Shown: positions 1-64,000 of the stretch, in pieces
Layout of the letters: each line of letters begins with the position of its first letter
How positions within the stretch are numbered: position 1 is the stretch's first letter
Source: Neckera pumila
Lineage: Eukaryota > Streptophyta > Bryopsida > Hypnales > Neckeraceae
Length of the DNA: 64,000 bases
Direction of reading: 5' to 3'
NCBI GenBank assembly: GCA_963969595.1
Contig: OZ018409.1
Location: 22,352,975 to 22,416,974 of the forward strand
The notes under the pieces: model-generated
What the model saw: only the letters and a program-made list of their open reading frames with translations
Databases searched by the model: none
What the model was told of the DNA's origin: nothing
Position numbers and translations under genes: made by a program

Positions 1-3000
1 ACTGAACGGGAGAAAGACTACTCCGAGGAACGTCCGCAGAGCGACTGCGACGGGGCTGGCCTGGAGAAAGGCTACCCTGAAGTGGCGAAGCTGAGCGGCT
101 TCGGGCTCCTGGTGAAACTGACACTCGACGACGAGGGGAAGGTTCACGATCAGGAGATTCACTGCCCCTGACAATAAAGACAAAGAGAACCGTAAGATTG
201 AAGCAGACAGGAGATACAGGTATGAATAAGCGTCATGCCAACTAGCAAAAATATTGTGAATTCCACGAAAACAATTTTCAGATAGGGCAAGTTGTCCAAA
301 AAAATACATCATGTGAGAACAAGGAATTGCATGAATGCCAGCATAATTGCAGCTCAGCAAAGATCTGAAAATAATAATTACCGGGCAGTATGCAAAGGAG
401 ACCTATTTTCAACCTCCTTCATGGGCTCATCGGAACCTGATCGCTTCTGAGGGCTGCGACTCAAGCTTCGGCTGGGACTGCGACTCATGCTCCTCTTCCT
501 TCCAGGACTCTGCTTCATTCTTGGACTACGTCCTTTACTTGGGCTGCAATAAAATAAACCAAATCAGCTATGACTAGCGTGGTAAATTAAGAACAGAAAC
601 CAAGATTCCTTTCAAATCCTTAGTCTCACAAGCAGAAGTAACAGTTAATATCTAATTAACTGGCACAGATAACCACAAAAGTTACGTGAAATACATTAGA
701 TACCCGAGCTGGCACGATACAAGCTCATGAAATTGAATAGAAAATTCAGCACCTGCCATGTTGGGAACCCTTCGGTCGATCGGATGCGCTGCGAGAATAC
801 GGCTTATCGTCACCACCAGCACGACCCCGACTGCGGCTCTGGCTGCGACTCATGCTCCGAGAAGCACTGCGGCGCCTTGAGTCATGCCCCCTTTCTCTCT
901 CCCTCTCACCACCCCGATATTTCGCCTCGCGTTCTCCACCTCGGTACCTCTCTCTCTCATTTCGATCTCGGCTGCGACTACGACGGCGTGTGTCTCTGCT
1001 TGGATGCCGATCATCGTCCCTGTACCTTCGATCACGACTGCAGATAATGCAAGAGCCGGAAATTATTCCTTAGAAATTAAGCTGGATGTAGAATCTCTAT
1101 AAAAAAGAACATTTACAACTCAAACTAAAAAACAAATACTTGGTGCAAGAAGCGCTGAAAAAGGTAACTTAACTTGCAAGACAGCACAAACCTCGCGGTG
1201 CAGCCAATGATGCACGTGAACGAACTGAATATTGTATTTGAACTCAAATATTTGCAAAAATCCATAAAGAAATATAGGAAAACATAACTTCGTACAACTA
1301 TCAATTCTTCCATACCTTGGGCGTCTTGGGCTCTGACTTCTGGATCTGCTCGACTTCTTGACAGTAGTGTCAGTGATCCTGCCACGATGACTAAATCCCC
1401 GTCACAAACACCAGAATCACAATGAGCACGGCTACCCCTTACTTGACACAATCATGGAAGGCCAAAATCAATCCTACACTATTACCTACTGTAACTCTTC
1501 GGGTCTGCTATATTCAACAAAGTAATCCTTAAATCAGGCTTTCAACTCTGCTTCCATATGAAACACTACATAGGTAACTGGAGACTCACATAGGCTCATC
1601 ATTTCGACCATACTTCGCACTCTGCACCACGATGTTTCTTCCATCTACGGCCCTACCTGCATCAAAGCGAAACGAACAAAGAAAGAATTAGGTCACCACT
1701 ACTCATGCACACAGTCTCCATCTCTCCACTAGACGTTGCATGCAACAATGCCTCACCCACCAATACTATCCCAGCAGAGTGTGCCCCTCACTAAACACCA
1801 TACGTAACATAACATTGAACGTCAGAATCAAAACTGAGGACTAGTCCTCGGGATACAAGAGGCATGAGCTCAACCATCCAGCCTCTCGATCGCCTTCTGT
1901 GCTTCGTCAGCATATTTGTAACGGACAAATGCAAAGCCGCGGGACTCTCCAGTCCTGCAAAACCAGCATACCGACCAAGTCAGGTCCCACGACAAACAAC
2001 CACAATTAGGAAAGCAGATCTTCAAAAAACTCCTCAAAACAGAGCATTCATACGACAAACATTTTGCAGAACACGAACTCTAGAACATATTTCTCGACAG
2101 CCAGACTCTCCATCCACAGCGACGTGAAATCCTTACCTACGATCTCTGGGAATGAAGATGTCCACCACCTTGCCATAGCGGTCAAACAAAGGATAGAGAT
2201 CATCGGCGCTAGTTCCTGAACATACAACAGTGAAACATGCCAAGAATAGTCAAATCCATATAGATAACTCAACAGCTAGAGAGCTCTCATCAACGATATA
2301 AGAAGAGAGGGATCAGAAGTGCTAGTACGTAATGTAATTCGGGTTATCGGGGGGCGCGGCGGGCCAGACATTGTCCCATAAAGGTCTACAACCAGGACGA
2401 CTGGAATTAACCTCAGAAGAATCCAAACAGAAAACACCAACGCTCACCGGGAGGTGGCCTATAGAAGAATGAGTAACGATGTAGACAACAACAGAGATAG
2501 TGATAAATACTTTATCATAGACAAAAGGAGTCGAGTAACTGAAAATATATTTGACCCTGGAGTATGACAGAAACTTGGGTTTAATTTGGTCAATGCCACA
2601 GTTGCATTTCCAACTCCGAAATCTTGAAGAAAAGAATGTAAGAAGACCATTGAAGAATCTCTGAAGCCGGCTATTGCAAAATACGTGATCGATCAGCATC
2701 ATGACACTAGAGAGATCCTAGGCATTAATCGTGAAAATAACAACGCGCCGGAGAATAAACAGGTATCCCGAAGATAACCGTAGAAAATAGATATAAGAGG
2801 AAAAAAGGAAAAAAAAAGTTCCCGACATAAAATATGTAGAGATCAACAAGCTTCTGCAAAGACTTACTCTGCAAGTAAAATAAAAAAACGACAACCTAAA
2901 GTGCTTGCTCTTTATGGATCGGACTGAATTTTGACTTCCACAGGTGATGCTTGGTACACCTCCGGTTGCTCAAGATCTAAAACCAGTTTGAAGACGATAG

Positions 3001-3886
3001 ACATCAATCGATTGCCTTATCCCGTCAAGAGTCAAGACACTCAAATTGACCTATTCTTCTGCTATTTCGAAATGTACAACCCTCTGGTAATCCAATATCA
3101 CACCCAAATTCTTCAACGAAACGCTCTGAGGGGTACCAATTGAATATAACATATCTCCCGAACTGCCTGTTACATAAGAGGGAGACATAGCGAGCGCAAT
3201 CCCCATAAAGGCGAGATACTCCCCGCACGTACTACACACCGGATTTCGAATAAAAGAACCACAACCCTGATCCTAAGACACCAAAACTCAGTCAACTCCA
3301 CCAACATTCAGAAATTCTCCACCAACATCAGACTCGTTGATACCAGCAACACTTCCCCCACAGAGTCACTCCTGGCAGCGAGGTGAAAAGCCAAAAACCT
3401 ATCAACTCTTAAAAAAACTCCACATAGAAAAACGCGCAAAGAAATGGACAGCGGGAACATCCGATGCCTCCCAAAAAAGTTCCTTTAATGAGAACGAGAC
3501 ATGGCGAGAGTAACCCCGATGAAGGTGCGGTACTGCCTACATATCAACCTTTCACTAGAAAACGAAATCCCCAAGCAAAAAGAACAAAGGACTAATTTTC
3601 ACGATACAAAACCTCATTCAACGGCAACTGCACAAATTCGTCAACAACACCAGACTCGATAAAACCAGCAGCATCAACCACACAACCATTCCAACCAAAT
3701 CCAAAACCCTAACCTCCCAAACCCTAAAATCCCGCACTTCCACTCCACATAAAGAAGCAACGCAGGTCCACAGAAGCACAACAGAATCGTGAGGAGAAAC
3801 GAGGACATACGAAATGTGATGTTGAGCACGAGCAACGAGTAAGTGTCGCGGATGTCCGGCGGCCCCGCTCGTCCGAAGTGCGACAT
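1..3886 (-). CDS. SC35: SC35-like SR splicing factor (RRM + RS domain), 3' end beyond the window
   Basis: Splicing regulator of the SC35/SRSF2 family, which acts in the nucleus in splice-site selection. Coding exons read on the minus strand: 3886-3811, 2215-2137, 1954-1875, 1656-1590, 1378-1316, 1037-753, 543-403, 167-1. All introns are GT-AG and every junction keeps phase, giving 319 codons before the window edge. The protein starts MSHFGRAGPPDIRDTYS, the family's hallmark N-terminus. RNP2 (LLVLNI, about residues 18-23) and RNP1 (RGFAFVRY, 57-64) are both present. From about residue 106 it is an RS domain (RSRSQSPRR, SRSRDRNERERYRGG, MSRSQSRSRGR, SPRRRVSVSPGARSRS). The first intron is long (1,595 bp). 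The end of the RRM reads VQSAKYGRNDEP where relatives usually have VQFAKYGPNAE, so it is mildly divergent. The stop codon and 3' UTR are missing only because the window ends. Confidence 0.93.
1486..1504 (-). other. Possible 19-nt poison micro-exon in SC35 intron 4
   Basis: Inside the intron between exons 4 and 5, minus-strand sequence shows a pyrimidine-poor acceptor ending TATAGCAG, 19 nt, and a strong donor (AG|GTAATA). Inclusion after exon 4 would add five to six residues and then an in-frame TAG. Skipping joins exon 4 directly to exon 5 in frame. SR-protein genes are well known for such unproductive splicing. This is inferred from splice-site-like sequence only. Confidence 0.25.
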
Positions 3887-4599
3887 AGTGAAGTGCAGGC
3901 TCCTGCTGTTGCTTCCCCAAGCGGGGTTTTAATAAGAGTACGGCGGGTGCGAGAGAAATTTTTGAAGAGTGAAACTGAATATGCTAGGGAAAGAAAGAAC
4001 ACGGCGAGCGCACACAGGTACAGGAGAAGTGGCGCCACGACAAACCGCTGCGACGGCTTGAAAATGCAGGAAGAGGATCCACCGTTTTGTGGTTTGATCG
4101 AAGCTGTCGGGGAAGGAACCTGGACTCGGAGAAGGACAGTCCGCCGACCGATGGTCGGATGAGGGATCGGGACGTGCGTCCATTGGATGCAACATTTGTT
4201 GCTTGTGACCTTTTCCCATTCCTGATCCTAAACTTCGCTTGATTTCTACTTAATTCTTTCATGCCCTCAGAGTACATTCCAAAAAAAATTCCAAAAATGA
4301 ACATTTGGTTTAAAACCCTAAACCCATTCTGAAATTGCTGTTGGGAAGTTAGGTTGTTCTCTTTTTGTGAAGGAGGAGATGAATAGTAATAATTAAGGTA
4401 CGGTTCCCGAGGTAATTGTGGTGCATTATAATTGGCAACAACACTTTCAATATTGCAACCAACCCTTGTACAATTGTACAACGGGTCCTTGGTCACTATT
4501 CACTTCAGCCATCCATTAAAATAATGATGGGCTACAATAAAAAATCTAATTGGTGTAAATCCCAAAGCTAGGTACCACTACTATCTTCCAATCAAAACA
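3887..4599. promoter_or_regulatory. Upstream and 5' leader region of the SC35-like gene
   Basis: This stretch lies upstream of the SC35 start codon. The first 300 bases are richer in GC than the AT-rich DNA beyond, as expected for a 5' leader and promoter. No convincing TATA box was identified. A 170-codon open frame runs through it on the minus strand (4496-3984), but its protein shows no recognisable motif and it overlaps the expected promoter, so it is not called as a gene. Confidence 0.4.
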
Positions 4600-4776
4600 C
4601 ACTAGTAGAAAATGTAGGAATTTTGACAGAATTCTGTTGATACGGTCGCGTTGTCCCGACCACTGTTTTGTTGATTTCAACAGAAATCTGTTAAAAATTA
4701 AAACACAAAACAATGGTCAAGACAACGCGACCAAATCAATAGAATTCTGTTAAAATTCCTGCGTTTTCTACTAGTG
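4600..4776. mobile_element. CACTA-like MITE, 177 bp, with 3-bp target duplication
   Basis: The element begins CACTAGTAGAAAATG and ends with the near-inverse CGTTTTCTACTAGTG. The inverted similarity continues inward (ATTTTGACAGAATTCTGTT against AACAGAATTCTATTG-type sequence), so almost the whole element folds back. It is flanked by ACA on both sides (4597-4599 and 4777-4779). A 3-bp duplication and CACTA termini match the CACTA (En/Spm) superfamily. It has no coding capacity. Confidence 0.82.
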
Positions 4777-4815
4777 ACACTCCATTTCTCTGGATTCAAT
4801 TTCAATTTTATGATA

Positions 4816-5104
4816 GGGACATACGGTACATTTGTCTTGGTATCATGAAGAACCTCACACATATGAGCAAGTGACTTTTATCTTAAAAGCACCTACTTTG
4901 TCGCTGACTTTATCAGAGGGAGTGTCATCGTCCATTGCAAGCGCTATGGTGGATAAGGCATTGCAATATGCCTCTCCGCTTCCACTGAGTCCAATTGGCG
5001 GACCAAGTATAAATGAAGAAACAGAGGAATTTTGTGGAGGAGAAGCAGAAAAATTGACACAGTCATCACCACGAGTGTTGGAGACACCAGATGAAGCAAT
5101 GTAA
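4816..5104 (+). CDS. Orphan possible 3'-terminal exon, unknown protein
   Basis: After an AG at 4814-4816 there is an open frame to a TAA at 5102-5104, encoding about 95 residues. The composition looks protein-like rather than random (YHEEPHTYEQVTFILKAP early; EETEEFCGGEAEKL and a C-terminal RVLETPDEAM). No ATG lies at the start, so if real it would be a last exon or a gene fragment. The upstream part may be lost or displaced, since the CACTA-like MITE ends 40 bp upstream. AATAAA-like sequence occurs near 5286. The family was not recognised. Confidence 0.3.
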
Positions 5105-8100
5105 TACTTGGAGGTTATTGTGGTACATGTGACATTACTATAGGATGTGTAGAAGTCCGGTTATAGGGTGTGTTTGTTTTGAAAGTGTCGGTAGATGTTG
5201 GAGTGGATTTTCTATGTGTTGTGTGGATTAGATCTCTGAAATGAGAAGGTATTGGTCATGCCTTCAGTATCATTTCAATTTCCAAAATAAATTTTTGTAA
5301 TTAATGTGATTTTCTGTTGTTATTGGCATAAGAACAATATGATATGATTGTAATTGCAAGTCATTGTGTTGAAAGATTGAAATATAAAACCAAAAAAAGT
5401 AATTGAGATAAGACAAACATGTATTTTTTACTTGTTCAGCCCTAAAAGTAATCTAGAAAGCATCCCCATACAAAATCCGTATGCACAAGTGGAGCACACA
5501 AAGATGTCAAAAAAACAAAGCATTCTTAAAAAGCTTGGAGGTACTCAACTTTTCAAAAAAAACATTTTTAATGAATAGTAATACATACGGTCAGTGTACT
5601 TGGCCAGGTGCAAAAATATCTAATTCTGTGTTCTAAGTCTTTAGGATTTATTTTTAATTTTCAAATCAAAGTGACAAATAATACTTGAGTAGGACAAAGT
5701 CTTTTAAAATTCTCAAAAATAAATGGAGAGGTTTTGCTAAAATAAATGGAGAGCCATTATTTTTCATTTGTAAAATTAAAATAAAAAATAATTCATTATT
5801 AAGAAGACTCTTCAAAAATTGCAAAAAATGGAGAAAAAAGTTTTTATTTAAACATCCATTCAATAGTTTAAATTTTTAAATCACTATAACAAATAATACT
5901 TGATTTGGATGAGATTTAGAAAAAAGCTCAAAAATAAATGTAAAAGTTCAAAAATGTATGTAATCTTAACCTACATTATTCAATAATTGTTTTGATCATA
6001 TTCAAATTTTGGGCATATGATAAGGACTAAAAGTGGTTGTAAGAGTCCTAAGGCATCAAAAAAAAGTTCCATTGGAAGAAAGTACCTAGAAAATGGATGA
6101 ATGCATGCATTTGTTGCAAACAAAAATATTACATATAAGGGCATGTTGGTTGAATCTTCATTTATAAATTGAATCTAAGACTATTAAAGGTTATTTTTGT
6201 TTATTTACATAACATGAGCCCAAAGACCTCTTTTCTATCAAAAGCCACTCAAAATTGCCATTTCAATTGCAAAGAGGAAAAAACTTTAAAAAATATTTTC
6301 TTACATATCAAAATACAAGATCTTGTATTACACTAGTATAAAAATGCAAGGATAATTCTTAGAAACTTTGATTGTGTAGATTGCAAGATATTTGCAGTTA
6401 AAATGAAGAAAGCAAGACTTTTTTACACCTTGTTTGACTGGATTTTTTGGCTTCAAATCTTCTTGACTTCAAATTTTTGCACTATTGATTTTTATTTTTT
6501 ATTTTTTTATGTTGAATAATTGAGTTGAGAATCTAAAAAAAAAATTCAACAAAAAAACACTTAAATTTATTCATTAAATTTTTCAAAAATAGAAGTGGGT
6601 TCAAGATTGAAGGTAAACTGTTAAAGGCTTTAAGATGGAATTGAAACATAATAATTTCGACATTGAGATTATCCTAGCAAAGAAAGTTAATTCTACCTAA
6701 TAATTTTTTTATAAATTGTAAAGATTGCATTCAAAAATGAATTCTATAAGTTATTTTTTCAAGAAGATGCGTAGATTGCCCAAAAGACAAGGTTGTCTAT
6801 ATCTTTATCATTACTAATCCAAACAGAATGAATCAAAGCTTCCAATGTAGACAAAAGTATAATCTTTGAGAAAAATTAAAAACCCAATCAATTCAGTTTT
6901 TTGTGATTTTTTGGGACTTGCCCTGAAGTTGCATTTTAGACTCAGGTTGGAATAATTTTTGCTTATGGGCATTGGTTGAAATAAAAATTGTATTATTAAA
7001 TTGCTAATTAAATTTCCTATTTTGAATTTTTTTTTAAGAAATCATGTCAAAAATATATATCACATTGTAAGCCTACCTAAAATCCCAAAAGTCTTTTGTA
7101 GGGACTTTGGGACTTTAGGGATTAAGTAAATCTAAGCACTAGTTACAATTTCAATATCTCTTTCTATTGTAAATGTGTTAATTGGTACCAATTATTGTTT
7201 ATTTTTGTGTCTATATATCACCAACTTGCTACTTGGAAAATGGGCCGACTATAGTACTACTATAAGAAAATTGAGTAAAAAATTATAGTATATTGCCATA
7301 ATCATCCTTTGTCATTGGTACAAATGGCTAACAAGTTTATAGAACGCTATGTGTTTTTAATAAAATATTGTAAATTGCCAAAAATGCAAAAGTTGTGATG
7401 GGGATTGTGAGAAAGAATGGAATGAAGAAAAGCTTGGATGCAGGTGCAACTCCGATTGTTTTGAAAATATTGTTTAAAAAGAAGAACCCATTATGCTTGT
7501 GCTCTCCTTTGTGCAACGGGAAAGCAAGTCTCAAAGATAAATGAAGTGAAAATGCAATTGGAAACTAAATTGGCAATTTCACAGGAGACAAAGTTGGAAA
7601 CAACACATTGATAGATTGGACAGCTATGTACATATGCCTCAAGTGCATATGTCCTTGTGTCTTCATTTTTAGGCGTAAAGAGTCTACGTTCACATACCCT
7701 TGAGTATGCCTTTAAGTATATTGCACTTCCGGCTACATCAATGCACATGAACTTCTGGTTTACCATTACCTCAACTACCTCCCACCAATGGGAGTTGCAC
7801 ACATATGTACATAGACACTCAAGTGCATATGTCCTTGTGTCTTCATTCCCTTCCTTGACCCTCCTTCCCTCCACTCCTTCCCCCCTCCACTCCTTCCCCT
7901 TCCAAAGCCACCATCCCAATGCAATTCAAAATAAGAAGTATTTCCTTACATATGTCATGAACTTGTCAACATTTCATTTGTTATAGTTGTTTCTTTTCTT
8001 TTTCTTTCCTTTCCCCTTATTTTTTTCTTTAAAACCATTTTTTTTCCTATAGAAATGATGATTATTCCAACCACTTTCACACACATGTATGTCTTCTGGA

Positions 8101-8511
8101 GAATACATATCCTTTTTAAGTCCTTCATGGACTATTTTCATACCATCACTATAAACTTTGAGTTAACATAATTTATCACACTCTGACATAATGGGCACCT
8201 CTATACAATCATATAAAACATATTTTGAACCCCCTCGTCTATTTGATGTATTTAACTACAAATAAAGGTTTGTGTAAGAAAAGACAAATACTTAAATTTT
8301 TGGTAATGGGTTCAATATCTATTATTGCATTACATTTTATATGCTAACATATTTGTTATGTACATTACCATATATTTATGGTCCAACTTTGGAGACACAA
8401 AATTTGAATTTACATGATCAGATCATTTCTTTTCTTCTTTTTACGGTCTTGAACTAGTTTTTTGTTCTCAGCATCAATGGACCACACTGAACAAGCAAAA
8501 CCTCTCTGTTT
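5105..8511. other. AT-rich intergenic DNA, no gene seen
   Basis: The region has long A/T runs and only short chance open frames. A diverged direct repeat of about 45 bases with the core GTGCATATGTCCTTGTGTCT occurs near 7630-7670 and 7810-7850. A pyrimidine-rich tract with repeated CTCCTTCCC lies at 7850-7905. Nothing else was supported. Confidence 0.6.
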
Positions 8512-8810
8512 GGTAATACAATCATGGTAATAGAGTTATTCGTAAAGTACCCAAAATCGGGGTTTAAACCCTGCAGTTTTGTGAAAAAATAGGTTTTGGG
8601 CAAAAAGTCAATATGAAAGTGGGTATCAAACTTTCTTTTGCGCCCAAATCGACCAAAAAGAAGTTTGGTCTGGACTTTGCCTGCGGGATCATAGTTGCCT
8701 GCGGGATCGTGGTCGCCTGCAGGGTCGTCCATCGGAGGAAATTTGTCGGAAAAAGTCCCCTCCAAACTGGGGGGGACTTTACAAATAACTCTAATACCTT
8801 TGGTAATACC
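8512..8810. mobile_element. MITE-like inverted-repeat element, about 300 bp
   Basis: The left arm at 8526-8552 (GGTAATAGAGTTATTCGTAA then AGTACCC) is matched in inverse orientation at 8772-8798 with few mismatches. Outer GGTAATAC motifs are also inverted. The interior holds three 18-bp tandem units of the GCCTGCGGGATC type at about 8680-8730. A target duplication was not clear, so the superfamily is not assigned. Confidence 0.6.
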
Positions 8811-9184
8811 TTTGTGGTAATACGTTCATGGAAATTGGTGTAGTTAACTTAGTGGCAAAAGAGAAGGGGCAAGCTGAAATTCTCCTCAGACAGCCCTTTT
8901 TGGACCTCCAAGCTGATCGTTGGCCAACATCAATGACATAAAGTTATTAACGTTCACTGGGGGTCCCTTTTGCTTGCCCCAAAACAGGAGCCCCCCAGCG
9001 AATGGAGTGTCAATCCCTGACAACTTACAGGCACCTAACCAATCAAAGTCAGATTAATATAACTAAAAACTCCCCCAGGCATCTTGGGGGGGATTATGCC
9101 TCCACCTGGGGGGAAGAACCTCAGCCAGTATACAATGTTATGTGACAACCGTAGTTTCTCCACAAAGGTCGCGAAAGCTCGCAT

Positions 9185-9412
9185 TCTTAAGGCATTCTTA
9201 CGGCAGTCCTTATGGAAACTCTCCAGCATTACCTTCACCTCCTTGATGACAATCGTGACCATGTCGTCCTCAGTGCTCTATCTTTGTCTAAGGACTTGTT
9301 TTTAGAGCATTCAACCAAGCGAAGTCGATTCTACTTTTGAGACCAAAGTGGTCACAATTGTGAGCAAGTAGGTGAAGAAAATACTGTCCAGAGAGTTTCC
9401 ATGAAGACTGCA
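9185..9412. repeat. Foldback made from a duplicated BTB-gene fragment
   Basis: Minus-strand sequence of 9256-9185 encodes VTIVIKEVKVMLESF. Plus-strand sequence at about 9340-9412 is an approximately 80% match to the same DNA (GTGGTCACAATTGTGAGC and onward). The arms are about 70 bp, with a spacer of about 80 bp. Both match 17200-17275 of the BTB pseudogene (LVMIVSKEVKEMLESL). Transcription across it would give a long hairpin. Confidence 0.65.
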
Positions 9413-9560
9413 GAGAAACTATAGTGGACATTGACGTTGAGTGAGTTTCGTGCTTTGAAGAAAAACTCAAGGCACTTGGTTGGGCACTGGAGCTCTCATT
9501 CAAAAAGACACAAGTGGTTGATGGAAACATGAGAGCATGAGAATAGGAGACCAAGTTTTC
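9263..9560 (+). pseudogene. Decayed BTB/POZ-gene fragment (copy of the 17.1-17.37 kb segment)
   Basis: Plus-strand DNA from about 9267 parallels 17130-17370. Examples are CAGTGCTCTATCTTTGTCTA against GAGTGCTCAATCTTTGTTTG, then ...GCATTCAACCAAGCGAAG, and AAACTCAAGGCACTT at about 9466 in both. The reading frame is broken by stops and indels. It represents only the mid-portion of the parent gene, downstream of the BTB domain. Confidence 0.6.
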
Positions 9561-9848
9561 CAATGAGTTTTAGTTGGTTCTTGACTTCATGTATTTCTAT
9601 GGATTATTTAATATTTGAGGCAGAGCAATGGCTTGTTGTAGAGTTTGGAATTCAAGGATAAAGTTTACAGTTAGGAGACCCTAACCAGCTTCAGTATAAC
9701 CTTAGAATGAAAGGGAGGATCTCAGAAATCCGCAGTGCTAATGGCTATAGGCTTGTTGTTCAGTGTTTGCAAGGATTCTGAAGTACCATGGACTGTTGGT
9801 TGCATTTGAGTTTATTGGTTTCTTATTGTATAGTTTTGAAGCTGGGCT

Positions 9849-10970
9849 ATGGTGGCCTACAGAGCTTTGGCCGCGGCCCTGCTGCGGTCTACGGCGAGAT
9901 CGTCGTCGACAGGATTGCGTTTTGCGTCGTTACCTTCTTCGAGCGTTAGTTCTGGTTCATGATCGGCTCCTTTCCGGGTGGGGGTGGGGGTCAAATGCCT
10001 TGTCCAGAGCGTGTGCCCCGCACGAGGAGTTGAGGAACCTGCCTAGAGCCCCATTTCTCGCGCCGATTCTTCTAGGGAGCGTTCGCCATTACGCGAAGAG
10101 AGCAAAGAAATGGCAAGGAGGTAGGTGTGGCCTTCTTCGCCGGGAATTGCTGTGTTCATTTTATGATAAACCCTAACCCCTAATAGTTCCATTGATGGTC
10201 AATGCTTGAAGAATTTGTTTTTTGGCTTTTTGAATGCAGCTCCCTATGCAATGCTGCCTATACCTCCCGAAGGAGAAGAAGTTCCTGACTCACGACCTAA
10301 TGAGGGGAGCGTTAGGAATCGGAATCACTAGAAGCGTATGGCACAGCGTATGGAATTTGCTAAGGTACGCTTACTATTGGGATTGCCGAAAATTAAAAAT
10401 TGCGTTTCTTTTTAATCGTCTTTCAGTAGGAAAAGTTGGGGGATCTTCCATGGTTCCATTTCAAAAGGATCCCCCTATTAAATTCACTGATTTATCAATT
10501 GGTCACTAGTTTGATTCCATCAGATCATTATTAAGATAATGTTATATTAGTTTCTTGTGCGAGTTGACTTCACATTAGCGTAATAGTACAACGTCAAGTT
10601 AATGGCAAGGACAGTAAAATCACATCAACATTGCGTTTTCACTATTTGGCTATTGGCATTACATTTACGTTAACATAGCTTTAACTGAACATGAGGACTA
10701 AATGAATCTAGCACCTATTTACTTAACATTGAGAACGCTTTGTCATGGCTACGTCCTGCTGGTCATTGTTTGCAAGGATGCCTGAAGTAGCATGGATTGT
10801 TGGTTGTAGACCAATCTTTGATTTAGTGAAACGAAAGATGATTGTATGGACTTTGAATTTGACAGCCTCTATCTCAGTGTCTGACAGTAGGTGAAAATTG
10901 AAGAAACCGTACTATTTCTCGGCAGCAGATGCTTCGCAGGTCAAGAGATGCGCCATTGGTCATCAACTAA
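9849..10970 (+). pseudogene. Three-exon gene remnant, probable organelle-targeted basic protein, unknown family
   Basis: An ATG at 9849 opens a 37-codon stretch (MVAYRALAAALLRSTARSSS...) rich in Arg, Ser and Ala with no acidic residues, like a mitochondrial presequence. It then hits a TGA. A second frame in the same exon encodes SVRHYAKRAKKWQG up to a GT donor at 10121. Exon 2 (10240-10364) joins in phase and encodes APYAMLPIPPEGEEVPDSRP...KRMAQRMEFAK. It contains an in-frame TAG between NRNH and KRMAQ. A possible exon 3 (10926-10970), after a pyrimidine-rich acceptor, encodes QMLRRSRDAPLVIN and a stop. Phase continuity argues for a real ancestor. The stop and frame change argue for decay, though a mis-modelled exon 1 is possible. 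The family was not recognised. Confidence 0.45.
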
Positions 10971-11118
10971 TGAGAACTGATGTGCACTTTTGCTTCAATC
11001 ACGTTTTTGCGTTATGTTCTCCAGTGTTCAGCTGTCACAAGATAGTTTGCCACATCTACTAATTCTAATTTTCATTATTCTATGTCTTGCCTTGGAACTA
11101 CTTGTTTCAAACTCCACA

Positions 11119-11336
11119 AATCTTGTGTGTATATTGTTGTGATTGGATATGGGCTGATGAATTCAAAGAATCCCAGGCTAATGAGAGAGCCGATGTTGAG
11201 ATATAAAACCTCTCCTGCGAGGCCAGTCCTTGACGTACCTTTTTGCTCAAATCTTGTGTGTTGCTGTGAGTCGTAATTAGTGGGGTGATGTATTTAAAGC
11301 TTCCCAGGCTATGGAAGAGTCGATGATTAGAGTTGA
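11119..11336. repeat. Diverged direct tandem duplication, about 130-bp period
   Basis: Two successive segments share ATCTTGTGTGT..., GGGCTGATG/GGGGTGATG, CCCAGGCTA and a closing GATGTTGAGATATAAAAC / GATGATTAGAGTTGAAC. They lie at about 11119-11207 and 11251-11336. No protein was recognised. Confidence 0.5.
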
Positions 11337-12129
11337 ACTCCTTCCCTGTGACGGTGATCTCTTGATGGAGGCGAGGGCAAAAGAAAGTAGGCAAAGCTCG
11401 CGTCTGAAAGGAGTTTATATTCCTTTGATGCCCAAATAAACTGCGCTCTGGGATCAAGACGAATTCATATTTGATTACCAGCTGAGAGAAGAGAAACTTG
11501 AATTGATAATGAGACGGTCACTCTGTATCTCACAGCTCCAATCCAGAGGAGCAGAAGGCCGAAGTCCGGTTAGTAGCGGCCTAAACAATTAATTGCTCTC
11601 TCACACTTACCTCTCGTTATGTGTGTTGAAGCAATGCATGCTGTGAATATGACGCATCTAAAATGCTGTCCTCTGTCCATGAGATTCCTAGAGCCCAATT
11701 GATTAATCAAGTTTATCTTTCCGTAAACATCCCAAGTGAGGTAGAGTTGTTTGCCATTTCGTGCTCCTGGATTGAAATTACCAAAGCTCCTTCTTACTCC
11801 TTGAGTCTCAGACACATGAGTTTGCTATACTCTAATACGGGAGGTCGGAGCCTGGATATTAAGTAGTCCATCTTGTAGGCCCAAGGAACAAGACTACCCG
11901 TTTTGAAGTCCAAATCTTGGCAAGCTCGAAGGGAATGAGAAAGCTCTTAGCATTCAGGTGGAGAAATCTGTTAATACCATTAACGTCAATTTCATTAAAT
12001 TAGCGTGATGGTGGCCAATCTTATAACATGCATCTGGACAATCAAATTGTGCTCCTTGAAAAGTGACAAAGTTGTGAATTTCTACCAATTTAACAAAATC
12101 GATGTTCCTAAGTCTACACTATACAAAAA

Positions 12130-12322
12130 TGGAGAATTTTGTTAAAATGGTGGTATTCCATGTGCCATTTTGTCAGTGTGCCATTTTGACCATCTAGGAT
12201 GGGTATAGATTTCAGAATGGTCGGTCTGAACCATCTAGGATAGGTATAGATTTCAGAATGGGCATTTGAAATTGTGAAAGTGCCAAAGTTTTGGAATGGT
12301 GCCATTTTAATGAAATTTGCCA
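12130..12322. mobile_element. MITE with AATTTCATTAAAATGG termini, copy 1
   Basis: The left end TGGAGAATTTTGTTAAAATG is inverted at the right end as CATTTTAATGAAATTTGCCA. It has an internal direct repeat around two CCATCTAGGATGGGTATAG-type motifs. It belongs with the 130-bp element at 14845-14974, whose ends and CTAGATGG core are alike. TA follows the right end. Confidence 0.65.
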
Positions 12323-13422
12323 TAAAACCTTGTCAATCCTATGGTTGCAAGTAAAATAAATGCACAAGGAAAATTTGTCCTGGAGCATCAAAAAATTAAT
12401 GAAGTCATTGAAAGACCAAGAGTTCCCAAGATGTTCCTATAAGCCTGCATTTGGAGGTGTTTGTTGTAGTCTTGTAGGGTGTGATTGCAAAAAACACCTG
12501 TTAATTTTGTTGTTTATTTTTAAAATTATTTCAAATTGCTTTTTCAAATTTTAAAGTGCTCTAATAAATAAACATAAAACTGTCAAATAGCCAATGTATA
12601 CACCTTTAAGATGAAGGTAACCTTTACCTCTTTTTTATTTGGGAGAAATTTCACCATCTTTGACAAAATGGAGCTAATACCCTAGCTTCCCTCCAAATTT
12701 AATTCAATAGGATGCTACTAGGAACACCAAAGCTATAATAAAAAAGAGGCTTGTAACCACCAAAGGAAAAGCATAGAAAAAAGTTCCTAAGTACAAGAAC
12801 TGAAAATGTACTAAATCTTAAGAAAATAGACACTTTTATGTTTTGATTTGTAAAAAATAGGAAAAAAATTTAAATATTAAAAAATCGACCATTTGTAATA
12901 ATCCTATGGAAATAGTTATTCACCAATAAAACCACCAAAATTATATTTTATATGTTTTGAAATGTGAACAAAAAGAAGTTCATTTTGTGAACTTCTGTAC
13001 AAAATACAATTGACTAGAGTTCCCAAGAGAATTCCTATGAACAGTAGCTGCAAGTCAACTAGAAGACCATCCCTTCCTAATTTCAACTACAATATTTATT
13101 TTTGGATACTAAATAGTCCAAAAAACACCAAATTGGCAAGTGTGACAAAAATTGAGGGCTATTTTTAGACAATAAAATATTTTTTTGAATTATGCAAAAT
13201 TATTAGCAAAGGTGTATAATAGTCATGATTACCTTGATTATAAATCTTGAGTAATTTGGAGCAAAAATGAAAAAGTTATAGCCAAAGTCAGCATGCAAAT
13301 AGTGATGAAAAATAATACAAATGTTTTTTACAATCATCTAAGGACAACTCTAACATGGTCAAGAAATTGCCACATTGGACGAGGAATTTAATGACGTCAT
13401 TAGAAAATTAACAAGGCTATAT

Positions 13423-13576
13423 CACTAGTAAAAAACGGTGTCCTAAATGACTTGTCTACAATGACTACAACAATCATTTTGCAGTCATTTTGTAGTCATT
13501 GTTGTCCTAAATGACTGTCACAATGACTATTACAGTCATTGTAGACAAGTTCTTTATGGCTTGTTTTTTACTAGTG
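13423..13576. mobile_element. CACTA-like MITE, 154 bp
   Basis: The element begins CACTAGTAAAAAAC and ends GTTTTTTACTAGTG. The interior is almost fully self-complementary (GACTTGTCTACAATGACT against AGTCATTGTAGACAAGT). The flanking triplets TAT and CAT agree at two of three positions, which fits an aged 3-bp duplication. Its termini match those of the 4600-4776 element, but the interior is different. Confidence 0.72.
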
Positions 13577-14844
13577 CATGAGTCTGCCAATCATCAATGT
13601 TCTTGAAAAGCATTTATGAACTTTTTAAAGAGAATCTAGCACTGATTGAGTGGAAATTTTGAGAATTGATGAGGAGAGTGGAAATGAGAACTAGGTTGAA
13701 ATGGCCTTCTTATGCGTTCAATTTGCTCCTAATGGCATAGCAAGAGTGATCTTCATCTTGTTCCATATAAGGGCGGGACAGGGTTGCATGGAGTGTGCTA
13801 GAACAAGCTACTACTATAAAGCTTGCTATGAGGATTCAACATAACATCTTTGTATGATGCACGGCAGGCTTTATAGAGAAGATCCTTCCTTTGGAGATGT
13901 CATCTCTGCTTGGAATTGCTTAGGGAATTCACTCTAATAAATATTAAGATAAACTACCCCATCACTTTTTGCATCCCAATTTCAATCTCATGTTTTCAAA
14001 GGACAAATTTCAAATTGGAAATGTATACCCCAATGCTACATGTATATATGATAGTGGTAATAATATAATTGGTAATATAATTGGCAGGTAGTAAATAACT
14101 GGTTGGTTCTTTGTAATCCCTAAAATACTAAAAGTATTTGAATATAGCTCTTGTTTTCTTGACTAGGTCTTGTAATAAACATAGTTTGTAATTCATGTGG
14201 AATAAGTTTTATGATCCCTACTATTGAAATGAAAGAAGACTTGTGTAGATTTTGTATGAAATAAATATTGACAAATTGCAATTTTTTTAAGAAAATGCCA
14301 TTGCTGACAAGCTTGATGATAGATGTTCAATTAGAAGATACTTTTGACATATGCTGAAATTGGAATGCTGTAATCAAAATGCTTAAAAGTGCTCAAAAAA
14401 TTTGGAAAAAATGCTAATGTAACTTCCATTACTAAGCCTTATGCCCTTTTCTCAAATCATTTCAGTAAACTCCAATTTTAACCAATACAAGATATTTCAA
14501 ATGCTAAAGAATGATAGAAAGAAATTTTATTATAAATTTTGGAAGTTCAATCTCCAAAATTGATTTGAAACAAATCTATAAATAGTTGAAACAAATCCAT
14601 GAAGTTCTAAGCCTCCATTTAATTTCTCTGCTTCATATTTTACATTGAGTTACCAATATATATTCAAAGGCACTTGTTGCTAGTAATGCATTCTAGAAGA
14701 CAATAAGAATACTTGATCCCTTAGTTGTAATCCACTTCGCACTACAAGAGCTCTTGTTATCTTGGCAATAATTAACTTTAAATTACAAGACAAAAATCCT
14801 CTTCAATTCAAACTCTAAAAGCACTTGTTGCCTCGGTATAAATA

Positions 14845-14974
14845 TGGACAATTTCATTAAAATGGTAATATTTTTTTTAAATGGCCATTCTAAATCTATA
14901 CTGGTCCTAGATGGTGAAAATGGCACACCATCAAAGTGGCACTTGAAATACCAAAATTTTAATGAAATTGCCCG
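14845..14974. mobile_element. MITE with AATTTCATTAAAATGG termini, copy 2 (130 bp, TA-flanked)
   Basis: The left end TGGACAATTTCATTAAAATG and the right end TTTTAATGAAATTGCCCG are inverted repeats. TA dinucleotides flank both ends (14843-14844 and 14975-14976), which suggests a Tc1/mariner-type TA target duplication. It shares TIR and core with 12130-12322. Confidence 0.68.
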
Positions 14975-15084
14975 TAAATTCTTTTTAGATTGTAAGAGCA
15001 CTTGTTGTCTCGATAGTAATCCACTTTAGACTCAGAGGACACTTGTTGGCCTTGATAGTAAAGTAATTCACAATTAGAGACTAT

Positions 15085-15345
15085 AAATGCAGAAGCTTAC
15101 TCGATCCCTCCTCTTCCATTTCATTTCTCTCACTGCCTCACTGTTGTTCTATGTTGCAAGTTTCTCTGCTGCGAGACTTCTCCTCAAATTTTCTCTTCCT
15201 CTGTACTGAAGCCGCGTCCGTCTTCCAGTTGATCTTTGGCCAATTGGACTCCGGAAGCTCAGCACCACAAAAGCTTGTTTCCTCGTGGTACGTACGTACT
15301 TTTCCTTTCTCTTTTTGTGCTCCATTTAGAAGATAGTCGGGAAGG
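15085..15345 (+). promoter_or_regulatory. Possible promoter and leader exon of the BTB gene
   Basis: A TATA-like CTATAAATG at about 15083-15091 is followed about 30 bp later by a pyrimidine-rich leader (CCTCCTCTTCCATTTCATTT...). A donor-like GAAG|GTAAGC lies near 15345. The sequence differs from its AT-rich surroundings. It precedes the BTB fragment at 16541 on the same strand, so it could be that gene's leader exon. This link is inferred. Confidence 0.35.
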
Positions 15346-16540
15346 TAAGCTTAAATTAAACAAACTAGAACACGCTGTAGAGTACGTGTGACTGATAAAT
15401 ACTCCATATTATTCAGTCCAGGCTTGATCAATGATATAAGCTTATTGTTCTTCTGGTTATATATATTCAGTCATATGTCTGCCAGGGTTTCAAAGGGCCA
15501 AAATTATGTCCTCGATTGCACAGATTCGAGCTAGCTGCAAAAACTGTGACCCTTATCAATTTTGGCTTCAAACAGGTGTGTGAAAAAAATTGCAAATCCC
15601 TCAAAGGGTAATCTTTTGAATGAATATGACAATAAAGTTAGGTGCTTGAAGTATAGACGGACGTCCATACTTTTTGTTTGCCATTATAGGACATTGCAAG
15701 CCACATGGGCATTTTGAAATTCAAAACCTGATTGTTCACATACTTAAGTATTGTAGTTCTTCATTTTAAATGTTTTTAAGTTTAACTAAGGAAATGTAGC
15801 TTCAACAATTGACAATTTCCTCCATTTTAATTCTTTTTTTTAATCTTTAGAAATTCCAATTTTTGTGACACATTGAAGATAGCATCTTGAAAGCTTAGAA
15901 TGCACCCCTTTTTAATTGTTTCTATTGAATTCTTCTTAGTGTGAGCTCAAGGTGTACACCAATTTAACCATCATGTTTGTGACTATTATTTCCATCTTTC
16001 TAAAAATTTCATTAGCTTTTAAGCAATTTTGTAATTGATACGATTTCACAAAGAAGTTTCTTTAGAAAATCATATAAAATTCAATTAAGTGATTTTAATT
16101 ATGAAAAAATGAGATTGTGGTGCAGTTTAATATATACTACTACATGTGAAAAATGTCAACTATTTGCAATGTGTGTATTTATGTAGAAATTAAATGAAGT
16201 TTGACCAAGCAATACATGAAATGTTGCAATGTTGCAATGTTTGCAATGTTTTAGGGTTAACATTCACTCAGCAAAACTTTGATAGTCGATTGACATGTCT
16301 AGCTGTGGTTTAATTCTAAGGCAACTGTCTCAGTTTGGCCAAATAATTAATTTAAAGATTAAACACACTCTTTGCGACGAACACATTTGCTTAGTGAGTC
16401 TTGAATGTACTTAATTAACTTATTGGAGTTCATTGTGTAAAACTTGTAATCACACCCATGTTTTAGTGGTACATGTATCCAGATTACGTCTGGAAGCCTC
16501 ACAAATGAAGCCTGAGCGGCAAGCGCCGTTGACAGTGTAG

Positions 16541-17417
16541 TGTGGCGGCATTAATGCAGATCGAGATGTTTCCATTTGCCTGGTCCCCAACGGAATCAAC
16601 CAACAGGAAGTGACCGACCTTCGCAGCAGAGAGCCGTTAGTAGTCTTGCAGGTGCATTCCACTCGGTTGAAGAAACACAGCAAGTACTTCCAAGCATGCT
16701 TAAGCCAAAGATGGACACATCTAGATGCACCACCTTCCATGGAATGCAATCTGGAGCTCATCCACGGGCTGCAAGTTGCATCGTACACAAACTGCTTCTC
16801 CCGCATGTACACGCCTCTCCGCAAAAACTTCAAGGACGTCAAATCCAGTTTGGAGCTTCTATGCGTAGCTTCTCAAATTGAGTTTCTCAAATTGGTGAAC
16901 TCCATTTGTTGGTATTTGTCAACCATACTTTGGTCTGAGGAGGATGAGCTTAGGATTTGACAATTCTCATTATTCCCATGGCCAAGCTGAGGATCTTGTT
17001 GCTTGGTTGCAGATTGGCAAACATGGCAATGAGAAGCATTGTAAGAAGTTACTGTGCCATCAGATAGAGCACAGCATACGCATTGCTTTGTGGCAAGATG
17101 AAAATGTAGATACAGAGAGCTTCCTGAGTGCTCAATCTTTGTTTGAGGACTTGTTCAGTAGCATTCAACAAAGCAAAATCTATTATGCTTTTGAAAACGA
17201 CTTGGTCATGATTGTGAGCAAGGAGGTAAAGGAAATGCTGGAGAGTCTCTAGGAGAACTGTCGGAAACTTGCCCAATTTCATAACCTCTTGCCGGGAAAG
17301 AAGTGGGGGGACATTGATGTTGAAGGAAAACTCAAGGCACTTTGTTGGACACAATGTTCTAAGAGTCTCGGTCCTATATTGTACTCTAGGGTGGGCAACA
17401 CATCTTTGGCAACACGT
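16541..17417 (+). pseudogene. Plant-type BTB/POZ protein gene, N-terminal part, decayed
   Basis: An open frame from just after a TAG at 16538 to a TGA at 16958 encodes a BTB/POZ fold (protein-protein interaction, often a CUL3 adaptor). Recognisable parts are DVSICLVPNG, LQVHSTRLKKHSKYFQACLS, VASYTNCFSRMY, KSSLELLCVASQIEFLKLV and WYLSTILWSEEDELRI. The last resembles the ...YLEAAPWSEDEE hallmark of a plant BTB family like Arabidopsis At1g63850/At3g50780. After the stop the homology continues in another frame (16960-17252: AEDLVAWLQIG..., LVMIVSKEVKEMLESL), then beyond a TAG (ENCRKLAQFHNLL). No in-frame ATG precedes the domain. The frameshift and stops mark it as decayed. The C-terminal part may be the segment at 22874. 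Confidence 0.7.
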
Positions 17418-17463
17418 TAGGCAACACAACACGTCTTATACATGGATGGAGGGTATGACCTAA

Positions 17464-17492
17464 TCATATATATATATATATATATATATATA
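17464..17492. repeat. (TA)n microsatellite
   Basis: Uninterrupted alternating T and A of about 28 bp lie immediately after the BTB fragment. Confidence 0.9.
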
Positions 17493-17689
17493 AGATATAA
17501 CTTTCAAAATATACAAATAATTCGTTAATTAACACCTTTTTATGTGTTGGGCAACAGGGCCAATAATTGCTCTTTATGAGCTTTTCGAATCTATGTGCAA
17601 AATGACTACACGTGGCAGTCTCAATAGGCAACACGTCCAGTATGCAAGATATGAGATGTTTAGGACAAAGTACCAGATTCTTGGTCTAA

Positions 17690-18085
17690 CAAGATTTTTA
17701 GCCCTATAACAAGGTTTCTTAAATCGTAATAGGGTTTCTAAAGTCTTAACACGGGTTTTAGCCCTATAATGGGGTTTAGGAAGCCCTAAGAGGGTTTGGG
17801 GTTCTATAATAGGGTTTTCAAAGCTCTAACAAGGTTTGTAGCCTTGTAACACAGTTTCAGGCCCTACACTAGGATTCTAAATCCCTAATAGGATTTTTAG
17901 TCTTAGAACAAGGTTTAGGGTAGTTCTAACAGGGTTTTTAGCCCTCTAATGGGGTTTTCAAATAGGGTTTAACAGTGCTTTTAGTCCTATACCAGGGTTT
18001 TTAAAGCTCTAAAAGGATTTTTAGTCTTATAATAGAGTTTTGGGCCCTATAATAAGGTTTTAAAGCTCTGACAGGTTTAGGGCGA
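17690..18085. repeat. Degenerate telomere-like minisatellite
   Basis: About 18 loosely repeated units of 20-25 bp alternate AGGGTTT-type and CCCTATAAT/CCCTAA-type motifs (for example GGGTTTTAGCCCTATAAT). The GGGTTT/AACCCT words match the plant telomere repeat, but the units contain both orientations and are heavily diverged. It is more like a minisatellite seeded by interstitial telomeric sequence than a true telomere. Confidence 0.65.
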
Positions 18086-18297
18086 GTGACTTTAGGATAA
18101 ACCCTATGGAGCAAAGCAAGTAGGATTTAGGCTTGTTGCGGAGCGCCGATAGGCACGTAGCTACAGTCCTCCGTAGGGTTTGCTGAAGGGGGACTATGGG
18201 TTGATGGGCCGAGTTCTTTGGGTTTTATTTTATTTCTTAACATTACAACAAGGAGAGGAAGAGAAATGAAAAACCACCGCACCGTTCAGGGGTCTTT
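18083..18297. repeat. Repeat block R1, copy 1 (about 215 bp)
   Basis: Nearly the same sequence recurs at 22454-22670, including GAGCGCCGATAGGC, CTACAGTCCTCCGTAGGGTT, GATGGGCCGAGTTCTTTGGG and ACATTACAACAAGGAGAGGA. Identity is roughly 90% by eye. No TIR or LTR features (TG...CA ends, tRNA primer site) were identified. Confidence 0.8.
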
Positions 18298-18529
18298 AAG
18301 GAGAAGAAGGGTGAGCGAGGTCTAGGGTTCAGCAGGTGTCCCGAATTAGGAAATGAGGTATGTCGATGTCGGGTGCTGGGATGTATCGAAACCGGGGGCA
18401 TCGATATCTCGATTTCGACGGCCTCGAGATCTTGCGATTTTGAGGATGCTAAGACATCAAATTATCAAAAGGATTAAACACAGATTGAGAGTTATAAAAA
18501 GGGATTAAACACAGATCCGGGTGAGGATC

Positions 18530-18688
18530 ATGGCGGGGACAGGAGGCGGTTTCGGCAATGGTGTCATTTTCAAGGCCCGACTGGGGCAGTGCCAACGACT
18601 CACGTGGTGTCTTCTCTCTTGCGCAGTTGCGGTGTTGGGAGTAATTTGGCTTCGGGAATGTGTTTTGATTGTTGGAAGAGATTCTTGA
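18530..18688 (+). CDS. Small ORF, 52 aa, single hydrophobic segment
   Basis: ATG at 18530 to TGA at 18686-18688. The product begins MAGTGGGFGNGVIFKARLGQ and has a hydrophobic stretch at about residues 25-41 (LTWCLLSCAVAVLGVIW), suggesting a membrane segment. The first 62 bp recur at 22396-22457, where the frame stops early (MAGTDSGFGDAVIFKVR then TAG). It lies in a block that is duplicated together with R1 in the opposite order. The family is unknown and it may be chance. Confidence 0.3.
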   Translation: MAGTGGGFGNGVIFKARLGQCQRLTWCLLSCAVAVLGVIWLRECVLIVGRDS

Positions 18689-18968
18689 TTTTAACGTAGA
18701 TGGTCGATAAGGAAGGATTTGTTATCGGCTTGAGATCATAGGAGCTCTCGTGGAAGTAAGTGGTTAGGGTCTATGTACGTTTGTGCCTGCTCCATATGGT
18801 GGTACAAAAATTCGTCGGGCCGCTATGGTTTTGGGAGAAGATGCCACATGAGTCACTAACATTGCCAGCATTGGCCAATCTAGTATCGGACTTTAGGCAT
18901 CGGACTTCGGGTATCGAACTTCGGCACTTTATTCCTTGAAGTTAGAACTAAGCATTACAAGGAATTGA

Positions 18969-19256
18969 TCACTTTTTTTTTTCCACTAGAGTTTTGAGGA
19001 GCCCTTCCATGGTGTCAAACCTCTCTTTCATCTTGCGCTCAAGTTCCTTCACTTCAAGCTTGACTTCCTTCACCTCAATTTTAACGTCTTTCACTTCCGC
19101 GTTCACATGCTCCAGGACCATACCGTGCGCTAATTGAACCTTCTCAACCCCGCCGATTAGCTTGCTCGTGGACGACTGGTTCACTATGACTGCGCCTCCT
19201 ACAATTGTGAACTTAGTGAGCACTATCCACATGAGATCAGCCTTATGCTCCTTCAT
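18969..19256 (-). CDS. Unknown protein with C-terminal coiled coil, 95 aa
   Basis: ATG at 19256 to stop at 18969. The N-terminal half (MKEHKADLMWIVLTKFTIVG...) is fairly hydrophobic. Residues from about 50 onward form a strong charged heptad-like coiled coil (EVKDVKIEVKEVKLEVKELE) ending KTLVEKKK. The open frame continues upstream to an acceptor-like TTTTGCGTAG near 19322 and reads ELPKEFPRSTTDIEFSPF, so this may be a downstream exon. A possible short first exon (MAFFKFVQRGLN, 19450-19413) ends at a GT donor but does not join in phase. The family was not recognised. It could be transposon-related. Confidence 0.42.
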   Translation of the reverse strand: MKEHKADLMWIVLTKFTIVGGAVIVNQSSTSKLIGGVEKVQLAHGMVLEHVNAEVKDVKIEVKEVKLEVKELERKMKERFDTMEGLLKTLVEKKK

Positions 19257-20404
19257 CGTCACAAAAGGGCTGAACTCAATGTCAGTGGTTGATCGTGGGA
19301 ACTCCTTGGGAAGCTCCTACGCAAAAGTACCTGCAAACACACACACCTCAAAGATCAAAACCTGATCAAACAAAAAACTCTACAAACGCCCGACGTCCAA
19401 GCGGAAGGAGACCTATTCAATCCGCGTTGGACAAACTTGAAGAAAGCCATAGTGATGCGATGCGCAAGAGAGAATTGAACCGCAATTAGACTATTGCGAG
19501 CAAACTTAGGCACAAATCAGAAAGACGGAGAAGCTTACATGCAAATTGCGCGCGCGAACAAAGCAAAAGCGGCGACGAAAGCAACGTGATATGATGCTTA
19601 GGAGCGGAGTGGGGTGAAGGAGACGAACTGAAGTCTGAGACATGATTACCAGTACAATATTGTATTGCTAAAAAATTTATACAGAGTATTTTTAAAGTTT
19701 TTGAAGTTCAAAATTTATCCCCGACCAGCCCTGAAATGGTTGCTTTTAGAGCTTCCTACCTTACTGAGCCATGGTGGCGATGCTCGTACGGTTCCGGCCC
19801 TGGCAAGACCCCACTGGCGAGCCGCCTTGCAGATGCTCTGAAGTTGAATGTTTTCTATATTTTGTGAGAGGCAATGCGATGGCGCCGACTCCCACGAATC
19901 GGGCTTCGATTCCTTGATAGTTAACACTCTACAGTAGGTCATTCGCGTTTTTTCCAGCTTTAACTTTTGCAAGGTAGCTATTAATGTGTAACTTTCACAA
20001 GAAGCTATTAATATGCAGGTATTAAGCGGGATGTTTGCTTCGTTCATTCCCTCGTGCGTGATTTAATTAACAGCCAAGCCCTTGCAATTGGTCGTTTGGT
20101 AGTTTCCTATGAGTTTTCATTTGGCATGTGCTTCGAGCTTTACACGAGGGTTTTGTTTTTCTCGATCTAGCCAGTTGAATTGCTTGGTTCAATCTCGGTG
20201 TTTGCTACATTGCGAGCTTCAGGTATGTGTCCTCCGATTTTTGCGGTGACGTCTTCTTCTCATCTGTGGCACAATGGTATCTGGAGCATTAGCCTATACG
20301 TCGCATCTACTGGAATGCAGCGCATTCTGGGGTACACCGGTACACCTTTCAACACGGGGGGGTACACCGGTGTACCTTTCCCTTTGGATGATGCACGTCA
20401 TTTT

Positions 20405-20608
20405 GGAGGAATGCACATCAGAGCTCGGAAATACACCCTAGCTGCGAGCATGCGAGCTGGTGCAGACCTGTCCTGGTGCAGGCGGAATGCACGTCGAACT
20501 CTGCGGTACATCCTGACCGCGCGCGTGCAAGCTGGTGCAGACCTATCCTTGTGCAGGCGGCTTTAGTAACATCGAACTCTGCAGTACACCCTGCCTGCAC
20601 GCCCCTAA
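20405..20608. repeat. GC-rich tandem repeat, period about 75-80 bp
   Basis: Two full units and one partial unit share the order TGCACATC/TGCACGTC, a CTCGGAAATACACC/CTCTGCGGTACATCC-type segment, CAAGCTGGTGCAGACCTATC and GTGCAGGCGG. A smaller repeat of GGTACACCGGT lies just upstream at 20331-20375. The open frame across it reflects the repeat and is not a convincing protein. Confidence 0.7.
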
Positions 20609-20999
20609 ACCTTGCAGACCTCACTCTTTCTGGCATGGGTGGACTTTACGCCGCGCCACGACACGCCTTTTCACTGGATTGCACCGTAGAGGTGGCCATT
20701 GAAAAGGGCCATTTCGGTTTTGGATTTGGATTTGGAGCTTTACGGCTTCGGATTTTGCCCCACTTGCGACGGAGAGGGGAAGGGGGCGCAATGAGGAAAT
20801 CGGCAGTTCACCTTGGTGATGGCGGTTTAGGGTGTCGGGTCAACAGGTGTGGCCTGAAATGGGTGTTCAAACAAAATTTGCGGTTTTATTCAACTTTGAT
20901 TTAGGTATTCCAGTATCTCTACATCCCTGGTGGTCTAGGTATAAAATTCTTGTACATGGAAATATATAATTCTTGTACAGGTGTATGAAGTCAATGTGT

Positions 21000-21470
21000 G
21001 ACACCTACAGATAATTTGGATTCAAGGAGTTTTAGGGTCCTCCCTTCGAAACCATCCCTGTTCTGGTTGGACTGAAATCGTAAATAGGGTGGAATCCTGC
21101 AGTCAGCCTGCCGATATTAGGGTTCCTGACAATGCACAAGATATCGTCATGGTTGTGGCTGAAGGCTCGCCTGTGTACAGAATTGTGTTAAAGGATTGCC
21201 AGACCTCGTTTGGAGTTTCGCGGAGACTGCAACATTGTAGATCAAGGAGTTTTGTCGACCTCCATTTGAAACCAACTCACCTCTACCTAAACTAAAACCG
21301 TGCTTATATAGCACGGGGATCTCGTATACAGGCTATCGATGTTGGATTCAGGGTACTTGACAAGCTGTCGTCAACTTTGATCTCAGTTGAAGGTTCAGGG
21401 TATTTGGATATCAAGATATGAACAGCAAGGAGTTTTGAGCAGTGAGAGATAACCCGATTTTGAGATTTCA
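21000..21470. repeat. Diverged repeats around AAGGAGTTTT with a short palindrome
   Basis: The motif CAAGGAGTTTT recurs at about 21023, 21243 and 21427. It is followed by CCTCC...GAAACCA in the first two, giving a period near 220 and 185 bp. A perfect palindrome-like hairpin CCGTGC-TTATATA-GCACGG lies at about 21299-21317. No gene was recognised. Confidence 0.45.
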
Positions 21471-22130
21471 GCAGCAAGTGCTATCTCGATATCAACAACA
21501 AGAGATACCAGGAGATCAAAAGATACCGAGCCATATTGGGAGGTTTCAAGGGCTTGGTGTGGGTAGGTATTGAGGACATCATATCGGCTGGTATCAACCA
21601 GCCGATATCGGGAGATATGGGCCAGCCAATATCAAGAGACATCGACCAAGAGATATCGGGAGATTTCAACCAAGAGATATTGGGAGAATTTGACGACAAA
21701 ATATTGGGAGATATCGGGCAATAGTTGTTGGGAGCTATCAAGCAAGAGATGTCGGCAGATCTAGAGTAAGAGATATCGAGCAGCAGACATCGAGGGATTT
21801 AGGGTATTATTGAACGAGAGGTATCAGGAGATATTGAGCAAGAGATATTGCGAGAATCAAGCCAAAGATATCAAGAGATTCAAAAATATCGTGTCATATC
21901 AAGAAATATTGGGAAATATCGGGGGATGTCTAAAGATTTGGAGCAAGATATATTGAGGCATTCAATATGTCAAGATAAGACAATATATCAAAATATGTGG
22001 ATATGCCAAGGACGGAGGTCTCAGAATATCTCACTACATCAATATCAAGGTATCGAGATATTGAGATTTAAACATATTGAGAATTTCAGTGATGTCAATA
22101 TTGAGATATCCACACATCGAGAGTTTTAGG
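21470..22130. repeat. GATATC-rich degenerate minisatellite
   Basis: Units of about 15-24 bp built on GAGATATCGGGAGATAT and AACAAGAGATATC-type sequence are repeated across about 650 bp. GATATC is self-complementary, so both strands stay open for stretches: the plus strand encodes QEISGDFNQEI-like repeats and the minus strand SPDIGWPISPDIGW-like repeats. These open frames follow from the repeat and are not called as genes. A similar CATCGATATCTCGAT motif occurs at 18398. Confidence 0.75.
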
Positions 22131-22395
22131 GTTGAAAATGGCTGCCCACGATGGCAAAGTGGAGCTGCAGACCTTGATCTCCATGTCTAGCTCCCCTACG
22201 CTTCTCGCCACCAAGGTGATCACTCGGCTATCACCTCTCACGGTTCCTAAACCTCTTTTGTGGGAATTAAAGCTTCCAATTAGAAGGGGCAAATTTGAAT
22301 TAATCCTCAAGTGGTGCTTTACATTGGATTGAAAAAGGCATGCGGTTTTAAGAAGATGACTCCAACAAGATCGTCAATGGGGTGACGACAACCAT

Positions 22396-22670
22396 GGCGG
22401 GAACAGACAGCGGTTTTGGCGACGCTGTCATTTTCAAGGTCCGATAGGGGCAGTGCGAGTGACTTTTCCTAAACCCTATGGAGCGGAGCGAGTAGGGTTT
22501 AAGCTTGTCGTGGAGCGCCGATAGGCGCGTAGCTACAGTCCTCCGTAGGGTTTGCTGAAGGGGGACTATGGATTGATGGGCCGAGTTCTTTGGGTTTTAT
22601 TTTATTTTTTAACATTACAACAAGGAGAGGAAGAGAAATGAAAAACCACAGCACCGTTTAGGGGTTGTAA
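22396..22670. repeat. Repeat blocks R2 + R1, copy 2, contiguous and in reversed order
   Basis: 22396-22457 matches 18530-18590 (GGTGTCATTTTCAAGG and neighbours). It is followed directly by the R1 block (22454-22670), which matches 18083-18297. In the first locus R1 comes first and R2 about 230 bp later, so the blocks were rearranged. Confidence 0.75.
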
Positions 22671-22873
22671 GGTACTTTTTAACTTAAACTTTACTTTTTT
22701 GACAAGCACCTTTAGTATAGGGATTCATCCAAGGATAAGCCAACGTAGTCTATTGTGTATGTGTCTAATGGCACTTTTTTCAAGTAGATATAAGTAATAT
22801 GTAAACTATCTCAAACAACATACCGGGAAACATTTGTATATTCTTTTCTTTCTTTTCCCACCCTTATTCCCAG

Positions 22874-23436
22874 GTTCTCTCAATTTGGTGGACAGTCCAT
22901 TACTACTAATGCAGACACTAGAGCTTTTACTGAAGACGGAAGTGGCTGAAGAAGCGATCAAATGCTTGGTGCATTTGGAGTCTTTTTGTCCAATAATTCT
23001 TGCAGCCCAGGTTTTAGATTCCACAAAACCAGCTTTAGAAAGGGTTACAGTGCGATTTGCTAAGCTTGTGATATTCATTTTCTGAGAGGTGGTCGTTGGA
23101 CATCTGCTGTTGAGAATTCCCGATCGAGTGTTACTACTGGAGAGTTGGAAGTATTTCTACTTTTATCTTGAACCCAACACGCAAAATGACATCTTTGTTA
23201 CTTGGGGTTTGGACAAGCTGTAGAAGATTTGTTTAGACAAGCTGTAGAAGATTTGTTTTTGACTTTGCCATTAGAGCAACAGATGGAGGCCTTACACCGG
23301 AGTAGATTTACCTTCCATGGATTCATGCAGAAGCTCGCTTATAACTTTGATGAAAAGGAACTAGCCAGATGAAGAGGATGCACTCCTACAAGCTGCCGTG
23401 GAAGCAGACATGCAAGCTGAAGTGCAATTGAGCTGA
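22874..23436 (+). pseudogene. BTB/POZ protein gene, C-terminal part, decayed
   Basis: After an acceptor CCCAG at 22873 a frame encodes SLNLVDSPLLLMQTLELLLK, AEEAIKCLVHLE, and ALERVTVRFAKLV. Homology resumes in other frames as TTGELEVFLLL, then GQAVEDLFLTLPLEQQMEAL, then MQKLAYNFDEKEL, and after one more frame change PDEEDALLQAAVEADMQAEV and a TGA at 23434. The LTLPL-x-QQ motif near the C-terminus is characteristic of the same plant BTB family as the 16.5 kb segment. A 24-bp in-frame tandem duplication (RQAVEDLF, near 23213-23260) is present. It is probably the far end of one gene split by 5.5 kb of inserted DNA, or a separate partial copy. Confidence 0.55.
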
Positions 23437-23439
23437 AGT

Positions 23440-24168
23440 GCAATTGAGTTGTTCAAGTGGATGGGGTCATCAGGGTGTATCCAATTCTATGAAGATATGT
23501 GCTCAAGGACGTTTTCAATGAATTTGGTTCTTTCAAGAGTTCATGTAATTTGGTTTAAGTTTTATTGAGGCTGAACAATGGGTCCTAATAAGGGGAGTAT
23601 TTCTTAGGAAGGTCTCAAAGGTACCCACTTCCCAAATTCAAGGAAAAATTTAGGAAGATTATATTTAGCCTATTGTTTATGCTTGTATATTGCTTTTTTC
23701 TGGGCTGTTTTTGGTTTGATTTGGCCAAAAAACATCAAAAACGGCCAAAATTTGACACACACAAAACAAAACAACAAATAAAGATTTAGGCGACAGCATT
23801 GACTAGAAGAGGTTGTATAACTATGGGGTAACCTAAAAAGGCTTGCATAGATAACTCTACTTTAAAAATGCAATCCAAGCGCACAATTGGCCATGACTCA
23901 ATTTTTTTTTGGTTTATACCAAATGTTTGGGTCACTACCGACTTATAAATCCTTTGTTTCAAGCATGGTACCCTACTACCTATAGTCTAATTCTTTGAAC
24001 AAGGTACCACTTGTATTCATAGGTTGGGGCCAAGTTTTTTGTTGTAAACAGGTCCTTATATTCCATATATGTTATAAGTAGTCCAATAGGTCCAAGTAGA
24101 AGATTTCTAATATATAGAACATTCTGGTATGTATTAAATAATATATAATGATTATTTTGGTTACTAAC

Positions 24169-24204
<36 letters not shown>

Positions 24205-24212
24205 TTTTGTTT

Positions 24213-24276
<64 letters not shown>

Positions 24277-26955
24277 TTCATTCATTCATTTATTTATTTA
24301 TTTTTAATTTATCATTTTTTGGGCTATTTAAATACATAGCAAGGGATATATACAAAAGAAATTTTGTAAAATCAATATCATTTAACATCTAACATTCTTC
24401 TTTGAGGATTTAAAAGGAAGTGAAATTACATAACACATATGAGATTTTAATGAGATTCTAATGAGATTTTAATGCTTGTCAAGGTAATTATAGAGGGTCA
24501 TTTGTAGTGTGTGTAACACTAATTTACCAAAATTGCACTATTTTGAAATGGTGCATACTGTGTTGCATCAATTTTCACATTAATTCAATTTTCTATTGAT
24601 GCTAAGTTTGTAGGTGATCTAAGTAATCCCCCTCATTAATAGGAAAAATTTATTTATCTAGAATAACCAACTTTTACATTTAAAAAATAAATAAATAGAA
24701 TTCTAATTAGAAGTGTGGAATACTTATACAAGGATAATTGGATTTTTTTATTGACAGGATTTTTCAAGAAGGCTTGTAAAAAGCATAAGAGAAAAGGTTT
24801 TACCTTTTACAAAAAATATTTTTTAGCATTGCACTTAAATTTTTGGGTTGCTTTTGTTTTAACAACAAGGCCAATCTACTTTTCTAATGTAGTTTTTTTT
24901 TACTTGTACACAAGTAAAGGCATTATAAAATTGGACAAATGGAATTCCAACTTTAGAAAACTTGACAATTTGTTGAGATTCTGACAACTCATGGAAGTTA
25001 TCTTAGAATGCAATAAGAGTAGAGTTTGAAATTCGTTAATTGGAAAAGATTACCAAGCCAATATTTCAATACTTAGCAAATTCTGGGTAGAGATTTGCAT
25101 ATCTTAGTTTTCTTCTATGGTCAATTGTATGTAGTACTTTCTCAGACAACATCCATCCATTTTTTGAAATTGCTTCTTTTTGAACATATACCAAAAATAA
25201 TGAACATTGTGTATTCGAAAGTTTTAATCCGCAAAGGACCAAGCTCCATCAGTTTTTGGCAACATAGTGGTTTTAGGCAACTTATTATAAATGGAATTTT
25301 TATTGTTTTTCTATAAAATTTTCACACAATATGGGCATAAGGTTTTTCTTTAAGACCCAACAAGTTTCATAGCTTTTGACTACATGGTTAAAAAGTCATT
25401 GTATGATATATGTAATTTTTTTCTTTGGCCAGGCAATCTAGGCAAATTTAAAAAATCACTTTTTTCAGAAAAAAATTTGAAATTGGTTTTCTGATTTATA
25501 TATTATGGAAACTTTGAATCATTCCATTTTGATCAATGAGATGAAAGTTATGAGGAGTTTTAGATAGCAGGAAGTTAAGGATTATCTACTCTAAAATAAA
25601 CTTTCAAGTCCTTTATTTAGTTCAACTTTTAGTATTTTGGAGAAAAAATAAAATTATAGGATATAGATTGTTTATCACAACATTACAACCATTGATTAGC
25701 ATTTTTCAATTCTATAACTAAATTCTTGACAATTTTGTATTTTGAATCATTCTCTACTTTTTTCTATTTATTATTTTTTTTTTCCCTAAATGTTGTACAA
25801 TTCCAAATGATCTGAAATTTTTCAAGCATGTATCCAACTTGCTTCAAAGAATGAATCCAAAGAAGCATCACCATTTTTGACATTTTTTAATACAAATGTG
25901 ACCTTGTGAAGTGCAGCTCCCCTTTTTTTTGTATGGTCTAAAAATGGATTTTTGTCAATTCAAAAGCAAGTTCAAACGCTAATATCTTGCAATCCACACA
26001 ATGGAAAATTCTGAAACTTTTTCCACATCTTCTCATAGTAGCATACTATAAAACCTATGGTTAGATATTTCTTATTTTTTTTTCTAATATTTGGTAATTG
26101 TGTTAGAAATGGTAGTTTTGGAGAGTTTTTGGTGAAAACATAGTCAAGGAAATTTAGGCATTAATATAAATTCTACAAATGGAATCATTTCTTAGATTTC
26201 TTTTCATCTATGACTCTAAAACAAACCTCTACTAATGTTAAATCACCATGGCCCCATTTTTTAAACATGTGATTAAACAGCTTCAAATTTTTTTAAATTA
26301 AACTATAGATAAATTCTTTAAAATTTAAAAAAGAAAAAAGACTAAATTAACATAGAAATTGGGCCAACAATACAAGGCTACCCTTGTCTGTACTTTAAAT
26401 GAGTTTGTTTGTTTGTTTATTAAGGTGAGATCTTTTGGACTATGAGTCTCTTAATTGCATTCTTGATATCATTGGAAAGCTTGTGCAAGGAGGGTTGCAC
26501 GAGCTTTGCATCATAGCATTCCAGCGTGCGAGCATTCCGGCGTGCAACAAAAAAGATATTGAATTTTAAACTTTTTACAAATTAAAAAATTAGAATTTTA
26601 TTTAGTTATTTTTTAATTACATTGTAGCAACAACACAGGGCACACTAGTTCGTAGTTATTCTAATACCATGGTATTAATAACTACTATCCCCAATTTGCT
26701 TTAAAAAAATACATGCTATCTTTTGAAAAATTTGTTAATGTAGTTCATGCAACCAAAAAATGTTCAAAAATATATATAAATTTAAAATATATATTTTTTA
26801 TTATCAAATTCAAATTTCATTGATGGTATTATTTACATAGATAAATATTAGAAAATCAAAACTTTTGGATTAAAATGATTAATTCAAGAGATTTGATTGG
26901 TTTATTATCATTCAACATTAATAGATACTAGTGTGACCCTATGCCGTTGGCCCAA
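23440..26955. other. AT-rich intergenic DNA with microsatellites
   Basis: A (TA)n run at about 24173-24201 is followed by poly-T and a long (TTTA)n tetranucleotide array to about 24303, with a few TTCA variants. The open frames at 24148-24392 are produced by this array. No gene was recognised elsewhere in the stretch. Confidence 0.75.
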
Positions 26956-26958
26956 TTT

Positions 26959-27035
26959 TCATCTACTTCTGGTTCCACTCCTGGTTCTACTTCCGATTCT
27001 ACTCCCAGTTCTACTCCCGGTTCCACTTCCAGTAC
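26959..27035. repeat. 12-bp minisatellite (TTCTACTCCCGG-like)
   Basis: About six units of 12 bp such as GGTTCCACTCCT, GGTTCTACTTCC and AGTTCTACTCCC. Because 12 is a multiple of 3 it stays open and would encode a Gly/Ser-Ser-Thr-Pro/Ser repeat (STSGSTPGSTSDSTP). No start codon or gene context was seen. Confidence 0.75.
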
Positions 27036-27069
27036 CAAGAACGCCACCAAAATCAAAGTAAAAGTAATT

Positions 27070-27745
27070 TTCTAATTTTTTAATCAATAAATACTTTGAA
27101 ATTCAATAACTTTTGCACCACCGCTCCAAACGCCACGAAACCAAGCCGGTGCACCCCTCTTCGGCGAGAGCTTTCCGACGGTACCAAGCACACGGCCGGG
27201 GGACGCACGGTTAGGAAGTTGTCCACGCTACAAACAAACAAAACAAAACAAAACAAAACAAAACAAAAAAACAAAAAAAAAAACAAAAAAACAAAAAAAC
27301 AAACAAACAGCCTCATTTAAGGTATTGATATAGGATTAACTCTATAATGTGGTATTACACCGAGGCTGTGCAAAAGGACCGTAGAATTTATCATTTGATA
27401 TACTGCTTGATTTATTGGATGCAACTCCGGGAACTGCCACTCCCAAAAAATGCGAAGTCACTCTGTATGGTCTTAATTTGAACAAGTGTGCCATGTGCTA
27501 TGTGCCACAATATAATTAAATTAAATTAAAATTAATTTCTAATTTTTAATTCATAAAATTTTTGAAATTCAATATCTTTCACAACATAGGTTCAAATGCC
27601 TAGAAGCAAAGCCCGTGCACCCCTCTTCACAAAGAGCTTTCCGACGGTACCAAGAAAATAACTAGGGGACTCACGGGCCAAGAGATCTCACCATATCAAA
27701 CGAACAAAACAAAACAAACAACTTAATTTAAGGTATAGATACAAC
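27070..27745. repeat. Two diverged direct repeats with an (AAAAC)n tract
   Basis: 27070-27345 and 27545-27745 share TTGAAATTCAATA, GTGCACCCCTCTTC, GAGCTTTCCGACGGTACCAA and an (ACAAA)n-rich tail followed by ATTTAAGGTAT. The (AAAAC)n tract occupies about 27235-27305. The A-rich tails suggest retroposed copies (SINE-like), but no tRNA-like head was recognised. Confidence 0.6.
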
Positions 27746-30700
27746 ATATACATTGGTGCAAGTCTCTATGTATTTTCTTTTAGATCCGACTATGTGAACT
27801 TTGAGATCATTTAAACAAATCTAGAATCACAATTGTAAGATCTAAGGCATCATGATCATCTAAATTTCTTTTCAACCTATTTCAAATAATTAGGAAAGAA
27901 AAATGATTCTAGAAACCAAATAAATCATTATTTTTTTGGCCATTTAGACTTGTTGTAGACTTCTAACTCCAAAAAGAATAGCATTCACATTGATCTCAAT
28001 GTAAACTTGACTTAGACCTCAATTAATTCTTCATTCAATTACAACCAAAAAGGTTTGAGTGGTTCCTTATTCTAATTTTAGTAAAAAACAACTTGTAAAT
28101 GGAAGAATGGCTATTGTTTCAATGAAAAATGGACAAATTTCATCCATTTTTTATAACCTTAATTGACAATACTTTCACATCATTATATGAAATTTAGGTA
28201 ATTTTAGATATCTTTTGATTCTAAATAGAGTTCCATGATAAAAGTGACATATTGATTAGTGAATTTTAGCACTAAGGTCATTTTTCCTAAAATTATATTT
28301 GAATTTCACCATGATCTTTCTTTCATTTGAGCCAAATTACTTAAATGAATCTTATCAACTATAAATCCTACTTTACCTCAAGACATTATAAACTTCTTCT
28401 AAAGGCACACTTTACTGCAATTTGAGTTGACTTCCTACAATTACATTTTCAAATCTATATTGACATAAATTTTATTTTATAGTATAATGTACGAATGCAA
28501 TAATTTTAATGACCCTGAGTTTAAACAAAAGGATAATCCTAACTTCCAAGATTATCAAAGAACATTCAGAGAAATTGAGGTTTAGGAGTCATTTTTGTTT
28601 ATCCTTCCATTTATAAGCAAGCCTTGAAAAGTTGCATACACTATAGAAAACAATGGCATGTTTAAATAGCAGCCAATAAAAATTCAAGAGTTTTTGAGGC
28701 AAGAAATTTGTTTGTAAATTTATTATGAAATTTCAAACATAACACATTAATGACAGTGTAAACAAATTGAAAACTAAAAATGTTATTTTAAATAATTAGA
28801 AACATTTAAAATTTAGTAAAATATTGAATATTTAAAATTATTAAAAATTAAATATCCTAAACAAAAACTTGAAAGTTTGAAATTTTAAGTGATTTGAACT
28901 TCAATTACAAGAAAATATGACACAATACAAAATGAAATGTTAAAGAATGGAATTCAAATTTATTTTACTTTTTTATTTTATAGGATCAGCTATTGAAGTT
29001 TGAAGTTGAAGTGAGAAAGAAGTAACCTCAATTATTCTTAAATTAAACAATACTCATCTTGCCTATAATGGTAGTATTTACCTTAATCAATTCAATGAAA
29101 TTTTTGAATGAATAATCAATTTTAAAAACTCAATTAATTTAATTTATATATTCTCTACCTTTGTGAAAAGAAAAAAGTCATGTAATGAACACCCTTAAAG
29201 GTATGTTCTCACTTGGCTGTATGAAAGAGTGGTTTCCAAAAGTAAGAACCCTGCACTGTTTTCCAAGAAGACTCCTTTACACATGCACAACTACTTACAA
29301 CCCTAGGCATCACTTTTGTACAAAAAAACTAGTTAAATGAGTTACATTATGAAGAAAGAATGAATCAAATAATTACATTAGAATGAAATCATTCTAATTT
29401 CAATAGCAAAGTACTGTGTTTTTAAACATTATAGATTTAATATATAGCTTGTGTATATGTATGAATTAAATTGCGTCAAAAATAAACAAAGTAGTTGTCA
29501 ATGAAAAGGTAATTATCTAGTGAGACTCTTCCATCCAATTCCTATAGAATTTTAATTAAATCCTGAAGACATATCCCCTAATAAAAATAAGTGACTATAT
29601 ACAAATAGAAATGAATAAGATCATAATTGTAAGACCAATCATTTTGTAAAAGTGTTGGAATACAAAATATATACAAAGGCCTTTTTAGCAACCAAAGAAT
29701 ATATTTTAGTTCACCAACCAAAATCTTTAGAAAAAAAAGTTTAAGAAAAAGACTACCAACTTATTGAACTACAATTACATTTTAAAAGTTAATTGAGAAA
29801 TGAGAATTAGAATTTGCAAATTTATTTATAAATATACTCTAAAAATTTATTTAAAATTTATAAAGTTTTAAAACTTCAATAGCTTATCAACGGTGGCGCA
29901 AAGAGCATTATTGTCCTAGTTTTAATTTTTCATTTAATTAATCCCTGAAGGACTTAGGAGACTATTTTAGATTTTATAAGAATTTAGGTAGGCTCTGTTG
30001 AATTTGAAACTTGGAATATAAATTATATGATAATTTTAGAATGCATCACAATTGTTCTAATATATGCATAAAACTTTATTTCACATCATTCCAATAAATA
30101 TACTACAAGAGTTAGAATTTTTTTTAATTTCAATGTCAAATTTGGCATTTAAAAATATATTCCAAAAAAAATTAATTAAATTTATGGGATTGTATCATTA
30201 GAAGATGAATGGAGCTTGAAGAAGGCCACAAACTTAGAATAAACAGTGATAATACTGTTGCACTAGAAAACCAAAGAAAAACAAATAAAAACACGTCCTA
30301 GCTAGTGAAATTTTAGCTAACAAGAGATTTCAGTTTTTCAATTATTCAATTATTCAAATTTGCTTAGAAGAAAAACTAAACAAAACATTATTATTAGTTT
30401 TTTAAAATACATTTCTAAAGTATCTTAAATTTTTTTTAAATTCAACAATTGAATAGTATTTCACTGGTGTTCTAGTTTTGCAACCTTTTTTAAGCCCCAT
30501 TTCTCTTATAATGAGAGTGATACCTATTCAAAACATTTGAACCATTCAACTTAGAATAATGAGTTGAAATTATGAAGAGGTTTTTTTAATGGGCAATGAA
30601 GATAGAAAAAATGTATATAGTTGTTTTTTGAACAAAATTTTGAAATTCAAAAAAGAATAAAGAAGAGAAAAGGTACCCATTGTCTATTAGAACATTCTTA

Positions 30701-33700
30701 ATGTTGATACTAACTATTTTCAATTTTTCTTGTAATTTTTCTAGTAGCTTGCAGTTTAGTTGCTTCTTTCTTTCAATGCCAGCTTCTATTTTATAGTTTT
30801 TTTAAAGATGAATATGAGAACTTTTTGGTTTAAATTAATTACATATATTTTCAAATAATGTTTCAGTATATTGATTAAAAGACATGAGTTATGGGACATG
30901 ACTTATTTCTCCTACAAAATTTGAAAGACAAAATTTTGCCTTATGTAAGGGCTAGAAGAGCCTACATTTTGAAGTTTAGGCACATTGAACTTGGAGCTAA
31001 TGAAAATATTTACTCTAAGTTTTGGAAGGATGTATTTAAATAAGTTGACTAAAGGTTACTATAATTGAGTTTGCTAAGAAATAAATATGGATGAAGATTT
31101 TAGCAATGCTTTGAGGATGAGTGCTTTAAAGCAATTTTGGGCCTTAACATCAAAGAACTTTAGCCCTATGTTAAAAATAATTATAGTTGACTTTAGAATT
31201 TTGCATTCTTTTACAAATTCAACTCTAAAAGATTATTATAAACTTGTCATTATAAAAGATGAAAATTTATTAGTAAAAAGCATTTCTAATTTTAGGAATA
31301 ATATTTTATTTTAGAATATTTTTCAATTTTCAAATCAAAGCTTTTGTTTAGATGTAATTTAAATTCAAAATCTACAACTTTTGTTTACAATATGCCTTTC
31401 TAGAATTTGGAATCAAATAGTGAATCAATACATTTAGGAATCATATATTTAGTTTCTTGAGCGTCATTTTTAGTCACTTGGATGTTTTCATTTAGGTTGA
31501 TAATGACAATATCAAAGGATGCATGTGTCATCTTAGCTGTAGGTGCATGCAGTCAATCCAAATTCAACAAGACACATCTATTTTAAAATCATCTCAAACA
31601 ACATTAGGCATATATATATTAGATATTCAATATAACTTGTCATCTCTATTCAATGTTTCATTGCCACCTCCTTAGAATGGACTCTATTGAGGTATATGAG
31701 CTTGGAGAGTGCACTCCCATTTTTTTGGCAATCAAATGAAGGATTATAATAATTACCTTGGTTCTAAATTTTAAACATGGTTTGGAGGTAAATTAGCATC
31801 ATCATAATTGGTTTAGGGTCTTTATAAGTAATGAAGGTTAGTGAAAGATAAAGAGTTTTATTTAATTTTACTTAAACAATAGCTTTGCCAAAAAAATAAC
31901 ATATATATAATTTTTTGGAAATGCTTCTTGTTTTATGGTATATGGCATGTTTAGTATATAACTTTGTAAAGAGTATCCTAGGTGGAATCCAATGTTGGAA
32001 CTTGTCAGATTACAAGTCAAATTCCAATGGATCTTATTGCTATGGCAATTGCAAGAAATGAAGGTACAATTGTGATAGGTGCGCAACTAGCTCTAGAAGC
32101 TCTTTGTAGATTAGAGTTTGGCTAGTGTTGATTGGTAGACGATAGTGAGAATTGCAATGGATTTTGCAAACAAATATTGATGTGCATTATAGTAGATATT
32201 TGGAGATAGCCGGGGAGCAAAATTTGGATTTTGCTTCTAGCTTTCGAACTTTTTTATTTATTTATTTGAACAAATGGGAAACCTATTGCATTAAAAAGAA
32301 ACCAAAGAATAACAACCAAGCCAAAACAGCTGGACAAAAGAGCCGAACAAGAACGGAGCTTCTGGACTTTTGAGCATATCGAAGCCATACTACAAATAAT
32401 TACTCATATGCACCTCTAAATTCCGTATACCTGCAAACATCCATTATAATATATGCACTTGTGAATGATGTTGTAGTACGTTTTTTTTTACTTACATTGA
32501 TGGAATAGAAGGTAAAAACTTCATATGGCAGTTTATAGTGAGATTGGTGCAGAGTCAGGTGCCCCCATATGGTCAGAATGGTGTGTTTCATATGGTGAAA
32601 ATTGCGGCATTAAAGTGCATACGTCAGAAAACCAGAATTGGTATTGATTTGAAGATCTAGACAAGCATCTGGAAGAATGCCAAGTTCTTGGAATTCTACC
32701 AATCAATCGTAATTAGAGCTCTAAATTAATTTGGACACTGTAAAATATGTTTTTGTTTTAACCAATTCAACTAAAAAGATTGATTCCACATTATAAACGC
32801 TGCAACCAATATTGTCATCCTTGTTAAAATGGCCAAGTTTCAGAAGATTTGTACTTTCTAGACACTACTATGCTAAGTGCTTGTGCTTGAAATTTGTTTC
32901 AATTTGAAAGTGTTTAGTGCTTGAATCCACTTTTGATTTCAAAGTACTTTATCTTTGCAACTAGGTGCTTGAATCCACTTTTGATTTCAAAGTACTTTAT
33001 CTTTGCAACTAGGTGCTTGAATTTCCCACTTTTTACTTTGTATATCCATTTTTATATGTGCAGTTTTCAAAGATGAATTTTCCTATGACCCCAAGCACTA
33101 AGTTAGTGTTTGAAAATAAATTGCCGATGTTTTAAAAGAACATAGGGTATACAAAAATAGCACTAAATTTATTTTTTAAATTAAATTTAGGGTACATGAA
33201 ATAAGAAAAATTTAGAAATTTAGGTAAACATAGCCCTATAAAAATTCACAAGATTTACCTACATAGCCCTCATGTAATAAGAGCTTGGTCATACGGTACC
33301 AATAAACACCCTATATAATGCACCTCCCAAGTACGTGAGTTCTAACATGAATAAGCCTTTGACATTGGACCAAAAAGAAATGTATGCTTAAAAATTAATT
33401 GGCATAGAGTGCCAAACACTACTTTGGTGCTACACGAAAAAATATAGTACAGTCCGCACAACATTGGCATCAACCAAAGACTCTAATTGTTTATTATTTG
33501 GAAGTTAGTTTGGAAATACTATATCATAGGCAAGTGATTATCATGGCATTGCAGAGTCAAGTATAAAGAGACATGCACTAGTAAAAAGTGGCAAGGAAAG
33601 CATAATTGCTCAATAAAAATTCAATTCACTTGAAGAGTGCATTTACAATTTGGTCAATTTACAATAATATGAAAAAATTGCTTTACAAATTAAACATGGC

Positions 33701-36700
33701 CACATTACTTGTTGGAAATTCAAAATAAGAGGTAAATTAGTTGACATTCACAAAATGAGTAAAGCTTTCAAGACATCCGAAAAAATGTAAACATATATTT
33801 ATTTTCCAACCTTATTATAGTGAAAATTTGAAATTTTATCAAAGTATTTTGAGTTCTATACATACTTTTTATTTATTCTTCAAAAAATTATAGTGATTTC
33901 AAACAATCAAAAGCAAATTTAAAATTTTTATAACTTTCAAAAAAATGGATTTTATAATTTAAAAACAAAATATGATTTTATTCATCTATAGTGGCAAAAT
34001 GGAGCATACAACATAAGATATCTAAAGATGAGCACATATGGTTAAGCACACATTCCTAAGCACAACTATTGCCCAAGGTATGTAAACATTTCCATAAACG
34101 TAGACATATCCACTTCCCAATTGTATCCCAATCTACATTTGTCTAAAATTACCAATTATTTGTGGTATTTTTATTAAATAATATTTGTTAGTACTATCCT
34201 TCTAAGTTGATTATGGGTTTATCATGAGTGATTTTCACAAGAATTTTATTCTTTTAAATTTGAATTAAGTTTGGAATGTTAAATTTTAATTATGATAATT
34301 CTAACACACGTTTTAACAAAAAAAATCTTACTTTATCTTTGAAGTCATTTTTGAAGGGTATGGTATCAATTTCATATCTAGTCCTTGATATGATCCTATA
34401 GAAAAGGTCACTCTCTAAATGTTAAGGGAAGGATCAAATTAATTTTCAAATATCATTACATCCTAAGCTTAAACAATAATTCCATGGAGAATGGTAAAAA
34501 TTCATGTAAAATTTAAATAAAATAAAATTCATCTATAGAATATGGTTTTGATCAATGTAAACAAAAAAATTATAAATAATCCTTTTACAATAGAAAATTT
34601 TAGTACAGAAGGTAAAAAATTGCCTAAATTGGGACCCCATTCATTCAATTTAGCTTTTATATTTTATTATTTTAGAAGGAGGTCTATTGACCTATATTAA
34701 AGATGCCTTCAAATTCCTTTTTAGTGAAGGCAAACTAAAATTTTGGTGGATGCATGAAACATGTTATGTTATCTAATTCAACGATAATTTTTTTTGAAAG
34801 ATATAGCTTATATTTGAAAACTTGAAAAGGCTTCTACAAGTATATTAAAATTGTAATAATGTATAGCAAAATTATATTCTATTATGAATTCAAAATTGGA
34901 AGGGCTATACTAAATGTAAGTTTTGTTAGAAAAGGGCTACAAAAACATAAAATAAAATCATAGTAATGTTTTACAATTTAAAAATGATGCATATGTTGAA
35001 TTTGCATATTCATGTTGAAACTTTATTCAAAAATAAAATTGTTAAAAAATATCAAAATCTAACCAAAAGCTCACAGTTTACTTTTAGATACAAAGAATTT
35101 TAAAGAATAAAAAAATAATGTTGCTTAAATTATCATTGCTATATTTTCTTGCCAAATCCATGCTCATCTTTCTACTCGTTTTTATTTTATAAATTTTTAG
35201 CATATGAATTTTTTTAATTCAACATTTCATGCTTAAAATCATATAATCCATCTCATCTTGTACATTTTTCCATTTTAAGAGCTTTTTGGCTATAACAAAA
35301 AAGATAACATTTTAGATCATTTAGATTTACATGCTTTCACCAAAAAAACTAATTAAATTTTTAGACTTAATATAAATGACATTATACTAGTAAATAAAAT
35401 AAGGTTATAATTTTAATTTTATTCATGTTTTAATTTGTAGAACAAGATTGATAGTGACAATATAGAACAATTTCTACTAATGTATACTACAATGTTGAAA
35501 TTCATATATTTTTTAGTTTAAATTTGATAATGCCAAATGGTATCACAAGTGCTAATTTTTAATCATCATTGCTAGACCATAATTGCATTATAGTCATAAT
35601 CGCTAGACCATTTGACCATTAAATGATCTAGCAATTATATGACATGATCATAATTGCACGATATAGTTGCATTATATTACATTGTATTAAGATAATTGCA
35701 AATTATGAAAGTTATTGTGAGTCTTAGATTTTTCTTGGAAAATCTCATTTTCAAAGATCTCAAAGGCCACAACAAAAATGTTTTACTTTCAGCTTAAAGT
35801 CATAATAATGGAAAAAATACATTAAATATTAATACATCCTTTATATAATTTTTTTTATTTTTGTTTTTATTTTGTTCCAAAAATTTCACTTTACTATTAA
35901 TTTTTTTTATAGAAATTTATATTTATTAAAATTCATTTATAGTTGATTCTATTCCAATTATATATTTCAATCTTGTACAAAGTTATTGAATGTTTTTTAA
36001 TCCTATAACAAAATTAGATAGGAATAGTGCAATTTACGTTTTTTTGTATAAAGTGAATTTTTAATAGCTTTTGAAAATTATTTGATCAAGAATTGTTTGA
36101 CAAAATTGATTAATCTTTCTATATGTTGTTGGAATTATTTTTTTGATAGTTTTAGAAGTTGAAGTTTATAATAATTTCACTAGTTAAATGTAATAAATTG
36201 AATATTAATTCATGAATAGGTTTTTAATTCAAAAAAAAATTGGTATGATTAAAAACATGTGAAATTAAATTAATTATACATATAATTCTTCAAAATTATA
36301 CCAAATTAAAAAACAATAAGTGCCGATTTTGAATATAATGTGTGTAATTCTTATGTAATTATTAATACTAATAAAATTTGCACATATTTTTATAATACAT
36401 TGTAATTTTTGATGAATCCAATTTTACAAGTAATATTTAATTTAAAGACAAAAAATATTTTATTTTATTTTATTTTATTTTAGAGTAAATTTTTATTATT
36501 TGTTCAATTTTAAATACCAAAAATATAATCAAATTTTGATTTTATCATTAGTGACTTAAACCATGTATGATTTATAATGAAATATTAAATAATAGATACA
36601 ATGGACAAAAAAGATTCATATCATAAAGGTACAAATTGAAAAAGCATATTCTTGAGGAAATGTTTTTGTGGATAGTATCAAATCATTAAACTAATATGTA

Positions 36701-36840
36701 ATGTAAAATCTTTGCCTAGCTACATGTGCATCATATAAAAATTTATTTATTTTCCTATAATATTTAAATGTAATACAAAGGGCATCTAATCATTAGAAAT
36801 TGCATAATTTTTTAAATTACATAGGGAAGGTTTTTGTGTC
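27746..36840. other. Very AT-rich gene-poor DNA
   Basis: About 9 kb with only short chance open frames. The only clear structure is a perfect 48-bp tandem duplication at 32917-33012, annotated separately. A single CACTAGTAAAAAG motif at 33576 has no visible partner end. Confidence 0.65.
32917..33012. repeat. Perfect 48-bp tandem duplication
   Basis: GTGCTTGAATCCACTTTTGA and the rest of the 48-bp unit are repeated with no mismatch, so the duplication is recent. Confidence 0.93.
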
Positions 36841-36850
36841 TTTATTAAAT

Positions 36851-37225
36851 TTAATGAACAACATTGGCACTTGGAGCAACATCATTGTCATTAGAAATTG
36901 GAATACCATCAACAAAAACCACTCCACGTAATATTGCACCTGTACCTTCAACTTTTAAACTCAAGAAATAGCCAGCATCAAATGTTCCTTCTAATACACC
37001 AATCACTTGTTGACCAATTAAAGAATTGTCAGCAATAGGATAAAATAGTGTTTCTTCATTTTCTGTCCTTTGCTTCTTTGAATCTGTAAAATCAAAGGTT
37101 TCATTAAGGTTATGCTCTCCATCCTCAACACCTTCAACTCTTAACATTGTTGTTAACGAAATGGTCTTGCGTGGTCTCCCTCTTTTTCTCTTGATAGGAG
37201 GCATATCTCCACTTGTTATGTCCAT
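36851..37225 (-). CDS. AT-hook motif-containing protein, 124 aa
   Basis: A complete open frame from ATG (37225) to TAA (36851-36853). The AT-hook KRKRGRPRK lies at residues 12-20 (core RGRP), a minor-groove binder of AT-rich DNA, so a nuclear chromatin or transcription role is expected. The C-terminal part (IGQQVIGVLEGTFDAGYFLS, GVVFVDG at 101-107, DNDVAP at 113-118) matches a plant family of small AT-hook proteins of unknown exact role, like Arabidopsis At5g52890. It ends soon after DNDVAP, where relatives I know are longer. AATAAA lies 5 bp past the stop (36846-36841). No intron is needed. It sits alone in extremely AT-rich DNA, so it could be an intronless retrocopy, although it is fully open. 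Confidence 0.75.
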   Translation of the reverse strand: MDITSGDMPPIKRKRGRPRKTISLTTMLRVEGVEDGEHNLNETFDFTDSKKQRTENEETLFYPIADNSLIGQQVIGVLEGTFDAGYFLSLKVEGTGAILRGVVFVDGIPISNDNDVAPSANVVH

Positions 37226-39540
37226 TTTTATTAGAATAAAAAAATTCTTTTCTTTTCAAAAAAATCTGACAATAATACATTGTAATTAGTTAAAATTTAA
37301 TCATCTTTCAAAAAACTATTCATAATGATGCTTGAGATGTTTTTCCACCTTCAAAAACATAAAAAATTAAATACTAAAAAATCAAGTGCTCTACTTTTTT
37401 AGCACATATTAATTTGAGTAATGTGTAATTTGTAAAATTATCAAAATATAAAATGTAAATTACATTGAACTTTACATATGACAAAATATAACTTTTGAAT
37501 TACACAATTTGTTTTATTACCTATAAGGTTATTTCTTGAATAGTCATACAATTAAATGTTAATCATTATATTTCTATATTGAATTTAAATATAAATAAAA
37601 CATCAAAATTAAAATCAAAATCTTATGTATAGAAAATTAGATAAATTTTAAGAGTCTAATATTTGAATATAAATTAAGGTCTAATACTAATTTTAATTTT
37701 TTTTAAAAGCATTCAAATAAAGATGGTTTGAATATTGAGTTATTTTATAGATTAAAATTAAAAATTAAATTATACCCAAATTTAATTGGTCTTTTTTTTT
37801 AATAAGCTGAAATATATTTCAATGATATCAAACATATTGTCTTCTAATGAACTATTAAAGGCTATTGAATATTTATCTTATATATTTTTATAGGTTATAT
37901 AAAATTTATGAAATAAATGTATTTTATATGTCTCTTTAATCTAAAGTTGGTTATGTTTCACTAAAAGCATAAAAATGTTCACTTTATACATACAATAGTA
38001 ACTTGTAATTTTGAGCTCATAGAAAGATGTAATCAATTTTATATACCAAAGAAATATACTTATGCTCTTGTTTTATTGATATTGTATTCACTGTACTAAG
38101 CTAATAAAATAATTAAGCCTCTAATTTCCTACAAAATTCAAATTTAATTTGTATTAATATTATTTTCATGATTACCATCATTTATAATCCAAATTTAATT
38201 TACACAAAATCAAAAAAATTAAATCTTTTTTTAATAAATTCTTTTCATTATTATCAAAATTGTAACTAAAATAAAGACTTTATTGTGCGGTATTGTACAT
38301 TGGTTTTAACAAAAGAATATTAAATTTTAATTTAATTACAAATTATAAAAAAATCTAAAAATTTAAAGAAATTTTACTTAAATCATTCAAAATTCGAACA
38401 TAAATGATTTTAAAATGAGTCAATAACACATGCACTTGTTAAATGTATTGAGCCATGTGAAAAGTGTCCAAATTTACTTATAACATTATCTATTATCAAT
38501 TACAAAAAATGGATTATGACAATATCGTTAATTATAAACCTCTCAAAAGCATTATTATAATCATACAATAAATCAATATTACTCTATTGAACTTGAAATG
38601 TAGTAGAATAAAGTTTACAATTAAGATGTTTGTTGCCTTACTTTATTGATCGATTTTCTTTTTAATTCAAATGTTTATATTTTATATTTTATGTATTTAT
38701 CAAAAGTCTATGAATGAAAATTAACAGTGACTCTTTTCAATTGCAAAAGATATTAGTTATTGTAAATGTATTAATATGTGCCATATAAATATAAAATTTT
38801 GATATTGATTATTACTAGAATTAGATCTTATAAATATGAAGATTGTTGTAGAAATGATGTGATCATTGGGGGAGAAATTAGGGTTCTAATATTTAACACC
38901 ATACAATAAATTGGATGAATGAAAATGTAACGTTCAAATTTATACATTCAATGTTACTACAATGTGCAACAAATAAATTAGCAAAGTTTATTAAAAATAT
39001 CACTTAGAATGATCGAGAATGAATTAATTTCTTTGATTGTTGTATTGTATTGCTAATATAATAGAATCTTACAAAAATGAAAAAAAACCAAAATTTAGTG
39101 TTATAACCCAAAACTAAAATGAACATACAATTCAAGAATTTGAGGGGACTATAAGGATTTTTGCAATCTAGGTGTACAGTATAAGTCTTAAAAGGCCCTT
39201 TTGTAATGGCATATTTTGAAGTTGATTAGATTTTCATTACCATTTGCATTACCATATGTGTAGGTTTGATGCCGCACTTATGTGCCAAAATTGAATTTTT
39301 ATGTTATATTTTCAAAGTTCTATATCACCTCATACCATTCACAAGATGACATGTGGCACTTTTTCCTTACAAAACTGATTTAATTTATGCCATATCTAGA
39401 TATTAGTGACAATCAAATGAAGTTTCATAGTTTTAGAAAAATTCTACTTCAAAATTTGCCATTAGTTATTGAAGATTTAGAAAGTTTGAACAATGTGCCT
39501 GTAGTTTTAGGGTCCAACCTCAATTTTCACATAGTTCTTG
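37226..39540. other. AT-rich DNA upstream of the AT-hook gene, nothing recognised
   Basis: No open frame of note and no repeat structure was seen. Immediately upstream of the AT-hook start codon the minus strand is A/T-rich with no unambiguous TATA element. Confidence 0.6.
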
Positions 39541-41295
39541 ATTCTAAATGTTCTAAGCCTTAACTAGTAAGAAAATGTAGCTGCATTCATCTACTTTTTA
39601 GTTCATTCTATTTTATTGAAAAATTGTAAGAAATTGCAGTTCTGGTGACATTTTGAAGGTAGCATTTTGAAAGCTTAAAATTCACCACTTTTGATTTTTT
39701 TCTATCAAATTTTGCTTTCGTATAAGCTTAACCCTAAAGGATCGGGCGGGTATTCAAGCATAGTCCTTGTTTTCTTAAATAGCTCTTATAACAAGCATAA
39801 TTCCTCATTTGTGTGGAATAATTTTGATGATCGCCACTGTTGATATGAAATAAGATTTATTTAACTTTTCTATAATAAATAAAAATCAATAAAATTGCAC
39901 AATTTTTGAGAAAATGCCATCGTTGATAAGATTGATGAAAGATGTTCAGTTAGGGAGTACTTTGTATATATGTTGAAATCAAAATTTTGAAAGTGGAATG
40001 CTCAAAAAAGCTCCAAAATCTTTGATTCTTTTCCCACATGTGCGTATCATTATAGTATTGATGTGTAACTTTTTTCAAATAATTTTGAGGTGTAGAAAAA
40101 AAGATATGAGAATATGAAGTAATGGCCCACAATGCTTCTCCCATTTTCAAAAAATTCACCAAAAATTGATCACACTCAATCATTGCTTGATCACATTGCA
40201 CAAACGAATTTAGTAGAGAAAATCATCTAAGGTCTTTTTATTGCTTATAGACTGTTAGTAAGGTTATTTTGTCAAGTTTTTTACAAATGTAGTGGTAGAA
40301 GCCATGTGCTGGTTGCTAGATTGTAAGTCGAGATCATAAAGAGCATAGTTACTACAAGTAGAAAGTAGAATTAAGACAATGGATTCAAAGGCATTCAAAC
40401 TCTCTTCTTATAAATAACCCAAGATACATAACCATAGTGCTAGCCTTTTAAGGGTTAAGATTGAATTAGATAAGGTAGTCTTATAAGGTAGGTACTCTCC
40501 AAACCGCCCCCTTTTGCTTTTGTGCCTAGGTATTATTATTAGACTAGTCAAGTTTTCATATTTTCTTGTTGGAAAGTGAAAAGATGTTCCAACGCACAAG
40601 TACATTGATTACACCATGACGTTTGTCACTATGATTTTCATTTTTGCTAAAATTTTCATATTCTTTTAAGCAGTTGTGTAACCACTGTGATTTTTATAAG
40701 GAAACCACTTTAAAAAATCATATGAATTTCATTTTGATATATATTTCATTTTGCAAAATGAGTCTCATTTAAAGATATATAATACTACATGTGAAAAATA
40801 TTAAATTGTTGAAGGGTGTGTTTTAACATGGGAAGCTAATGAAATTTGACCAAACGAGATTGATAAGGAATGTCTTTTAAGGGATACATTTGCAGAAAGA
40901 GCCCAATCTCCTTTTGTAGCCATTTTTAGAATGCAACATAGGTTTGAGATTTGGAATAGACTTTCCGATATAAACCACCAACAAATTGAAGTGTTTTTCT
41001 GTCTTCTACCTCTATCACATGACAACAACAATGCTAACATGTGAGCCTAGAAATGTATGCCTACAAGCCTTGAGCCTAGGTGTAAGAAGGTACTCTACAA
41101 CCATTAAAGGTACCTTTGACATAGGTACCTTATAAACATGGAAAATAATTATGACAAAGGCACCTATAATATAGATACTTACAAGATAAATATCCTATTA
41201 TCATGACAAGGCCTCCAAAATTCTTAACATTGGCGTGTTCTGGATGGAGCGTTGGACAAAGCTTGGCTTACTAAGGGCAATTTTAGAGAGTAATG

Positions 41296-41502
41296 CATTA
41301 GAAAAAATTTCAGCCCTCGAAGGGGCCGCGAGAGCCGGTGCAATAAGCGGGAAATTTTTTTTTGAAAAAGTGAAATTCAATGTGGCATGAGAGGTGCCAC
41401 GTCAGCGCCACATCATACTTGAAAATGTTCTGGATTTGCACCCCGATGGTGTTGAAAGTCAGATTTTGATAGCCCCTTCAAGGGTCGGAAATTTTTCTAA
41501 TG
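41296..41502. mobile_element. MITE, 207 bp, 30-bp terminal inverted repeats, in copy A only
   Basis: The left end CATTAGAAAAAATTTC...GCCCTCGAAGGGG is inverted at the right end as CCCCTTCAAGGGTCGGAAAT then TTTTCTAATG. It interrupts sequence that is otherwise shared with copy B (AGAGAGTAA to GAAGTGCTCTTA). The target duplication is unclear because the terminus itself is palindromic (TAATGCATTA). Confidence 0.75.
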
Positions 41503-42309
41503 GTAGAAGTGCTCTTAACTTAACTAAATATGAATTCTAGTCCCCATCTCAACCAATGCAACTTTACCACATTAGCTTCAAACTTTTCCATTGAAAATAG
41601 ATTTGGACACATGATAATCCTCGGGGGGCAGCCATAATTCTCTTGATCAGGCATAAATTTGAGACTTGAAACAAACTCTTCAATGGAAACCACCAAAGAA
41701 CTGAAGTTGTCTAGCTCCCGGCTCTTCTCTGTATTGCATGAAAGTGAATGTGCAGTAAACATGTCCCAGTAATGCACATCAAACCTAATTATTCTTTGCT
41801 GTAGAATTGGTAACACAATTTTCAAATCATGATGGAAAGTACTGTTCACATATTACATATTATGCAAGAAAGAGATACAATTGGATGACTTCTCCAACCC
41901 ATCATTTTAAAGATTCCATAACACGAGTCAATTTTTGATACTATTATCATCTATAAGGACGAATCCCATTGCAAGCACCAAAAAGGTTTCATCAACTTGA
42001 TTCATTGAGAAGCTCTGGAGAAGTCAAGAGGGGTTTAGTAAGCAGAACTGTAAACGGATGAAAATGTGGCCCTTTGCATTTAATAGCATAGATACAAATG
42101 TGAAACAAGCTCCCTCTGAAGGCGGAGCAGTTCGATCCAGGTGAACACGGAGCTCACTTGTAAGTGCAGAGTTAGTAACAAACTCCATCAAGTCATCAAC
42201 ACATACCCTACTTAACGATTGGCTACAATTACTAATGTGGACAGGGGAGGACTCCAAGGCACTTATTTAGGGGTAATTAGCATTGGGCAATCCGTGTGCC
42301 GTAACAAAT

Positions 42310-43123
42310 TCAGACTTCCTTTCTAACAACCACCTCGATTTTCTCATTGTGTGAAACCTCCATCATCACAGGCCCAGAGGCACTTCCGTTCCCAAGTTCA
42401 GTGACGTTCTTGCACTGGCCTTGGAGCTGCAAAAACACCCCAAATAATAACACCATTAAAACAAGCAAAACCAATCTTCCGTCATCATCGACAAAACCTT
42501 AACATCGAATAACAAATAGGTTTGATTGCACTAATAGTCGGTGATGGGTCACTTACTGTAGGAACTTGTGCTTCTGAAGTGCTGGCTCTCATGTCGGCCA
42601 CGTCCTCAGTATGTTCCAGCTTGCCACCATCCCCAACGCCCGAGTTCACTGCCAAACCATGGGGAATATCCGTCCCTGCTTTTCAAGTGCTATTTAGTTG
42701 CAATCCAATTTTGATCCCCGGGAAGAATGCCATGACTGTATTAAAGTAATTGTACAACACGCAAGCATTGATCGATTATCAATATTCAATCAGTTCAAAA
42801 TCCTGTTCACAGCCACGTGAAAGCTTTCATGTAACGAACACTCTGAATCGCAAAGCACAGAGCATCACAAGGAGAAATCAGAGAAGGGCTGCAATCCTAC
42901 GTACCTGGAATGGTGGTGCCTGCACCGGCATTCACCGGCCCATCTCCACATCCGACGACTCAGCCATGGACTCACCTCGGAAGCAAGAACCTGGCGCCAT
43001 CCGCTCCTGGAAAGAAGACAAGAGCATAGCCCCGAAGACACGGAGCATAGAAACTAGAATTTGCACTACAAGGCCAATGACGAGCGCCTGTAGTATGCCA
43101 TCACGCCAGGAGGTTGATCCCAT
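42310..43123 (-). pseudogene. Small unknown hydrophobic-N-terminus protein gene, copy A, broken
   Basis: Exons by homology to copy B: 43123-42905, 42735-42557, 42426-42310. The N-terminus MGSTSWRDGILQALVIGLVV... is followed by a hydrophobic helix, as in copy B. Relative to B a 1-bp deletion near the end of exon 1 puts TGA in frame (after DVEMGR). In exon 2 a codon that is CGA in B is TGA here, after GLQLNST. Exon 3 stays open longer than in B and ends VVVRKEV. The conserved exon borders show this was a real spliced gene. Confidence 0.65.
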
Positions 43124-43217
43124 CGTTACGTTGCCGCCTTCTCTTCGATCCGTAAGTCTCTGCCTCAATGCAACTAGAGTATCAGTGAAGTCGAGCGGCC
43201 GGAATTGACGAGCACGG

Positions 43218-43345
43218 AGCCTTAAGCCTTCTTCTCACTGGGACTGGGCCTGAAGTTGTCCGCCTTCCTCTAAACCGAAGCCTTAAGCCTTCTTCTCCTG
43301 GGGACTGGGACTGGGGTCTAAGCCTTTGTCTCCTTGGGATGACTT
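43218..43345. repeat. GCCTTCTTCTCCTTGGG minisatellite, locus 1
   Basis: CCTTAAGCCTTCTTCTC followed by TGGGACTGGG occurs twice, with a third weaker unit (AAGCCTTTGTCTCCTTGGGA). The same unit recurs at 44920-45005, about 1.7 kb away. Confidence 0.7.
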
Positions 43346-43436
43346 GCTACAACCAGTCACAGTCATGAGCTCGCCGGTTTAGTTCGCTGGTTCCGACTTT
43401 GCCGGTTTTTATTCGAACGAAGGTCCCCAAAACCCC

Positions 43437-43508
43437 ACGCACGGATTACGCGTAAACCGTGTACGAACCGTGAACGCACGGTTTACGTACGCACGGATTA
43501 CGCGTAAT
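43437..43508. repeat. Compound palindrome with direct repeat of GCACGGATTACGCGTAA
   Basis: GCACGGATTACGCGTAA occurs at about 43439-43456 and again at about 43491-43508. Between them TAAACCGTG and CACGGTTTA form an inverted pair around TACGAACCGTGAACG. The region has many CpG sites and is unlike the AT-rich DNA that follows. Confidence 0.75.
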
Positions 43509-43625
43509 TTATGAAAGCACATAGTTCACAGTAGATCATATTGTCATCATCAAACTTCAAACATTATCATACTACTAAAATCATAACTCCCTCTGTAATA
43601 TCACAAATGCTACCATTAATAATAA

Positions 43626-44266
43626 GGGCTCATGCTTGCTATGTTACGCATTCATTGTATCACATATTAGTAAAATTTTGATATATTTGCATAGAATGCA
43701 TGATAATGATTTCAATAAGTCTTTGAAATAATGAATTCTAATATTTTGTAAGAGTATTATCAATCATGCATACATAAAAATAATATTTTTACACAATTTT
43801 ATATTAGGAAATAGAGTAGTTGTTTGCAATCACCTCTGTAATATCACTTTTACAGTTTTTATGGTTTCAAAATATTATTGCTACTACAATTGAGAAATTT
43901 ATTCAATTGAAGCAATTTTGGATTTCACAACAATTAAGTTGTTCATGAAGTTTTTGAAATTTACAAGTTTTTCTTTTCAATTCACCAAGTTTTGGGGTTG
44001 CCATTGTTCAAAACAATTGAGTCAACTTTTGAATGTATTACAATAAATGTGTATCTTTTTTAGTATTGACCATTGCATATATTTCATTCATCATTCAATA
44101 AATTTCCATTGTACATTTCAATATGTGTTTACTTATAAACAAAACTATACAAAGATTTTAGTAATTTTTATTTGAAGATTTGTTGAAATTTTTGTTCTGC
44201 ATTTTCTCTAATATATAAATTTTTTAATACAATTCTAATGATGAATGCATAGCATAGTAAGCGCCA
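43626..44266 (-). mobile_element. TIR element family X (GCTTGCTATGCTACGCATTCAT), copy 1, inverted
   Basis: About 640 bp with terminal inverted repeats CATGCTTGCTATGTTACGCA and the inverse of TGATGAATGCATAGCATAGT. Relative to copies 2 (56593-57236) and 3 (62279-62924) the interior runs in the opposite orientation and is clearly homologous. Flanking homology continues past the left TIR (CTGTAATATCACAAATGCTA), so the true element may be larger. There is no coding capacity. Confidence 0.72.
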
Positions 44267-44919
44267 ACCACTAGTTAAAAAATAAAAGAGAACCACCCCC
44301 CCAAAAGAGACTGTGAGTTCCCAGCTTGTTCCTAGCCTCGGAACTGCAGCACAATCTGACATGGTCGAAATAGTGCCACGTCAGTATTTTTTTAATTTAA
44401 AATTTAAAAAAAAAATTGCTTTTGTACTTTTTTATTTCTTCTTTTAAGAAAAAAATTCTAATAGCGTTAATATTAGCTTAAAACAGGAAAATAGGCAAGA
44501 GGAACAGGCCTAAAACGGCCCTCCTTTGCCCTCAAATCTCTCCTAATGTTCTACACCCATTGAACCAAACACACAAAACCAACATTCTACATCTATATAT
44601 TGAATTTTGTATGAATGCAAACTAAATGCTGGGTTCATTAAATTTTTTTTTTTTGCATTCATTCAAAAATCAATTATATTTTGACTTTTCAAGTGGAAAA
44701 AGAAGCTATATATATACACTTGGGGCTCACTTGGTTTGGTTTGTATTTAGGCTGGTGGGATTCCAGGGACTCCTTGGTCTGGTTCGTATTTGTTGGTGGC
44801 TACTGGCCCCTTACGGGACTTAATAAAAAAAAAAAAAAAGTCTGATTAAGCTCAAAGGTTCTAGCCTCTTAGCGGTTTTTAACTAGTATCCATAGTGAAT
44901 CGGAATTTTGGTGATAATC

Positions 44920-45008
44920 TCCTTGGGCCTTCTTCTCCTTGGGCCTGGGCCTGATGTCCAAGCCTTCTTCTCATTGGGCCTGGGCCTGAGGTCCGAGCCC
45001 CTTTTCTT
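44920..45008. repeat. GCCTTCTTCTCCTTGGG minisatellite, locus 2
   Basis: Two units of about 36-38 bp: GCCTTCTTCTCCTTGGGCCT GGGCCTGATGTCC and the same with CATTGGGCC and GAGGTCC, plus a partial. It is related to 43218-43345. Confidence 0.7.
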
Positions 45009-45103
45009 GCCTTTATTAAGAAGATCCATCTAGAAAATCAATGCCTTGCCTTGCCTGGCTCCAACGAGTATGCACTCTGCAATTGAAGTAGGATTGTGCC
45101 TGA

Positions 45104-45183
45104 CTCGACATACATTGTTGTGGCGCTGCACCAGTCAGGTCTGACTGCCTGACTGGTGCAGCGCCACAACAATACATGTCGAG
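45104..45183. repeat. Near-perfect hairpin, 36-bp arms, 8-nt loop
   Basis: The left arm 45104-45139 starts CTCGACATACATTGTTGTGG and continues to CCAGTCAGG. The right arm 45148-45183 is its reverse complement with two mismatches. The loop is TCTGACTG. The length and pairing are compatible with a small-RNA-producing foldback or a recent inverted duplication. Confidence 0.93.
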
Positions 45184-46009
45184 TTCGGCAATTACATAAC
45201 TCCATAACTTTTGCTGTCAGATGTGGCTTTGCAAGCTGGCAACGTACCCGGTCTCGATCCGTCGATATATCCAATACCGGTAGTCCAATCTGAACTTCAT
45301 AACTTTCCAAGAATTTACAATTCATAATCATAATCGCAGAAGCTGATCAAGACCTTTAAACTTGCATGTCAAGCTCTTGACCAAAGTATGGAGGCCTGAA
45401 GCATCTCTCTCCAATTTGGACTTGACCTGGCAGGATCAAGTTGCTGTTCTAGTGATGAAATCGATTTAGGCTAAGCTAGGTCCGCGACGTTTCCAATTCT
45501 AAAGATTTATTTCTTTTATTTTCTTAAAACAAATGAAACGAAAATTGGCCGTCTAGTTTGTCTTCTGCTCGTCTTGTCCATCTGTCCATCGTTTGTGAAG
45601 TTCTTGCAGTGATAACTTAAACAGAGAGACAGTACATTATAGTGAACAAGTTCAAGCGTATTGATGCCATGACCAACTGATGTCTCTGTATCAAGCAAAA
45701 AGGGACCAACTTTGCAACAGTTCAATTTGAATTATGTTAAACAATATGTTAAGAGTGCCTTATCAAGCTAGCACTTCATACTCCTCTAGAGTGCAATGAT
45801 GCTTGTGCACCATGGTCATGGCCGGTATGTAGTAACTTAGTGTCCAGAGGCTAATTGAATGTAAGTTATTGGTCCAAGCAGAGGCCGTGGTTGGGATAAG
45901 AGGACCGATGGGGTCTTCTTCAAGTCATATAGTGAAGGAATTTTAAAGCAGGCAGGTCATTGAGAGCAGAAAGTAAACAATAACAATAATAAATTTACAA
46001 ACAAACAAA

Positions 46010-46036
46010 AGAGGAAGGGAAGGGAAGGGAAGGGAA
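46010..46036. repeat. (GGGAA)n microsatellite
   Basis: About four to five units of GGGAA, preceded by AAAGAGGAA. Confidence 0.85.
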
Positions 46037-46349
46037 CCGTATCATGTTGGTTTGGTTGATTCATTGACTGGGAGCTTCAAGGATGAACTCTAAAAGGCCG
46101 GGGAAGGTGATTTCTACTTGAGGTTCTTTTAATGTGCATTGGAAAAGAAGGGGCTTATTGAAAGAGAGGCTCCCGGCGGGGCAGTGGTTGGGGTGGGACG
46201 GACGACGAGAGAGGTCCTTCCTGTCAAGGCCGAGGGCACAGGCAGATGGTGCAGCAGTCAGTTATTACAAGTGGACTGTGAAAAATCACGCACTCGTGAC
46301 AATCACGCACTCGTGACAATCACCTCGGCCACATCTGGCTGGAACTTAC

Positions 46350-46757
46350 GGTAGGAGGCTCTAATAGCGACCCTTCAAGGGCTGATTGGCCTTTTTCATA
46401 GGTTTTCATGATCAGAAATATTTTTAGCTCATTTTTCAGAGAAAGAAAAATAGATGACGAACGCAACACAAGTGGTTTCATATTTTTTGAAGCATTTTTG
46501 AATTACTTATGAATTTTCAAAGATTTCTGTTGTAGGTACCTATTTGTGACACCTAGGTCTCCAAAATCCGTCCCCTTGCAACTTCTAAAGTGATTTGAGG
46601 AAATCAAGGTCAATGATTGGCTCTTGCAATAGAAAACTAATTTTTCCTTGATGCATTCAATAGCTAAAGCGGTCCATTCAAGGATCACTTGCAATCCATT
46701 CTACAACTAATTACAAGGTCGGTTTGAAGGAGAGGGTCGCTTTTACAGCCTCCTACC
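46350..46757. mobile_element. MITE, 408 bp, TIR GGTAGGAGGCTNTAAAAGCG, TTAC duplication
   Basis: The left end GGTAGGAGGCTCTAATAGCG with ACCCT is inverted at the right end as AGGGTCGCTTTTACAGCCTC then CTACC. TTAC flanks both sides (46346-46349 and 46758-46761). A lone matching end (GCTTTTAGAGCTTCCTACC) at about 19743-19761 suggests the family is dispersed. No ORF of note lies inside. Confidence 0.75.
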
Positions 46758-47204
46758 TTACAGGTGACAAGTGACAACGCATGGCTTTTTATTTTTTATT
46801 TTTTTTAACACATGGACAAATTCCATTGATAAGGAACAAGTAGGACGCATTGACTTTCTGGTCACTCTCCCTACCAGAACCATTACACTAAACAATGCAA
46901 TTAGGTTGCCCCAGACTAATATCTTGACATTCACACTATATCAATATCAGAGTTACTGTAGAGGGGTGAAGTGATGTGGGAAAACATAAGTGCTACATGG
47001 GTTGGTCACCTGATTAGTCTCAAGATCAGGGAATGGCTTGTGCCTCCATCTGAACAAGTCATGAGTCATGAGGTAACATGAGGTTACTTCTCTGGGGTAA
47101 GGCAACCAACCCAATTGCACTATTTAGTGTGAGTGGCGTCCTGAGCTCTTCGCTTGAGTTTTGCTCGAAGATCTTTAAAAATGTACTCTGGAATTGGACT
47201 CCCA

Positions 47205-47390
47205 TGTCAGAGCTTGTAGGCCAAACCTAAGAGCGGATGTTTTTCCCGCCTATGGGAGCCGGCCAATAGTGCCTCCCGTGCTCAGGCGTGTGAGCTTCTT
47301 TTACAGGGTGGAGCTGATGTACTGGCCGGCAATAGAGCAGGCGAGACTCCCCTCTACCTTGCAGCCTTGAGAGGGCATTCTGCGCATCAT
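47205..47390 (+). pseudogene. Ankyrin-repeat gene fragment fused to a TTAA element
   Basis: The plus strand encodes SGCFSRLWEPANSASRAQAC followed by ELLLQGGADVLAGNRAGETP and LYLAALRGH. This is an ankyrin repeat with the hallmarks GADV, G-x-TPLYLAA and RGH. It has a stop shortly upstream and no ATG. At about 47389 the sequence switches abruptly into the interior of the TTAA element family. It is therefore a captured or truncated exon rather than a gene. Confidence 0.7.
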
Positions 47391-48127
47391 GCTCACAATA
47401 AGCAAAAATGGAGTTCGGCAGGCAGCACAAAAAAAATCACAAAAAGTCAAAATATTTTTTTTTTAATTTTTTTTCTCAAAGATTATATTTTGTCTACATG
47501 TGAAGCTTTCTTTTATCCAATTTGGACTAATAATGAGAAAGTTATGGACAATCTTAGTTTTTTGGGCAATCTAAGCATCTTCTTGAAAAAATAACTTGTA
47601 GAATTCATTTTTCAATGCAATTTTTAGAATATTACACAAGAATTTGTTAAACCGGGTTAGGTTTTTGTGCTAGAACAATCTCATTGTTGGAATTATTGTG
47701 ATTCAATTCTGTCTAAAAGCTATTAACAATTTAGTTTTTTCTTCAATCCACTTCCATTTAAAGAAAATTTAATGAGTGAAAATTAAATGTTTTTTTCCCT
47801 AAATTCTCAACTCAACTACTTAACATAAATAAGTAGAGAACCAAAATCAATAGTGCAAAGAATTTGAACTAAAAAGAAATAAAGCCAAAAAATCTAGTTA
47901 GGCAAGGTGCAAAAAGACTTGTTTTCTTCACTTTAAATGAATATATTTTGGAATCTACATGGTCAAAGGTTCTAAAAAGTTTTCTACGTATTCATATATT
48001 AGTCAAGTATAAGATCTTATGGTTGGATATGCAAAAACAAACAATTTTTAAATCTCTTTTCTCTTTGCAATAGAAATGACAGTTTTGAGTGGTTTTTGAT
48101 AGAAAAATCACCTTGGTCCTTTAGGGG
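47389..48127. mobile_element. TTAA element, 5'-truncated copy (d)
   Basis: It matches the interior and right end of the element at 60689-61605 (CACAATAAGCAAAAATGGAG, TTTGGACTAATAATGAGAAA, CAATCTCATTGTTGG...). It ends with TGGTCCTTTAGGGG followed by TTAA (48128-48131). The left part is missing and replaced by the ankyrin fragment. The right flank (TTAA then ACAATTTTGTAACCACTATG) corresponds to copy A at 40666-40685, where TTAA is followed by GCAGTTGTGTAACCACTGTG. Confidence 0.78.
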
Positions 48128-48288
48128 TTAAACAATTTTGTAACCACTATGATTTTACAAGGAGATCACTTTAAAAAATCATTTGAATTTCATTCTGATA
48201 TATATTTAATTTTGCAAAAATGAAGCTCAATTTTAAATATATATTACTACATGTGAATAATATCAAATTTGTGAAGGGTGTGTTTTAA

Positions 48289-49207
48289 TCCCTAAAGTTT
48301 CATGACTATGTAATCATCAAAAACGCTCCAAAACTGCCATTTCTAATACAACTACCAAATTTTGGGAAAAAAACAATTTTTGACACATGTAACCGTAGGA
48401 TCTTGTAGTATGATATTTTGAAAACATGTGGTAAAAGTTTTAGAGAATTCCGCCCTGTGGACCATAAGATATAAGCATTCAAAGTCTTGAAAACCATTTT
48501 TTCAATCCTGCAAAAAAACGGGCAGTTGCACTTTGCAAGGTCACTTTTCAATGAAAAATGCCGATAAAGGTGGTGCTCCTTTGAATTCAGTTCCCTAAAC
48601 AAGTTGTCTATATGCTTGAAAATTTTCACATCATTTGGAATTGTACAACATATAGGAGAAAAAGAGTAAGGAGAAAAAAGTAGAAAATGATTCAAAATAC
48701 TAAATTGTTAAAAATTTAATTATGGAATTTAAAAATGCCAATCCCAACGGTTGTAATGTTGTAATAATCAATCTACATCCTAGGTTTTTATTTTTTTTCC
48801 AAAAATATTGAAAATTGAGTTAAGTAACAACTTTAAAGCTTTTTTTAGAGTAGAAAATCCATAATTGCCCGCAAAGCAAACCCCCTCATAACTTTTGACT
48901 CATTGATTGAAACGAAATGACTCAAATCTTTTTAAGTATGTATAAACGTAAAAAACCAGTTTCAAAAAAAATCTTGGAAAAAATGATTTTTTCTTATCTG
49001 CCCAAATTGCCCAATTACAAAAAAAGTAACATATTAGGTCACAACTTTTGACTCGTATTTTGAAATGTCATGAAACTTAGTACACATGAAGATATTCCTC
49101 ATCTCCACATTCTATTAAAGTTTTAGCCTCAAATATGGATCTCCCTAGTCACACGTACCTGCCAAAATTTCTATGCGGCCAAAAAACGCATGTTGGTCCT
49201 TTAGGGG
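48289..49207 (-). mobile_element. TTAA element, full-length copy (e), with empty site in copy A
   Basis: It runs from TCCCTAAAG to CTTTAGGGG and is flanked by TTAA at 48285-48288 and 49208-49211. The orientation is opposite to copies (a) and (c): its left part (AAAACTGCCATTTCTAATAC) is the complement of the right part of (c). Copy A at 40811-40840 reads GTGTGTTTTAACATGGGAAG, with a single TTAA and no element, which shows precise insertion at TTAA. TTAA duplication with CCC(C)T termini fits piggyBac-like (or Kolobok-like) non-autonomous transposons. No transposase is encoded. Confidence 0.85.
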
Positions 49208-50069
49208 TTAAAATGGGAAGCTAATGAAATTTGACCAAACAAGATTGACAAGAAATGTCTTTCAAGGGATACATTTGTAGAAAGAGACCAATTCCCTTTT
49301 GCAGCCATTTTCAGAATGCAACATAGATTGGAGATCTCGAACAAACTCTTCGATATAAACCACCTAAAAATTGAAGTGCTTTTCTGTCTTCTACCTATAT
49401 CGCATGACAACAACAATGCTAACATGTGAGCCTAAAAATGTATGCCTACAAGCCTTGAGCCTAGGTGTAAGAAAGTACTCTACAACCATTGAAGATACCT
49501 TTGACATAGGTACCTTATAAACATGGAAAATAATTATGACATAGGCACCTATAATATAGATACTTACAACATAAATATCCTATTACCATGACAAGGCCTC
49601 CAAAATTCTTAACATTGGCGTGTTTTGGGTGGAGCGCTGGACAAAGCTTGGGCCAACAATAGCCCACTAAGGGCAATTTTAGAGAGTAACTAGCAACTTT
49701 GCCATTGTAACAATAAATTGTTGCTTTTTCTTTCCTAAAACGAAATGCTAAACATTTCAGACATTGGATAGACATAGATCCATTACTAGCAATGTCAACA
49801 TCTACATAGTCATCGATTGTAAACAAAGCCCAAGCCATAGTCTACAAAAGATGACAATCTTGAATCCTAAAACTTGTACTTTAGAATGTAGAAACTTTTC
49901 AATCACAAAAAGAAAATGGGTTTAAAATTGCACCTATATAACTTGTGCTCCAAAAATATACACTGCTTGATTATGCTCCACCTCACTCCAAATTTTCTGT
50001 CTCCTAACATCCATAACACATCAACATATATTCAACAACAAAATTTTGGATGTTGGCATCAATTTCAAA

Positions 50070-52080
50070 ATTTAAGTCAAATTTGGCCAAATTGATCAAA
50101 TTCAAATTAATATGCATCAAATTGATCAAACCATTGAAATTATATTCAATTGTTTATGTTTGCATCAAAAAATCTTAAAGTTATTCAAATTCGATTCTAA
50201 GTAGGACAAAGTACTGACATTAGTTAACATTGTATTAATAACATTTGACTCATTTTATTCAAATGAAACTTATATTGTCCAACTTAGATCAAATGATGTT
50301 CAAATTGCTCAAACTAGATTAAATTATTGACATTAAGCTCAAATTAGGTCAAATTGCTCCAAATTATACTTAACCCCTAAAGTCCCATTGTCCCCTCGAG
50401 GGACAAATCAGATTTTGGGCAGGTACCTACGGGCTGAATTTTTGTTGTGATTTTTTGAAAACTTTTTGTGAAGATAGAAAAACTGCTAAGCTTCGTGGGA
50501 ATATAGTTTTTTTTTCCAATTGGTGTCTGGGAGCAAAAGTTATACCACAAAAAGCCTCAAACCGAACTCGGCGGGTAGCAAATTTTTTTTTGCAAAAAGT
50601 CAATTTTTTATTTTTTATTTATTTTTCTCTGAAAGAATATATTTTTGTCTAAATCTGAAGCTTTGACTCATTCCATTTGGATTTGTTATGAGAAAGTTAT
50701 GGACAATCTTAGTTTTCAGGCACTTAGAGCATCTTCCTAAAAAAAATAACTTGTAGGATTCATTTCTGAATGCAATTTTCACAATTTTTCACAATTTTTT
50801 TTGAGAATGTTGTGTTTGCTTGCTTAAACAATCTCACCGTTGGGATTATTGTATTTCAATCCCATCTAAGAGCTATTAACGATTTAGTTTTTATTTCAAT
50901 CTTGGACCTACGTCTGCTTAACAATTTTTTAAAGAATGAAGATCAAGTTTTTTTTCTTTGAAATTTTTTTCCTAGACTCTCATCTCACATCTTCAACCAA
51001 AAAAATTTTAAATTCAAAGTCTATAGTGCAAAATTTTTCCACAAATGGCGGTCAAAGTCATCTGAAATTACAGGCCACAGTTCAAAAAAGCTTCTTTTTC
51101 CAACTTCAAATGCTAATATCTTCCAATCCATACGGTCAAACTTCATGAAATTTTACCACATGATCTTTAACAATTGAAGTACAATATTCTATGGTTAGAT
51201 TCTAAAGAAATGACCTTTTTTTGTGTTCTTGGATGAACGCAGCAAAAATGGCAGCTTTGAGCGGTTTTTGACAGAAAATTGGCCTTAGGACTTTAGGGGT
51301 TAAATTGCTCACATTAAGCTCAAATTGCTCACATTAGATCAAATTGTTGACATTAAGTTCAAATGAGATTACATTACTCCAAATTACACTCAAATTGCTC
51401 ACATTAAGTTAAATTGTTGACATAAAGCTCAAATTAGGTTACATTGCTCCAAATTACACTCAAACTGTTCACATTAAGTCAAATTGTTGACATTAAATTC
51501 AAATTAGGTTACATTGCTCCAAATTACACTTAAACTGCTCACATTACACTCAAATTGTTCACATTAAGCTTAAATTAGGTTATATTGCTCCACATTACAC
51601 TCAAATTGCTCACACTACACTCAAATTGTTGACATTTAACTCAAATTAGGTCAAATTAGGTTACATTGCTCCAAATTACAATCAAATTGTTGACATTAAA
51701 TTCAAAATAGGTTACATTGCTCCAAATTACACTCAAATTGCTCACATTACACTCAAATTGTTCACATTAAGCTCAAATTACACTCAAATTGCTCACATTA
51801 AGCTCAAATTGTTCACATGAAATTAAATTGTTGACATAAAGCTTAAATTAGGTTATATTGCCCCAAATTACACTCAAATTGCTCACACTAAGTGAAATTG
51901 CTCACATTAAATCAAATTGTTGACATAAAGCTCAAATTAGGTTGCATTGCTTCAAATTACACTCAAATTGCTCACATTAGATGAAATTGTTGAAATTAAA
52001 CTCAATTTAGATCAAATTGCTCACAAATTGCTCAAATGAAGCTTATACTACTCACCTTAGATTAAAACGATCCAAGAATG
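50070..52080. repeat. Degenerate CTCAAATTGCTCACATTAAG minisatellite, split by a TTAA element
   Basis: Dozens of units of about 20-26 bp vary on CTCAAATTGCTCACATTAAG, AAATTGTTGACATTAA and TTACATTGCTCCAAATTACA. The array runs about 50070-50369 and 51304-52080. The interruption is exactly the element at 50374-51299. No unit is conserved enough, and no spacers are distinct, so it is not a CRISPR array. Confidence 0.85.
50374..51299 (+). mobile_element. TTAA element, full-length copy (c)
   Basis: It runs from CCCCTAAAGTCCCATTGTCC to GGCCTTAGGACTTTAGGGG and is flanked by TTAA at 50370-50373 and 51300-51303. The length is 926 bp. Removing it with one TTAA rejoins a minisatellite unit (AAATTATACTTAAATTGCTC against the array word AAATTACACTCAAATTGCTC). 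The interior is shared with copies (a), (b), (d) and (e). No protein-coding capacity is visible. Confidence 0.86.
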
Positions 52081-52549
52081 CTTCAAGAATGCTTCAAGAA
52101 TACTCCAATTGCTCTAATTTGGGTCTAAATACATCAATCTCTTGTGTTAAATTAGATTGAAACTCAAATGACATTCAAATTTTTCAAATGAAACTCAATG
52201 TTCAAACCACCATTCTATATATGAATTCCAAATTTGCTCAAAATAAACGTAAAGAAGATACCTTGAGGTATTGTTGAGCTCAGGAACACCACCACTCGAT
52301 CAATTTCTTCCTTCACAACCAATGGTGACTAAAATTGAAGAATTGAAATGCAAATTTCTCAAATTGCAAAGACTTTGTGAATACTTTGTTGTGGAAACCA
52401 AAATTGCTTCAATCTCAAAAAAGTTTCAAATCATTTGATAGTAAGAATAAAACATTAGAATCGCGAACACTCAAAGCTTAGAAAATCATAGAATTGTGGA
52501 AGTGAAATGAAGTGTGAAGCCAAGAAAACCTAAACCTTCATGATATCAA

Positions 52550-52680
52550 TATACTTCTGTAATATCACATTTTCACACTGTGTGATATTACAGAGGCGCA
52601 GTGGCCATTAAAACTCTGTAATATCATACAGTGTTAAAATGTGACATTATAGAGGACCTTGTGATTTTAGTAGTATGATG
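52550..52680. repeat. Nested inverted repeats of CTCTGTAATATCAC
   Basis: CTGTAATATCACATTTTCAC is followed by the inverse GTGTGATATTACAGAG. CTCTGTAATATCATACAGTG is then followed by AATGTGACATTATAGAG. The same word appears in family X elements (43598, 43840, 57005, 57250), so it is probably a small MITE or TIR remnant. Confidence 0.55.
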
Positions 52681-53508
52681 GTGGAAGTGCTCTTACACTA
52701 GCTAAATATGAACTCTACTCCCCATCTCAACCAATGCAACTTCACCACATTAGCTTCAAACTTTTACATTGAAAATATATTTGGACACATGATAAGCCTC
52801 TGGGTGCAGCCATTCTCTTGATCAGGCATAAATTTGAGACTTGAAACAAATTCTTCAATGTAAACCACCAAAGAACTGAAGCTGTCTAGCTCCCGGCTCT
52901 TCTCTGTATTGCATGAAAGTGAATGTGCAGTAAATATGTCCTAGTAATGCACATCAAACCTAATTATTCTTTGCTCTAGAATTGGTAACAAAATTTTCAA
53001 ATCATGATGTAAAGTACTGTTCATATTATGCAAGAAAGAGATACAATTGGATGCCTTCTCAAACCCATCATTCTAAAGATTCCATCAGCAGAAGTCAATT
53101 TTTGATACTATTATCATCTATAAGGACGAATCCGATTGCAAGCACCAAAAAGGTTTCATCAACCTGATTCATTGAGAAGCTCTGGAGAAGTCAAAAGGGG
53201 TTTAATAGCTCTGGAGAACTGTAAACGGGTGAAAATGTGACACTCTGCATTTAGTAGCATAGATACATATGGGAAACAAGCTCCCTCTGAAGGCGGAGCA
53301 GTTCCCATCCAGGTGAACATGGAGCTCACTAGTAAGTGCACAAACTCTCCAACAACACCTACCCTACTTAACGATTGCTTTGCTTGGGCTGCACTTAATA
53401 ATGGAGGACTCTAAGGCACTTACTTAGGGGTAAAGAGTCTTTAGCATTGGGCAATCCGACAGGGATTTGCAAATTCAGACTTCCTTTTTAGCAACCTACT
53501 CGACTTGC

Positions 53509-54326
53509 TCATTGTGTGAAACATCCACCACCACCACAGGCTCTTCCGTTCCCATCTTCAGTGACGTTCTTGCACTGGGCCTTGGGCTGCAAAAACACCC
53601 CAAACAATAACACCATTAAAACAACCAAAAACAATCTTTGTCATTGACAAAACCTTAACATCGAAGACGAAACAAGTTCGATTGGACCCAGACCAGTTGG
53701 TGATGGGTCACTTACTGTAGGAATTTGTGCCTCTGAAGTGCTGGCTCTTGTGCCGGCCATGTCCTCCGTATGTTCCAGCTTGCCACCATCCCCAACGCCC
53801 GAGTTCACAGGCAAACCGTTGGGATTATCTGTCCCTGCTTTTCGAGTTCGAATTGGTTGCAATCCAATTTTGATCTCGCAGAAGAGTGCCATGACTGTAA
53901 AGTAAATGTACGTCCAACACACAAGCAATTGGTTATCAACCAATATTCAATCAGTTCGGGATCACGTTTACAGCCACATGAAAGCTTTCAAAGAACGAAC
54001 GCTCTGATCGAAGCACAAAGAATGAACACTCCGAAGCACAACAGCACAACAGCACAACAGCACCTCAAGGAGAAATCAAATCGAGGAGGTCTGCAATCGA
54101 TCCCACCTGGAATGGTGGCGCCTGCTCCGATATTCGGCGGCCCCGTTTCCAAATCCCAGTAACCTGTTGCTGGGTGTGCGATCCGCTCCTTCAAAGAAGC
54201 CCAGAGGGAAGCCCAGACGGCACAGAGAACATGGAGTATAATGCGCACCACAAGGGCTATGATTCGCTCCACAAGTTTAATGAGAAGCGCTTGCAGGAAG
54301 CCACCATGGGACGGGTTTGATCCCAT
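53509..54326 (-). CDS. Unknown small protein with hydrophobic N-terminal helix, copy B, three exons
   Basis: Exons 54326-54107, 53894-53716, 53586-53509 join in phase over GT-AG introns and encode 158 residues. The start is MGSNPSHGGFLQALLIKLVE. Residues about 10-47 form a long hydrophobic to amphipathic helix (ALLIKLVERIIALVVRIILH then VLCAVWASLWASLKER) that could insert in or lie on a membrane. The rest is polar and low in structure (KAGTDNPNGLPVNSGVGDGG, EDMAGTRASTSEAQIP) and ends CGGGGCFTQ. Exons 2 and 3 and all splice sites are shared with copy A. Exon 3 is frameshifted relative to A, so one of the two C-termini is derived. I do not recognise the family. Being open in all three exons while A is broken, B is the better candidate for a working gene. 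Confidence 0.55.
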
Positions 54327-54384
54327 CGTTCTAAACACAACTGACTACCGACCACCACAACAGCACAAATTAACACCACAACAC

Positions 54385-54625
54385 CTGCAAAGAATCCATG
54401 AACACGCAGCCAAATGAAAGAGTGGAACAATCTGCGTGATATCAATAAACTTGAGCTACAGGTGAAGTTACAAGCATTTCGATCATCGGCATTCCATCGC
54501 GATCACGTACCTTGAATTCTCTCTGTCGCTTCTACTCGCTGGTCACGTCAATCTCTCTCTGTCGCTTCTACTCGTCACGTCAATCTCTCTCTCTCTCTCT
54601 CTCGCTTCTACTCGTTGCAATGAAA
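54385..54625. promoter_or_regulatory. Upstream region of copy B gene with CT-rich tract, duplicated at 57.5 kb
   Basis: It lies just 5' of the minus-strand gene. It contains GATCATCGGCATTCCATCGC, repeated TCTCTCTGTCGCTTCTACTC units (three) and a (CT)n run at about 54583-54602. The same block, lacking the (CT)n expansion, is present at 57548-57735. CT-rich tracts are common in plant 5' leaders. Confidence 0.5.
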
Positions 54626-54841
54626 GTGTCCAAATTTAGATCAATTGGCGGGTTTTATTTTCCGTTTCAATTGCTGTACAGCTGTAGGACTGCTTCTAAT
54701 CGTAATACGGACAGGCTGTGACATATCAGTTTAATGCCCCTTCTCGGTGGTGATTCTACAGGCTGCTTGTACAATATCAAATTAATGCCCCTTCTCGGAT
54801 ACAGGTGAATCTACAGCACTGACACAGTCGAAATGCGCCAC

Positions 54842-55340
54842 TAACACCCAAAGGGGCCCAAAACCGCCATCTATACATCTCCAAAATCAGTTCTGTACCT
54901 ATGTGGAAGAAACGCTTTCAGAACCAAACTTTGTTCCTTAATAACTTTTGCATACAATATCCAAATGCTACGTTCTTTGGTGCGTTGGAACCTCCTTTCA
55001 CACTGGGAACTTTGAAGACTTTATGCTGGGCTAACTCGTGAAGAGTTAGGCCCCCCTTTTGGCCCATTTTTGTACAAATCCGAGGTGGGGGGTGCGAAAC
55101 TTTTGCTCCCCCTTTTGGCCCATTTTTGTACGCATTAGGCCTCCATTGACGCTAAAAGTGCGCGGAACTCAGGTTCCTGCGGTCTTCCGAACCTCAGCCC
55201 GAACCAGAGATGCACATTAGGCCCCCCTTTAGGTCCGGCATAAAGTGGTAAAAGTTCCCAGTGTCACTTGTCAACAAGACAATATGAAAATTTGACCAGT
55301 CTAGTAACACAGTACCAATTTGTGGCGGTTTTGGGTGTAC
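54842..55340. mobile_element. Possible MITE with ACACCCAAAACCGCC ends
   Basis: The left end ACACCCAAAGGGGCCCAAAA then CCGCC and the right end GGCGGTTTTGGGTGT are inverted, with a 9-bp expansion on the left. The interior left part (ATGTGGAAGAAACGCTTT, TTCTTTGGTGCGTTGGAAC) recurs at 63885-63994. A direct repeat of CCCCCTTTTGGCCCATTTTT lies at about 55051 and 55108. Confidence 0.45.
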
Positions 55341-55657
55341 CCACCTCACTTGGTCCACCCCACCCCATTACAATTACCATCATCCGCTCCCACATAGACG
55401 CATTCATTGGCCTGACCGCTTGAAAGTACCGTAGTACCTGAAATTCTTACAGTTGCAGACTAATAAGTATCCCTGGATACGGGTCAAATAATATGGTACA
55501 CTAGCTTCGATCAATCATCATAACTTATCTACGTAAAACAATTTCTCATGTTTGGGGGGAATGGCTCTCCATCTCTCAATGAACTGGAATTGAACTACTC
55601 AACCCCTAAATGCCCAAGGCACACCCAAATCTGGTGTTTGCAAAACTTTGAAGTTAA

Positions 55658-56180
55658 CCCCGAAAGGCCCAGTTGTCCCCTCAGGAGACAATTTGGGTTT
55701 GGGCAGGTTCTTATTGCCTCAATTTTTAAAATTATTTTTTGGGATTTTTTGAGATTTGTGTACTTTTGCAAGAGCTTTGTGAACACATAAATTTTTTATT
55801 ATAATTGATGCCAAGGAGCAAAAGTTATAGCACAATAAGCAAAAATGGAATTCGGCGGGCAGCACAAAAAAATCACAAAAAGTCAAAAAAAAAAATCAAT
55901 TTTTTGACTCAAAGAGTCTTTTTGTCTACATGTGAAGCTTTGTTTCATTCAATTTGGACTAATAGTGAGAAAGTTTTGGACAATCTTAGTTTTTTGGGCA
56001 ATCTAAGCATTTGCTTGAAATAATAACTTATAGAATTCATTTTTGAATGCAATTTTTAGAACTTTTTAAATTTTTTGTTGGATAGAGTTAGATTTTCTTG
56101 CTAGAACAATCTCACCGTTGGGATTATTGTGATTCAATTCCATCTAAAAGCTATTAACAATTTAGTTTTTTCTTCAATCA
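55658..56180 (+). mobile_element. TTAA element, 3'-truncated copy (b)
   Basis: It starts after TTAA (55654-55657) with CCCCGAAAGGCCCAGTTGTC and follows copy (a) until about 56180. There it jumps to sequence equivalent to 61866 in copy 2, so the right TIR has been deleted. Confidence 0.75.
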
Positions 56181-56592
56181 TGAATATATTAAAAAAATGA
56201 ATTTACAAAGGAAAAGATTGAAGACAAGGAAAATGATTGGGTGGGATAGGCTGGTAATTACACTAAATGCAATCCAACACTAAACATAGTTTTTGGTGTA
56301 GTAGTTTTTATATTTAAGTTTTTATACAAGGGTACCCATTGCAATCTTGACTTCCCATAGTGTTGAGAACTCTTGGAAATGAGCCTCAAATACACTAGAT
56401 CTTGGAGAAAAAATCACATTCAAAATTCATGTAAAGAGATTGTAGAGTAGATTTTAAGAAGCCATAAATTGATCGAGGTTATACAAGCTAGGCCCTTTAA
56501 TCTTATATATTTTTGGTCACCAACTTTTTAGATTTGACTTGTGTAAAGAAGATTGAAAGATTTTTGCAATTTTAGCACCCTCACTAGTGGTT

Positions 56593-57236
56593 GGCGCTTG
56601 CTATGCTACGCATTCATCATTAGAATTTTATTAGAATTTGTATAGATTAGATAAATGTAGAACAAAAATTTCAATAAATCTTCAAATAAAAATTACTAAA
56701 ATCTTTATATAATATTGTTTATAAGTAAGCATATATTGAAATGTACAATAGAATTTATTGAATGATGAATGAAACATATGCAATGGTGAATACTATAAAA
56801 GATACACATTTATTGTAATGCATTCAAAAGTTGCCTCAATTGTTACAAACACTGTGAATCCAAAAACTTGGTGAATTGAAAAAAAACTTGTAAGTTTCAA
56901 AAACCTTATGAACAACTTAATTGTTGTGAGATCCAAAATCTCTTTAATTGAATAGATTTCTCAAATCATTTGGTAGTAGCAATAGAAGTTTGAAATCATA
57001 AAAGATGTAAAAGTGATATTACAGAGGTGATTGCAAACTACTACTCTATTTCTATTATATAACATTGTCTGAGAATGTTATTTTTATATATGCATGATTG
57101 AAAATATTTTTACAAAATACCAAAATTAATTATTTCAAAGACTTATTGAAATCCTTATCATGCATTCTATTCAAATATATCAAAATTTTACTAATATGTG
57201 ATACAATGAATGCGTAGCGTAGCAAGCATGAGCTCC
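56593..57236 (+). mobile_element. TIR element family X, copy 2
   Basis: GGCGCTTGCTATGCTACGCA at the left is inverted at the right as TGCGTAGCGTAGCAAGC, with AGCTCC at the very end. The interior matches the 62279-62924 copy closely and 43626-44266 in inverse orientation. Confidence 0.75.
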
Positions 57237-57547
57237 TATTATTAATGGTAGCATTTGTGATATTACAAAGGAGTTATGATTTTAGTAGTACGATGGTCAA
57301 ACATTACAATCTTTCACTCTATAAGTGATATTGTTGTGTTTTGTTTTCCCATGAGATTGTTCTCTAAGATGTCCAGTTTAAATTTTTACGGTTATTTTTC
57401 CAAAAAAATTGATACAATTTATCAAAACATTGGCATTTTGTTCAATTTAGAACAAATTCTAGGAAGCCCAAAATAGGTCTTGGACATTCAGGGGTTAATT
57501 TAACTTGGATGGGGGATTTGTTCTGCCAAGGGCTTGCTCCGATCCCT

Positions 57548-57735
57548 GAATACGCAGCCAAATGAAAGAGTGGAACAATCTCATGCGTGAGATCAATAAA
57601 CTTGAGCTACAGGTGAAGTTACAAGCATTTCGATCATCGGCATTCCATCGCGATCACGTCCCTTGAATTTCTCTCTGTCGCTTCTACTCGCTGGTCACGT
57701 CAATCTCTCTCTGTCGCTTCTACTCGTTGTAGTTA
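57548..57735. repeat. Displaced copy of the copy-B upstream block
   Basis: It matches 54400-54620 closely (CAGCCAAATGAAAGAGTGGA, TCAATAAACTTGAGCTACAG, GCATTCCATCGCGATCACGT). It begins exactly where segmental duplication copy 1 ends. A plus-strand open frame of about 115 codons (57770-58120) follows, but no family was recognised and it is not called as a gene. Confidence 0.75.
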
Positions 57736-59898
57736 CAGCTCGAAGCTCGCTAGGCATTTTTGGCCTCTGGTGTACCTTCTAGAAGATCAATCGGCCAAGG
57801 TGCACCGAGTTGCAATTGGTGTAGGCATTGCTGAGGACTGCTCCATCGAGTTAAATGCCCCTGGTCGGACTGTCACCCCGCCGCAGAGTCAGTCAGGCAC
57901 CAGTCAGGCAGTTATACTAATGGCATACGTGCGCGTGAACTGGAAACGGAAACGTGTCCTGCACAGAAGGACTCCTTGTATGTCAAGTCTACTACGAGTA
58001 AGCTCTATCAAACACAAGGTACTGTACAACATGCGGCAGACGCCATTTTGTGGCCTGCGTAAAGACTCAGTGCTTTTCTCATCCTTTTATTTTCTCCTCA
58101 CGGCGTTTGCTAGTTTCTGATTCTTTGGGGAGGGCAGTCATGCAACCACTTCTGACAGAGTAAAATTAGTGAGAGCAAGGAAAACGGGATGGGACCCTCG
58201 GAAGTGGCACTTAGGCTCTTTGACCGAGTACACTTCAGTCACTGAGTTGAAAAAAAATTTCCAGCAGAAGAGAAGTAGCCCGACAAAGAAAACTTTAGAC
58301 GAATATGCAAAAATGAAGTCGCGGGCATAGTGCCATGTCGTCGTGAGGGCAAATTTCGGGACCGGTCTGCCTTCCGTCTGCAGTTCAAACTGGGCATTCT
58401 TGAAGGACGGAGTGCCACCGAGCTGCCCGCCTGAAGCCCGCTGATTCCTGGCTTTTCCGTCATTAGGCTTCGCGATTGTCTTCTTCTATCTGGATTTTTT
58501 GTCAAGTAGCTTTGCACTGGATCAACATTACTTACTTTTTTGAGGAAGAAGTCGAGAATCATTGGGATGAAGGCGAGCTACTGTTCACTTTTTTTCCTTC
58601 GACCTTCTGCGAAATCAATGAATTGCAAGGTGGATGCTGCCGAGAGTCTTTCGCAATTGCTCCATCTTCTTTTATGTAGCTACTGCTTTGCTTTTAATCT
58701 TTCGAAATCGTTGTTGTGAGATCCCGTGTCAAGCATTTGAAAAAAAATTGGGGGGGTCTTGATCAACTGCCATGCTGCTGAAAAACGAGACCTTCACTTG
58801 AAATCCGCCACCATTTCATGCAATTCTGTACTTTTGATCATTACTTGTGCTTTTCGGCATCTGAGGAGGTGTGATTTCGTAACAGCACACTCCATGTCGC
58901 TTACTGTGGGGTTCAGCAATCCAGGGATTCCATTATGTCTTACCCCACGGCTTTAGGCCAATTCCGCACTTCCTCTCCACGGTTCCAGCCCGTCGTTACA
59001 GGGTTAAGGAAATTTGCGCTTGAATGTTGTGGTTGTGATTAGGCCGTGCGTGCATTTGATTTTTTGTAGTAAGCGCTTCATGAAGATTGTTTTTGTTTAA
59101 AATCACCCTGGTGGATGGGTTAGAATGAGTTGGGTTTGTTTGCTGTTTGTTTGAATTGGAAGGTTGTTTTTGTAATATTTGCATTTCTTCAAACGAACTA
59201 ATGCTGCTGTGTGTGAATTTTGGACAATGGTGTGGGACGAATCTGCTAAAATGGGTGAAGGTACCAACGTACTGGGCTATGCTACCAGAGAAGGCATCAT
59301 GAAGATGTAGGACTGAAGATTTGTAGATGGATATTGTGAAAGGATTTAAGATATTGGTATTCAATTTTGATGTACATTTGGGATGCCTTATGTTCCTTCT
59401 CTAGGAAATGAAATCAACAGGAAAACTTCATTTTTTCATTCGCAGAGACCACAAATTGACATGATTTTTGGCATGGAAGAAATCTATATTTTTTGGTGAT
59501 TTCAGACCTTAAATCTAAATCATGTGAAGACTTTTGATGCTAACATCTTCATTTTGAAAGGATTATTAAATTCAAAATCTATAGAAAAGAGACATTCAAG
59601 TGTTATAATCTACAATGTTGAAGACAAGAATCTACAATTTGGAGTGATATAAAAATCCAAAACGTGCCTAGAAAAAGACTTCCAAAATTAAAAATCTTTG
59701 TCCTTGCAAGAGTCCAAACTCCTAAATTGAAATTTACACCATGCAGACATTTTATACTTGTAGATCAGAATCCTAAAAAACATTTTGAAGTTGAGATGTA
59801 CATTATGCAAATAATTGGAAAACAAAAATCATATGTCCAATTTTATTTGAACTACAAGAAATCTTCACTCCAAAGTGGTTCCAAGAAGTTAAGATGTA
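57736..59898. other. Mixed-composition region without a recognised gene
   Basis: It is richer in GC than its surroundings and holds several open frames of 60-122 codons on both strands (57770-58120 plus; 58239-58562 minus; 58996-59364 minus). None shows a domain, a conserved motif or supporting splice structure that I could recognise. It may contain exons of an unrecognised gene. Confidence 0.45.
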
Positions 59899-60080
59899 CA
59901 CTACAAACATGTTGAAATGACATTTTCAAAATGTCTTTTAAACTTGCATGTTAAAATGACATAAAAAAAAATGACATTTTAAATGACATTTTGATGTCAT
60001 TTTAACCACCCTTCAGAGAGGTTCAAATGACATCAAAATGTCATTTAAAATGTCATTTCAACCACCCTTTTGCACTAGTG
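59899..60080. mobile_element. CACTA-like MITE, about 182 bp
   Basis: The left end CACTACAAACATGTTGAAAT and the right end, the inverse of CACTAGTGCAAAAGGGTGG then TTGAAATGACATTTT, share the GTTGAAATGACATTTT segment. Most of the element is self-complementary around ACATTTTGATGTCATTT. The flanking triplets GTA and TTA agree at two of three positions. Confidence 0.62.
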
Positions 60081-60688
60081 TTAGTTGAAAAAAATAGTTT
60101 TTTATTGAAACAATTTTTTTAATTGAAATCTGACATTGGCCCCAAGGCCAAGATTTGGCCTCCCATTTTTGGTGCACCCAATTTAGCGAGCTCGGGCCAT
60201 GTCAGATCATGTCTTTTTTGAATAAAAAATTCAATCCACCAAAGTGGCCCAGCCTCTTGGTGTAAAGGGGTTGGGTTTAATTTGAGCCTTTTGTCCAATC
60301 AGAAGTCACGATTCTTGACCTTTGACACAAGAAATTGGCCCGACTGCTTGACAATGCCGTAGTACCTGAGATTCTTACAGTTGCAGGGAGACTGCAGTCT
60401 GTAGCACCGGTGCAGAACCTAAATCTGGATTCGCCACGTCTGCTGCTGAAGTGTCAAATTCGCGTCACCGAAATCACTATAGTAGGGTGACTAATAAGTA
60501 TCCCTGGATACGGGTCAAATAATATGGTACACTAGCTTCGATCGATCATCAGAACTTATCTACGTAAGACAATTTCTCATGTTTGGGGGGAACGGCTCTC
60601 TATCTCTCAATGAGCTGGAATTGAACTACTCAACCCCTAAATGCCCAAGGTACACCCAAATCTGGTGTTTGCAAAACTTTGAAGTTAA

Positions 60689-61605
60689 CCCCTAAAGGAC
60701 CAGTTGTCCCCTCAAGAGACAATTTGGGTCTGGGCAGGTTCTTATTGCCTCAATTTTTAAAATTATTTTTTGGGATTTTTTGAAACTGCGTACTTTTGCA
60801 AGAGCTTTGTGAACACATAAATTTTTTATTTTAATTGATGCCAAGGAGCAAAAGTTATGGCACAATAAGTAAAAATAGAATTCGGCGGGCAGTACACAAA
60901 AATCAAAAAAAGTCAAAAAAAAAAAGCAATTTTTTGACTCAAAGAATCTTTTTGTCTATATTTGAAGCTTTGTTTCATTCAATTTGGACTAATAATGAGA
61001 AAGTTATGGACAATCTTATTTTTTTGGGCAATCTAAACTTTTGCTTGAAATTATAACTTATAGAATTCATTTTTGAATGCAGTTTTAAGAACTTTCAAAT
61101 TCTTTGTTGGATAGAGTTAGATTTTCTTGCTAGAACAATCTCACCGTTGGGATTATTGTGATTCAATTCCATCTAAAAGCTATTAACAATTTAGTTTTTT
61201 CATCAATCTTGAGCCCACCTCTACTTAACATTTTTTAATGAGTGACAATTAAGTTTTTTTTTCCTAATTTTTTTTGAATAGATTCCCAACTCAACTACTT
61301 AACATAAATAAGTAGAAAATCAAAATCAATAGTGCAAAAAACTTGAACTGTGAAGATTCAAAGCCAAAAAATCTAGTCAAGCAAGGTGGAAAAAAACTTG
61401 TTTTCATTACTTTAAATGAATATATCTTACAATCTATGAGGTAAAAGTTTCTGAAATTTCTTCCACATACTCATATGCTAGTCAAGTATAAGATCTTATG
61501 GTTGAATATGCAAAAACATACAATTTTTTAAACTCTTTTCTCTTTGCAATAGAAATGACAATTTGGGGTGGATTTTGGTAGGAAAATCACCTTGGTCCTT
61601 TAGGG
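60689..61605 (+). mobile_element. TTAA element, full-length copy (a)
   Basis: It runs from CCCCTAAAGGACCAGTTGTC to CTTGGTCCTTTAGGG and is flanked by TTAA at 60685-60688 and 61606-61609. The length is 917 bp. It has the clearest terminal inverted repeat of the family (CCCCTAAAGGACCA). The interior is AT-rich, has poly-A/T runs, and no ORF longer than about 75 codons. Confidence 0.85.
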
Positions 61606-62278
61606 TTAAATAAAATCTAACCAAGTTTCTGTTTTTAATAATTTTGTTTTCAAAAAGTTCTTCTTGAAGTCTAATTTTAGCACCAAAAATCCGATCTTGG
61701 AAATAAATGCTACACTAAAAATTGTGTTTAGTATTAGCAACACTATTTACGAACCATGACACTAAATATCATTAAGCTTACTAAAGTAAATAACATTAAA
61801 TGTACTTTCTAACACAAAATATATTCTATGGTAAATCTGAAATCCAAAAATGTTTACATTTAGTGTTAGAACATATAAAAAAATGAATTTGCAAAGGAAA
61901 AGATTGAAGACAAGGAAAATGATTGGGTGAAGTGGGTTGGTAATTACACTAAATGCAATCCAACACTAAATATATTTTTTAGTGCAGTAGTTTTTTCTAT
62001 TCAAGTTTTTATACAAGGATACCCATTGCAACCTTGACTTCCCGTAGTGTTGAGAACTCTTGGAAATGAGCCTCAAATACACTAGATCTCGGAAAAAAAA
62101 TCACATTCAGAATTCATGTAAAGAGATTGTAGAGTAGATTTTAAGAAGCCATAAATTGATTGAGGTTATACAAGCTAGGCCCTTTAATCTCACATATTTT
62201 TGGTCACCAACTTTTTAGATTTGATTTGTGTAAAGAAGATTGAAAGATTTTTGCAATTTTAGCACCCTCATTAGCGGG

Positions 62279-62924
62279 TGGCACTTGCTATGCTACGCAT
62301 TCATCATTAGAATTTTATTAGAGTTTGTATGGATTAGATAAATGCAGAACAAAAATTTCAATAAATCTTCAAATAAAAATTACTAAAATCTTTGTATAAT
62401 TTTGTTTATAAGTAAGCATATATTGAAATGTACAATAGAATTTATTGAATGATGAATGAAACATATGCAATGGTAAATACTATAAAAGACACACATTTAT
62501 TGTAATGCATTCAAAAGTTGCCTCAATTGTTACGAACAGTGCGAACCCAAAAACTTGGTGAATTGAAAAAAAAACTTGTAAGTTTCAAAAACCTCATGGA
62601 CAACTTAATTGTTGTGAAATCCAAAATCTCTTCAATTGAATAAATTTCTCAAATCATTTGGTAGTAGCAATAGAAGTTTGAAATCATAAAAGATGTAAAA
62701 GTGATATTACAGAGGTGATTGCAAACTACTACTCTATTTCTATTATATAACATTGTCTGAGAATGTTATTTTTATATATGCATGATTGAAAATATTTTTA
62801 CAAAATACCAAAATTAATTATTTCAAAGACTTATTGAAATCCTTATCATGCATTCTATTCAAATATATCAAAATTTTACCAATATGTGATACAATGAATG
62901 CGTAGCGTAGCAAGCATGAGCTCC
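62279..62924 (+). mobile_element. TIR element family X, copy 3
   Basis: It matches 56593-57236 nearly base for base, as expected inside the segmental duplication. TIRs are GCACTTGCTATGCTACGCAT and the inverse of ATGCGTAGCGTAGCAAGC. Confidence 0.75.
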
Positions 62925-63234
62925 TATTATTAATGGTAGCATTTGTGATATTACAAAGGAGTTATGATTTTAGTAGTACGATGGTCAAACATTACAATCT
63001 TTCACTCCATAAGTGATATTGTTGTGTTTTGTTTTCCCATGAGATCATTCTCTAAGATGTCCAGTTTAAATTTTTACGGTTATTTTTCCAAAAAAATTGA
63101 TACAATTTATCAAAACATTGGCATTTTGTTCAATTTAGAACAAATTCTAGGAAGCCCAAAATAGGTCTTGGACAGTCATGTGTTAATTTAACTTGGATGG
63201 GGGATTTGCTCTGCCAAGGGCTTGCTCCGATCCC

Positions 63235-64000
63235 TTGGTCTCCTTGTATCGTTTCCTCAATCAATGGAAATTGTCCATAAGTTTGCAAGAAAACGAATTC
63301 ATTAGACCCTATACGGAATAATGTATTTGTAGGGGTATTTCCATTTAGTATGTGAAATTGTGTTTTCTTCAAGTGTCATGTTTTGTGATATCTAGTATTT
63401 GAATGTCACTTTTGATCCTAAACTTTGTTTTTTACATGTCAGTGAGCTTTTCATTGTTAAAAATTCCCTTCCTCTTGCAATTTGTGGTGTTTTTTTTAAA
63501 AGGAAAGTGTTGTAATTTGTACTTGGCAGTGTTGTTTGCAAAAATCTTGAATTTCTAAAATTAGAATATTTCTATTATTATTTTCTACACTATTCAATTA
63601 TGCCACTTGATAATTTCTAAATTTTTTGAAAGATGCCATATTTAATTGTATTTCAAATTATTTTTAACTAATTATTTTTAACCTTAGTGTAGGGTAGAGT
63701 GTTTTAGTTGATTTCCTTTAAAAAATGAGTTGTAAAGAAAGGTCAATCAAATGGTAAAAATTCAAGAATTGCCTCTAGGCAATTGAGTGCGTGAACAATG
63801 CATAATTTTGTAGGAATTTAACCCAAAAAATTGCACCTTGCCTAAAAACGCCTTCGTAACTTTGTGTAAATCTCTAAAATGAATATGTACCTATGTGGAA
63901 GAAATGATTTTAGCATCTCCCAAAACAAACTTTGACCCTTCATAATTTTTGCAAACAATATACAAATGTCATGTTCTTTGGTGCGTTGGAACTTCCCACT
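63235..64000. other. AT-rich right edge with a partial repeat
   Basis: No gene is recognised. 63885-63994 matches 54895-55000 (TACCTATGTGGAAGAAA, TTCTTTGGTGCGTTGGAAC), so another copy of that dispersed sequence continues beyond the window. Confidence 0.6.

What the first reader, a model, noticed from the sequence alone, without database searches (positions are those of the whole stretch)
48285..49211. TTAA-flanked transposon with its empty site preserved in a paralogous duplicate
Copy B of a duplicated unit has a 919-bp element bounded by TTAA at both ends. Copy A (40811-40840) has the same flanks with one TTAA and no element. This directly demonstrates precise TTAA-targeted insertion after the duplication. 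TTAA duplication plus CCC(C)TAAAG termini is the signature of piggyBac-like (or Kolobok-like) elements, which I believe are unusual in land plants. The family appears undescribed to me.
Basis: partly seen in the sequence, partly recalled or inferred. Interest (0 to 1): 0.75.

Follow-up and report, generated by a model that had tools for sequence, protein, structure and literature searches.

The report
TTAA-inserting transposon family, likely in moss
What is probably a moss genome carries a family of roughly 920-base mobile DNA pieces, unable to make their own enzyme, that sit precisely between copies of the letters TTAA, as animal piggyBac elements do; such elements are seldom reported from land plants, but the enzyme that moves them was not found.

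Summary
A 919-bp body (48289-49207) lies between two TTAA copies; paralogue A has the same flanks with one TTAA (40823-40826). It is not a single case: a family profile finds seven strong copies (9.3% of the window) in two subfamilies about 50% alike. The four complete copies (E1, E2, E3, E7) have TTAA at both ends and bodies of 917-933 bp; 11 of 12 examined ends of the seven copies carry TTAA. Two more insertions have empty-site evidence: the right end of neighbour E5, empty in paralogues A and C (one-sided), and E2, inside a tandem array whose units match its joined flanks over 250 bp. A second element type (39728-40458) has the same kind of ends. No coding capacity was found. One gene places the host among mosses. 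Best reading: non-autonomous cut-and-paste elements moved by a piggyBac-type transposase encoded elsewhere. Kolobok is disfavoured: no end shows its RR..YY termini. Membership in piggyBac is not proven: no transposase was found, the own-genome search did not complete, and the strict terminal motif is met at only 1 of 11 ends. New member of a known kind, in an unusual host lineage.

The parts
48285..49211 (-). E1, the reported element: TTAA + 919-bp body + TTAA (subfamily 1)
40811..40840 (+). Copy A: empty site of E1, single TTAA at 40823-40826
40666..40669 (+). Copy A: TTAA at the site of the E5 right end
16019..16208 (+). Copy C: third paralogue (15954-16208 is 70% identical to copy A); lacks E1 (TTAA eroded) and keeps TTAA (16019-16022) at the E5 site
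25224..26164 (+). E7: complete copy, 933-bp body, 73% to E1, TTAA at both ends; found by homology only; its own two termini match at only 7 of 14 positions (counted by eye)
50370..51303 (+). E2: complete copy, 926-bp body, TTAA at both ends, termini match at 13 of 14
51304..52060 (+). Right part of the tandem array (unit about 70 bp) in which E2 sits; the joined E2 flanks match array units over 250 bp at 80.6% with 4 gap positions
60685..61609 (+). E3: complete copy, 917-bp body, TTAA at both ends; 13 bp CCCTAAAGGACCA at both ends, with one more C at the left end
55654..56187 (+). E4: duplicate of the E3 insertion (93% to E3), right part deleted together with adjoining flank
47386..48131 (+). 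E5: copy with its left end missing; right end on TTAA (48128-48131); that site is empty in copies A and C
6206..7125 (-). E6: copy with TTAA at its 7125 end; other end degenerate (profile match stops at 6210, envelope at 6206)
30529..30811 (-). Weak partial relative (E = 1.1e-12)
39728..40458 (.). Second element type, not matched by the family profile: 723-bp body, TTAA at both ends, imperfect gapped termini CCCTAAAGGATCG / CCCTTAAAAGGCTAG; in a stretch of copy A that copy C lacks (comparison there is not clean). Found by eye, no statistic

Best explanation
The thing is one copy of a non-autonomous class II (cut-and-paste) DNA transposon family, most likely in a moss nuclear genome. Shown: non-coding bodies of 917-933 bp with short inverted termini of the type CCCCTAAAGGACCA, set between TTAA copies, with single-TTAA empty sites. 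Inferred: a transposase encoded elsewhere binds both ends, cuts the element out and joins it to a staggered cut at a new TTAA, as piggyBac transposases do. Superfamily piggyBac is the most likely source of that enzyme.
For: Seven strong copies; TTAA at 11 of 12 examined ends. Three insertions with empty-site evidence: E1 against A and C, the E5 right end against A and C (one-sided, the left end is missing), E2 against its tandem array. Termini: of the 11 TTAA-flanked ends, 7 start CCC, 2 TCCC, and the two ends of E7 start TCCG and TGCC. TIRs of 13-14 bp in E2 and E3 fall within the 12-19 bp reported for piggyBac (PMC2872659, passages; C-rich terminal motifs also in PMC10813416 and PMC12732532, passages). 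A second element type in the window has TTAA and CCCT ends, as expected if one kind of transposase serves several families. Non-coding: 41 of 55 alignment gaps in five pairs are not multiples of three and no Pfam match was found in the frames scanned.
Against: No transposase or autonomous partner was found; the own-genome search did not complete (16 tries). The reported motif CC[C/T]T stands at positions 1-4 of only 1 of 11 ends (E3 right); 6 of 11 read CCCC there. Termini of E7 agree at 7 of 14 positions, of E1 at 10 of 14. Sequence alone cannot tell a 4-bp TTAA duplication from a 2-bp TA duplication at a TTAA target. E6 has one degenerate end. TTAA-flanked inverted pairs are at most mildly in excess when no base filter is used.
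Confidence: 0.7

Rival explanations
1. The same kind of mobile element, but moved by a Sola-type transposase (Sola3 is TTAA-specific, from recall; no call showed it).
For: Sola1 is listed for the moss Physcomitrella in a review (PMC9033089, passages); a fern paper tabulates 2,739 Sola repeat hits (PMC6890710, passage).
Against: C-rich ends are the pattern reported for piggyBac. No Sola terminal motif could be checked: the Sola paper PMC2727372 is not held.
Confidence: 0.14
2. A Tc1/mariner or PIF/Harbinger element with a 2-bp TA or 3-bp TTA/TAA duplication and a strong taste for TTAA.
For: The product of a TA duplication at a TTAA target has the same sequence, and TTAA on both sides also contains TTA and TAA; these superfamilies are among the five to which plant MITEs are mainly assigned (PMC12550479, passages). 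E3 has ends that differ by one base, as a 3-bp rule would give.
Against: All four complete copies have T before and A after the central TA on both sides, which TA-only targeting does not explain; the ends of E1 and E2 are symmetric only under a TTAA or TA rule.
Confidence: 0.09
3. Kolobok-superfamily non-autonomous element.
For: TTAA duplication (PMC9587614, passages).
Against: Kolobok termini are 5'-RR and YY-3'; of 11 TTAA-flanked ends here, 10 start with C or T followed by C, one (E7 right) starts TG, none starts RR.
Confidence: 0.03
4. The A/B difference is a precise excision from A, not an insertion into B (concerns the history, not the kind of element).
For: TTAA-specific piggyBac and tagalong elements excise precisely (title of Fraser 1996 seen in the reference list of PMC8634313), so an empty site can be a former filled one.
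Against: Copy C lacks the element too, so excision would have had to happen twice, or the insertion to postdate the split from C and be lost from A.
Confidence: 0.1

Closest known systems
piggyBac/TTAA MITEs, coral CMITEs (PMC2872659, passages seen)
   Same: TTAA duplications, C-rich 14-bp termini (one coral family also starts CCCCT), a pair of alleles with and without the element, an internal region shared between families
   Different: Listed coral lengths are 96-108 bp; these are 917-933 bp. For one coral family a related piggyBac-like transposon was found; here none.
piggyBac superfamily, autonomous (PMC10813416, PMC12732532, passages seen)
   Same: TTAA target, terminal CCC, short TIR
   Different: No transposase here; the host is probably a moss, while the beetle paper gives animals, fungi, protists and occasional plants, naming red algae
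TFP3/tagalong, a TTAA element of a moth (PMC8634313, passages seen)
   Same: TTAA insertions of the piggyBac kind
   Different: Moth host; its sequence was not compared
Kolobok superfamily (PMC9587614, passages seen)
   Same: TTAA duplication
   Different: Kolobok termini are RR..YY; here 10 of 11 ends start YC
Tourist- and Stowaway-type plant MITEs (PIF/Harbinger, Tc1/mariner)
   Same: Non-autonomous, non-coding, AT-rich target
   Different: Duplications of 3 and 2 bp (recalled; TA for Tc1/mariner also in PMC5199201, passage); these copies keep TTAA on both sides

Membership tests
non-autonomous class II TIR transposon | several dispersed copies with fixed ends | tested here: met
   7 strong copies, 4 complete
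non-autonomous class II TIR transposon | target-site duplication with an empty site | tested here: met
   E1 against A (and C, eroded); E5 right end against A and C, one-sided; E2 against its tandem array
non-autonomous class II TIR transposon | no coding capacity | tested here: met
   41 of 55 gaps not multiples of 3 in five pairs, little or no three-base periodicity of mismatches; no Pfam match in six frames of E3, two plus-strand frames and one ORF of E1, one ORF of E2. The 133-aa open frame of E1 is reached in only 3 of 200 shuffles, but the longest in E7, its 73% relative, is 62 aa
piggyBac superfamily | TTAA target-site duplication | tested here: met
   11 of 12 examined ends
piggyBac superfamily | 12-19 bp TIR | tested here: met
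   met in E2 (13 of 14) and E3 (13 bp exact with a one-base offset); weaker in E1 (10 of 14) and E7 (7 of 14, counted by eye)
piggyBac superfamily | terminal CC[C/T]T motif | tested here: inconclusive
   at positions 1-4 in 1 of 11 ends (E3 right) and in the second element type; 6 of 11 read CCCC (5 of them CCCCT), 2 read TCCCT. A coral family accepted as fitting also starts CCCCT (PMC2872659)
piggyBac superfamily | piggyBac-type transposase in an autonomous partner | not tested
   own-genome search unanswered in 16 tries; no Pfam family in stop-filled six-frame scans of 34001-64000, but those scans also missed the AT-hook and ankyrin matches, so they are a weak negative; 1-34000 was not scanned this way
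Kolobok superfamily | 5'-RR..YY-3' termini | tested here: not met
   0 of 11 TTAA-flanked ends start RR; rule from PMC9587614 (passages)
PIF/Harbinger | 3-bp TWA duplication (recalled) | tested here: inconclusive
   TTAA on both sides of four complete copies contains TTA and TAA; symmetric ends of E1 and E2 speak for four bases
Sola3 | TTAA duplication plus Sola transposase (recalled) | not testable with these tools
   no transposase; Sola paper not held

The most novel reading that the evidence does not exclude
Mosses host their own piggyBac lineage, active long enough to leave several families of unusually long (about 0.9 kb), length-conserved non-autonomous elements that make up a noticeable share of the genome (9% of this window): a part of the land-plant mobilome that plant MITE surveys built on five superfamilies would not have counted.
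Probability: 0.4. Interest if true: 0.55.

Novelty: new member of a known kind. Interest (0 to 1): 0.42.

Why it matters
TTAA-specific elements are well known in animals but little discussed for land plants: a 2025 survey of 207 plant genomes (four of them bryophytes) assigns plant MITEs mainly to five superfamilies and its text has no occurrence of TTAA or piggyBac (PMC12550479, find in text); the land-plant review PMC9033089 has no occurrence of piggyBac, Kolobok or TTAA (find in text). If the family belongs to piggyBac, part of the unclassified repeats of mosses could be assigned, and a native plant transposase with clean excision might be found.

Tried and rejected
Own-genome search for more copies and an autonomous partner: the same request was sent 16 times, each time answered 'busy'. 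Hence copy number, genome-wide consensus and partner are unknown.

Similar DNA in plasmids with E3: none. An 18-base terminal pattern in viral contigs: none. Neither collection should hold moss DNA, so these say little. Rfam: no match in the window at gathering thresholds, none in 60600-61700 at E up to 0.1. ARAGORN: no tRNA.

Considered and rejected: a coding relic; a lone element.

TTAA pair scan against other AT palindromes. Without a base filter, at 11 of 14 or better: TTAA 24 pairs among 562 sites, AATT 43 among 1006, TATA 8 among 468, ATAT 12 among 559. That is at most a mild excess for TTAA, and only one of the 12 TTAA rows shown is an element of this family (E2). With the start [CT]C[CG], at 8 of 14 or better (the printed heading says 9): TTAA 10, AATT 1, TATA 0, ATAT 1; with [AG]G[CG]: TTAA 4, AATT 4, TATA 1, ATAT 8. 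The first filter was chosen after seeing the elements, several of the 10 are cross-pairs between copies, and E7 and the second element type are not among the rows.

Slips: one script failed for want of a program name and was rerun. One search gives the right 919 and 933.

A protein search with an animal piggyBac transposase was considered and not run, because insect hits would probably have filled the list. Two of three protein searches stayed unused.

Full report
The reported element. Positions 48285-49211 hold a 919-bp body with TTAA on each side; copy A at 40811-40840 has the same flanks and one TTAA. Self-alignment of the window gives two A/B blocks that overlap by exactly TTAA. The left boundary reads GTGTTTTAA|TCCCTAAAG, the right boundary CTTTAGGGG|TTAAAATGGG.

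A family, not a single case. BLAST of the first-found copies against the window found the others. A profile built from seven copies and run on the window returned those seven plus one weak partial match: E1 48285-49211, E2 50370-51303, E3 60685-61609, E4 55654-56187, E5 47386-48131, E6 6210-7125, E7 25224-26164, and 30529-30811. The seven built the profile, so their profile scores are not independent; the BLAST matches are. The seven cover 5,927 bases, 9.3% of the window. E1 and E7 (73% alike) form one subfamily; E2-E6 (64-93%) another; between the two, identity is 49-52%, yet BLAST joins E1 and E2 at E = 2e-23, and the four complete copies, from both subfamilies, have bodies of 917-933 bp.

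Ends. TTAA is at 11 of 12 examined ends; the miss is one degenerate end of E6. E4 is a duplicate of the E3 insertion, so 10 of 11 independent ends. E1, E2, E3, E5 and E6 were first found with patterns containing TTAA; the two ends of E7 were found by homology and still fall on TTAA. Of the 11 TTAA-flanked ends, 7 start CCC (6 of these CCCC, 1 CCCT), 2 TCCC, 1 TCCG and 1 TGCC.

Empty sites. (a) E1 against copy A; copy C, a third paralogue 70% identical to A, also lacks E1, though its TTAA has eroded. (b) The right end of E5: homology of B with both A and C begins exactly at TTAA, while A and C go on matching each other further left (40600 with 15954). The left end of E5 is missing, so this is a one-sided test. 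(c) E2 sits in a tandem array; its joined flanks match array units over 250 bp at 80.6% with 4 gap positions.

Second element type. At 39728-40458 lies a 723-bp body, not matched by the family profile, with TTAA on both sides and gapped ends CCCTAAAGGATCG / CCCTTAAAAGGCTAG. It lies in a stretch of copy A absent from C, but A has about 140 further bases there that C lacks, so the empty site is not clean. Part of it matches 14144-14399 at 74%. It was found by eye and carries no statistic.

Non-coding. Mismatch rates at the three positions are even for E1/E7 (0.261, 0.286, 0.270) and E3/E5 (0.170, 0.179, 0.159), less even for E3/E2 (0.338, 0.365, 0.272), E3/E6 (0.318, 0.271, 0.319) and E3/E4 (0.087, 0.066, 0.060); 41 of 55 gaps in these five pairs are not multiples of three. 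The 133-aa open frame of E1 is matched in only 3 of 200 shuffles, but the longest frame in E7 is 62 aa. No Pfam match in six frames of E3 or in the parts of E1 and E2 scanned. Stop-filled scans of 34001-64000 found nothing, but they also missed the weak AT-hook and ankyrin matches.

Host. An AT-hook ORF at 36854-37222 (minus) found six proteins: the best, 96% identical, comes from an unnamed JGI source; the only one with an organism name, at 65%, is Ceratodon purpureus, a moss. Sphagnum is my guess from the JGI source, not a result. One gene places the host; a second was not tested.

Mechanism. The anatomy shows a cut-and-paste element that depends on a transposase from elsewhere. piggyBac is the best candidate: TTAA, short TIR, C-rich termini (PMC2872659, PMC10813416, PMC12732532; passages only), with the reservation that the strict CC[C/T]T start is met at 1 of 11 ends. 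Kolobok fails on termini (PMC9587614, passages). Sola and TA- or TWA-type elements remain possible.

What is known. The beetle paper calls plant occurrences of piggyBac occasional, for example red algae; another paper's abstract names plants among its sources (PMC10813416). The C-fern paper tabulates 1,230 PiggyBac hits, so a land-plant report exists in a repeat table. The Sphagnum genome paper gives about 30% repeats, with unclassified 7.8% and CACTA 6.8% as the most abundant types (PMC9946827, passages). Two whole-word searches, piggyBac with mosses and transposable elements, and piggyBac with bryophytes and transposons, returned no paper; the library holds open-licence papers only.

Noticed in passing
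window 4600-4776 and 13423-13576: Two foldback elements starting CACTAGTA and ending TACTAGTG, CACTA-MITE-like; the first is flanked by ACA on both sides.
   Followed up: partly
window 45097-45190, 52556-52653, 59969-60058: Three further palindromes of 90-98 bp (81-91% self-match), possible foldback elements; not classified.
   Followed up: no
window 55406-57547 and 60334-63235: Direct duplication, about 95% alike over most of its length; one copy lacks 656 bp across the right half of the TTAA element and its flank.
   Followed up: partly
window 43566-44273, 56583-57294, 62272-62982: Segment of about 710 bp present three times: the first copy is inverted and about 89% like the other two, which belong to the direct duplication. 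Identity unknown.
   Followed up: no
window 47220-47400: Ankyrin-repeat-like coding stretch, below Pfam's cut-offs, running straight into the broken left side of E5.
   Followed up: partly
window 57481-57498: TTAA-adjacent right-end-like motif (reverse complement CCCCTGAATGTCCA) with no convincing left end; may be chance.
   Followed up: no
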